From Rubripirellula sp. (GTDB lineage: Bacteria; Planctomycetota; Planctomycetia; Pirellulales; Pirellulaceae), in NCBI GenBank assembly GCA_012270065.1, contig JAAXJB010000039.1, positions 1,341-47,064 on the forward strand: a DNA stretch of 45,724 bases, given 5' to 3'. Under the pieces are notes generated by a model. The model was not told where the DNA came from. It searched no databases and was given only the letters and a program-made list of their open reading frames with translations. Positions 1-45,724 of the stretch are shown here, in pieces; position 1 is the first letter of the stretch, and each line of letters starts with the position of its first letter. The position numbers and the translations under genes were made by a program.

Positions 1-747
1 GACCAATGGCTTGGTGGCTTCGAAATCACCATTTACCACCACTGGATTTGCAAGATCGGGCAGTACCACGCGATCCTTCTCTGCCTCTCCGGTCATCGGT
101 ACAAATAGCGTTGGCCGGAGTTCTTCTGGCACGAGCTTTCCGTTGCGTTTAGTCATCCGGTAAAGCGTCTGCTGGTAGCGTTCCCCCACCGGAATGATCA
201 GCGTTCCCCCCTCACGCAACTGTTCCACCAGTGGCTCTGGCACTGATTCAGGGCTGCAAGTCACGATGATCTTGTCGAATGGAGCGGCTTCTGGCCATCC
301 TTGGAATCCATCTGCCACTCGTGTAGAAACATTGCCATATTTCAGCCTTGATAGATTTTCTGCTGCCTTTTTACTGAGGCATGGCATGATTTCAATCGAG
401 TAGACATGTCGCACAAGTGAGCTTAAAACGGCAGCCTGATATCCACTGCCTGTGCCTACCTCAAGGACTCGATCATCTTGCTGGGGTTGGATCGTCTCCG
501 TCATCAGAGCGACGGTAAATGGACTGCTGATGGTTTGGGAATCACCAATTGGAACAGCCATATCCAAATAGGCATACTGTGTCTTCGACTCCGGCATGAA
601 TACATGTCGCGGTGTATTCCGCATCGCGTGCAGCACCCGCGCGTCAGTAATTCCTGCACTCGCAACGAACTGGTCCACCATGTGCTGACAGCGTTTCCAT
701 GAAAGATCATCACTGTGAGAATCCGTTGCAAGAGACAGCCAAGACAA
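1..747 (-). CDS. pcm: Protein-L-isoaspartate O-methyltransferase, partial (3' end outside window)
   Basis: This enzyme repairs damaged proteins by methylating L-isoaspartyl residues with S-adenosylmethionine. The visible 249 codons carry the family signatures in order: [19 protein letters not shown], the region around [15 protein letters not shown], the SAM-binding motif [15 protein letters not shown] (about 30 bases either side of position 450), and [12 protein letters not shown]. The reading frame stays open to base 1, so the C-terminus is missing. After the normal end of the family the protein continues with [16 protein letters not shown], which looks like the start of a carbohydrate-binding-like jelly-roll extension. 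The start is uncertain: TTG at 747 has AGGA just upstream and keeps the residues WKRCQHMV that usually precede the first helix, whereas ATG at 681 is the first ATG. An in-frame TAG at 757-759 limits the N-terminus. It follows the DUF72 gene by about 85 bases on the same strand. Confidence 0.88.
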
Positions 748-832
748 ACCGTAATCCTATGTGTGTCGTAGACAACTGTTAAAAACACACGGTGCCTTGA
801 TGGGCACTTGTCTTCCACGCGATGCTCTGCGT

Positions 833-1738
833 TTATTTCGAATCATCGTTTTCATCCAGTAGCGAAAGCTGGCGTTCAGAGTCCGGGTATGGAATACTGC
901 AATCCAATTCCGGCAATTCTGCCTGTAATCGCTGAGCCAATCTTCTGGCAAACCTGACGGCGTACTTGTCATCCGGTGCATGAGCAAACACAAAAGGTGT
1001 CAAATCCTGTTGTACCCACCCTGCAATGATTGGTGCCCACTGGTCCAGAAACTGGTCGACCAACTCAACGTTGTTGCGTCCCACGAGACGTAGCATTGGA
1101 AATTTGCCGGTGATGGTCTGACGGACGGGTGTACGCGGTTTTCGACCCTGAGACACCTTCTCGATTTCGTCATCCGGTGGCGATTGAAAGAGTGGGCGAC
1201 TATCAAACAGAACCTTGTCAATCTCAAGCCGGTTCAACAGTTCATTGACTTTTCTCTCGTTATTTCCCAGATCAAACCAGCCAACATGCCGCAACTCGAC
1301 AGCCCATTTAAAATCACGTGGTAACTTTTCGAGGTAACGCACAAGCAAAGGAAATCTGTCTGGACCAAAACGTGGCCCCAGTTGCAGGAAAGTAGGCCCA
1401 AGTCGCCCAGCTGCCTGCAGTGGTTCAATCCGATGCAGGAAATCACGTGTCTGACTCTCCGCATTATGCAACGCGAGATCATGGGAAATCACTTTTGGGA
1501 ACTTCAAAGCAAACCGAAAGGTATCAGGCGTCTGCTCAACCCAGCGTTGGATCGTTGCCGAAGATGGCAACGCATAAAAGGTACTATTCCCCTCCACGGT
1601 ATTGAAAGTACGCGAGTACCAATGCAGCCACTTGCTGTTGGGCGTTTTGGCTGGATAGACCTCTCCTGCCCAGTGTCCGCAGGACCATACTGGACACCCC
1701 AGGAAAACCGTCTGTGAATTGATCATGGTGGGTTTCAT
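833..1738 (-). CDS. DUF72 (YecE-like) family protein
   Basis: The 301-residue protein matches the DUF72 family, which folds as a TIM barrel of unknown biochemical role. Recognisable stretches are FLGCPVWSCGHWAGEVYP at the N-terminus, the FNTVEGNSTFYALPS segment, FRFALKFPKVISHD, LGPTFLQLGPRFGP, and WAVELRHVGWF in the middle. The length is at the upper end for the family because of a C-terminal arginine-rich tail. The ATG at 1738 has AGGTG about ten bases upstream. Only eight bases separate it from the stop of the Ppx/GppA gene, so the two are very likely co-transcribed. No membrane segment or signal peptide is seen. Confidence 0.88.
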   Translation of the reverse strand: MKPTMINSQTVFLGCPVWSCGHWAGEVYPAKTPNSKWLHWYSRTFNTVEGNSTFYALPSSATIQRWVEQTPDTFRFALKFPKVISHDLALHNAESQTRDFLHRIEPLQAAGRLGPTFLQLGPRFGPDRFPLLVRYLEKLPRDFKWAVELRHVGWFDLGNNERKVNELLNRLEIDKVLFDSRPLFQSPPDDEIEKVSQGRKPRTPVRQTITGKFPMLRLVGRNNVELVDQFLDQWAPIIAGWVQQDLTPFVFAHAPDDKYAVRFARRLAQRLQAELPELDCSIPYPDSERQLSLLDENDDSK

Positions 1739-1746
1739 ACCGGCAC

Positions 1747-3327
1747 CTAGGACTTACGGGCACGCAGCAGTACCGGAATTCCAAAAACATCCCGGAACAG
1801 TCCTGCATTTTCTCGCATCGCAATTTGCTCCAGTGACACGTCATCTACCCCAGGCACGTTGATGACCAATTGCTGCCCGTCATTGACGCATTCGATCTCG
1901 AGGATCCGACCACTGCGGGTGTCATCAAGCGCGATCGCAATTCGCAACAATGCAGCCAATTTCGAGACGGCCACGCGATCTTCCTGGGCCAATGATCCAT
2001 AATCTACATGCGATGGCTGGGGAAATGCCCGTCGATGATATCTCGCGACGAGTCCCACCTGCAATAAATCACTCTTCGAAAGCCCAAACAATTCGCTGTG
2101 ACGAATCAGATACAGAGCATGCTTGTGATTGCTTTTCACATTGACAATCAAACCGATTTCATGAAGCAACGCAGCAACAAAGAGAATCACTTCGTGCCTG
2201 CTGTCCAGCAAGTGTTCATGCTGAAGTTGCTGAAACAGTTTTCTCGCAAGTTCAGCGACGTTCCGGGCGTGTGATTCATCAAGATCAAATTTGCGTCCGA
2301 GCGAAATCGCAGACCGAACAATCTGATTCCGAAAATCAGCCGTCCAACCCCCGCCAAGCGACATATCCTGCAACAGGCCATCACGAAGATTTGTATCACA
2401 AACAAATAGATCATCCAGACTCAAGTGTCTCGCCAACATCGTGTAAACGAGCAATGCGGGCCCAAGCGTTTCAGCCTCCGTGTAACTGACTCCATAACGG
2501 CGCACAATTGCGTCTTCATCGAGTTTCAGAATCTTTGATGTAAACTCATCAAGCAGATTGACCGGTAGGCCAGCCAACGACTGACCATCCCAACCAGTCA
2601 GAATATTCTTGCAAGCGAATCGGATATCACCACCAATCGCAACGACATGCACCGGGGTGCCATCCAATTTCTCATCCGTCAAGCGATTCAACGCGCGTCT
2701 GATGTGGCTTTCCATCATTGAACGACGCCGCGAAGTGCTGGAACGCACGCCCTTGAGCATCCTCAGCAGTCGCAATGACCCCAAGCGGAAAGACTGGCTT
2801 TCGAGAACGTTGCCACCCCGCAGCAGGAGCATTTCGGTGTTTCCACCACCGACCTCCACAACGAGAGATTTACCATCGGCAAGAGAGGGATCTGCCTGCA
2901 GTTGAGGCATGACACCCATATAAGTAATGCGATTGACCTCCGCCTCATCAATGGATTCAACATTCAGGCCTGTCGCGACGTAAATGCGATCAGCAAAAGC
3001 TAAACGGTTTGAGGCTTCACGCACTGCAGTGGTCGCAACCACTCGTACATCGGTTGGTTTGATTCCGTATTCCTGCAAAACCCTCTGGTAACGCTGCAAT
3101 ACGGAGGCGGACCTTTCGATGGTCTTCCGCGACAATCGCCTGTTTTCGAAGGCTTCACGCCCCAGATCCATCGGTTGCGTGAGAGTGTCGAGCGTTCGCA
3201 CTTGTCCATCGGGATGAATTTCCGCGATGGCCATGCGAATACTGGTTGCACCAATGTCAATCACAGCTGCGGCTCGCGGTACACCGCGGTCGATGGCAAT
3301 TTCCGGATTCGACGGCAATGTTGACAT
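1747..3327 (-). CDS. ppx: Ppx/GppA family phosphatase with C-terminal HD-like domain
   Basis: This is a 526-residue member of the exopolyphosphatase / guanosine pentaphosphatase family (actin-like ATPase fold). The N-terminal phosphate loop reads VIDIGATSIRM (residues 22-32), ATTAVREASN lies at 98-107, and the glycine-rich second phosphate motif VEVGGGNTEM is at 157-166. A C-terminal HD-type domain follows, with the metal motif LLHEIG at about 388-393 (HE in place of HD) and KHALYLIRHSELFGL around 402-416. Ppx-type enzymes remove terminal phosphate from polyphosphate and GppA-type enzymes hydrolyse pppGpp. The sequence alone does not separate the two activities. It is the first gene of the run toward DUF72 and pcm. 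Confidence 0.88.
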   Translation of the reverse strand: MSTLPSNPEIAIDRGVPRAAAVIDIGATSIRMAIAEIHPDGQVRTLDTLTQPMDLGREAFENRRLSRKTIERSASVLQRYQRVLQEYGIKPTDVRVVATTAVREASNRLAFADRIYVATGLNVESIDEAEVNRITYMGVMPQLQADPSLADGKSLVVEVGGGNTEMLLLRGGNVLESQSFRLGSLRLLRMLKGVRSSTSRRRSMMESHIRRALNRLTDEKLDGTPVHVVAIGGDIRFACKNILTGWDGQSLAGLPVNLLDEFTSKILKLDEDAIVRRYGVSYTEAETLGPALLVYTMLARHLSLDDLFVCDTNLRDGLLQDMSLGGGWTADFRNQIVRSAISLGRKFDLDESHARNVAELARKLFQQLQHEHLLDSRHEVILFVAALLHEIGLIVNVKSNHKHALYLIRHSELFGLSKSDLLQVGLVARYHRRAFPQPSHVDYGSLAQEDRVAVSKLAALLRIAIALDDTRSGRILEIECVNDGQQLVINVPGVDDVSLEQIAMRENAGLFRDVFGIPVLLRARKS

Positions 3328-3473
3328 TCGCTCTGCAAGACTCGTGCGTCAGAAAAGGTACCCAACTGCCATCATCATACCTACATATCAACCAGCTCCC
3401 AAAGGCCACCGGCCACGAATGTTGGCCCAGATGTTTCGCAATTCAGGAAAATCACGTCAGGATGGTGGATAAT

Positions 3474-4454
3474 TCAGGTTTCGCTCGTCACGGGTGACGC
3501 ATTCGCTTCCAATCCTTCACCTCGTCTTTGCCAGCCGACTGCCAGTATTGTGCCAGTCAGCATACAGCCAAACGTATATGCAGCTGTTGGAATCGTCGCC
3601 AAGCTATCCGGACCATACAGACTCACTGCCAATGCCGTTCCCAAGCCTGCATTCTGCATGCCGACCTCCAGAGTCAAGGCTCTTCTACAGGCTTGGGGTA
3701 ATTTTGCCATCCCACCCACAAACCACCCTGCAAGGTATCCAATCACATTGATCAGCAACAACACAACTGCCAGCAGCAAACCCACATTCACAAGATTTTC
3801 ACGGTCACCAGCGACCACGATCACAATGATTCCCAACAGAGCTACCGATGCGATGCCGGATCCCCACGCATCGGCTCTGCGTCGGAACCAAGACCACTTA
3901 CGACAGATCAGAAAACCAACAACGGTTGGCAAAACAACCAGCACGCACAAACGAACAGAAGAATCGACAAGTGATTTTTCAGTGGTAGCACTCGCCACCA
4001 CCCATAACACAAGCGGGACCGTCAGTGGTGAAAGAAGAGTCGCAACACTGGTCAAACTGACCGAATACGCAACGCTACCTTTTGCAGTATTGGTCAATAC
4101 ATTGGACGCCATCGCACCAGGAACACATCCAACCAGAATGACCCCGTTTGCAATATCGGGCTCAAGTGGAAATACCTTCGTCATGATCCACGCTGCGCCT
4201 GGCATTACCAGGACCTGTGTGAGCACACCCAGCACGACCCACCATGGGTGCCTGCGTAATGGACGCAACTCTTCTTGACGCACCAGCGTGCCCAGAAAAA
4301 ACATGGCAACGACAACCAACGTCCAGAGGACAGGAGCCCTGATTGAATCTGGTGGTGTGAAAGGATCGAAACCGAGTTGCTGCGCTGGCCATGCATACGC
4401 TACCGCCGAAGCAAATACCAGCCAAAACAAAATTGAACGAAAGATAAGATTCAA
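3474..4454 (-). CDS. Bile acid:sodium symporter (SBF/ASBT) family transporter
   Basis: This 326-residue, strongly hydrophobic protein has roughly nine or ten predicted membrane segments. It carries the family signature ILVGCVPGAMASNVLTNTAKG near residues 106-126 and VGMQNAGLGTALAVSLYGP near 265-283, the two crossover regions that form the sodium and substrate sites in this family. The substrate cannot be predicted; bacterial members carry organic anions. Translation probably begins at TTG 4454, whose last bases overlap the TGA of the upstream HAD gene (TTGA), suggesting translational coupling. No better ATG is found without cutting into the first membrane segment. Confidence 0.88.
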   Translation of the reverse strand: MNLIFRSILFWLVFASAVAYAWPAQQLGFDPFTPPDSIRAPVLWTLVVVAMFFLGTLVRQEELRPLRRHPWWVVLGVLTQVLVMPGAAWIMTKVFPLEPDIANGVILVGCVPGAMASNVLTNTAKGSVAYSVSLTSVATLLSPLTVPLVLWVVASATTEKSLVDSSVRLCVLVVLPTVVGFLICRKWSWFRRRADAWGSGIASVALLGIIVIVVAGDRENLVNVGLLLAVVLLLINVIGYLAGWFVGGMAKLPQACRRALTLEVGMQNAGLGTALAVSLYGPDSLATIPTAAYTFGCMLTGTILAVGWQRRGEGLEANASPVTSET

Positions 4455-5089
4455 GTTTCTGTCCCCAAAACTTCAAAACCCTTCAACACGCTGATTGCCT
4501 CTGGACCACCTAGACAACGTTGCGCAAACCAGCCCCGATTCCGAGCGGCCTGCACATTCTCTGCTTTGTCATCGAGAAAAAGGATATCCCCAGCAGAAAC
4601 ACCGGCCCTTTGCTCTGCGACTTCGTAGATCACAGAATCCGGCTTCATGGCATGTTCTTCAAAACTGAGAACCGTTGCGTCAAAACTGAATTGATTCATC
4701 AGATAGGGTTGGTTGCAGATCCAATCCCAGTGCGACTGACAAGTGTTGGACAATAAACCGACACCATATCCATTTGCTCGCACAACATCGAGTATTTCTG
4801 CCATTTCATCAATTGGTAAGAACATGTCGCTGAGAGCCTCAAGTAATCTCATCGTCGGCATTCGAGAACTCGTCAAACGCAAGGCCCGGCGGATCTCCTC
4901 AGCAAATCCTTCTCCATTGAAGTGCCCCAACTCAAATCGGTTCTGCGCACCACTTTCATAGACCACCTCCCGAGCCTGTGCCCGACTTACTCCAAACACT
5001 TCACAGAGATTTTTGAGTGCGATCTCAGGATCAAAACGGACCAAGATGTTTCCCAAATCAAAATAAACAAATTTGATTTGATTTTTCAT
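4451..5089 (-). CDS. HAD-superfamily phosphatase (HAD-IA, YihX-like)
   Basis: The protein is a haloacid-dehalogenase-type hydrolase of about 212 residues. Motif I is VYFDLGNILVRFD at the N-terminus, motif II is the SNT in VGLLSNTCQSHW, the motif III lysine lies in MKPDSVIYEV, and motif IV is ILFLDDKAENVQAAR. The spacing resembles YihX, an alpha-glucose-1-phosphate phosphatase, but substrate specificity is not deducible. The ATG at 5089 places motif I at residue 5 as in relatives. A further in-frame ATG at 5137 would add 16 residues without family similarity. The gene overlaps the following symporter gene by four bases. Confidence 0.85.
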   Translation of the reverse strand: MKNQIKFVYFDLGNILVRFDPEIALKNLCEVFGVSRAQAREVVYESGAQNRFELGHFNGEGFAEEIRRALRLTSSRMPTMRLLEALSDMFLPIDEMAEILDVVRANGYGVGLLSNTCQSHWDWICNQPYLMNQFSFDATVLSFEEHAMKPDSVIYEVAEQRAGVSAGDILFLDDKAENVQAARNRGWFAQRCLGGPEAISVLKGFEVLGTET

Positions 5090-5174
5090 TGCGGATGGAA
5101 AATCTGTAAATGAATCCAGTTGCACAATAACAACCATTCAGAGCAAACGAATGTGAGGCAGAAAACACAATCCG

Positions 5175-5837
5175 TCAGAGTGGGCGAATACGAATATTGC
5201 GATACCATGCTTCGGTGGGTTTGCCGCTGTGAATTTGCAAAGCGATCTTTCCGTGCTGCGGGATTTTCGTGTCGGTCTCGGTGTAATCAACCGTTCGTTC
5301 ACCATTTACAAAAATCTGTACACGAGGACCTTTGCAGATCACTCGCATCGCATTCCACTGCCCGGGCTTGACCAATTTCTTCCCCAATTCCGCCTCTGGC
5401 TCTGCCAGCATTTTTCTTCTTCTGGACTCATCGTACAACGCTCCCCAAACTGATCGCTTCCACGCCATGCCAATATCTGCCTGATAACCAGAAACCTCGC
5501 TGCTTCCGACAACGCGCTGTGACCTGAACTGCACGCCTGCGTTTTGCCCTTCTCCAACCAGTTTGGCTTCGAACCTCAACTCGAAATCAGCGTATTCCCG
5601 CGTGGTGCAGAGAAACTCGTTATGGGGAATTTTTTCAGTCAAGCGTCCCGCAACAATTGCTTCATCCTCAACTCGGAACCAATAGGCGTTTCCTTCCCAA
5701 CCCAGCAACGATTGCCCGTCAAAAAGAGGAAGTGAATACACAGCAAAATCATCCTTGGCATCCTCGGCACAAACGTTTAACACAGGGAATGCTGCGATAA
5801 AGCCCACCGTGAGGACTGTGAAAAACGTGGATTTCAT
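5175..5837 (-). CDS. Secreted DUF1080 (3-keto-disaccharide hydrolase type) protein
   Basis: The predicted precursor has 220 residues. A signal peptide (MKSTFFTVLTVGFIAAFPVLNVCA) is followed by one DUF1080 domain with SLLGWEG, NEFLCTTREYADFELRFEAKL, NAGVQFRSQRV, GYQADIG and the C-terminal KIALQIHSGKPTEAWYRNIRIRPL. Members of this concanavalin-like family hydrolyse 3-keto-glycosides or act as glycan-binding modules and are greatly expanded in Planctomycetes. The start at ATG 5837 is supported by GGAG seven bases upstream. An in-frame upstream ATG (5942) would add a non-signal extension. A small stem-loop (5849-5863) directly abuts the Shine-Dalgarno. It is divergent from ilvD. Confidence 0.87.
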   Translation of the reverse strand: MKSTFFTVLTVGFIAAFPVLNVCAEDAKDDFAVYSLPLFDGQSLLGWEGNAYWFRVEDEAIVAGRLTEKIPHNEFLCTTREYADFELRFEAKLVGEGQNAGVQFRSQRVVGSSEVSGYQADIGMAWKRSVWGALYDESRRRKMLAEPEAELGKKLVKPGQWNAMRVICKGPRVQIFVNGERTVDYTETDTKIPQHGKIALQIHSGKPTEAWYRNIRIRPL

Positions 5838-5848
5838 GATGATTCTCC

Positions 5849-5872
5849 CCGGGTTACGCCCGGTCCCTTTTT
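5849..5872. promoter_or_regulatory. Stem-loop between DUF1080 and ilvD
   Basis: CCGGG (5849-5853), loop TTACG, CCCGG (5859-5863), then TCCCTTTTT on the plus strand. Read on the plus strand it resembles a short intrinsic terminator upstream of ilvD. Read on the minus strand the stem ends exactly where the GGAG ribosome-binding site of the DUF1080 gene begins. Which orientation matters is not known; the stem is only 5 bp, although all G-C. Confidence 0.4.
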
Positions 5873-5940
5873 CATTTGAATAAACGTGATCATAATCTGT
5901 ACCGTTCTGCTCCGTTGCAACGACCGTAAAAAGAAGCCAC

Positions 5941-7620
5941 ATGAATCAGCCACTGAACAAATACAGCAGCAAAATCACACAGCCCAAAAGTCAGGGAGCG
6001 TCTCAAGCCATGCTGTATGCGACTGGCATGCAACCAGAAGACATGGACAAAGCACAGGTAGGTATTGCCAGTGTCTGGTATGAAGGCAACAGTTGCAACA
6101 TGCACCTGCTGGATCTCGCCGCTGAAGTAAAGACTGGTGTTACAGCAGCAGGGCTGGTTGGAATGCGGTTCAACACCATTGGGGTCAGTGATGGCATTTC
6201 CATGGGCACCGACGGCATGAGTTTCAGTTTGCAAAGTCGTGATCTGATCGCTGATTCAATCGAAACGATCATGGGTGCTCAATGGTACGACGGGCTGATC
6301 GCATTGCCCGGATGTGACAAGAACATGCCCGGTTGCCTGATCGCGATGGGTCGACTCAATCGTCCAGCCATCATGGTCTATGGTGGCACAATCAAACCCG
6401 GCAGTTACAAGAACGAAAAACTGGACATTGTCAGCGCATTCCAGTGTTATGGACAATTCATCGCTGGGCAAATCAGCGAAGAAGAACGCTCCGAAATCGT
6501 GCGACGCAGTTGCCCCGGTGCAGGTGCATGCGGCGGCATGTATACCGCGAACACGATGGCAACAGCAATCGAGGCCCTCGGCATGTCACTGCCTTACTCG
6601 GCCAGCATCCCAGCCGAGGATGATGAGAAAAAAGAAGAATGCCAACGGGCAGGCGCAGCCATTCTCAAGCTGCTGGAAGCCGACATTAAACCACGTGACA
6701 TCATGACCCGCGCCGCATTTGAAAATGCGATGGTGACCGTCATGGCGTTGGGAGGCAGTACGAACGCCGTTTTGCATCTGATCGCCATGGCTCGTAGTGT
6801 CGATGTGAATCTCACCATCGAAGACTTCCAGGCAGTCAGTGACCGCATCCCCTATCTGGCCGACCTGAAACCAAGCGGTAAGTTCGTACAAGAGGATCTG
6901 CACTCCATTGGTGGCACACCGGCGGTAATGAAATACCTGCTTGAACATGACCTGATGGATGGCTCGTGCATGACCGTCACAGGAAAGACGCTCGCAGAGA
7001 ATGTCAAGGATCTGCCCGGTTTAAAAGAAGGTCAGAGCATTGTCAGCCCGGTCGAAAAACCACTGAAAAAGACTGGCCACATCCGAATCCTGCGTGGCAC
7101 ACTTGCTCCCGAAGGTGCAGTTGCAAAAATCACGGGCAAAGAGGGACTGCAATTTTCCGGACCTGCACGCTGCTTCGACAGTGAAGAAGACATGCTTCAC
7201 GCACTCGAACAGAAACAGATCCAGAAAGGTGACGTTGTTGTGATTCGTTATGAAGGCCCGAAAGGTGGACCGGGCATGCCCGAGATGCTGACACCAACGA
7301 GCGCGATCATGGGAGCGGGACTTGGTGCGGATGTTGCCATGCTGACCGATGGTCGATTCAGTGGAGGCAGTCATGGCTTTATCGTCGGGCACATCACCCC
7401 AGAAGCGCAGGTTGGGGGCCCATTGGCATTGCTGGTCGACGGCGACATTGTGACGATCGATGCCGAAACCAATCGGCTTGACGTGGACCTAAGCGATGAT
7501 GAACTTGCCGAACGCGCCAACGCCTGGACAGCACCACCTTTGAAAGCGACACGTGGCACGCTCTACAAGTACATCAAGAACGTCAAGACAGCCAGCGAAG
7601 GCTGTGTCACCGACGAGTGA
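5941..7620 (+). CDS. ilvD: Dihydroxy-acid dehydratase
   Basis: This 559-residue enzyme is full length for the family and catalyses the dehydration of dihydroxy-acids to 2-keto acids in valine, leucine and isoleucine synthesis. The three cysteines expected to bind the iron-sulfur cluster are C52 (in NSCNMH), C125 (in GCDKNMPGC) and C197 (in [14 protein letters not shown]). Other family motifs are [13 protein letters not shown] and the C-terminal [22 protein letters not shown]. It starts at ATG 5941 and is transcribed divergently from the DUF1080 gene. No other branched-chain amino acid gene is in the window, so it is probably expressed alone. Confidence 0.97.
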
Positions 7621-7878
7621 CACTCTCCGGCGGATCGGCGAAAAAAAGTGCCGAAAAAAACAAGGTGCCCTATCGTTACAAAAAACGTGTTTGAGCTGTT
7701 TTAACAGTGAAAACGAATGCAAATGGGGAAATGGACCGGTTGTAGGGCAGGGTTCACCCGCCTGAGGTGCCATGTCGCAAACTCAACTCATTTGAGCAAG
7801 GATTCGAGCCAATTTATATTGGTAGCCGGAGATTTGATCTTCCCACCTCGTTTCTGCCTCCCATCCCAGGGTACCCCG

Positions 7879-9441
7879 ATGAACGTGCGGCACCAATGGA
7901 CCAGACATCATGGGCGTGTTCTTCTTGTCATGCCGGTTTTCCTGTGTGCCTTGACCCTGCTAGGCGTTTACCTGACCAGCAATCAACAACTCTGGCAGGA
8001 GCAATCCGAAGACACACTTCTGCTGCATCTGGTTGAACGCAGTAACTTCGAAGCTTTTGTCACGGAACCAGGTGATATCAGGAGCAGCAGTAATGTTGAA
8101 GTCCGGTGTGAAGTGGAGTCCAGAGGATCAGCTGGTGTCACAATCGTGAGTCTTTGTGAGGAAGGTACAGAGGTCAAAAAGGGAGATCTTCTGGTTCAGT
8201 TTGATGACTCTGTTTTACAGAATGAATTGATTGCCCAAAAAATCGTGGTCGCAAAAGACAAGTCGTCATTGATTCAGGCGGAAAGCAATCTTGCCAATGC
8301 CGAACGCACTCTGCGGGAATACGTCGAGGGACTGTTTGACCAGGAAGTTGAATTACTTGAGAGTGCGGTATTTGTGACGGAGGAAGAACTTCGTCGAAAA
8401 GAACTTGAGCTTGCGTCGAATCGCCGAATGGCTGCGAAGGGACTGATCAAACCTTTGCAAGTCAGCGCTGGTGAATTCGCACTTGAAAAATCCCGAAAGG
8501 ATGTTGCAGCCAGCAAGCGGGCGTTGGACGTCTTCAGGCAATTCACCAGGGAGCGAAAGGTAGGTGAATTCACCGCCGAAATTGAAAAACAGAAAGCGAA
8601 TGTCGAAGCTGCCAAGTTCACTCAGGAACTGAGCAAGCAGAAACTGAGTGAGATTTCCGCACAAATCGAACACTGTACGATTCGTGCGCCTGCAGCGGGA
8701 CAGGTTGTCTACGCCAATGAGCGGCAGCGTGGCGAACCAGTTGTCATCGAAGAGGGAAGCCAGATCCGCTACAACCAAATCGTAGCCCGATTACCCGACA
8801 TCAACAAAATGCAGGTTGATGTGAAGATCAACGAATCCCACATCAATCGGGTTCTGCCCGGCATGCGAGCCGAAATCACTCTGGATGCCGATCCTGAAAA
8901 ACTGCTTTATGGCAAAGTAAAACGAGTGGCACCCTATCCTTTTCCGATGCGCTGGCATGGTGCGCCACTGGAATATGGAGTTGAAGTGGCGATCGTCGAC
9001 CCACCTCCCACAATTCGCCCCGGACTACGCGCCAAGGTAAAGATTTACTTCGAAGCGGAGGATTCTGTTTTACTGATCCCGCTTGCGGCCGTGATCAATC
9101 ATGCAAATACTCATTACTGCCTTGTGAGAAAAGGAAAAGAATGGACTGCGACACCAATTTCAATCGGTCCCAACAACAACAATCAAGTCGTTGTCACTGA
9201 TGGCATTTCCGAAGGTGACCAAGTTGCTTTGACACCCTTCCGCTTCATCCAGAGAGCCGATCTTCCCGCGGCCAGCGGCAAGTCCAAAACGCCCGACAAC
9301 AGGACAGAACAGACGACAGCAGCAAAGCAGGCTAAAAGCAACCTCAACAGGTCTGCAGGCTTCAATTCGGAGCCAAGCGAAGGTTCAAAAGAACTCGCGA
9401 ATACCAATGTCAATGAAGCCAACACCGATTCCGGAACATGA
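7879..9441 (+). CDS. HlyD-family periplasmic adaptor (membrane fusion protein)
   Basis: This is a membrane-anchored adaptor of about 520 residues for an efflux or secretion system. One N-terminal membrane segment (VLLVMPVFLCALTLLGVYL) is followed by a split biotinyl-lipoyl domain (EVKKGDLLVQFDDSVLQNEL and, later, IRAPAAGQVVYANE). Between them lies a long alpha-helical coiled-coil hairpin (about residues 130-270), and after them a beta-barrel and membrane-proximal domain (VLPGMRAEITLDADP, IRPGLRAKVKIYF, VVTDGISEGDQV). The last 60 residues are polar and low-complexity (Lys, Ser, Asn, Glu rich), without recognisable function. ATG 7879 is preferred because it places the membrane segment at the N-terminus; the frame is open further upstream. 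Its stop overlaps the start of the permease gene (ATGA). Confidence 0.88.
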   Translation: MNVRHQWTRHHGRVLLVMPVFLCALTLLGVYLTSNQQLWQEQSEDTLLLHLVERSNFEAFVTEPGDIRSSSNVEVRCEVESRGSAGVTIVSLCEEGTEVKKGDLLVQFDDSVLQNELIAQKIVVAKDKSSLIQAESNLANAERTLREYVEGLFDQEVELLESAVFVTEEELRRKELELASNRRMAAKGLIKPLQVSAGEFALEKSRKDVAASKRALDVFRQFTRERKVGEFTAEIEKQKANVEAAKFTQELSKQKLSEISAQIEHCTIRAPAAGQVVYANERQRGEPVVIEEGSQIRYNQIVARLPDINKMQVDVKINESHINRVLPGMRAEITLDADPEKLLYGKVKRVAPYPFPMRWHGAPLEYGVEVAIVDPPPTIRPGLRAKVKIYFEAEDSVLLIPLAAVINHANTHYCLVRKGKEWTATPISIGPNNNNQVVVTDGISEGDQVALTPFRFIQRADLPAASGKSKTPDNRTEQTTAAKQAKSNLNRSAGFNSEPSEGSKELANTNVNEANTDSGT

Positions 9442-10760
9442 ACCTCCTGCATCCACGCATCTGGCGACTGGGGATCAAGAGTCTATTGTTGCATCCCATG
9501 CGGTCACTTCTGACTGTTCTGGGAATTTTCATTGGTGTCGCCAGTGTTGTTTGGCTCCTTGCAATAGGTGAAGGAATCAGCCGTGAAGCCCAACGTCAGA
9601 TTTCTGAGCTCGGTGCCACCAACATCATTCTGCGATCAGTCATTCCCCCGGACGATTCGGTAAGTGAATCAAACTTTTATGTGAAATATGGCATACGCCG
9701 ATCAGATGTCGCTGCCTTGACCGAAATCGAGACGATCAGGAATGCCGTCAGAATTCGTGAAACACGACGAGAAGCTCACTATGGCGCTGTGACGATTGCG
9801 AGTCACCTGGTGGCGTGCACTCCCGAATACTCGGAAATCATGAATTTGCGGCTCGCAAGGGGTAGATTCATTTCCGATATCGATGTGCAGCAACGTGCAA
9901 ATGTGTGTGTGCTCGCAGCCGAAGCGGCGGACCTTTTCTTCTCTACCGAAGATCCAATGGGCAAGGTAATTCGCATTCGCGAATTGCCTTACGTAGTTGT
10001 CGGAGTGATGGAACCGAGAACTCCAACAGCTGGCATCGGTGGTTCCATCGCCGCCCAGGACTTCGCGAAAGATATCTACATCCCTCTGGATACATTTTGG
10101 CAGCGCATTGGAGATCGCGTGCTCTTCGTGCAATCAGGGCAACGGACAGGGGAGGAGGTTGAATTGAGCCAAATCACCTTCCAGGTTGAATCTTCCGACC
10201 ACGTGCTACCCACTGCTGCTGCAATCAGAAGAACGATGCAAAAACTTCACACCGAGACGGACTATGCAGTCGTTGTTCCGCTTGAATTGCTTGAGCAAGC
10301 GAAGACAACCCGTTTGATGTTCATGGTTTTCATGGGCATGATTGCGGCGGTGACACTGATCGTTGGCGGCATCGGCATCATGAATATCATGCTTGCAACC
10401 GTCACCGAGCGAACTCGGGAAATTGGTATCAGACGGGCTCTTGGAGCCACCCGAAAAGACATCACACGTCAATTTCTAGCCGAGACAATTGTGCTTTCCG
10501 CGCTCGGCGGAATTGCCGGGATTGTCGGAGGCATGACATGCCCTCAGTTGATGGGATGGCTTCGTCAGGCACTGCAATCGTCAATTCCCGAGGCAATGAA
10601 CAATCTTCCCGACGCGATCCGGAATGTAACCCCAGTCATTGTGCCCTGGTCGATCCCGCTGGCGTTTGCAATCTCCGTTGCCGTGGGCATTTTCTTTGGC
10701 CTTTACCCAGCCACCCGGGCCGCTCGAATGGATCCCATTGAAGCACTCAGACGTGAATGA
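9438..10760 (+). CDS. ABC transporter permease, MacB/FtsX type
   Basis: The 440-residue protein has the MacB-like layout: an N-terminal membrane segment (LLTVLGIFIGVASVVWLLAI), a periplasmic MacB_PCD domain of about 230 residues, and three C-terminal membrane segments forming the FtsX domain. The coupling motif is TERTREIGIRRALGATRKDI. MacB-type permeases use ATP to drive export of macrolides, peptides or lipoproteins with a HlyD-like adaptor, which is exactly the partner encoded four bases upstream. The usual neighbouring ATPase gene is missing: the next genes are on the other strand and unrelated. The ATPase must be supplied from elsewhere. Confidence 0.9.
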   Translation: MNLLHPRIWRLGIKSLLLHPMRSLLTVLGIFIGVASVVWLLAIGEGISREAQRQISELGATNIILRSVIPPDDSVSESNFYVKYGIRRSDVAALTEIETIRNAVRIRETRREAHYGAVTIASHLVACTPEYSEIMNLRLARGRFISDIDVQQRANVCVLAAEAADLFFSTEDPMGKVIRIRELPYVVVGVMEPRTPTAGIGGSIAAQDFAKDIYIPLDTFWQRIGDRVLFVQSGQRTGEEVELSQITFQVESSDHVLPTAAAIRRTMQKLHTETDYAVVVPLELLEQAKTTRLMFMVFMGMIAAVTLIVGGIGIMNIMLATVTERTREIGIRRALGATRKDITRQFLAETIVLSALGGIAGIVGGMTCPQLMGWLRQALQSSIPEAMNNLPDAIRNVTPVIVPWSIPLAFAISVAVGIFFGLYPATRAARMDPIEALRRE

Positions 10761-10839
10761 CGATCACTGGTGAGCTGCCGATCCCGCAAAAGTCCGAACC
10801 CCAAATCAGAACAGAAACACAACCGTCAAAATAATTGCG

Positions 10840-13614
10840 TTACCTCAAGGACACCAGAAAAGCCAGCAGGTCTGCAACTTCCTGAGCAGTCAGTTCAGCG
10901 ATCAGACCAGTAGGCATCAGCGACTCGGACTGAATCCGTCTCGAATCAACATCCACTTTTCCAATTCGATGATTTTGACCGTCTGCTGAACGTAGAATTA
11001 CCTCAGAATCAGTATCCCGAACCAGCAAGCCAGTGACCAGCTTGCCATCGATGGTCAGAATCTGATGGCTCCGGTATTTATTTTCAATCAGTCTGGAAGG
11101 CTCAAGAATACTTTCCAACAGTTCACGCTTCGAACGACGCTGTCCGATTCCATCCATATCGGGACCAATACTCTGACCGCTCCCCTGCACGCGATGACAC
11201 GAAATGCACTGCATGGCTTGCCCGTCAAGGAAACGCGCTCGTCCACGTTCCGCATCGCCAACCATTTTCAACAGTGACTCTCGATCAACGCTTTGTCCTA
11301 ATCTTTTTTTCCTTTGTTCCAGCGGCAAGTACTGTTCAAATAACGCCGCACTGAATGGTGTTCCCGTCGTCTGTTCCTGTTGCGCAATTACTTGCAACTG
11401 CTGTTGATTCATTTCCTCATTGAAAAGCAGATTTGAAAGGCGTGTCAGAGCATCTGAGGTAGCATTCGCACCAACATCGCTTCCGGTCAGCGCGACAGCT
11501 TCCGGTTTCTCAAGAGACACAATCCACTGGTACACCAACCGCAGTCCCTCGCGATGAATGTCTCGACTTCCCAGCTTTGGCATGTGTCCCACCCCACTGG
11601 TTGCCATGCGATAGAACAGGGTTGACTTGTCTGGTTGGCCTGATGCTACCACTTTGGCATTTGTAATTCCGAATGCCCCCTGAGTTGGCGCTTCGTCGAT
11701 AACATTCATCTGCTCTCGGGCAGTTGAAAAAGAAAGATCAGCCGGAACCGTTCCGCCTCCACCGCGACGATGACAATGTGCGCAGTTCGCTGCCAGATAG
11801 GATCGCGCACGATCCTCAAGCGAACAGGTTGAATCCGCGGGATTCACCATGCTTCCAATTTTCCATCCTGGTGGTGCTGAACGATCGAGCACACCGCTTT
11901 CGACCAACTGTGAAATCTGGGACTGCGGCAGGTTTTCCAATGAAAATCCAACTGCCCCACCATTCTGGCGTCCATGGCAGGATCGGCATTGAGCACGATT
12001 TTGCACTTTCCACGATGTGGTTAGCACACGGCCGTCTGCTGATTCGTACTTGATCTGCTTTTCAATCCCATCGGCCCCGACGAGATCAGCATCAGTCTGT
12101 TTTTCATTCCACAGATAGCTATACGGCTGCCAATTGATTCCATCAAAATGCAACAATTGTGTTTCAACTCGAGTGTCACCCAAAAAGATCGTCTTGACGA
12201 AGACCGTACCCGCAGGATATCGCCAAGCCCGTTGCAACCGGGCGGTCTGGATCGTCTGCTGACCAGGGACTGCAATCAGAAATTCGCTCGTCGCCTCTCC
12301 CTGCCACGAAGCTGATGAAATGTCATACGGTCTGACTCCCGTTTGTGGCACCATATCCTGTGTATTGCGAAAGAGCCCCGTGGTGCTCAATTTTTTTGGA
12401 AACTCATCGGTCAAGCCAACAACCTGATTACGCACCAATTCGTAAATTCCACCGTCGTAACCTACCACAAGAGTTTCATTTTCCGGTGTCTCGGCAAAGG
12501 TGATGATGGGAATTCCGGTTTCAGCAAGAACAGGATTCCACGTCACCTGTTTTCCTTCATGACGTAATCCCCAAAGCAAGCCGGTAACATAATCACCATA
12601 CAAATACACACCCTCAAGCTCGGGAAGTTTCTTTCCACGGTAAACCTGCCCTCCTGTCACCGATTGCCCTAGCGAATGAGGATAAGCGACAAGTGGCAAC
12701 TCAACGGGTGTGGGGCCCTGCTGAATATCACGACGGATGGCCTGCGGTCCTTCAAAGATGCTCCAGCCGTAGTTTCCCCCGCTTTTGACATCAAAAATCA
12801 TTTCCCACAATTCCCAACCCACGTCCCCGCACAGTATCTGGTCTGTGTCAGGAACGATGGTGAAACGCCATGGATTTCTGAAACCATAGGCAAAAATCTC
12901 ACCTCGCGCGCCGGGAACGTTAACAAAGGGATTTTCAGGTGGAATGGAATAGCTTCGACCTTTCGATGGATGATCAACATCGATTCGACAGATGGACGAA
13001 CGCAAATCAGAAAGGTCCTGACTTACATCGTATTCATCAGGTGGAAACGGCTTTGCTCCGTCACCTGCCGAAAAATAAAGCAACCCCTTTGAATCAAACC
13101 GAATCGCACAGCCGTTATGCCCACCCGACGGCCATGTCAGCAAAACTTCTTCACTTCCCAGATCGACCCGAAATGGTTCGCTTTCACTGACAATAAAACG
13201 GGACAGCCTCGAACCGTCTGGGCGAGCGACAGGATCACCTGCATAAGCCAGAAAAAGCTGCCGATTATTTGCAAAGTCAGGATGCAATGCGAACCCATAC
13301 GCCCGCCTGAACTTCTCAATCAACGGCTTGAAATCGGCAACCAGATCTGCCTTGGCACAATTGCCATCATTCTCAAAAACAAAAAGCTTACCTGTGACCT
13401 CCAGAAGCATCATCTTGTTGGACTGGGGAACAGCCATCAATTCAACAGGCTGATTGAATTGCAACTTGGGATAAACACGTTGCACTGAAAAAGGCTTGGG
13501 AGCCTCTGGTGAACCGATGATCCGGGAAGTTTCCCAACCTGGCCGTTCGCCCGACCACACAGCGGATGACAAAACCACAACGAAAGTCAGAATTAAAATC
13601 AGCTGATTGTGCAT
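10840..13614 (-). CDS. Secreted sugar dehydrogenase fused to three c-type heme domains
   Basis: This 924-residue exported protein has three modules. After a signal peptide (MHNQLILILTFVVVLSSAVWSG) comes a glucose/sorbosone-dehydrogenase-type beta-propeller (about residues 40-400, with FALHPDF, GGHNGCAIRFDSKGLLYFSAGD, YGFRNPWRF and GDVGWELWEMI). It normally binds PQQ and oxidises sugars. The middle part (about 410-700) resembles the SO2930/HNE_0200 family diheme cytochromes, with CRSCH (543-547) and CAHCH (611-615). The C-terminal part (about 785-920) is a planctomycete heme-binding domain with CISCH at 803-807. Electrons from sugar oxidation could pass along the hemes within one chain. ATG 13614 is preferred over GTG 13629 because AAGAGA lies upstream. 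Substrate and cofactor are inferred from family. Confidence 0.88.
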   Translation of the reverse strand: MHNQLILILTFVVVLSSAVWSGERPGWETSRIIGSPEAPKPFSVQRVYPKLQFNQPVELMAVPQSNKMMLLEVTGKLFVFENDGNCAKADLVADFKPLIEKFRRAYGFALHPDFANNRQLFLAYAGDPVARPDGSRLSRFIVSESEPFRVDLGSEEVLLTWPSGGHNGCAIRFDSKGLLYFSAGDGAKPFPPDEYDVSQDLSDLRSSICRIDVDHPSKGRSYSIPPENPFVNVPGARGEIFAYGFRNPWRFTIVPDTDQILCGDVGWELWEMIFDVKSGGNYGWSIFEGPQAIRRDIQQGPTPVELPLVAYPHSLGQSVTGGQVYRGKKLPELEGVYLYGDYVTGLLWGLRHEGKQVTWNPVLAETGIPIITFAETPENETLVVGYDGGIYELVRNQVVGLTDEFPKKLSTTGLFRNTQDMVPQTGVRPYDISSASWQGEATSEFLIAVPGQQTIQTARLQRAWRYPAGTVFVKTIFLGDTRVETQLLHFDGINWQPYSYLWNEKQTDADLVGADGIEKQIKYESADGRVLTTSWKVQNRAQCRSCHGRQNGGAVGFSLENLPQSQISQLVESGVLDRSAPPGWKIGSMVNPADSTCSLEDRARSYLAANCAHCHRRGGGGTVPADLSFSTAREQMNVIDEAPTQGAFGITNAKVVASGQPDKSTLFYRMATSGVGHMPKLGSRDIHREGLRLVYQWIVSLEKPEAVALTGSDVGANATSDALTRLSNLLFNEEMNQQQLQVIAQQEQTTGTPFSAALFEQYLPLEQRKKRLGQSVDRESLLKMVGDAERGRARFLDGQAMQCISCHRVQGSGQSIGPDMDGIGQRRSKRELLESILEPSRLIENKYRSHQILTIDGKLVTGLLVRDTDSEVILRSADGQNHRIGKVDVDSRRIQSESLMPTGLIAELTAQEVADLLAFLVSLR

Positions 13615-13844
13615 CACAGATCTCTTCACACATACATGGAGTGGTTCAATACCGAGAATGGAGATACAGACTCAGCCGGGGTGAACGGTACCCTGAATAC
13701 AACCTTCAAGAGAGTAGATGCTTGACCTCAGGAACCCCTTCAGCAGACAGACATGTCATCAACAGAAGGATTTGTCGACAGGGAACGGAGCATAGAATAG
13801 ATACCGCAATGGCCCGGTGCAATCGAATCCTGCTAAACGGTCAA

Positions 13845-15296
13845 TCAGGCAAGAATATCCTGAATGACTTTTCCATGGACATCGGTTAGGCGATAGTCCC
13901 TCCCCTGAAAACGGTAAGTCAATTTTTCGTGGTCAAAGCCCAATTGATGCAATATCGTTGCCTGTAAATCATGGACATGGACTGGATTCTCGGCGACGCT
14001 GAACCCCAACTCATCGGAACTTCCATAGTCAAGTCCTCCCTTGACTCCGCCGCCGGCCATCCACATGGAAAACACATCGGGGTAATGGTCGCGTCCAAGC
14101 ACAGAACCTTTCGCGGTACGACCTTCACGGAAAGGCGTGCGTCCAAATTCTCCACCCCATACAACCAATGTGTCTTTCAGCAAATCACGTTGCTTCAAAT
14201 CCTTGATCAGAGCAGCCACCGGTTTGTCCATGGTCGCGCACTTTTTAGTCAAGCCGTCAGTCAAACCCTCCTGTTTACCAGTTCCATGGAAGTCCCAGCC
14301 CCAGTCAAACAACTGTACAAAACGGACACCGGATTCCACCAATCTTCTCGCCAACAGGCAGTTGTTCGCCAAACTGGAACCACCGACGGTTGCTCCATAC
14401 CGATCGAGAGTTGCCTGAGACTCCTGTGAAATGTCCATCACTTCAGGTACAGCAGTTTGCATTCGGAACGCAAGTTCGTACTGCGAAATCCTGGTCAATG
14501 TTTCGGGATGCCCCAATTCACCCGCCTGAATCTCATTGAGATCACGAAGCGCATCAAGGCTCAGCCTTCGCATGTTACGATCCATGCCCTTTGGATTGGA
14601 TGAATAGAGAACGGGGTCTCCTTTGGATCGACACTGCACTCCCTGATAGACCGATGGCAGGAATCCACTTCCGAAAGAATTTTTTCCTCCGTTTGGCTGC
14701 ACTCCACTGGATATCAGAACTACGAATCCTGGCAGATTCTCATTCTCACTCCCCAATCCATAAGTGACCCATGACCCGATGGATGGCCTGCCAGAGCGTG
14801 GTGACCCCGTGTAAACCAACAATTCAGCTGGTGCATGATTGAACTGCTCCGTGTGCATTGAATGCACCACGCACATTTCATCGGCAATGTCGTGAAAATT
14901 CGGAATGGCATCCGACATCCACATTCCTGATTCACCGACCTGTGACCACTTTCTCGGTGAACCCAGTAGTTTTGGGACACCGGAAGTGAATGCAAATTTT
15001 CGACCAGCCAGAAACTCATCAGGACAATCTTCAGCATTCCGCTTCACCAACTCGGGCTTGCGATCAAACAAATCAAGATTCGGTGGCGATCCAGTCATGT
15101 GCAAATAGATCACACGCTTGGCTTTTGCCTGAAAATGCGGAGTCTGAACTGCCAGAGGATTAGCTGCGTTTCGCTCGGCTCTGCTGTTTTCGCTGGCCAA
15201 CAAGCTGTTGAGTGCAATCCCACCCAAACCAGCAGCAGACTGCTGCAGAAAATGTCGACGGGTCTGTTGACGCATTTGCTCGAAAAAGTCTGTCAT
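13845..15296 (-). CDS. DUF1501 domain protein with Tat signal
   Basis: This 483-residue protein belongs to the DUF1501 family (alkaline-phosphatase/sulfatase-like fold), very abundant in Planctomycetes. It begins with a twin-arginine signal, RRHFLQQSAAGLGG (residues 13-26), so it is exported folded. Family landmarks are VIYLHMTGSPPNLDLFD, SMHTEQFNHAPAE, GRPSIGSWVTYGLG, LARRLVESGVRFVQLFD, and VWGGEFGRTPFREG with GRDHYPDVFSMWMAGGGVKGG. The biochemical function is not established. It lies 48 bases downstream of the PSD1 gene; this pair is a standard planctomycete gene couple thought to be used in polysaccharide breakdown. The sugar dehydrogenase gene follows after about 230 bases. Confidence 0.92.
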   Translation of the reverse strand: MTDFFEQMRQQTRRHFLQQSAAGLGGIALNSLLASENSRAERNAANPLAVQTPHFQAKAKRVIYLHMTGSPPNLDLFDRKPELVKRNAEDCPDEFLAGRKFAFTSGVPKLLGSPRKWSQVGESGMWMSDAIPNFHDIADEMCVVHSMHTEQFNHAPAELLVYTGSPRSGRPSIGSWVTYGLGSENENLPGFVVLISSGVQPNGGKNSFGSGFLPSVYQGVQCRSKGDPVLYSSNPKGMDRNMRRLSLDALRDLNEIQAGELGHPETLTRISQYELAFRMQTAVPEVMDISQESQATLDRYGATVGGSSLANNCLLARRLVESGVRFVQLFDWGWDFHGTGKQEGLTDGLTKKCATMDKPVAALIKDLKQRDLLKDTLVVWGGEFGRTPFREGRTAKGSVLGRDHYPDVFSMWMAGGGVKGGLDYGSSDELGFSVAENPVHVHDLQATILHQLGFDHEKLTYRFQGRDYRLTDVHGKVIQDILA

Positions 15297-15344
15297 GACA
15301 ATTTACAAAATGGTTGATCTGAATAAGAAAAATAAAAAGCGGTC

Positions 15345-18300
15345 TCAACGTTTCATGAACATTTCATCAAGATTCAAAATCACATTTGCTACGACCGTCC
15401 ATGCAGCATACTCAACCGCGTTTCCACCCTGGGGCAACGCGCCAACTGGAACAGTCGCCATCTGCTCCGCCAGCTGATGCTGCCCTTGGTACTTGCTGAA
15501 AACGGACTGGAATAATTGCGTGATTCGCAAGATTTCGGCATCGGTCGGATCACGAAGCAAACACCTCCTGAATGCGTACTGGATCCTTTCCTCCGTCTCT
15601 TTGCCATGAGCAATCATCTTCCTCGCCAGCGTCTGAGCGGCTTCGACATAGACAGGATCATTCAGGGTAACCAACGCCTGCAAGGGTGTGTTGGTACGGA
15701 TACGACGAACAGTGCAAACCTCCCGGTTTGGAGCATCGAACTGTGCCATGGACGGATATGGGCTGGATCGGCGCCAAGAAGTATAGATACCCCTCCGATA
15801 ACGATTCTCACCGCTGCTTGCCTGCCAGTCAGTTGCTGACCCGAAGGCCGCCTTCAGTCCCAATGATGGTTGTGGGGGTTTTACGGGCGGACCGTACATA
15901 CGATCGCTCAATAATCCACTGACAAAAAGTGCCTGATCTCTGACCATTTCCGCGGAGATCCGGAACCGCGGGCCCCTCGCGTAAAACCGGTTTGCCGGAT
16001 CAGCAGATTGCAATTTCCTGTCAGATCGCGAACTCTGGCGATAGGTCGCCGAAGTCACCAGAACCGTCAGAAGCTGCTTGAGGTCCCATCCGCCATCACG
16101 AAGTTCGACTGCCAACCAGTCAAGCAATGCTGGATGCGAAGGCAACTCACCCTGTGAACCGAATTCCTCACTTGTCTGAACAATGCCGACGCCAAAAACC
16201 TCTTCCCAATGACGATTCGCAATCACCCGTGCCGTCAGCGGATTTTCATCATCAACCAACCACTTTGCCAAAGCGAGACGGTCTCGTTTTGAACCGTCTG
16301 GAAGGGGGTGAAAGATCTCGGGAGTTCCCTCTTCAACAAGCTCACCCGTGTTCTTGTAATCACCTCGAATCTGAATGCGTGTCTCGCGTCTGGCTGCATC
16401 AGCCAACTGCGTCATGACCGGCACGGTCGTGGCGGGTTTGATAGCCTGTAAACTCGCCTTGGCTTTGTTCAACGCTGTCCTTTCAGTCTCCAGCAGCGGT
16501 GTGATTTTCCGGAAGTAGTCCGACAACTTGCTGGCTTCGTTTTCGTCAAGCCTGTCTTCTTTCTGGTATCTCCGGACAAGCCCGAGCACATCCGCTGGAA
16601 TCGCGGCAATTTTTGAAACTCCCCGATCCGAAGTCATTGCGATACGGAATCGATCCAGCAGGTGCCCCGAGTGCACGGAATCTTGACGAATCGTAAGAAT
16701 CAGTTCTCCGTCTTCCAGAAACACAGGTTGACTTGGCAGCATCGTGAGCGAATGCGGTTGCCCCTGATAAGGTGCTATGGCCCAACCATTCCGATCATCT
16801 TTCAGCGCATCAGTGGCGGGAAATCCATCCTGTTCATGATCAGCGTACGCTGCTACCAACGGAAATCTGGAAGGCCCACCGGTATTGAATTCCGAACTGG
16901 GCGATGGCACACCCACGGGGATCTCATCCCAGACAGGGTTACGATTTCCATCCAACAGTGAAACACGATATCCCTTCAAACGCTGCTGAATGGCATCCGC
17001 TCCGTCAGTACGATTCCAAATCACAACCCGCTCGACAGACATGACCTTTCCCAGATCAATTTCAATCCACGGATCTTTCTCGATCTTTGTGTGACTGACG
17101 GATCGATTGTTGAAATTTCCATCGGTCTTTCCATCGTTGACGTACTCGCTCTTTCCACCAAAATCCTCTGAACTGGCGGTGACGCTACCTTCTGTGGCGA
17201 CATTCTTTCCGTCAACGAAGGCTTCTATCTCCGCCAGGTGGATCATTTTTCCTGAACCCGGCAAATCAACCCGGATGTACTTCGCATCGATTGCGTTTCT
17301 GCCTCTTTTCTGGATCATCGCCTTCACGTTGGTAACAACAAAATTGTCGGACTGCTCCATAGGCACTTCCAATCGCAGCCCGGCAAGGTCAACATTCTTT
17401 AAAGGAAATGTCAGTTCATATTCATCTGTGTCGGCCTTGTCTGCGCTGCCCAGAATCCAGCCATCCTCTTCAGTCAACTGACGTTTACTCGCAGACAGCA
17501 CGGATGGCTGCAAAATGCTCCAAGTGGCATCTGTCTCAAGTTCCTTCAGCCATGCATGCTGCGCTTTTTGCAATTCGGTAGTCGAAGTCGCCATGACTTG
17601 CTGCAGAGAATCAATTTTTTCCTGAAGAATCCGTTGTTGCGAACGCTGATCGTCCGTCCAGACATCAATGATCGGACTCTCATTCCGTCGATCCGCGTCC
17701 TGGGTGTTATTGAAGAAGGAGAAAAATTTGAAGTACTCTTCCTGAGTGATTGGATCGTACTTGTGCGTGTGGCACTGAGCACATGCCATGGTCGTCCCCA
17801 TCCACACCGCCATGGTCGTGTTGACCCGATCAACGACTGCAACGTTTCGGAACTCTTCATCGTTGGTTCCACCTTCATTGTTCGTCAGGGTGTTCCGGTG
17901 GAAAGCGGTTGCGGTCAGTTGCTCCTGCGTCGGATTCTCGAGGAGATCACCAGCAATTTGCTCAATGGTGAACTGGTCAAAAGGTTTATTCGCATTCAGT
18001 GACTTGATTACATAATCTCGAAATGCCCAAATGGTTCTTGGTGGGTCATCTGCGTATCCAGCCGAATCGGCATAGCGAGCGAGATCAAGCCAGACTCGTG
18101 CCCAGCGTTCACCAAACGCTGGTTTCTGCAACAGGCGGCGAACATAGCGTTCGTACGCATCGGATCGCTCATCCTCAACAAATTCCCGCGCCTCTTCCCA
18201 GGAAGGTGGCAGCCCTGTCAGGTCAAGCGAAACACGTCGCGCCAAAGTCAGGCGGTCCGCCTCCGGTGAAGGCTCAAGTCCGCGCGATTCCAAAGCAGAC

Positions 18301-18791
18301 AGCACGAAGTGGTCCACCGGATTGCGCGGCCACGTTTTCAACTTGACGGTCGGCAGCGCAGGGCGTGTCGGTTTTACATAGGACCAGTGTCTGGCAAAGC
18401 TTCCCCCTTCAGCGATCCACTGACGGACAAGCTCGACTTCCTCGCTGCTCAGTCGTCTTCCTTTGCCCTCGGGCGGCATCTTCAGTTCTTCATCATCCGT
18501 CGTCAAACGCTGAATCAACTCGCTTGCGGCTGGTTTCCCTGGCACGATCGCAGCGTACCCTCCCAAGTCGGCACGTGAACCTGCTTCGGTGTCCAACCTC
18601 AAGCCGGCTGCTCTTTCATCTTCATCGGGACCATGGCAGGTCAGACAGTTGTTGGATAGCAAGGGCCTGATCTGAGTGTTGAAATCAATTTCTTCTGCGT
18701 CTGCAAAATTGACATTCACAAGCAACAGAGAAACGAACAGGCCAGGCATCAGCAACGTGACTGCGTTGCAAAATGGTCGAAACAATTTCAT
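15345..18791 (-). CDS. PSD1 family protein: PSCyt1, DUF1549, F5/8 C-like and DUF1553 domains
   Basis: The protein has about 1148 residues with an N-terminal signal peptide (VTLLMPGLFVSLLLVNVNFA). Domains in order are a planctomycete cytochrome c domain with CLTCH at residues 49-53 and MPPEGKGRRLS; DUF1549 (VSLDLTGLPP, WARVWLDLARYADSAGY, and a second CAQCH); a discoidin-like F5/8 type C module (IRVDLPGSGKMIHLAEIEAF, SEYVNDGKTDGNF, DPWIEIDLGKVMSVERVVIWNR); and DUF1553 (VIANRHWEEVFGVGIV, IRTNTPLQALVTLNDPVYVE). These multi-domain heme proteins occur almost only in Planctomycetes and relatives, usually beside DUF1501 as here. The inserted discoidin module suggests glycan binding. ATG 18791 is chosen because it starts the signal peptide; the frame extends further upstream through a palindrome. 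Confidence 0.9.
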   Translation of the reverse strand: MKLFRPFCNAVTLLMPGLFVSLLLVNVNFADAEEIDFNTQIRPLLSNNCLTCHGPDEDERAAGLRLDTEAGSRADLGGYAAIVPGKPAASELIQRLTTDDEELKMPPEGKGRRLSSEEVELVRQWIAEGGSFARHWSYVKPTRPALPTVKLKTWPRNPVDHFVLSALESRGLEPSPEADRLTLARRVSLDLTGLPPSWEEAREFVEDERSDAYERYVRRLLQKPAFGERWARVWLDLARYADSAGYADDPPRTIWAFRDYVIKSLNANKPFDQFTIEQIAGDLLENPTQEQLTATAFHRNTLTNNEGGTNDEEFRNVAVVDRVNTTMAVWMGTTMACAQCHTHKYDPITQEEYFKFFSFFNNTQDADRRNESPIIDVWTDDQRSQQRILQEKIDSLQQVMATSTTELQKAQHAWLKELETDATWSILQPSVLSASKRQLTEEDGWILGSADKADTDEYELTFPLKNVDLAGLRLEVPMEQSDNFVVTNVKAMIQKRGRNAIDAKYIRVDLPGSGKMIHLAEIEAFVDGKNVATEGSVTASSEDFGGKSEYVNDGKTDGNFNNRSVSHTKIEKDPWIEIDLGKVMSVERVVIWNRTDGADAIQQRLKGYRVSLLDGNRNPVWDEIPVGVPSPSSEFNTGGPSRFPLVAAYADHEQDGFPATDALKDDRNGWAIAPYQGQPHSLTMLPSQPVFLEDGELILTIRQDSVHSGHLLDRFRIAMTSDRGVSKIAAIPADVLGLVRRYQKEDRLDENEASKLSDYFRKITPLLETERTALNKAKASLQAIKPATTVPVMTQLADAARRETRIQIRGDYKNTGELVEEGTPEIFHPLPDGSKRDRLALAKWLVDDENPLTARVIANRHWEEVFGVGIVQTSEEFGSQGELPSHPALLDWLAVELRDGGWDLKQLLTVLVTSATYRQSSRSDRKLQSADPANRFYARGPRFRISAEMVRDQALFVSGLLSDRMYGPPVKPPQPSLGLKAAFGSATDWQASSGENRYRRGIYTSWRRSSPYPSMAQFDAPNREVCTVRRIRTNTPLQALVTLNDPVYVEAAQTLARKMIAHGKETEERIQYAFRRCLLRDPTDAEILRITQLFQSVFSKYQGQHQLAEQMATVPVGALPQGGNAVEYAAWTVVANVILNLDEMFMKR

Positions 18792-18860
18792 GACAGCGAA
18801 ACGATTAATGGTCGGGGGTTCAAACAGCCGGTAGTGCTGAGAAACAGGCAGGCGAGCAAG

Positions 18861-18872
18861 GGAACCGGTTCC
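18861..18872. promoter_or_regulatory. Perfect 12-bp palindrome upstream of PSD1
   Basis: GGAACCGGTTCC is a perfect palindrome about 70 bases upstream of the PSD1 start codon and inside its likely leader. It may be an operator; no regulator is encoded next to it. Confidence 0.3.
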
Positions 18873-18958
18873 TTTGGGTCCGAAAATTCCTGTGAAAAAC
18901 AACAGGAAATATCAACCGAGCAGGGTGGTACCGAATCAGTCCCCTTCATTTTAACAGA

Positions 18959-18986
18959 GATTTACCCTCAAGGATTTACCCTCAAG
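18959..18986. repeat. Perfect tandem duplication of a 14-mer
   Basis: GATTTACCCTCAAG occurs twice back to back (18959-18972 and 18973-18986) about 170 bases upstream of the PSD1 start, in the gap before uup. The copies are identical, implying a recent duplication or a paired binding site. Confidence 0.6.
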
Positions 18987-19073
18987 GCCCCGAATGATCG
19001 ACCCTGAAAATATCCATCGTTGCAACTGTTGCCAAGGAAACGCGTGAATCAATGATATTCCGCCTGCGCGTTC

Positions 19074-20870
19074 TCAGGAATCAAGTTCTTCCCACCTTGC
19101 GAAGGCCGTCGCCAACTCATCTTCCAGCTTTTTCAGTCTGGCGGCATCTGCGGCAATGTCTTCTCCACTTTTCTGATAATAGCCGGGCTCGGACATCACC
19201 TCATGAACTTCACCGATGGATTTTTCCAACAGTTCGATCCGCTCGGGCAATTGCTCAAGTTCCCGCTGATCTTTGTAGGAGAGTTTTCTGTTTTTTTCGG
19301 GCGTATTTTTTACTTTTTCGTTTTTGGTTTTTACCTCGGCCTGCGTTTTCTTTGCATCTTGATTTGACTGTTTACGTTCAACCGCCGCTCTCCATTCGTC
19401 ATACCCGCCTGCATATTCGTGTACACCACTGTCTTCAAAAACGATGGTGCTGGTCACAACATTATTCAGAAATGTACGATCATGGCTGACCATCAAGAGT
19501 GTGCCGTTGAAATCCGCCAACTGTTCTTCGAGTAATTCAAGCGTTTCACTGTCCAGATCGTTCGTAGGTTCGTCGAGGACGATCACATTGGCAGGTTTCG
19601 TCATCAGGCGCGCAAGCAATGCCCTGTTACGTTCCCCACCCGAAAGGAAACGAACCTCTGTCCTCGCTCTTTCCGGTGTGAACAGAAAATCCTGCAGATA
19701 CCCCATGATGTGCTTGGTCTTGTCACCAACCCTGACTTTATCGCTACCGTCACCCACGTTCTCGACAACAGTGCTTTCGGGATCCAGTGTATCTCTCAAT
19801 TGATCAAAGTAGGCCACCTGCAAATTGGTCCCGGTTCGCACGGTACCCTCGTCAGGCTCTAGTTGCCCAAGTAACAGTTTCAGCAAGGTTGTCTTGCCTG
19901 CTCCGTTATGCCCAATGATTCCAATCTTGTCCCCACGCATCAGCATCGTACTGAATTTGTTGATGATCTTCCGATTTCCGTAGCTGAAAGAAATTTCATC
20001 GACATCCGCAACAAGCATCCCCGTGCGTTCCGCCTCCTGCAATTTCATCTTGGCCCTGCCTTCACCCTTGCGTCGCTGGGATCTTTCAACACGCATGGCC
20101 TTGAGTGCCCGGACGCGGCCTTCATTGCGTGTACGTCGCGCTTTGATTCCCTGCCGTATCCACGCTTCCTCTTCGGCCAAACGCTTGTCGAACAGGGCAT
20201 TCTGTTTTTCCTCAGCGGCAATGGCATCCTCTTTCCGCTTGAGAAAAGTCGAGTAATCACACGACCAGTCAAATAGCTTTCCACGATCAATTTCCCAGAT
20301 TCGCGTGGCAAGCGTTTGAAGAAATGATCGATCGTGGGTAACAAAGATCAGAGTTTTCTTCCAATTTGAAAGAAAATTTTCCAGCCACAGAATTGACGGG
20401 ATGTCGAGATGGTTCGTCGGTTCATCAAGTAGCAGAACATCGGGCTCAGATGCAATCGATCTGGCCAAAAGAACACGACGCTTCATACCACTGGAAAGCG
20501 TCTGAAACTCCATCTCAGGGTCGAGTTCCATTCGCGACAAAGTCGAGTCAACCGCGTGTTGCACTTGCCACTGAGTCTCTGGATCACCCGTATCCTCTTG
20601 ACCAGCCATGACAACCTGATGGACCGTGCCTGCAAGGTCACGGGGAACACTCTGCGTCAAACGAGCGATTTTTGCACCAGGTTTGAAGCTGATATTGCCG
20701 GAATCGGGCTGCAACCTGCCATCCAGCAATCTCATCAAAGTCGTCTTACCCGCTCCGTTGCGGCCCAAAAGTCCAATTCGCTGCCCCGCTTCGATGGTCG
20801 CGGAAACCCCATCCAAAAGTAGAGGCCCGCGAAATCCAATGGAAAGATCATCGATGGAAAGAAGTGGCAT
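19074..20870 (-). CDS. uup: ABC-F ATPase, Uup type
   Basis: This 598-residue soluble protein has two ABC ATPase domains and no membrane segment. The first Walker A is GRNGAGKTT with signature LSSGMKRRV and Walker B LLLDEPTNHLD. The second is GHNGAGKTT, LSGGERNRA and VLDEPTNDLD. The linker between them contains EEAWIRQGIKARRTRNEGRV, typical of Uup. The C-terminal 90 residues form the charged coiled coil found in Uup, which binds nucleic acid in E. coli. ABC-F proteins act on the ribosome or in DNA maintenance. The first signature motif reads LSSG rather than LSGG. It lies about 220 bases downstream of the ABC-2 ATPase gene on the same strand. Confidence 0.94.
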   Translation of the reverse strand: MPLLSIDDLSIGFRGPLLLDGVSATIEAGQRIGLLGRNGAGKTTLMRLLDGRLQPDSGNISFKPGAKIARLTQSVPRDLAGTVHQVVMAGQEDTGDPETQWQVQHAVDSTLSRMELDPEMEFQTLSSGMKRRVLLARSIASEPDVLLLDEPTNHLDIPSILWLENFLSNWKKTLIFVTHDRSFLQTLATRIWEIDRGKLFDWSCDYSTFLKRKEDAIAAEEKQNALFDKRLAEEEAWIRQGIKARRTRNEGRVRALKAMRVERSQRRKGEGRAKMKLQEAERTGMLVADVDEISFSYGNRKIINKFSTMLMRGDKIGIIGHNGAGKTTLLKLLLGQLEPDEGTVRTGTNLQVAYFDQLRDTLDPESTVVENVGDGSDKVRVGDKTKHIMGYLQDFLFTPERARTEVRFLSGGERNRALLARLMTKPANVIVLDEPTNDLDSETLELLEEQLADFNGTLLMVSHDRTFLNNVVTSTIVFEDSGVHEYAGGYDEWRAAVERKQSNQDAKKTQAEVKTKNEKVKNTPEKNRKLSYKDQRELEQLPERIELLEKSIGEVHEVMSEPGYYQKSGEDIAADAARLKKLEDELATAFARWEELDS

Positions 20871-21093
20871 GCTGCTGATAACCGCGCGGAGAAAGAATCA
20901 ATACCGTCTCAACAGAACGCAAGAAGACGTTTTGGTCCAGACGGCCAACCAGAGGATCTTTGGAGAAAGGTTCTGCTGAGCTGTGCCCCACGGAGCTGCG
21001 ACCCCCATTTCCTGAATCGTCAGCCACCTTAATGAACAACTTGACTGCAAAGTAGTGAAGACGGGACACAATGGGTCCGCAAATCATTCCTGA

Positions 21094-22092
21094 TCACGTT
21101 TTCGCTTTTTGCGATGACTCACGGAACAACTCCGCAATGACCTCTTCCAATGGCACATCTTCAACAGCAACATCCTCGATCGGATTGTCCCGAAGCACTT
21201 CCGCCAATACGGAAGGCACCTCGGTTCGCTCGACGCGCACCTGCACTTTGGGCCACGTCTCATCCAACACATCACCGAGTCGTGATAGGTCAGGTTGATG
21301 CCCGTCGGCAAATTGCAGGGTCATTATCTTGTGGCCAGAAAACTTGTCGATCACGCCTGATAGAGAGCCGTCATATTCAATCTGACCACCAGCAATGATC
21401 ACCACCCGCTTGCATAGAGCCGCAATGTCCTTCATGTAGTGACTTGTCAGCAAAATCGTGATCTTGCGCTTTTCCTGATAATACTTGAGGAACTGTTGGA
21501 TATTATGCTGTGCAATTACATCGAGCCCGATTGTTGGTTCGTCGAGAAAAAGTACTTCTGGTCGATGCAGCAATGCTGCAATCAACTCCATCTTCATCCT
21601 TTCGCCCAGAGACAACTCGCGTACCGGTTGGCTCAACAGATCTTTTACATCCAGTAGATCCGTAAGCTCAGCAAGTGTGTGTTCAAATTGTTCAATCGGA
21701 ACGCCATAAATCTGCTGGTGAAGTCGATAGGATTCCTGAGCTGGCAAATCCCACCACAACTGGTTTTTCTGCCCCATGACCAGCGCGAATCTTCGCCGAT
21801 ACTCGTTTTTTCTCTGCCAGGGCGTGAATCCCATCACACTCGCGGAACCGCTGGTTGGATTGATGACCCCGCTGAGCAATTTCAACGTTGTGGTTTTACC
21901 GGCACCATTGGGACCAAGAAACGCGACAAACTCGCCTTGCTCCACATTCAGATCGATTCCCTGAACGGCTTTGACTTCCCGGTAATCACGGCGAAAAAGC
22001 CCACGAACGCTATCCGCCAATCCCTCTCGTTTGTTGTAAACGCGATAAGACTTGGCCAACTGTCGGACTTCGATGATTGGCATGGACGTCAT
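21094..22092 (-). CDS. ABC-2 type transporter ATP-binding protein
   Basis: This is a single ABC ATPase of 332 residues. It has Walker [11 protein letters not shown]-loop [12 protein letters not shown], signature [10 protein letters not shown], Walker [13 protein letters not shown] and the switch histidine in [11 protein letters not shown]. The C-terminal 90 residues form a regulatory extension as in YhcH/NatA-like exporters. The [14 protein letters not shown] stretch is typical of ATPases that work with two ABC-2 permeases of the DUF990 kind. No permease gene is adjacent; the next gene on this strand is uup. ATG 22092 has AAGAG close upstream. A short possible leader ORF lies 65 bases upstream. 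Confidence 0.9.
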
Positions 22093-22417
22093 GACTCTTG
22101 ATCAGGATGGCTCACGAACAGGTGGTAGCCGATCATTGTAGGTACGAAGCAGCATGTTCAAAGCCGTGACAGATCTTTTCCCACCCGATTCAAGCAGCCG
22201 ACACCCCGGACAGCCCTCCAACCGTCGCCCAGCTCGAGCGATCGTGATTTACATGAGAACAGGAGCGACTTGGACATCTTGATCACCTCCCTCAGACAGG
22301 CTCGATCACCTACGATGGTCGGGCCGCCAGTCGCCTGAACCACCCCCAGAAACTGGACCAACCCCAGAAAAGCGACCTTCCCACCAATTTCCGATTCATC
22401 CGTGTAAAATCACTCCC
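22093..22417. other. Intergenic region between divergent ABC ATPase and ispF genes
   Basis: About 325 bases. The only item seen is a 39-codon minus-strand ORF with a very strong ribosome-binding site (listed separately). CCCCAGAAA occurs twice in the stretch near 22345-22370. No convincing promoter hexamers, RNA gene or terminator were found. Confidence 0.5.
22158..22277 (-). CDS. Possible 39-residue leader peptide or small protein
   Basis: ATG 22277 is preceded by AGGGAGGTGATC (22281-22292), which contains ten contiguous bases complementary to the 3' end of 16S rRNA, ending three bases before the start codon. The encoded peptide begins MSKSLLFSCKSRSLELG and ends KDLSRL at TGA 22158. It has no membrane segment and resembles no family I know. 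It ends 65 bases before the ABC ATPase start on the same strand, where a leader peptide would lie. Without comparative data it may be chance; the exceptional Shine-Dalgarno is the main support. Confidence 0.35.
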   Translation of the reverse strand: MSKSLLFSCKSRSLELGDGWRAVRGVGCLNRVGKDLSRL

Positions 22418-22912
22418 ATGACAGGAACAATCCCACCAATTCGAGTTGGCCTTGGATACGATACTCATCGGCTCGGCCCCGGGGGTCCACTGAGAATCGG
22501 TGGGGTCGATATTGACTGTGAACTTCACAGCATAGGTCACAGCGATGCCGATGTTCTTTTACATGCCATTACAGACGCCATTCTTGGTTCGGTCGTTGAG
22601 GAAGACATCGGACGACTTTTCCCCAACAATGCTCAAGAAAACCAGGACCGGGACAGCACAGATTTTTTGCAAGAAGCCATGCGACGCTTGCGGCATCGAG
22701 GCATGGAGATTGTCAATCTTGACTGTGTGATCCTTGCCGAACGGCCCAAGATGGCCGAGCATATCGACTCAATGCGCGCAGTGATCGCTGAAATCACCGG
22801 GGCTCCGGTAGACCGTATTGGCATCAAAGCCAAGACAGGGGAGGGGACGGGGCCCATAGGCCACGGTGAAGCAATCTCCGCAAGAGCGGTCGTCTTGGTC
22901 TATGAAACATGA
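22418..22912 (+). CDS. ispF: 2-C-methyl-D-erythritol 2,4-cyclodiphosphate synthase
   Basis: This 164-residue enzyme of the non-mevalonate isoprenoid pathway forms the cyclodiphosphate from CDP-methylerythritol phosphate. The zinc ligands are D15 and H17 (GYDTHRL) and H49 (SDADVLLHAITDAILG). The C-terminal KAKTGEGTGPIGHGEAISARAVVLV is the conserved nucleotide-binding end. Length is standard for a stand-alone IspF (not fused to IspD). It starts at ATG 22418. No other pathway gene is in the window. Confidence 0.96.
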   Translation: MTGTIPPIRVGLGYDTHRLGPGGPLRIGGVDIDCELHSIGHSDADVLLHAITDAILGSVVEEDIGRLFPNNAQENQDRDSTDFLQEAMRRLRHRGMEIVNLDCVILAERPKMAEHIDSMRAVIAEITGAPVDRIGIKAKTGEGTGPIGHGEAISARAVVLVYET

Positions 22913-23030
22913 TTGGATGCCGAGCACGGGCACCGCAATCATGACGACATGACACTGATTCACTTGCTGACTCAGAGTTCACGCAAGCCAAGGCCATTGT
23001 AGTTTTCCTCAGAATTCCTTGGAGAATCAA

Positions 23031-23050
23031 TCTGAAAACAGGTTTTCAGA
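23031..23050. repeat. Inverted repeat with 9-bp arms, downstream of ispF
   Basis: TCTGAAAAC and GTTTTCAGA flank a two-base centre (AG). With such a short loop it is better read as a dyad binding site or cruciform than as an RNA hairpin terminator. There is no U-run after it. Confidence 0.4.
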
Positions 23051-23204
23051 ATTTAACCACTAATTGCCATCATTACGCTGGGAAGAGCATTCGTCCCAAC
23101 ACCTCACCAATGGCTTACGTTTCAGGCACCCAAGATTTTGCACTGCAAATCGGCTCACCCTCGCACGGCTGAAAATCGGTCTCTGCAGAAAAACGAACAG
23201 ACCC

Positions 23205-23210
23205 TATAAT
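23205..23210 (+). promoter_or_regulatory. Candidate -10 box upstream of cysS
   Basis: A perfect TATAAT lies 145 bases before the cysS ATG. The hexamer at 17-bp spacing upstream is TCTGCA, which matches TTGACA at only three positions, so the promoter assignment is tentative. Confidence 0.3.
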
Positions 23211-23354
23211 CCCCATCTTGCCGAGCAAAACGAAGAATCACTCACGCGTATTTGCTTTCATTTGACTGCCAATCAGCGGTTCGATTCGGGGATCCTTACT
23301 CGCTGATTGAATACAAATTCCAACTGCGTCCCACTTCTCCCTCAGACGACAAAG

Positions 23355-24980
23355 ATGAGCACCGCGACTGCAAGCCAAAACGACTCCGACGCATCGGCCC
23401 AAAAACCCTCCATCCGGGTTTACAACACACTCAGCAAGACCAAGGAGCCTTTCGAACCTCTTCACCCTCCAAAGGTTGGCATCTATTTGTGCGGGCCAAC
23501 CGTTTACGCGGAGTCCCACATTGGCCACATGGTCGGTCCCGTTATTTTCGACACCATCAAGCGTTACCTCAGGTTCAGCGGCTATGATGTGACCTGGGTA
23601 GTCAACATCACTGACGTGGACGACAAACTGATTGCGAAGAGTCGGGAACGTGGTATTCCCATGAGTCAGGTTGCTTGTGAGATGACCGCTGACTATCTGT
23701 CGAACCTGCGGGAACTTGGTGTCAACCAAATCGACTATTTACCGCGAGCGACCGACCACATGCCGCAAATCATCTCATTCATCAAATCTCTGGAAGAGAA
23801 GGATTTCGCATACGCCGTGGACGGTGACGTATTTTTCGACGTCGCCAAGGACAGCAATTACGGTCAACTTTCCAATCGAAGCATGGATTCGCAGCAAGGT
23901 GAAGGTGGTGAAGCTGCGGCAAAAAAACGTTCACCGGGCGACTTCGCACTCTGGAAGAGTGCCAAGGATGATTCGATTTCGTGGGACAGTCCGTGGGGGC
24001 CCGGTCGTCCGGGATGGCATATCGAATGTTCTGCAATGAGCCATGAAATCCTGGGTGACACATTCGACATTCACGGTGGTGGGCTCGACCTGATGTTCCC
24101 TCATCATGAAAACGAACTTGCTCAAAGTGGGTGTTGCCACAACGCTCCAATGGTCAAGTACTGGATGCACAACGGCCTGATGCGAGCCGGAGAGAAAGGT
24201 AAGGTTGGAGGAAAGAGTGACCGTGAAGAATCAGCAGAAGAAGCATCAGCTGGAAAAATCAGCCGCAGCAAAGGCGACGGTGGACTCTCCAATGTAATAC
24301 GCAGACATACCGGTGAGCGGATCCGTTTCTTTCTCCTCAGAACCCACTATCGATCGACGATCGTATACAACGAAGAAGGGTTGCAGGAAGCTGGCACATC
24401 ACTGGAGGCTTTCTACCGATTCTTTGATCGCTTTAACGAGATCACATCGTTGCAGGACTGCCCGGAATATCCGGGTCAATATTTCTATGAACTCCCCGTG
24501 GGCACGGTACGTTCACAGGGCGATTTTGAACCAGGTGACGATCCTCTATTGCAGGAAATGCACGCATCACGGGAGAAATTTCTTTCGGCGATGGATGACG
24601 ATTTCAATACAGGTTCAGCCATCAGTGTCCTGTTTGACTCGCTTCGCGCTTTGAACCGTCACATTGATCAACATGGCTTGGGACCGGCTGCAGATCTCAA
24701 GTCACCCGCGGTCATATCACTGACGAAAGCGGCATCGGTCATTCGTGAACTAACAAGCGTCCTGGGGGTTTTTCTCAAGCCGGCAGTCGGAGGCAATGGT
24801 GGAGATGAATCAGACGCTGATCTGCTTGATGGTGTAGTCAACCTGCTGATCGATCTTCGCAAAGAAGCACGGGGCCGCAAGGACTATGCGACCGGTGATG
24901 CAATTCGCGATCGCTTGGCCGATCTTGGTGTCGCATTGCTCGACAAGAAAGAAGGCACGAGCTGGGAACGCAACTCGTGA
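23355..24980 (+). CDS. cysS: Cysteinyl-tRNA synthetase
   Basis: This class I synthetase of 541 residues charges tRNA-Cys. It has the zinc/cysteine-binding [18 protein letters not shown] with the HIGH signature, [40 protein letters not shown] and [11 protein letters not shown]. The KMSKS loop reads KISRSKGD and is preceded by a charged insertion of about 24 residues rich in Lys, Glu, Ser and Gly that E. coli CysS lacks. The C-terminal DALR-like helical part ends with [24 protein letters not shown] 23355 is chosen; a TTG at 23307 would add 16 residues. The stop overlaps the ruvC start by four bases (GTGA). Confidence 0.95.
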
Positions 24981-25558
24981 CCTCGAGTTCGACTTGCCGC
25001 CGCATCTTGGGAGTCGACCCGGGGTTGAATACCACGGGCTACGGCGTCATTGAAGTTGGATGTTCCGGTGGCTTGCCATCGGCTACCGACAAGATCAAAT
25101 TAATTGAAGCTGGTATCATTCGCAGCAAATCAAGAGACAGCATTGAAACCCGACTTCACGAGATCCACGAGGGTTTGCGGGAAGTCACTGAAACGCACCG
25201 ACCCGATGTACTTGTACTGGAACAACTTTTCTCACATTACCAGCGTCCTCGAACTGCAATATTGATGGGCCATGCACGTGGGGTTATCTGTCTTGCCGCG
25301 GCGCAGTCAAATATTCCTGTCTTGCATTTTGAACCCACCCGTGTGAAAAAAGTGATGACAGGGAACGGTCATGCACCAAAGCACCAAATCCAGGCTGCCG
25401 TAAAAATACAATTGGGTCTGGCAACCGTGCCCGAACCCGCGGACGTCGCCGATGCTCTCGCGATCGCACTCTGTGGCTACCATCTTGGCGATGGAACATC
25501 CCTTACGCCTCTCACCGGCAACCCGCGATCTGCGAAGGACGCTGAGAGTCGATCATGA
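24977..25558 (+). CDS. ruvC: Holliday junction resolvase RuvC
   Basis: The protein has 193 residues with the four catalytic acids of the family: D14 ([15 protein letters not shown]), E82 (LVLEQLF), and D156 and D159 ([13 protein letters not shown]). RuvC cuts Holliday junctions as a dimer during recombination, directed by RuvAB. It begins at GTG 24977, overlapping the cysS TGA, so translation is probably coupled. A 20-residue polar tail follows the conserved end. ruvA follows 49 bases after its stop. Confidence 0.95.
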
Positions 25559-25607
25559 ACCAACTTGCTGTCCAACCGGCGTTACATCAGACCTGGAGCA
25601 CTCACCA

Positions 25608-26243
25608 TTGATCGTCACCATTTCAGGAACACTTGTTCGCGTCAGTGAAACAGCAGTCACCATTGAAGCCACCCCCTTTGAATATGAGGTACTGGTGGCT
25701 GATTACACACGTCGCCTGCTGCAAAACAGCATCGGCCAGCCAACTCGTCTGTACACGTTGGACTACATTGAAGGAAATGCCCAGGGAGGACGTCTCACAC
25801 CGCGTTTAATCGGTTTCATGACAGAACCTGAGCGTCAGTTCTTTGACTTGTTCTGCAGCGTTGATGGTGTCGGAGTCAAGAAGGCTCTTCGCGCCATGGT
25901 ACGCCCTGTGAAAGAACTCGCGGTGCTCATCGAAGAACAGGATGCAAAAGGACTTTCAGCACTTCCCGGTATCGGACCCGCAACCAGTGAGCGAGTGATC
26001 GCAAAGTTGCGTCGCAAGATGCCGAGGTTCGCATTGATGGTTGAAAGACAGACTGTTTCAGAGAAAAGTTCAAATGCTGGCACAGCAGCCTCAGCGGTAA
26101 TCAGTGAAACATTTGATGCATTGATCACTCTGGGACACAGTGAGGCCGACGCCCGGAAATTGATTGACGAAACAATGGCAGGCGGAAAAAAATTCAAAGA
26201 CACGGAATCTCTTCTCACTGCCATCTACCAGCGATCCGCGTAG
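25608..26243 (+). CDS. ruvA: Holliday junction DNA helicase subunit RuvA
   Basis: The protein has 211 residues. An N-terminal OB-fold ([24 protein letters not shown]) is followed by the helix-hairpin-helix pair ([20 protein letters not shown] and [19 protein letters not shown]) and a C-terminal UBA-like domain ([19 protein letters not shown]) that in relatives contacts RuvB. The start is taken as TTG 25608, with GGAG ten bases upstream, because it places the OB-fold at residue 2; the frame is open upstream inside ruvC but without similarity. ruvB is not in the window: the next gene is convergent. Confidence 0.93.
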
Positions 26244-26392
26244 TCATTTTCCGACTCGATACCCGGGCGGAATCGGGCGACAGGACACAAAAACAGGCAT
26301 GTCCTCGATGCCCGACTGGGACGATTCCATCATCCCGTTAAGGCTTCACAGGAGTGTGGCTATGCCTGCTCAAAATCAGGCGGCCCCGGCGA

Positions 26393-27901
26393 TCAATAGG
26401 CTTTCGCGAAGATGGCCTTCTTCGCGGCAGGTTTTCCGGTCAAAAAACAAACCCCAGCCTCGTCGTTGTCTTCCCGGGGAATGCACCGGATCGTGACCTT
26501 CAACTCCTTCAACAGAGGTTGAAGCTCCTCTTCCGATGCAAAATGACAGTGCGCGAATCCACCATGAATGTCCTGTGGATCTGCTGACGTGAAAAAATCC
26601 CGAAAATCTGACTCGGTTGTGATCACGCGGGAATGATCATCGCGCAGTTTTCTGGCTTTATCAAACAGCCCCTGCTGCATCTCTTCAAGTAACGAGGAAA
26701 TCTCCGCGATCAGCTCGGCCCGCCCCATGGAAACACTCTTGGCCTGATCTCTGCGTCCAAGAAACACCGCGTCCTTTTCGATGTCCTTTGGACCAATCTC
26801 CAACCGAATGGGAACACCACGTTTGACGTGGTGCCATTTCTTTTCCCCACCCCGAATATCACGATCATCAACTTCTACCCGCACAGCACTTCCTGCATAC
26901 TGCTGCGCTGTCAATTCATCCTTGATTCTTTCGACATACTGCAACACGGCTGCTCGCTGAGATTCATCACGATAGATCGGAAGAATAACAACTTGGGAAG
27001 GCGCCAACCTTGGCGGAACAACCAGCCCATCATCGTCGCTATGACTCATGATCAATGCACCCACAAGGCGGGTTGAGACACCCCAACTGGTGGTCCATGC
27101 GTACTCACGTTCACCGTTCTCAGCCTGAAAAACGATTTCCTGGGCCTTGGAGAAATTCTGTCCGAGAAAATGACTCGTACCGGCCTGCAGAGCTTTACGA
27201 TCCTGCATCATTGCCTCGATGGAAAGCGTCTCCACGGCTCCGGGAAACCTTTCGTCGGCGGTCTTGCTTCCAATGATCACGGGCATCGCCATCCAATTCT
27301 CAGCGAAATCGGCATACACATCGATCATCTGCTCCGTTTCAGCAATCGCTTCTTCGCTGGTGGCGTGAACGGTGTGACCTTCCTGCCAAAGAAACTCCGC
27401 CGTGCGCAGAAACATTCTTGTCCGCATTTCCCAACGCACAACATTCGCCCACTGATTGATCAGAATCGGCAGATCGCGATGACTCTGTACCCACTTGGCA
27501 TAAGTAGCACCAATGATCGTCTCACTGGTGGGACGCACAATCAATGGCTCCTCAAGCTTGCCAGCGGGTCGCAAGCCCCCGTCGGGGTCAGGCTCAAGGC
27601 GATGATGAGTCACCACCGCACACTCCTTGGCAAAACCCTCCACATGCTCGGCTTCCTTTTCCAGAAAGCTCATTGGTATGAACAGAGGGAAATAAGCATT
27701 CTGGTGGCCTGTTGCCTTGAACATGTCGTCCAACGCCCGTTGCATGTTTTCCCACAACCGGTATCCCCAAGGCTTGATGACCATGCATCCACGAACGGGA
27801 CTGTTTTCCGCCAGATCAGAGGCACGAATGACCTGCTGATACCACTCTGGATAGTCTTCTGCGCGCGAAGGGCTGATCGCATTCTTGGGAGCTTTTGCCA
27901 T
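26393..27901 (-). CDS. proS: Prolyl-tRNA synthetase, eukaryote/archaeal-like (type 3)
   Basis: This class II synthetase of about 502 residues charges tRNA-Pro. It has GCMVIKPWGYRLWENMQ (motif 1 region), LIVRPTSETIIGATYAKW, INQWANVVRWEMRTRMFLRTAEFLWQEGHT (motif 2), SHFLGQNFSKAQEI and WGVSTRLVGALIMSHSDDDGL (motif 3), an anticodon-binding domain (VVILPIYRD), and the zinc-like C-terminal domain ending in KAIFAKAY. It lacks the INS editing insertion of the E. coli type. ATG 27901 fits the family start; an upstream GTG (27943) would add 14 residues. It is convergent with ruvA. Confidence 0.95.
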   Translation of the reverse strand: MAKAPKNAISPSRAEDYPEWYQQVIRASDLAENSPVRGCMVIKPWGYRLWENMQRALDDMFKATGHQNAYFPLFIPMSFLEKEAEHVEGFAKECAVVTHHRLEPDPDGGLRPAGKLEEPLIVRPTSETIIGATYAKWVQSHRDLPILINQWANVVRWEMRTRMFLRTAEFLWQEGHTVHATSEEAIAETEQMIDVYADFAENWMAMPVIIGSKTADERFPGAVETLSIEAMMQDRKALQAGTSHFLGQNFSKAQEIVFQAENGEREYAWTTSWGVSTRLVGALIMSHSDDDGLVVPPRLAPSQVVILPIYRDESQRAAVLQYVERIKDELTAQQYAGSAVRVEVDDRDIRGGEKKWHHVKRGVPIRLEIGPKDIEKDAVFLGRRDQAKSVSMGRAELIAEISSLLEEMQQGLFDKARKLRDDHSRVITTESDFRDFFTSADPQDIHGGFAHCHFASEEELQPLLKELKVTIRCIPREDNDEAGVCFLTGKPAAKKAIFAKAY

Positions 27902-28025
27902 CGGAAAAATCTGTCTCTGGGTGGGAATAACTCGGGAAATCACGAAAATCAGTTTATCTCGTGAAAGTAGTTCCTTTGCTTACCGGGCAAGCCAGCAACG
28001 GACACTTCTTGTCATGCCTTGAACC

Positions 28026-28054
28026 AGATTGTGCTGATTTGGACTGCACAATCT
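28026..28054. repeat. Hairpin-forming inverted repeat between flgE and proS
   Basis: AGATTGTGC (28026-28034) and GCACAATCT (28046-28054) form a perfect 9-bp stem with an 11-base loop. It lies downstream of flgE and 125 bases upstream of the proS start. There is no U-run, so an intrinsic terminator is not established; it could be an operator or an mRNA structure. Confidence 0.4.
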
Positions 28055-28097
28055 AGGGTGTCAGAGCTTGAGCTGTCGAAAAACACCTGCTCATTCG

Positions 28098-28166
28098 ATC
28101 CGGTCACTTTCCAAACCACATGCAAAAAGCATCTGATCGCAGTGTTTGCCAGCACTTTGACCGGAT
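28098..28166 (-). terminator. Inverted repeat just after the flgE stop codon
   Basis: ATCCGGTCA (28098-28106) and TGACCGGAT (28158-28166) are perfect 9-bp arms separated by 51 bases that contain a smaller ATGC/GCAT hairpin. The structure starts seven bases after the stop of the last flagellar gene, where a 3'-end or transcript-stabilising element would be expected. No typical U-tract follows directly, so the terminator role is tentative. Confidence 0.3.
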
Positions 28167-28172
28167 GATTCA

Positions 28173-28943
28173 CTAACGCCGCAGATTCAACAACTCGTCA
28201 AGCAGTTGCTGGCTGGTCGTGATCACGCGGCTGTTTCCACGATACTGGGTACTTGCCATCACCAACTCGACGAGGTCTTTCCCAATGTCCGTGTTGCTCA
28301 ACTCAAGAGCACCGCCAATCACACCGCCAATGCCATTTTCTCCTGGAGCACCCTGAACGGGCAAACCCGTATTGACCCCCTTGGCGAATACGTTGAGACC
28401 GCGAGATTCGAGACCCACAGGGTTGGCAAATCTTGCCAACTGCAACTGCCCCAGATCACGCGTCACGCCGTTTCCAAACACACCACGCAAGGTACCATCT
28501 TCACCAACCACGAAGCTTGTCAATACACCGGGAGGGCTACCATCCTGACGAGTAGCTGCCAGGCTTGCTTCCTGAGTTGCCAAGCCGGAAACTTGACTGA
28601 AGTCGAGATCGAATTGAAGCGGGTTAACACTCGGTACGCCCACACGATCAATCGCAATGCTGTCGTTGGTTGCCGAAACGAAGTTCCCGTTTCCATCGAA
28701 ATACAACAAACCTGTTCCGACTGCGATGTCTGTTCCCGAAATTGGCTGATTCTCTGCACTGTCGGCATACCATCGATAGATGGTCTGCTCATTGGTCCTT
28801 CCTTCAAGCGTAGCTGTTACCCGTACGTTCAGAGGGACACCCAGAGAGTCGTAAACAATGAAATCACTGACGGCACTCTGACCCTGTGCTTCCTGCAGAA
28901 TTCCAAAGGCGAGGTTTGGTGTTGTCACCTGGCCGACAGAGTT
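28173..28943 (-). pseudogene. flgE: Flagellar hook protein FlgE, C-terminal part (after in-frame stop)
   Basis: These 256 codons continue the flgE frame after a TAA at 28944-28946. They encode NSVGQVTTPNLAFGILQ and then the FlgE core (SAVSDFIVYDSLGVPLNVRV, FDLDFSQVSGLA, DGSPPGVLTSFVVGEDGTLRG) and the C-terminal D0/D1 helix region (LELSNTDIGKDLVELVMASTQ). The last part is needed for hook subunit packing with the N-terminal helix encoded by the other half. The first possible start is GTG 28928, which has no Shine-Dalgarno, so independent translation is doubtful. It is either dead, expressed by readthrough, or the stop is a sequence error. Confidence 0.8.
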
Positions 28944-28946
28944 TTA
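28944..28946 (-). other. In-frame TAA interrupting flgE
   Basis: The minus strand reads GTT TAA AAC TCT GTC in the frame of both flgE halves. No base is gained or lost across the junction. A single change from CAA, AAA, GAA, TTA, TCA or a Tyr codon would restore one 811-residue protein. Confidence 0.85.
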
Positions 28947-30608
28947 AACCCTGAAAGCCGACAGATCTATTTCAAGAGCATTCAGTTCGCCGGTGTTGCT
29001 GACAAAACGAATCGTGCCATCCTGAATGTATCCACCGGGAACCAGGTCACCGCTTTCACCCGGGATATTATTTTCAGATGCGAGAATCGGGTTCTGGGAA
29101 TCAATGATCAGGCTCTGAATACCCGATGCAGACTCGAGAAAGTCAACAAAATCCTGCACGGTCGTGGTCGCGGCAATCTCAAGCTGCTTCGTTCCCAATG
29201 CCCGACCGCCTTTGCGACCGCTGTAACTCAACGTGCCTATTTCGAAAGCATTTTGGTAGGTCAAGCCATCGCGTTTCAGAACATCTGTCAACAGCGTATT
29301 GCTGGTAATCATGGGACCATCAAGATCCACCAGTTTATTTCCTGGTATTGTCAGGTCTGCAATTTCTGCATCTGACTTTGAATCCGTATAGTCGGAACCA
29401 GGAGTAACGGTGTCGACCAGATAGTAGTTGTTTTGGTCACCAGCCAGATTCCGGTAAATCCGTATTTCATCGTACGCAGGAAAACCACTTTCGGGACCCG
29501 GCACGGGTGGCACAGGCAAATTACTCAGAGAAATTCGGCCGTTGACAACGTTTTGCGGCCCGATTAATTCGCTCGGGCGACTTTCAACCTCACCACTCCG
29601 ATGGTAAGTCACCATGTACGAATAGTTTCCAGTCAGAGTGGTTTCATCCAACGGCGTTCCCGACAATGGTGTCGAGCCGTCATCATCGAACGCCCCACCA
29701 GCTGGTGCAGAACCAAGCAGGAAAAAATCACTTCCGTCAGGTCCTGTTCGATAGATGTTGACAGTTGGGTAGTCGCCGGTGAGCTCTTGTGGCAGGTTAC
29801 TGAGTTGGATTCGCCCTCCCGCTCCTACCGTTGAACTTATCGAAACACTGGGCGTTGCTTCGGCGCCGGCCACGTCGACCAATGCGAAGCGGTATTGGTA
29901 GGTTCCGGCAGCCAAGGTACCAACACCACCATTGTTCACGATCACCGCGCCAGCGTCAGAAAGTGGAGCAGCTGCGATGCCAACGCTGGTGGAGTCAGGT
30001 CGTGGAACTTTCGAGTCACCCAAACGACTCGACTGAATCACCTGCGAAATGGTTGCTAGATCACCTTCAGGTGTCAACGTACCCTCAAAAGTGACATTCT
30101 CAGTTGCTTTGGCAACGCTTTCACTACCCAAAGGAACGGAAAGTGGGACCAACTCGGTTTTTTGAAGACGGAACTGTTCGTCGACCCCATACCCCAACAA
30201 ACGCTGTCCAGTAACACTTACCAACTCAGCATCACTATTGAGCTTGAAAATTCCGTTCCGTGTGTAGAGTCGTTCTCCCTCTCCACCCTCAACAATGAAG
30301 AATCCGTCACCTTGAATGGCCAGATCCGATGAATTGCTGCTGATTTCAATCGTGCCCTGATTGTGGTTGGCAGCAATTTCAGCCACCTGAACACCCAAGC
30401 CAATCTGACGTGGATTGATACCACCACTGTTATCCGATGGCCCGGCCCCCAACGAAAGAGTTTGTAGAAACTGGGTTCCAAAGATCACGTCTGACGATTT
30501 GAATCCAACGGTTTGTGAATTGGCCAGATTATTGCCAATCACATCAATCTGCGTTTCCGCAGCATTCAAACCAGTCAGTGCGGTAGTAAGAGCAGATGTA
30601 AGACCCAT
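28944..30608 (-). CDS. flgE: Flagellar hook protein FlgE, N-terminal part (interrupted)
   Basis: This 554-residue reading frame starts with the FlgE rod-like N-terminus (ALTGLNAAETQIDVIGNN, residues 10-27, then LANSQTVGFKSS) and the D1 region with IQGDGFFIVEGG (98-109) and LYTRNGIFKLN. Residues 235-312 and 327-410 are two related inserted domains, each with a Tyr-rich strand, GRI-LSNLP and IYR motifs, probably surface-exposed. It ends at LEIDLSAFRV followed by TAA, before the C-terminal packing domain, so this product alone should not polymerise into a hook. ATG 30608 has GGGAG upstream. It is the last gene of the flagellar run, after flgD. Confidence 0.88.
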   Translation of the reverse strand: MGLTSALTTALTGLNAAETQIDVIGNNLANSQTVGFKSSDVIFGTQFLQTLSLGAGPSDNSGGINPRQIGLGVQVAEIAANHNQGTIEISSNSSDLAIQGDGFFIVEGGEGERLYTRNGIFKLNSDAELVSVTGQRLLGYGVDEQFRLQKTELVPLSVPLGSESVAKATENVTFEGTLTPEGDLATISQVIQSSRLGDSKVPRPDSTSVGIAAAPLSDAGAVIVNNGGVGTLAAGTYQYRFALVDVAGAEATPSVSISSTVGAGGRIQLSNLPQELTGDYPTVNIYRTGPDGSDFFLLGSAPAGGAFDDDGSTPLSGTPLDETTLTGNYSYMVTYHRSGEVESRPSELIGPQNVVNGRISLSNLPVPPVPGPESGFPAYDEIRIYRNLAGDQNNYYLVDTVTPGSDYTDSKSDAEIADLTIPGNKLVDLDGPMITSNTLLTDVLKRDGLTYQNAFEIGTLSYSGRKGGRALGTKQLEIAATTTVQDFVDFLESASGIQSLIIDSQNPILASENNIPGESGDLVPGGYIQDGTIRFVSNTGELNALEIDLSAFRV

Positions 30609-30672
30609 CGACTTGAGCTCCCATGATGAGGCAGGATGAACTCTCTCGATGGCTCACCGTGAATGATGAGAC

Positions 30673-30707
30673 AATTGCCAGCTTCAACGCAAGTTTTGCT
30701 GGCAATT
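30673..30707. repeat. Hairpin in the flgD-flgE gap
   Basis: AATTGCCAGC (30673-30682) and GCTGGCAATT (30698-30707) form a perfect 10-bp stem with a 15-base loop, 16 bases after the flgD stop. No U-run follows on the minus strand, so it is more likely an mRNA processing, stability or attenuation element than a full terminator. Confidence 0.5.
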
Positions 30708-30722
30708 CACAATCGGTAGAAT

Positions 30723-31169
30723 TTACCCAGTCTGTATTTCTCTGATGTTTTTAATATCCATCGTCTTTCCACCCACGTGAACTTTGACTGTTCGTGTATC
30801 GTTTTCATCACTTGTCTCAACTGTGATGCGATCAACAATGCCATCAACTGCACTGGAATCCTCTGCCAATCCCTCAACCGTCTTACCAATCAGACTGCTA
30901 GCGGTCACCAATTCCTGGCTTGAAGAGAGTGAAGACAGGGTTTTGGTCAATTGATCGGTTGCTCCAATTTCGCGAATCTGCCCGATCTGTTGGACCATTT
31001 CACTGTTGTCCATCGGATCAAGAGGATCCTGATTCTGCAATTCGCTGATGAGCAACTTCAAGAAATCGTCGATATCAAGTTCGTTGTAATTGCTACTCGA
31101 TTGACTGGCTGTTGCGGTTGTTTGTTGCGCGGCAGCACTCGAACTGGCTGGCTGGCCGATTTGCGACAT
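30723..31169 (-). CDS. flgD: Flagellar hook assembly scaffold FlgD, short form
   Basis: The protein has 148 residues with a Ser/Ala/Gln/Thr-rich N-terminus and the conserved FlgD core DIDDFLKLLISELQNQDPLDPMDNSEMV. FlgD forms the temporary cap on which hook subunits assemble. The C-terminal tudor/Ig-like domains of enterobacterial FlgD (about 230 residues) are absent or reduced to KVHVGGKTMDIKNIREIQ. ATG 31169 has GGGAGAGGA just upstream. It follows fliK and precedes flgE, the usual order for hook genes. Confidence 0.92.
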   Translation of the reverse strand: MSQIGQPASSSAAAQQTTATASQSSSNYNELDIDDFLKLLISELQNQDPLDPMDNSEMVQQIGQIREIGATDQLTKTLSSLSSSQELVTASSLIGKTVEGLAEDSSAVDGIVDRITVETSDENDTRTVKVHVGGKTMDIKNIREIQTG

Positions 31170-31290
31170 GGTCCTCTCCCGAAATTGCAGCATTGCATCG
31201 CGATGCCTCAGTACATCTCTGACAATTCTCTTTTACGTTGAGACAACCGGAAAAAGCGAGAGCAATCATCATGCATGTGCCCCGGATGGA

Positions 31291-32865
31291 TTACAGGTGC
31301 ACATCGATTCCTTCAGCTGGCACTAACTCCACAGGTTTTGATGAAACATCTTGTGAAACATCACTTGAGTTCGTTTCCGACGTTTTCTTCATTGGGTCAC
31401 GTTGCCGATCTCCTGAAAAATTCTGCCAGGGATCATCTCGATCAGATGTGTCGTTGAACCGGGAGTCACTGAATTGGGAGCCACGGTCGTGATCAAGATT
31501 CTCGGTCTCGATCTCAAGTTGCTCGACTTGCATGCCAAATGACTCCAGCTTGGCACGCAAATCAGGAAGGTGCTCACGCAAGGTGGCACTTGCGGCTTCC
31601 GTTTCTGCAACAACTCTCGCCGCTACATTTCGTTGCTGAATTCGCATTTCAACACGCACCGAACCCATTTCTGCAGGGGCCAAACGCAGGCGTATCACCC
31701 CACCCTCTGGACCCAGATGTTGAAATGCTTTGCTCACTCGTTGAATCAGCTTTACGCGTGTTAACGTGTTCGCATTTTCTGCTTTGTTGCTGCTTGACTG
31801 GTTGACAGGTCGATCGCCTACCTTGGTTGCCACTGCAGCCGACGGGTTGAAAGCGGAGTTCCTGCCCACAGCACCCGTGTTGGCAGCCGATCGGGCATTA
31901 CCGGCAGCGCTCGCTGAAACCGTAGAATTCGCAACCGATGCCAACTGCAAAAGACGATTGCCAACGCGATCAGCAGAACGCTCCTGCAAGTCGGTCGGAG
32001 AACTTTCCATGATGGCGGCAGCTTCCAACATTTCAGGGCTGATGGGTATTTTTGCGTTTGAACTCGAGTGCTGTTGGCCTTGCTGAGACGAGATCGATGC
32101 TTTTGCCTCAGGCACACGCTCTGCCCGATGCCGTTGCCGGCGTTGCCGTCTTGTTTCGCCAACGGCTTCCAAAGGCTGCTGTTCTGACTGATCTTCCAAT
32201 GTTGACAAGTCCGCATCCATCTCCTGCTTTTCCGCCGCGCCCCGGTCCCGCTCGGGAAGCACAACGACAGGACTCACTTCGGCTGTCCGGGCTTCCACTG
32301 TTTTTGTCGTATCACGCTGCTTCGACCACCCTTCTTCAACATTCTCAATTGGAACAACGCCTCGTACTTCTTCTTGTTCAACAATGCGATTCTCAACTTC
32401 CGCCAATGACTCTTCAAAATTGGCCTCCGTGGCCAAGACAGTTTCCGGCTCAGCAGTCAGTAATGACTCTGTTTCCTCATCTTCGCGAGATCCGCTCTCC
32501 TGAAACGTTGTCTGTTCAGGCATCTGTGAAGAGACGACCACTACCTCATCTGTCGGTAGATCCTCCCATTGAGGCGCGACACAGTCAGTGTGTTCCTGAT
32601 TCTGATGCTGCGTTTCGGTTTGCACATCTTCTTCTCTGGACTCCGGAGCCACAGGAACTGAATCTTCGACGATTTGCTGCGACTGCTCGTCGATGGGCAC
32701 AATCTTCGCTTCAGACATGCGAGCGAAAACTTCGGCAAAGCCGTCCAGAATCCCTTCAACCGCTGGCTGTTTGATACTGCTGTTGGCAAGCGAACGTAAC
32801 TTCCCACCCGCTAACTCTGTAATGGTAGCATCATGCGCATGGCGAACCGCTTCCAAATCACTCAT
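31291..32865 (-). CDS. fliK: Flagellar hook-length control protein FliK
   Basis: The protein has 524 residues. The first 370 are acidic, Glu/Gln/Ser/Val rich and of low complexity, as expected for the flexible molecular ruler. The conserved C-terminal Flg_hook domain contains GGVIRLRLAPAEMGSVRVEM, AARVVAETEAASATLREHLP and LRAKLESFGMQVEQLEIE. This domain in relatives touches FlhB to switch export from hook to filament. A further 60-residue hydrophilic tail follows. ATG 32865 has GGGGGAG upstream; another in-frame start exists at 32913. It lies between the MotE-like gene and flgD. Confidence 0.9.
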   Translation of the reverse strand: MSDLEAVRHAHDATITELAGGKLRSLANSSIKQPAVEGILDGFAEVFARMSEAKIVPIDEQSQQIVEDSVPVAPESREEDVQTETQHQNQEHTDCVAPQWEDLPTDEVVVVSSQMPEQTTFQESGSREDEETESLLTAEPETVLATEANFEESLAEVENRIVEQEEVRGVVPIENVEEGWSKQRDTTKTVEARTAEVSPVVVLPERDRGAAEKQEMDADLSTLEDQSEQQPLEAVGETRRQRRQRHRAERVPEAKASISSQQGQQHSSSNAKIPISPEMLEAAAIMESSPTDLQERSADRVGNRLLQLASVANSTVSASAAGNARSAANTGAVGRNSAFNPSAAVATKVGDRPVNQSSSNKAENANTLTRVKLIQRVSKAFQHLGPEGGVIRLRLAPAEMGSVRVEMRIQQRNVAARVVAETEAASATLREHLPDLRAKLESFGMQVEQLEIETENLDHDRGSQFSDSRFNDTSDRDDPWQNFSGDRQRDPMKKTSETNSSDVSQDVSSKPVELVPAEGIDVHL

Positions 32866-32920
32866 CTCTGGCTCCCCCCAGTAACGTCCGATAGCGTGGA
32901 CGTCGGGAACCAACCGACGG

Positions 32921-33577
32921 CTACAAATTATCGTTCGTTTCGTTGATCAATGATGAAACTGGCATGCCTTCACCGATCCGCCGCAACACATCTGCAAGGA
33001 TGTCAACATCTGCCGGCGTCGTGAACTCTGCCAATATGTCTTTTCGTGCATCTGTGGACATGGCTTGAAGGATTGTGACAACGTCATCAATTCTTTTATC
33101 GTCATACATTATCAGCAGTTGTTCTTTTGCCTGCTCTGGCTCTAATCCCTGAATCGTACGCTGCACTTCCTGAATACCGGATTCCTCGGCCTCCTGCTTG
33201 AGTTCCTTCAACTCAGTCCTAAATGCTAGCAAGCGATTGCTGAATCGATCCTGATCAGTGCGAAGATCTGCCAACATGATGCTCAGTTCATCTCGAAACT
33301 CCTGCTGGCTTCTCAGCCGGACATCCATGTCGAGGCTTTTCATTTTTCGCTCGTCGAGGATTTCCTCAAAACTTGGCTGTTCGTACTCTTCACTTTGACG
33401 CAAAAACTCTTGAAGGCGGTTTCCAGTAACGTCGATCCCATTGACCAATGCGATCAACTGAACAGCAGTCTTTCGGTTCATCGTTCCTTGAATCAGAAAG
33501 TAACTCAACAAAATGACCTGGGTCAGAACAGTGGCCACACAGAATGCGGCGATTCCCCGGAAGATGTTCGACATCAT
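32921..33577 (-). CDS. MotE-like membrane protein in the flagellar operon
   Basis: The protein has 218 residues with one N-terminal membrane segment (AAFCVATVLTQVILLSYFLI), a long coiled coil (about residues 60-140), and a C-terminal helical region (AKEQLLIMYDDKRIDDVVTI, LQAMSTDARKDILAEF) similar to the MgtE N-terminal/FliG-like helical repeats of MotE. MotE is a chaperone for the stator protein MotC in some bacteria. Here the position between fliJ and fliK matches where MotE-like genes lie in several flagellar operons. No motA or motB is in the window. Identification is by layout and weak similarity. Confidence 0.65.
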   Translation of the reverse strand: MMSNIFRGIAAFCVATVLTQVILLSYFLIQGTMNRKTAVQLIALVNGIDVTGNRLQEFLRQSEEYEQPSFEEILDERKMKSLDMDVRLRSQQEFRDELSIMLADLRTDQDRFSNRLLAFRTELKELKQEAEESGIQEVQRTIQGLEPEQAKEQLLIMYDDKRIDDVVTILQAMSTDARKDILAEFTTPADVDILADVLRRIGEGMPVSSLINETNDNL

Positions 33578-33583
33578 GATTGT

Positions 33584-34036
33584 TTACCGTTGACGTTGGC
33601 GTTCGAGGGCATACTGACGTGATGATACTTCGTCGGCCTCTTCATTTTCTCTTTTCGATTCCAGTGCCCTGAATGCGGCCTCATCGTTTTCCTTCAGTTT
33701 CTCAAAGCGTTTGAGTTCAGCTTCAGCGGCAACGAGTTTCTCTCGTCGTTTTTCCATCTCAACTCGCAATTCGGCAACTGTTGTCTGCAAAGCGTTGATA
33801 TCTGCCTGCAACTGCAGGTCATAGCGTCCGTGTGCGAGCAGCGCGTCAACAGACACATCGCCTTTGCGATTGACGTCATAGGAACTGCGCAAATTGACGC
33901 GTTCACGTTTGATCTCGTCAATCTGGGCATTCACTTTGTTGATGGCCTCATTGGCCTGTCCCAACGAAGCCCCTGCCTCATCACGTTCTTGACGTCGTAA
34001 TTCCAGCAGAACTTTAAATCGAAATTCGATGGGCAA
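33584..34036 (-). CDS. fliJ: Flagellar export protein FliJ
   Basis: This 150-residue protein is almost entirely coiled coil, highly charged, beginning FRFKVLLELRRQERDEA as in FliJ. FliJ forms the central stalk of the FliI ATPase ring and links it to the export gate. The start is TTG 34036, with AGAGG seven bases upstream; no ATG is available nearby. It lies 41 bases after fliI and just before the MotE-like gene. Confidence 0.85.
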   Translation of the reverse strand: MPIEFRFKVLLELRRQERDEAGASLGQANEAINKVNAQIDEIKRERVNLRSSYDVNRKGDVSVDALLAHGRYDLQLQADINALQTTVAELRVEMEKRREKLVAAEAELKRFEKLKENDEAAFRALESKRENEEADEVSSRQYALERQRQR

Positions 34037-34077
34037 AGTTGATCCTCTCGGTCATGAATCTTTGAAAACACATCAAA

Positions 34078-35520
34078 TCAGGTTGTCACGACCCCCGGAC
34101 TACTATCAACCATACTATCTACACCGGCGGCCTGCGCAGAAACACCTCCATTTACGGATGAATTTACAGCCTGAGTGCCGATAAGTTGTGCAAGCATGCG
34201 ATTTGAATCAGGCAGTGGGGTGATTTGACTGGCCTCCTGTTGCAAAAACATATTAAGTGGATCTCTCATGGCGATCGCTGCATCGACCTTGGGATCACTG
34301 CCTTGGCGATATGCTCCAATCGAAATCAGGTCGGCATGTCGCCGGTATTCAGCAAGATGCTGACGGGCCGCGGCGGCGACCTTCAAATCATGCGGGGCAA
34401 CCAGATGCGGTTGCAAGCGACTCAGACTTTGCAAAACATCGATAGGCGGCCAATGTGCGCCTGCTGCCAAATCACGACTGAGAACGATATGACCATCGAG
34501 CAAACCCCGAAGAGTGTCTGCAATCGGCTCATTCTGGTCATCGCCCTCGACTAAGACGCTATAAAAAGCGGTGATGGAGCCACGATCTGTCCGTCCAGCT
34601 CTTTCGACCAGTCTTGGTAACAGATTGAATACGCTGGGCGGATATCCCCGGGTTGTGGGCGGCTCACCAGCCGCCAGGCCCAGTTCCCGTTGTGCCATCG
34701 CGAATCGGGTCACCGAATCAATCAAGAGGAGAACATTCTCACCCTGATCACGAAATGCCTCAGCAATTGCAGTGGCTGTCCACGCTGCGGCCACCCGTTG
34801 TGCGGCAGGGCGATCACTGGTCGCGACGACCACCACACTTCTTGCGAAACCGACTTCCCCAAGAGCACGCTCAAGAAACTCTTGAACCTCTCTGCCACGT
34901 TCCCCGACCATCCCAATCACAATGCGATCGGCATCGGAGCCACGCGCCAACATTCCCAGAAGCGTACTTTTCCCAACGCCAGATCCTGCGAAGATCCCTA
35001 GTCTTTGTCCCTGTCCGCAGGTCAACATGGCATCAATCGCTCGAATTCCGGTCTGCAAAGGAGCATCGATCGCGGGACGTTCCATCGAGTGAGGCGGTTC
35101 ACGCTCCGCATCCACGATTTGCAAATCCTTGGGCAGTGGTTTGCCGTCAACCGGCTGGCCAAAAGCATCAATGACACGACCACACAAGGAAGGCCCCACA
35201 CGCAATTTCAATGTTGTATCGACGAGCCGAACAGAATCACCAGCAGAAAGTGCATTGAGTCGTTCCAATGGTGCAAGAATGGGCTTCACACCACGAAAGC
35301 CAATCACTCGTGAGCGTGAAATCACTCCATCCTGTGATTGCAGCTCGCAAATCGCACCGAGTGGCGCAGTCATGCCCTCGATTTCCACAGATTCTCCTGC
35401 GACTGCTGAAACCCGGCCCCGCACATGCTGGGTGACAGCCCGCCCAATCATCGCTTCTGTCGCCACGGAATCTGGCAACACGGGTGTCACCAGATTGAAT
35501 TCGCTGATTGCGTCATCCAT
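34078..35520 (-). CDS. fliI: Flagellum-specific ATPase FliI
   Basis: This 480-residue AAA/F1-type ATPase energises flagellar protein export. It has Walker A AGSGVGKST (about residues 178-186), the GERGREVQEFLE segment, Walker B NVLLLIDSVTRFA and the TTRGYPPSVF and EGDDQNEPIADTLRG motifs. The N-terminal beta-barrel and C-terminal helical domain are present. A 35-residue Ser/Val/Ala-rich tail extends past the normal end. The start overlaps the fliH stop (TGATG), implying coupled translation of FliH and FliI, which form a complex. Confidence 0.96.
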   Translation of the reverse strand: MDDAISEFNLVTPVLPDSVATEAMIGRAVTQHVRGRVSAVAGESVEIEGMTAPLGAICELQSQDGVISRSRVIGFRGVKPILAPLERLNALSAGDSVRLVDTTLKLRVGPSLCGRVIDAFGQPVDGKPLPKDLQIVDAEREPPHSMERPAIDAPLQTGIRAIDAMLTCGQGQRLGIFAGSGVGKSTLLGMLARGSDADRIVIGMVGERGREVQEFLERALGEVGFARSVVVVATSDRPAAQRVAAAWTATAIAEAFRDQGENVLLLIDSVTRFAMAQRELGLAAGEPPTTRGYPPSVFNLLPRLVERAGRTDRGSITAFYSVLVEGDDQNEPIADTLRGLLDGHIVLSRDLAAGAHWPPIDVLQSLSRLQPHLVAPHDLKVAAAARQHLAEYRRHADLISIGAYRQGSDPKVDAAIAMRDPLNMFLQQEASQITPLPDSNRMLAQLIGTQAVNSSVNGGVSAQAAGVDSMVDSSPGVVTT

Positions 35521-36206
35521 CACTGCAACAACTCCTCGAGTCGATCCAACTGAGCAGTCAGACCTGCTTGAATCTCACCACCTGTTTGCCGCACAATCAC
35601 TTCGTCCCTGGCAATTTTCTCATCCGTTTCGATTCGCGTTTTCTCTGGCAGACCCGGTGTCATGACCATCTTTTCGAATGCCTCACCTGCTTTCGCGAGC
35701 GTTTCAGGATGAATCACAAGCGTCAAACTCACTGCCGTCCTTGTACTCAGCAATGCTTCCTCGGCCCACTTGACCATCAACTCGGGTTCGGCTTCCAACC
35801 TGCGACGGGTGATTTTCTCGACTGCCGCCAAAGACGTTTTGATGAGAATATCCTCGTAGTCCTTCATCCATTCTGCATGTGCATCACGGATTTTCCTGAC
35901 GGCTTCCTGCATCACGCTGGTACTATGCCTGGCCTGCTGTTCCGCCTTTTCCTGAAGTTTCTTGTCAGCGTCGATGGCCGCTTGCTTCAACCCCTCGTCA
36001 TACCCACGTTCCTGAGCAGCTTTTTGAATTCCCGCTACCTCACGTTCCGCTTGAGCAAGCATTTCATGGACCTGCAAACGACACTGTTCAAGACGTGTGC
36101 GTCCCTCATCAGCAAGGTCGCTGAGATTGAAACCTGCGACGGCAGACACTTTTTGCGCGGCGGCTCGCTGCTTGTCACGATCACCTGATTTCAAAACAGT
36201 GGCCAT
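35520..36206 (-). CDS. fliH: Flagellar assembly protein FliH
   Basis: The protein has 228 residues. The N-terminal half is charged helix (VHEMLAQAEREVAGIQKAA, GYDEGLKQAAIDADKKLQEK), and the C-terminal FliH/V-ATPase E-subunit-like domain includes IKTSLAAVEKITRRRLEAEP, SLTLVIHPETL and DEKIARDEVIVRQTGGEIQAGL. FliH anchors and restrains the FliI ATPase. It lies 17 bases after fliG and overlaps fliI by one base. Confidence 0.9.
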   Translation of the reverse strand: MATVLKSGDRDKQRAAAQKVSAVAGFNLSDLADEGRTRLEQCRLQVHEMLAQAEREVAGIQKAAQERGYDEGLKQAAIDADKKLQEKAEQQARHSTSVMQEAVRKIRDAHAEWMKDYEDILIKTSLAAVEKITRRRLEAEPELMVKWAEEALLSTRTAVSLTLVIHPETLAKAGEAFEKMVMTPGLPEKTRIETDEKIARDEVIVRQTGGEIQAGLTAQLDRLEELLQ

Positions 36207-36223
36207 AGATCACAACTCGCTAT

Positions 36224-37537
36224 TCAGGCAGCAGTGGAAACTGGTTTGTCAATTACTTCAAGCGACTCCACCGCAACGATCTCTTTGGCTTCATCAATCT
36301 CGCGCAATTGCAATGCACCAAGTGAATTCATTGATTCACGTACTTTCCGTGATTCTGCCTTCGGCAGGAGTGCAAGTACGGCAGAAGTGACTTGATTAGG
36401 AAGCCCACACAATGCCAACATCGCAACTCTTGCCTGGACCCTGCCAAGCGTCTCGCAAAGATGCTGTGGAGACATTTCGACCAGATGCTGATGAATCGAA
36501 TCCGTGGAAGGGAAGGGCACTGTTTGCTCAGCAGTGTCGGTGTGTTTTGACGATACCGGGACGGGAGCATCCGTAGTCGTGTTTCGTGAAACCAGAGATG
36601 CTTCCCCTCTCTGGTGTTTTCGCTGATTTCCCGAAGGCGAATATTCTCCAACAGCCTGCCAAGAGGTACCCTCAGCAATCCTCAGCCGGGACGTCAAATT
36701 TTCAACCGCCTGCCCTGCTGAAGGGAAGTGACCGGACTGCGTGGAATCGGCATCCCCGGGGGTGGTGCCAAAGGAACCTGTTCGTACAGCAGTCCGTCCC
36801 AGCGTCGAAGCACTCTTTGCCCTGTCTGGCTCCTGCTCTGCTGGCATGGCCGCAAGAATCGCATCCAGGGCACGACGCCCCAGAGTATCACTGAAATCGG
36901 CAGCCCGTGTTCCCAATGACTTCCGAAAATGATCCGCCAACTCAGTCAGTGAATCACGGGGAATGGTTTCAATTTTCCCAATACGCCCGAGCATGTCTTC
37001 CAAACTGCTGCCCAGATGTGGCAAGACTCGGGCTGCATGATCTGGTCTGATCGAAGCCAAAACAGTAGCGACCACCTGCGGTCGTTCTCTTTTCAACAAA
37101 TTGGCCAAGCCCTGTTCATCAACCTGTTCAAGGAAGGCCAATGGGTGGTCATCATCGTTGACTGGAATACCGGAATTCATGCCGCGATTGGGCTCACCCT
37201 GCACGGCACTTGATCGGATGACCCGGGAACCATTTTCAGCCGCGGGTTCCGTTGCACCTGCCGTCAGCACGGGCTTGTTTTTTTCGGGCGTCGGCAACTG
37301 ATTGCGAGAGGCACCTGGTTTCTGAACGGAAATTTTAAAGGCATGCAGAGCCCGTTTCTGTTCGAGCGGATCGACATCTGCCAAGGACATCATCGTTCGT
37401 CGCACCGCCAACTTGGTATCAGCATCGATCTCACCCAGAAGGCTGGCAGCCACTGTCGCTGGTAGACTGCTAAGCACGATTGCGACACGACGCAACATCG
37501 CTTCGCGATCCAATCCCGAGTCCCATGCGTTTGCCAT
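36224..37537 (-). CDS. fliG: Divergent flagellar motor switch protein FliG
   Basis: The protein has 437 residues (usual FliG is about 335). The N-terminal domain (RRVAIVLSSLPATVAASLLG) would bind FliF. The middle domain is clear: HPLAFLEQVDEQGLANLLKRE, then RPQVVATVLASIRPDHAARV. A long polar, poorly conserved insertion of about 130 residues precedes the C-terminal domain (IHQHLVEMSPQHLCETLGRV, VTSAVLALLPKAESRKVRES, NSLGALQLREIDEAKEIV). In the torque helix the usual charged DDR/REVD pattern reads STDSIHQHLVEMS. ATG 37537 has GGGAG upstream. It lies between fliF and fliH, which supports the assignment. Confidence 0.85.
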   Translation of the reverse strand: MANAWDSGLDREAMLRRVAIVLSSLPATVAASLLGEIDADTKLAVRRTMMSLADVDPLEQKRALHAFKISVQKPGASRNQLPTPEKNKPVLTAGATEPAAENGSRVIRSSAVQGEPNRGMNSGIPVNDDDHPLAFLEQVDEQGLANLLKRERPQVVATVLASIRPDHAARVLPHLGSSLEDMLGRIGKIETIPRDSLTELADHFRKSLGTRAADFSDTLGRRALDAILAAMPAEQEPDRAKSASTLGRTAVRTGSFGTTPGDADSTQSGHFPSAGQAVENLTSRLRIAEGTSWQAVGEYSPSGNQRKHQRGEASLVSRNTTTDAPVPVSSKHTDTAEQTVPFPSTDSIHQHLVEMSPQHLCETLGRVQARVAMLALCGLPNQVTSAVLALLPKAESRKVRESMNSLGALQLREIDEAKEIVAVESLEVIDKPVSTAA

Positions 37538-37764
37538 GTGGGGCCACTCCCTCGTGCCTAGCAATACCTCAACAGCTTCCCGAAGGCCAGCATTCCTTTG
37601 CCTTGATCCACGGGAGTACTTCTTGTACCCAAACCTGAGCGTGCATTGGAAGAGGAAATCACATCAGAACCGTGTCCAAAGCGGCATTTAAAAACAGAAA
37701 AGTGGCTTCCTCACGTGAGATATCCAGCAGGGACTCGGCGGACGCAGGATTCGAGAAAAATGCC

Positions 37765-39396
37765 TCAAACGGCGTCACCCACCCATCCACGAATCACATT
37801 GGCAGCCACCTCGGGATTATCCTCTACCAGATGCAGTAATTCTTCCTTGAGCGATCCACCGGTGATGGTCATCCGTTCGGGCTCTTCTTCCGCATCCTGC
37901 TCTGTATGAACTGGAACTGGCATTTCGATTCCAAATCCTTCCTGAAATTCTTTGGGAGTAGCGTTTCCGGTGGATTTGGCTGCTGAACGGGCAACCAGCA
38001 ATGCGACCAGCCCCAGAAAGACAAGAGCCAGTGTCTGCCAAGAGTCAGCCAGCCACGTCAAAGCCTGACTTGTTGCCAATTCCTCTTCTGTTTCTGCAGA
38101 ATGCAATTCGGGAGCATCCCGTACAGTGACCAGAGAGTCAGCAGCCGCTCCCGCTGCTACTTTGGGCAAAAGTGGACTGACGATGTCCTGGATTTTTTTC
38201 TGCGTTGTAGCACGCAGAGCCTCGAGCGTCGCCAAATCAAGCACGATGTCTTTTTTGTCTTTGGTTGGATCAGCGTCCGTGACATTCTTGATGTTGAGTT
38301 GTTCGTAATAGCTGGTTGGCAACATGATCGAGACTCGAACCGATTTCACCTGCAGGTCTGCCAGCTTTGAACTTTCAAACTGCTGGCCTGCGACTCCACT
38401 ACTCTGTCGCTCATCCTCGGTGGTATTGAGCACTTCCAGATCCTTGGAGATGCTTTGGGCCCGGTTACCAATTGCATTTGGATCGGCCCCAGGGACACCA
38501 CTTGGAATTTGCTGGTTACGGGTGGTTTCAACTTTTTTGGAACTGCTCTGCAGATTGGTGGGTTCCGCATCAAACTTCACAGAGGCAAGTTCAGATTCCA
38601 TGGTCGGATCAATCTCAGCAAAAACAGCAATCTGAGCCGGATACTCGACCAGAAGTTTGCGCAACTTGTACTCAATGTGCTTTTCTGCTTCGCGTTGCTT
38701 TGTCAACAAAGGATCCTCGCCATCGGCACCCGTGCTGACTGTGGTACTGTTGGTATCAATCACAACGACATCGTCGGTCGCCATTCCTGCATACGAACCA
38801 CGAATCAATTCCTGAATTGCAAGAATGCGCTGGCGTGGCAAGGCACGCACACCCTCCGGTTGTACCATCACACTCGCTGATTGTGGCATGACACGGGACA
38901 ACCCGATTCGTTCTCCCTGGTCATACTCAACACTCGCCCACCGCACATCCGGAAATTGAGAAATCTTGTTACCCAAGTCTTTCTCTTTGGCATGCATCTC
39001 TCGCGACTTCCTCAAATCAGAGGAATCAAAGGGACTGCTGGATTTGATGGCCTGGTCGACCTCAGTTCGCAAGGCAATCGGCAATCCGGCGGCATCACCC
39101 AAAGCAGCCATGTACGCAGACTTGGATTCCTTGGGGACCTTGATTCGACGTCCCTCCCGCTCCCAGTCATTCAAACCTGCGGCGCTCAACGCGACTTCAA
39201 TGGAGTCCATCTCCTGTTCGCCCATCGAGCGGCCACCAAAAAGGTACTCGGTTGACTTCACATCGGAACCACGCACCAGAAATGCGAGTCCGATCGCAAT
39301 CGCTGTGACCAACATCGCCGCTATGATCCGCGACTGCATGGGCATTGCCAGAAACACCTGACGTGCCTGGTCCGTTGACTGTCTCAGAAAATTCAT
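37765..39396 (-). CDS. fliF: Flagellar MS-ring protein FliF
   Basis: The protein has 543 residues. A first membrane segment (IIAAMLVTAIAIGLAFLV) is followed by the ring-building (YscJ/FliF) domain with AGLNDWEREGRRIKVPKES and the region around RWASVEYDQGERIGL, AMPQSASVMV-like PQSASVMVQPEG, and DDVVVIDTNS. A second membrane segment (TLALVFLGLVALLVA) precedes a cytoplasmic tail ending ELLHLVEDNPEVAANVIRGW, the helix that binds FliG. FliF forms the base ring of the motor. About 230 bases separate it from the fliG start; no gene was seen there. Confidence 0.95.
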   Translation of the reverse strand: MNFLRQSTDQARQVFLAMPMQSRIIAAMLVTAIAIGLAFLVRGSDVKSTEYLFGGRSMGEQEMDSIEVALSAAGLNDWEREGRRIKVPKESKSAYMAALGDAAGLPIALRTEVDQAIKSSSPFDSSDLRKSREMHAKEKDLGNKISQFPDVRWASVEYDQGERIGLSRVMPQSASVMVQPEGVRALPRQRILAIQELIRGSYAGMATDDVVVIDTNSTTVSTGADGEDPLLTKQREAEKHIEYKLRKLLVEYPAQIAVFAEIDPTMESELASVKFDAEPTNLQSSSKKVETTRNQQIPSGVPGADPNAIGNRAQSISKDLEVLNTTEDERQSSGVAGQQFESSKLADLQVKSVRVSIMLPTSYYEQLNIKNVTDADPTKDKKDIVLDLATLEALRATTQKKIQDIVSPLLPKVAAGAAADSLVTVRDAPELHSAETEEELATSQALTWLADSWQTLALVFLGLVALLVARSAAKSTGNATPKEFQEGFGIEMPVPVHTEQDAEEEPERMTITGGSLKEELLHLVEDNPEVAANVIRGWVGDAV

Positions 39397-39478
39397 GACT
39401 ATTCAGATGGATCCGCAAAGAAAATGTATTGGATGCTTGCGTGCTAAAATTGATGCCCTAGTGTGGAATGCCATGCGT

Positions 39479-39796
39479 TCAGATCTGAATCTGCTGTACT
39501 TCACGATAAGCCTCAATCAGCTTATTACGTACCTGCAAAAGCATGCGAAACGCAAGATCCGCTTTTTGAACTGCTGTCAGCACTTCCGCCTCATTGACAT
39601 CACCACCGGTCAGCAGGGAATGCACCATGTCATTCGCATCCATCTGCATCGAATTGACGTCCTCGACTTCCCTGCTGAGCAGTTTGGCGAATTCATCAAT
39701 TCCGGATTCAAAATCTGCTTTCCCTGCTTTCGATGATGCTATACCAGCGAGGGTTTCAGGACTGGTCGGAGGCTGGATTCCGTTGATTGGACGCAT
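39479..39796 (-). CDS. fliE: Flagellar hook-basal body protein FliE
   Basis: This small 105-residue protein links the MS-ring to the rod. The conserved C-terminal part is present: DANDMVHSLLTGGDVNEAEV, LTAVQKADLAFRMLLQVRNK and LIEAYREVQQIQI. Length is standard. It starts at ATG 39796 and lies between flgC and fliF, its usual position. Confidence 0.94.
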   Translation of the reverse strand: MRPINGIQPPTSPETLAGIASSKAGKADFESGIDEFAKLLSREVEDVNSMQMDANDMVHSLLTGGDVNEAEVLTAVQKADLAFRMLLQVRNKLIEAYREVQQIQI

Positions 39797-39910
39797 GTTT
39801 CAGTTCGCTTCCGACCTTGCCAGATCAGGTTTTCTGATTCGAATCTCGCGTTAATGCGATACTGCACTCATGGATGCAAGTACAGACTCAACCTTCGAGC
39901 CGTAAGAAAA

Positions 39911-40330
39911 TCAGGCCAGAATTGTCAGAGTCTCGCGACTCAGATTCTTGGTAATCTCCATCACACCTACGTTTGCCTCATACGCACGTGTGGATTCAAG
40001 GGCATCTACCATTTGTGTCGTCAGGTCAATATTCGGGTACGCAACATATCCCTTCCACTTGCCTTCTTTGATTGCGAGTGGGTGTTGGGGCTGATAACGG
40101 TACAGTGGCTCGGCATCACTGGATCTGATCTCTTCCACCTTCACACCCGACGCACCTTGCGTTGACAATTCATCGTTCGTCTGGAAGACAACTTCTCTGG
40201 CCCGATAAGGTTCGGCCTCACCTTTCTCGTTTTTTAACGTCGATATATTCGCAATGTTGCCCGCAACGGCATTCAAACGAGTTCGTTCTGCGACAAGCGC
40301 TGAGGTGCTGATATCAAGTGCACGTAACAT
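39911..40330 (-). CDS. flgC: Flagellar basal-body rod protein FlgC
   Basis: The proximal rod protein has 139 residues. The N-terminal rod motif is LDISTSALVAERTRLNAVAG followed by NIANISTLKNEKG; the middle has PYRAREVVF; the C-terminal helix is YVAYPNIDLTTQMVDALEST then RAYEANVGVMEITK. ATG 40330 is chosen over TTG 40336 because AGGA lies six bases before it. It follows flgB by about 65 bases. Confidence 0.95.
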   Translation of the reverse strand: MLRALDISTSALVAERTRLNAVAGNIANISTLKNEKGEAEPYRAREVVFQTNDELSTQGASGVKVEEIRSSDAEPLYRYQPQHPLAIKEGKWKGYVAYPNIDLTTQMVDALESTRAYEANVGVMEITKNLSRETLTILA

Positions 40331-40394
40331 GATCAATCCTGTTCTTTCTCACCTGAAGCATCATAAAATCCGACATTGAATTGTACTTCTATTC

Positions 40395-40793
40395 TCAAGC
40401 CCGTTCAGTAATTGCAGCTCTCAACAGCGCAAACTGGCTTCGCATGGTTGTGATTGCCAACGCATGCATGTGTTCATTCTTTGCAACCTCAGATACCTGT
40501 TGCTCCAACGACACGTCACTCTCATCGTGGTAGACCACCTGCTCCATCGCATCGCGAGGCCCTGATCGGATATCATCTCTTGTCAGTGGCTTTCCCGAAT
40601 CAATCGCTTTCTTGTGCAGATCAATGGATTCAGCAAGGGCATTTTGGAAATCCCCAACATCCAGATCCTTGGCTCGATAGCCCGGCGTATCAAGATTGGC
40701 CAAATTCCCCGCGAGAAGTTCGTGCCGTTTCTGTGAAAACGTCAGCGTTTGCTCGAGCGCCGGAATCGTTGTCGTATTGAAAATGCCAAACAT
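40395..40793 (-). CDS. flgB: Flagellar basal-body rod protein FlgB
   Basis: The proximal rod protein has 132 residues. N-terminal rod motif: LTFSQKRHELLAGNLANLDT with PGYRAKDLDV; C-terminal half: VSLEQQVSEVAKNEHMHALA and LRAAITERA. Length is standard. It is 27 bases downstream of the HATPase-like gene and heads the structural flagellar genes. Confidence 0.94.
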   Translation of the reverse strand: MFGIFNTTTIPALEQTLTFSQKRHELLAGNLANLDTPGYRAKDLDVGDFQNALAESIDLHKKAIDSGKPLTRDDIRSGPRDAMEQVVYHDESDVSLEQQVSEVAKNEHMHALAITTMRSQFALLRAAITERA

Positions 40794-40820
40794 GGAACAA
40801 CCCTGCCAGTGCCGTTTGTG

Positions 40821-41243
40821 TTACGCCGCGATACGGTCAGTACCACTTTGTCGCCGAAAAGTCATGGTCACCGCAGCCCCGCCTTGCGGACAGTTCTGCC
40901 ATAACAATTCCACTCCCAATGCCGCTGCTGCGATTGGCGTACGTTGTTGACGATTCTCGATGTCACAACCCGTATCGGCCAGTTCCAACTCCATTCCCTT
41001 GGCGGTCTGGCAAGCTGTAATGGTCAAATCGCCGCCTTGAGGCATTTGCTGCAATGACTGATTGACCAGTGCCCGGATCAGTTCAACCGTCTGCTGGGAA
41101 TCAGCCGGCACTTCGAGAGAAGTATCGATGTCCAATTCGAGGCAAATCGCTGCCTCATGTGCAATCAACAGAGGCGCCGTTACCGATTCGATAAGAACGG
41201 CTAAAGATTGGCACTGACTCGGATCGATCCAATGATCTGGCAT
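40821..41243 (-). CDS. Stand-alone histidine-kinase-type ATPase-like protein (degenerate)
   Basis: The protein has 140 residues with no membrane segment. The C-terminal 90 resemble the ATP-binding domain of sensor kinases: an N-box-like segment (IRALVNQSLQQMPQGGDLTI), a strand (KGMELELADTGCDIEN) that matches the G1 box DTG, and a terminal GGAAVTMTFRR as in kinase ends. There is no phospho-acceptor histidine domain, and the expected G2 box GTGLGL is replaced by AAALGVELL. It could be a decayed kinase half, an anti-sigma-like regulator, or a structural relic. ATG 41243 has GGGAG upstream. It is 27 bases before flgB, so co-expressed with the rod genes. Confidence 0.6.
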   Translation of the reverse strand: MPDHWIDPSQCQSLAVLIESVTAPLLIAHEAAICLELDIDTSLEVPADSQQTVELIRALVNQSLQQMPQGGDLTITACQTAKGMELELADTGCDIENRQQRTPIAAAALGVELLWQNCPQGGAAVTMTFRRQSGTDRIAA

Positions 41244-41281
41244 GGTACGCTCCCGATTTGTTCGGTGCAGCAGTCAAAATG

Positions 41282-41295
41282 AACGAAAGTTCGTT
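41282..41295. promoter_or_regulatory. Dyad upstream of the HATPase-flgB run
   Basis: AACGAA-AG-TTCGTT lies about 40 bases before the HATPase-like gene's start codon, in the 268-base gap that should contain a flagellar promoter. No clear sigma-28 or sigma-54 promoter match was found in this gap. Confidence 0.3.
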
Positions 41296-41414
41296 TGGCA
41301 TATCAGTTTTACGCTGATCAATGCAAGGCAAATTCTTCAAATTCCGATTTGCTATCATTGCATTTCAAGTCTCCGGCGTCATTCATGGAATTCCACCCCG
41401 GACTGCAAGACGCA

Positions 41415-41440
41415 GGACCATAGCTCCGGACCATGGCTCC
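41415..41440. repeat. Tandem 13-mer duplication
   Basis: GGACCATAGCTCC (41415-41427) is followed directly by GGACCATGGCTCC (41428-41440), differing at one base. It lies in the gap between the FlgN-like and HATPase-like genes. Confidence 0.5.
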
Positions 41441-41511
41441 CGCCACTTGAGACACCAGTGATCGGATTGCTCAAACCTTTTGTGAAAGCAGAGGTTTCAT
41501 GCTAGACATGA

Positions 41512-41961
41512 TCAATCACTGGAAAGGTCGAGAGTTCCTCCACTGTTGACTTGAATCGAATGGTCAGCATAACCAGACACCGCCTGCCACCCAGAGTCCA
41601 CGCGTTCCAGCCGCTGGCGTAATTCTTCACGGTTGTGGCTCAATTTTGCCTCACACTCAGCTTCTATCGCCAACACTTCAAGGTTCATTTTTTCACACTC
41701 ATCCTGCTGTTTCCTGCACCTTTCCCGCATGGAATCACTCTCCCAGACTCTGGTTTGAGGATCATCAGACTTTGCGGCACGCAGTTTTTCCCCCAGCTCA
41801 ACGAGTTGATTCAAAGGCTGTTGTTTGCGGGAAAGCAGCCGCATCAGGTCACTCATATGCCCCTTCTCAATGACCGTCAATTGCTCCTGACCCATCCTGA
41901 TCAATTGGTTCAGAATTTCCCACCTCTGCTGTACCAGATCAGCAAGTTGCTTACCGTTCAT
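41512..41961 (-). CDS. FlgN-like flagellar export chaperone candidate
   Basis: The protein has 149 residues, mostly helical: LADLVQQRWEILNQLIRMGQ, EQLTVIEKGHMSDLMRLLSR and KQQPLNQLVELGEKLRA, then a charged coiled coil. Length, helical content and the spacing of the first two helices fit FlgN/FliT-type chaperones, which guard hook-associated proteins before export, but there is no diagnostic motif. ATG 41961 has GAGG nine bases upstream and lies 19 bases after the TPR gene stop. The frame extends upstream into the TPR gene without similarity. Confidence 0.6.
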   Translation of the reverse strand: MNGKQLADLVQQRWEILNQLIRMGQEQLTVIEKGHMSDLMRLLSRKQQPLNQLVELGEKLRAAKSDDPQTRVWESDSMRERCRKQQDECEKMNLEVLAIEAECEAKLSHNREELRQRLERVDSGWQAVSGYADHSIQVNSGGTLDLSSD

Positions 41962-41980
41962 TTCTGCATCCTCGGTTGGA

Positions 41981-44659
41981 TCACGCTTTTTGCTTTTCAA
42001 AGTCCTGGATAATCCAATCCAGCAATTGCTGCCATCCTTCCCTGTCATAGCGGGTCGTTTCCGCAAATTCGGGATCAGACTCCGCAGGAATCTGTTTCAG
42101 CATCTCGCTTGCCTGCCGGAGCAGGATTTCAAATTCACGATCATTCCCCAATTGCCTGGCACAATTCGCACGGCCCAAAATGGCCTCGAGGGCGATTGGC
42201 TGACCAATGTACAAAGCTTCGATGCTCTGATAGAGATCTGCGGCCTCTCTGCACTTGTTCATTGCTTTTAAAACATCTGCCTCGAACAGCAGGCAATTTC
42301 TCTGCATTGCCTTGTCTGTTTTCGACAAATTCTGTTCTTCATCGAGCATCGCAAGGTATTGGCTCAAGCGTCGGAAAGCCGCCAGCCCCTTTTGCAAGTG
42401 CATGTCTGCTTCCCTGTTGGATGCGCGCTGAGCCGCGCTCAAGGTGTCAGGCAACATGGCCTCCATGCGAGGCAGCTCTGATGCCATGACATGCGTCCTC
42501 GCAATGTAGTAGGCGTTCCTTTTGGAACGTCCATCATTGTACTCATCCCACCAACGTTGATCAGCGACTTCCATACGCCGAATTGCCGACTTCAAAATGG
42601 GCTGATTATCACGCAGCATTTTCAAACGATCTTCCGGATCTGCCTGCTCTGCCTTCAAGTAGTTCTGATAGCCCAACTCATAGAGCAGTGATCCAAGTGC
42701 ATAGAGAGAATCCTGCCATTCGGCACTCTCGGGCTTGAGATCGGGCGTTTGGTCATCCGGTTCCCGACCTTCACTGTCGACATTCTGACGTAGCAACGAA
42801 CGTGCCTTATCACTATCACCAGACTCCGCATAGGCCAACGCACCGTAGTAGCGTGCAGCGTATCGCTGTGGATCCTTTCGGTACTCTTCGATACACCGCT
42901 CAAAAGCATTGACTGCTTCTTCGGGCTTACCCACGGCAAGCAGGGCTTTTCCATAGGCAATCAATCCCTGTGATTGTCGACTTTTGTCCTCCTGGCGAAG
43001 GTAGGGTTCAAGAAGCCTGATACTCTGCGAAAAGTGCTTGCCCTTCTGGTAGGCATCGATGGCTGCCCAAAGAGTAGGTATGTACTCCTCGCCATTGAAT
43101 CGCAATCGCGCCGCTTCCGCGAATGCGTCTCCCGCGGCGCGGTAGCGCTGACGCACCACAACAGCAGTCTCATCCGAAACCTTGCCATAGAAATTGGTAC
43201 CATCCTTCAGAGTCTTTTCAGCCCATTCTTGATAACCCTTGCCCTCCTGTACCAATGCTTCACCTTGATCGAACACTGGTGGCAATGTGCGAGCAGCATT
43301 GATCGCAGCTTGATACTCATCTGCCCTACGCAGCAGGTTCAGGGCTTGACCGATTCGTGCATTGAATTCGCGAAAAGACAATAATTCATGGTCATAACCA
43401 TCCCGTGTTCCAATTTCCCCCATGAGATAACGGATAGCCTGCGCCACCTGCTGGCCCTCTTTGTTCCTGGTCAACAATTCAATTTCCTGAAGCCCGCTCA
43501 CAATCTCTGCAGAACCAATCTGACCAGAACCGGTGGCTTGATCCCGGCGAACAACGTCATGAAATGCATTGATCGCCCCCGTGACATCACCCTGCATTAA
43601 TTTTACACGTCCGATCCACAATCCAACGTCACTCGATTTTTCCGAGGTCTGGTTCAGCGCGTTGAGTACCTGCAGTGCATTTGCCAATTCCACCGATACT
43701 TCCTGACGCTGATTTTCATCAACCTCATCATTAAACTGGGCCAACAAACTGGCCTCCGATTTCAGTTTTTTGATATTCGCAACGGTGCGAAGAAAAGTAG
43801 CCCGACTCTCAAGCGGATCATCTTCTGTCTGCTGTTTCTGATGTTCTGATAACGCAGTTTTCAAATCGTCCCAGTATCCCAGTTCCATCAGGATCTTGAT
43901 TCGCAGATTACTTGCGTCTTTCCTGGCAGACAGATCCAGCCCAGGGTCAGCCAGATACTCGTTAATACTTGCTAAAGCATCCTCCTGCTGATCTTTTTCA
44001 GCGCGATATTGCGACTCGGCAATCATCGGCAGCAATTCTCGCCTCAGCAGCGGCTCACTCTCAATCGCCTGATTCAAATTGATAACGGCATCATCAAAAC
44101 GCCCCAAATGGAAATGTGTCTCACCGATGACCCGGTAACCCTGAGTACGACGCCCAGGCGGAAACCCATGTTCACGAGATAGTTCCAGATGTGGAACTGC
44201 TGAAAAATACAGGTTGCGTCTTTCGCGAGGTGTTGGTGCTCTTTTGGCCTCAGCGGCTCTTCCAACCCCGATCAAAAAGTCCCGCAAACGGATCAAATCC
44301 AATCGCTCAAGACGAATCTGGTCCAACGCTGCCTCTCGCATTCGCTGCGCATCAACATCTTCATCAGACGTATCCAGAGGCATTTCGAGTGGCTCGATTG
44401 GCGAATCTGCAGGTTCCAATTCTGCAAGCTCAGCCAGTTTTCCTGCCACAATGGGTCGGCCGTCAACAAACTCTCGTGAAGCCAAACGCAACAACGACTC
44501 GGGCTCAGTGACGTCTGTTGTCCACCACATGGATAACAGAACCGCAAAGCCACCGATCGATGCCAGCGCAGCACCAAGCAGCAAGCCAATCGTGACCAAA
44601 TCACGATTCACTGGTTTTTTGCTATTCAGCTCGTCTTCTGCATCTTCTTGATCAGCCAA
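41981..44659 (-). CDS. Membrane-anchored TPR protein
   Basis: The protein has 892 residues. A short cytoplasmic N-terminus (MADQEDAEDELNSKKPVNRD) is followed by one membrane segment (TIGLLLGAALASIGGFAVLL) and a long helical domain of TPR-like repeats, for example YRVIGETHFHLGRFDDAVIN, GLIAYGKALLAVGKPEEAVN and YGALAYAESGDSDKARSLLR. The bulk probably faces the periplasm. TPR domains usually scaffold protein complexes; no enzyme motif is seen. It starts at TTG 44659 with GGGAGG nine bases upstream, a strong signal. It lies 19 bases before the FlgN-like gene, at the head of the flagellar run, so a flagellar role is possible but not shown. Confidence 0.8.
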   Translation of the reverse strand: MADQEDAEDELNSKKPVNRDLVTIGLLLGAALASIGGFAVLLSMWWTTDVTEPESLLRLASREFVDGRPIVAGKLAELAELEPADSPIEPLEMPLDTSDEDVDAQRMREAALDQIRLERLDLIRLRDFLIGVGRAAEAKRAPTPRERRNLYFSAVPHLELSREHGFPPGRRTQGYRVIGETHFHLGRFDDAVINLNQAIESEPLLRRELLPMIAESQYRAEKDQQEDALASINEYLADPGLDLSARKDASNLRIKILMELGYWDDLKTALSEHQKQQTEDDPLESRATFLRTVANIKKLKSEASLLAQFNDEVDENQRQEVSVELANALQVLNALNQTSEKSSDVGLWIGRVKLMQGDVTGAINAFHDVVRRDQATGSGQIGSAEIVSGLQEIELLTRNKEGQQVAQAIRYLMGEIGTRDGYDHELLSFREFNARIGQALNLLRRADEYQAAINAARTLPPVFDQGEALVQEGKGYQEWAEKTLKDGTNFYGKVSDETAVVVRQRYRAAGDAFAEAARLRFNGEEYIPTLWAAIDAYQKGKHFSQSIRLLEPYLRQEDKSRQSQGLIAYGKALLAVGKPEEAVNAFERCIEEYRKDPQRYAARYYGALAYAESGDSDKARSLLRQNVDSEGREPDDQTPDLKPESAEWQDSLYALGSLLYELGYQNYLKAEQADPEDRLKMLRDNQPILKSAIRRMEVADQRWWDEYNDGRSKRNAYYIARTHVMASELPRMEAMLPDTLSAAQRASNREADMHLQKGLAAFRRLSQYLAMLDEEQNLSKTDKAMQRNCLLFEADVLKAMNKCREAADLYQSIEALYIGQPIALEAILGRANCARQLGNDREFEILLRQASEMLKQIPAESDPEFAETTRYDREGWQQLLDWIIQDFEKQKA

Positions 44660-44722
44660 TCTGCAAAACCTCCCAAACGTAGTCGTGTTGTTAACAGGAC
44701 CCCCGTCTGTAAAGCAAGACTG

Positions 44723-45532
44723 TCAATGATTAGCTAGCAATTCAAAAACAGTTGGTTTGCGGCGTACACGGACAGCGATTGCCGACTTTGTTCCGATTTG
44801 GGCGCAACGCGACAGATCTTCTCCAAGTCCCAACTTCGTCAGATTGATGCCGCCAAGCGTTTGTGAAAAGCGATTGGCAAGTGAGTCTGATAGCCATGCG
44901 CCATGCCCCTGCTGATAGGTTGTCCATGGTGTACCGTCCTGGACCGAGAAAGATGACAACCATAGACTCATCGCCAACTGCGAATCATCGTCCTGAATAG
45001 CGGCCTGATATTCCACTCGACATGCGTCGATGATCGCGCCAGCCAGAAGCACATCTTCGGCTGTTATCCTTCCGTCGGTACCCGCGCAGACCACGTGCAC
45101 TGTCCTTGCACCACGAAGAAAATCAACCACTTTGGGAAGATTCAAAAAACTGGCTGCTATCACTTTCTTTGCAGATGATGCAGCTTCAATGGCTTTTGTA
45201 CCATTAGTCGTAGTCATCACCAGAATCTGGTCGAGAACCGTCTCTGGAACGTACTCAGCTGGCGAGTTCCCAAAGTCAAAACCTTCGATCGCTCGGCATT
45301 TCCGTTCACCGCACAACAACGGTCTTCTCGCGGACCGATTTGCTCGGGCAAGCCGATCAGACAGGTTTTTGGCTTCCGAGATTTCACAGCAGGTATAAAT
45401 CTGGTTTGCACCAGATTCAAATGCTGTGGTCATGACAGAAGTCGCGCGTAGTACATCAACCACAACAGCAATATCAACACTCTCTGATTCATCCACCATG
45501 AGTTGCGGCAACAAAGAAGTCAAGATTCGCAT
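44723..45532 (-). CDS. comB: 2-phosphosulfolactate phosphatase-like protein (ComB family)
   Basis: The protein has 269 residues and family motifs VDIAVVVDVLRATSVMTTAF, GERKCRAIEGFDFGNSPAEY, ILVMTTTNGTKAIEAA and VHVVCAGTDGRITAEDVLLA. ComB dephosphorylates 2-phosphosulfolactate on the way to coenzyme M in methanogens; bacterial homologues are common, and their substrate is often unknown. No other coenzyme M gene is seen here. ATG 45532 has AGGT at suitable distance; a longer in-frame start at 45586 adds 18 non-conserved residues. It is about 60 bases upstream of the TPR gene on the same strand. Confidence 0.9.
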   Translation of the reverse strand: MRILTSLLPQLMVDESESVDIAVVVDVLRATSVMTTAFESGANQIYTCCEISEAKNLSDRLARANRSARRPLLCGERKCRAIEGFDFGNSPAEYVPETVLDQILVMTTTNGTKAIEAASSAKKVIAASFLNLPKVVDFLRGARTVHVVCAGTDGRITAEDVLLAGAIIDACRVEYQAAIQDDDSQLAMSLWLSSFSVQDGTPWTTYQQGHGAWLSDSLANRFSQTLGGINLTKLGLGEDLSRCAQIGTKSAIAVRVRRKPTVFELLANH

Positions 45533-45652
45533 GTTTCTACCTGATACCAAGAGAGCAAAATCACCCCACCTGCTCAGACGGATCACAGCCGTGACTCATC
45601 AAATCCCACAACGCACAGTTTCGTACGACTGACCCAGAATAACTCACGCGCG

Positions 45653-45700
45653 AGTCATGGAGTCATGGGGTCATGGAGTCATGGAGTCATGGAGTCATGG
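45653..45700. repeat. Octanucleotide tandem repeat, six copies
   Basis: AGTCATGG is repeated six times in a row; the third copy has GG in place of AG at its start and the others are identical. It begins 120 bases upstream of the comB start and is followed by an A/T-rich stretch. Eight-base units change length by slippage and are not frame-neutral. Confidence 0.9.
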
Positions 45701-45724
45701 AAAAATATAGCGAATCCAATTCCG

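What the first reader, a model, noticed from the sequence alone, without database searches (positions are those of the whole stretch)
28173..30608. flgE split by one in-frame TAA with both halves intact
The two parts of the hook protein are in the same frame, separated only by TAA at 28944-28946, and all FlgE domains are otherwise present. The second half has no Shine-Dalgarno before its first start (GTG 28928). Hook assembly needs the N- and C-terminal helices in one chain. So this is a fresh nonsense mutation (non-motile strain), an assembly error, or efficient UAA readthrough or suppression, which would be novel.
Basis: partly seen in the sequence, partly recalled or inferred. Interest (0 to 1): 0.7.

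Follow-up and report, generated by a model that had tools for sequence, protein, structure and literature searches.

The report
Hook gene broken by one stop
In this one draft genome of a planctomycete bacterium, the flagellar hook gene carries a stop codon that no relative examined has at that place, most likely a very recent loss-of-function mutation or a sequence error, and not a new way of reading genes.

Summary
In detail: flgE on the minus strand (30608 to 28173) is an 811-codon frame broken only by TAA at 28944-28946. The front part has the rod and D1 domains, the back part the D2 and C-terminal domains. "Fresh nonsense mutation or sequence error" holds; readthrough finds no support. Among 46 distinct junction sequences of this and related genomes, 45 have a sense codon there (nine residue types) and only this genome has a stop. 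TAA is an ordinary terminator here (20 of 109 long ORFs, flgE's own included), two release-factor-size frames exist, and none of 40 tRNA genes found reads UAA, though that list is probably incomplete. The back half is as conserved as in intact relatives, so the stop is very young, false, or bypassed. It is the only clear mid-gene stop among 106 genes matched with a relative, and the other flagellar genes searched show none. Two other genomes of the family carry private flgE breaks elsewhere in the gene. I rank a recent real mutation first and a sequence error second; only reads or motility data can decide. Interest is low.

The parts
28944..30608 (-). flgE front part, 554 aa (N-terminal rod motif, D1, an insert with two related repeats, start of D2), ending in the internal TAA
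28944..28946 (-). in-frame TAA, codon 555 of an 811-codon frame, private to this genome among the relatives examined
28173..28943 (-). flgE back part, 256 sense codons plus TAG: rest of D2 and C-terminal D1/D0; strongly conserved
28926..28928 (-). GTG, first possible restart after the TAA; only a 3-nt Shine-Dalgarno-like match before it
30723..42066 (-). upstream flagellar gene cluster, context only (FlgD, FliK, FliJ, FliI, FliH, FliG, FliF, a FlgC-like rod protein, FlgN by Pfam/NCBIfam; three genes unassigned); no mid-gene stop seen against relatives

Best explanation
The TAA is a very recent, real nonsense mutation in flgE, private to this strain or population. Translation stops at codon 555 and yields a 554-residue FlgE fragment. 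The fragment keeps the N-terminal half of D0/D1 but lacks the rest of D2 and the C-terminal D1/D0 helix, so no hook should polymerise and the cell should make no filament. Shown: the stop, its absence in the relatives examined, intact surroundings, strong conservation of both halves. Inferred: that the base is real in the cells, and the non-motile phenotype (from FlgE in other bacteria).
For:: of 22 genus genomes 16 have a flgE match, this one included; 15 of 15 others have no stop inside the match, 14 with open frames of 813-860 codons and one (G018, 595) whose contig begins inside the gene with foreign bases; 45 of 46 distinct junction sequences have a sense codon, of nine residue types; only this genome has a stop. 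(six full-length close relatives): back-half dN/dS of window pairs 0.013-0.020, of relative pairs 0.004-0.027 (one pair without a value); 46 private synonymous codons against 2 private residues at otherwise invariant sites, so the back half was selected as protein until very recently; of 106 genes matched in 200 kb, flgE is the only clear mid-gene stop; no stop inside the rod-type, flagellin-type, FlhA-type and MotA/ExbB-type matches of this genome; two other family genomes carry private flgE breaks at other places, as sporadic loss would give.
Against: One nonsense base in a draft of 122 contigs can equally be an assembly, sequencing or strain-mixture error. No reads and no second genome of the same species were available. 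No other flagellar gene found shows decay, which fits a very young mutation but also fits an error.
Confidence: 0.55

Rival explanations
1. The stop is not in the organism: a consensus, assembly or strain-mixture error in a draft genome put one wrong base into an intact flgE.
For: The genome is a draft of 122 contigs, with a run of N in the gene just outside the window. The stop is private. Both halves look fully selected. The other flagellar genes searched are intact. The two other family genomes with a broken flgE are also drafts, of about 560 and 150 contigs.
Against: flgE is the only clear mid-gene stop among 106 matched genes in 200 kb, so the assembly is not generally error-rich. Coverage and base quality could not be seen.
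Confidence: 0.38
2. UAA is read through or suppressed efficiently enough to make full-length FlgE.
For: Both halves are in one frame and both remain strongly conserved; a back half long untranslated would have decayed. The other flagellar genes found are intact.
Against: The stop is not shared by any relative examined. TAA ends 20 of 109 filtered ORFs of 200 aa or more in the 200 kb checked, flgE's own included, so general suppression would extend many proteins. None of 40 tRNA genes found has the UUA anticodon, although one search scored only 150 of 283 candidates and common anticodons such as tRNA-Gly(gcc) are missing from the list. Release-factor-type frames of 371 and 354 codons are present. 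A very recent mutation or an error explains the same conservation.
Confidence: 0.04
3. Ribosomes restart at GTG 28928 and the two pieces assemble as a split hook protein.
For: A GTG follows 15 bases after the stop and the rest is open.
Against: Only a 3-nt SD-like match (10 of 18 other starts tested do no better). The back piece lacks the N-terminal part that carries the export signal (recalled). The 14 genus copies not cut by a contig end are single chains.
Confidence: 0.03

Closest known systems
Flagellar hook protein FlgE (intact planctomycete orthologues such as L063 and L070, and solved FlgE 3a69/5jxl)
   Same: The four FlgE-type Pfam domains are met across the two parts. The back part aligns with residues 174-402 of 3a69 and the front part with 3-149 of 3a69 and 4-146 of 5jxl. 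Frame length 811 codons, as in six close relatives, without gaps.
   Different: One in-frame stop at codon 555.
Nonsense alleles and young pseudogenes of single strains (general knowledge)
   Same: Private single stop, neighbours intact, the gene otherwise unaltered.
   Different: No motility record or reads to show that it is real.

Membership tests
FlgE (hook protein) | N-terminal rod motif, D1, D2 and C-terminal FlgEFG domain in one frame | tested here: met
   single frame, apart from the TAA
FlgE (hook protein) | one uninterrupted chain | tested here: not met
   TAA at codon 555; continuous in 14 of 15 other genus copies, the 15th cut by its contig end
Programmed stop-codon readthrough | stop conserved at the same place in relatives | tested here: not met
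   45 of 45 other distinct junction sequences have a sense codon; the two other breaks in the family lie elsewhere
Programmed stop-codon readthrough | protein crossing the stop is made | not testable with these tools
   no proteomic data
Reassigned or suppressed UAA | TAA avoided as ordinary terminator | tested here: not met
   TAA ends 20 of 109 filtered ORFs, flgE's own included
Reassigned or suppressed UAA | a tRNA that reads UAA | tested here: inconclusive
   none among 40 tRNA genes found, but only 150 of 283 candidates were scored and some common anticodons are missing from the list
Young pseudogene / nonsense allele | private disabling change, no relaxed selection yet | tested here: met
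Young pseudogene / nonsense allele | change confirmed by reads | not testable with these tools
   no reads available

The most novel reading that the evidence does not exclude
This lineage makes full-length hook protein by efficient readthrough of an ordinary UAA codon. The continued strong conservation of the back half would then be due to translation across the stop.
Probability: 0.04. Interest if true: 0.6.

Novelty: already known. Interest (0 to 1): 0.1.

Why it matters
It matters little beyond annotation. The gene should be recorded as flgE with an internal stop, and flagellar motility should not be predicted for this genome without a check. As a caution, a clean split of a strongly conserved gene in a draft genome is most cheaply explained by a young mutation or an error when no relative shares it.

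Tried and rejected
Conserved or programmed readthrough was rejected: no relative examined has a stop at this place. Ribosomal frameshifting was rejected because both parts are in the same frame, so a net shift of zero would be needed. A second hook gene that could take over was not found in this genome: the back half has one strong match, the other (2.8e-11) being a 270-codon frame, and four rod-motif matches were found, flgE among them. Decay of the whole flagellar system was not seen. The stop flagged in flgD rows lies upstream of the conserved flgD start. A scan of viral contigs for the back half found no relative.

That flgE breaks more often than other genes was considered. Of 76 flgE places in 75 of 149 family genomes, three are interrupted inside a contig (G000, G120, G162); three more with short frames (G117, G138, G043) reach base 1 of their contigs by their coordinates. 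Controls: FliI, 116 places in 113 of 149 genomes, none with an open frame under 435 codons; ProRS, 139 places in 139 of 149 genomes, seven short, all partial matches, four of them within bases 1-5 of a contig and three not checked. These controls are biased: their cut-off of 1e-100, against 1e-60 for flgE, could hide copies split by a frame change. With three events this is only a hint. Rows (10; 4) flagged with stops but with a full-length open frame, and one short contig-end row, were taken as alignment overrun and not inspected.

The first junction table was wrong for minus-strand loci, which my script read in the wrong orientation; it was redone for 64 loci and only that is used.

Papers: one search (FlgE + premature stop codon + readthrough) found 0 papers; of searches I saw the listings and abstract starts only. 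Passages were seen in PMC10956519 (none tells of a flgE stop) and PMC5660449.

Full report
What is there. The minus strand of 30608-28173 is an 811-codon frame interrupted once, by TAA at 28944-28946. The front 554 residues match Flg_bb_rod and the FlgE/F/G D1 domain; the back 256 match FlgE_D2 and the FlgEFG C-terminal domain. NCBIfam FlgE models are hit by both parts in complementary ranges. Against solved FlgE, the front part covers residues 3-149 and the back part residues 174-402 of 3a69, so the break falls near the start of D2 (domain borders recalled). The front part holds two related repeats, at about residues 231-313 and 323-412 (self-alignment).

Whose genome. The window lies in a 6.99-Mb draft of 122 contigs. 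Close relatives in a named collection are Rhodopirellula, Rubripirellula and other Planctomycetota; 10 of the 15 loci are labelled metagenome-assembled. The organism itself is not named by the tools.

Relatives. In the genus set, 16 of 22 genomes have a flgE match, this one included; six have none. The other 15 show no stop inside the match; 14 have open frames of 813-860 codons. The 15th (G018, 595) does not reach its contig start: its first bases are not flgE and read like a sequencing adapter (adapter identity recalled). Over 64 loci, 46 distinct junction sequences were compared: one stop (this genome) and 45 sense codons of nine residue types. The stretch is among the more variable of the protein (1.5 variants per column at 551-570 against 1.19 overall, seven sequences). 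Three of the window's 13 private positions, the stop among them, lie within six codons here; an intact relative (L075) also has three of its 13 there, so the cluster reflects a variable loop.

Family. With the back half as query, 75 of 149 genomes give 76 places. Interrupted inside a contig are G000, G120 (a TAA at another site) and G162 (a frame change further upstream), read. So breaks of flgE recur but are not shared. Control genes: FliI, 116 places, none with an open frame under 435 codons; ProRS, 139 places, seven short, all partial. The stricter cut-off of these controls could hide split copies.

Age of the stop. Six full-length close relatives were used; the partial L064 was left out. 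Back-half dS to the window is 1.2-2.4, near saturation, so the ratios are rough. dN/dS of window pairs is 0.013-0.020 in the back half and 0.025-0.035 in the front half; relative-relative pairs give 0.004-0.027 and 0.028-0.067 (one back-half pair without a value). The window has 46 private synonymous codons in the back half against 2 private residues at otherwise invariant sites; in the relatives these are 15-48 and 0-6. A back half left untranslated for much of that branch would have gathered many more residue changes (inference). So the stop is very young, false, or bypassed.

Is the region error-rich or the flagellum decaying? Of 148 filtered ORFs in 200 kb of G005, 106 matched in 200 kb of this contig. 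Three were flagged: flgE; one with a stop near the start of the match (taken as a start-site difference, not inspected further); and one broken at a run of N in the assembly. In reverse, 108 of 142 matched and six were flagged: five with stops within about 51 residues of the match start and one in a 113-residue ORF of doubtful coding status. In the flagellar cluster next to flgE no mid-gene stop was seen against relatives; the stop flagged in flgD rows lies upstream of the conserved flgD start. Flagellin-type (3), FlhA-type (1), rod-type (4, the flgE front part among them) and MotA/ExbB-type (9) matches in the genome show no stop inside. FlgK, FlgL, FlhB, FliP and others were not searched one by one.

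Readthrough. TAA ends 20 of 109 filtered ORFs of 200 aa or more, flgE's front part included (TGA 71, TAG 18). The 40 tRNA matches carry no UUA anticodon (the tRNA-Leu written 'taa' reads UUA codons). The list is probably incomplete: one search scored 150 of 283 candidates, and no tRNA-Gly(gcc), for instance, appears. Two release-factor-size frames exist (371 and 354 codons). Nothing found points to suppression. The restart GTG at 28926-28928 has a 3-nt SD-like match, but 10 of 18 other starts tested have no more.

Consequence. A Campylobacter flgE deletion was non-motile and made no flagella, and FlgE substitutions in Salmonella can abolish flagella (passages of PMC5660449). A fragment lacking the C-terminal half should not form a hook (inference).

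Verdict.

Noticed in passing
L076 (G120, bases 1937-4393) and L077 (G162, bases 1833-4254): Two other family genomes carry private breaks in flgE, one an in-frame TAA and one a frame change, each at its own site. Whether flgE breaks more often than other genes is open.
   Followed up: partly
window 28944-30608 (minus), residues about 231-412: The FlgE of this group carries an insert with two related repeats of about 85-90 residues; close relatives have the same frame length, and the solved 402-residue FlgE has no room for it.
   Followed up: partly
L064 and L005 (G018), first 40 or so bases: The contig that holds this relative's flgE begins with bases that read like a sequencing adapter (recalled) in front of the gene.
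   Followed up: partly
G019: A 93% complete genome of the same genus has a FliI match but no flgE match, which may be a gap or a diverged hook gene.
   Followed up: no
G040; L078: A one-contig genome of the family has two flgE copies, with frames of 876 and 783 codons.
   Followed up: no
L112 about 1230-1340, just before the window start: A run of N interrupts a methyltransferase-like gene, so the assembly has a gap or masked stretch beside the window.
   Followed up: no
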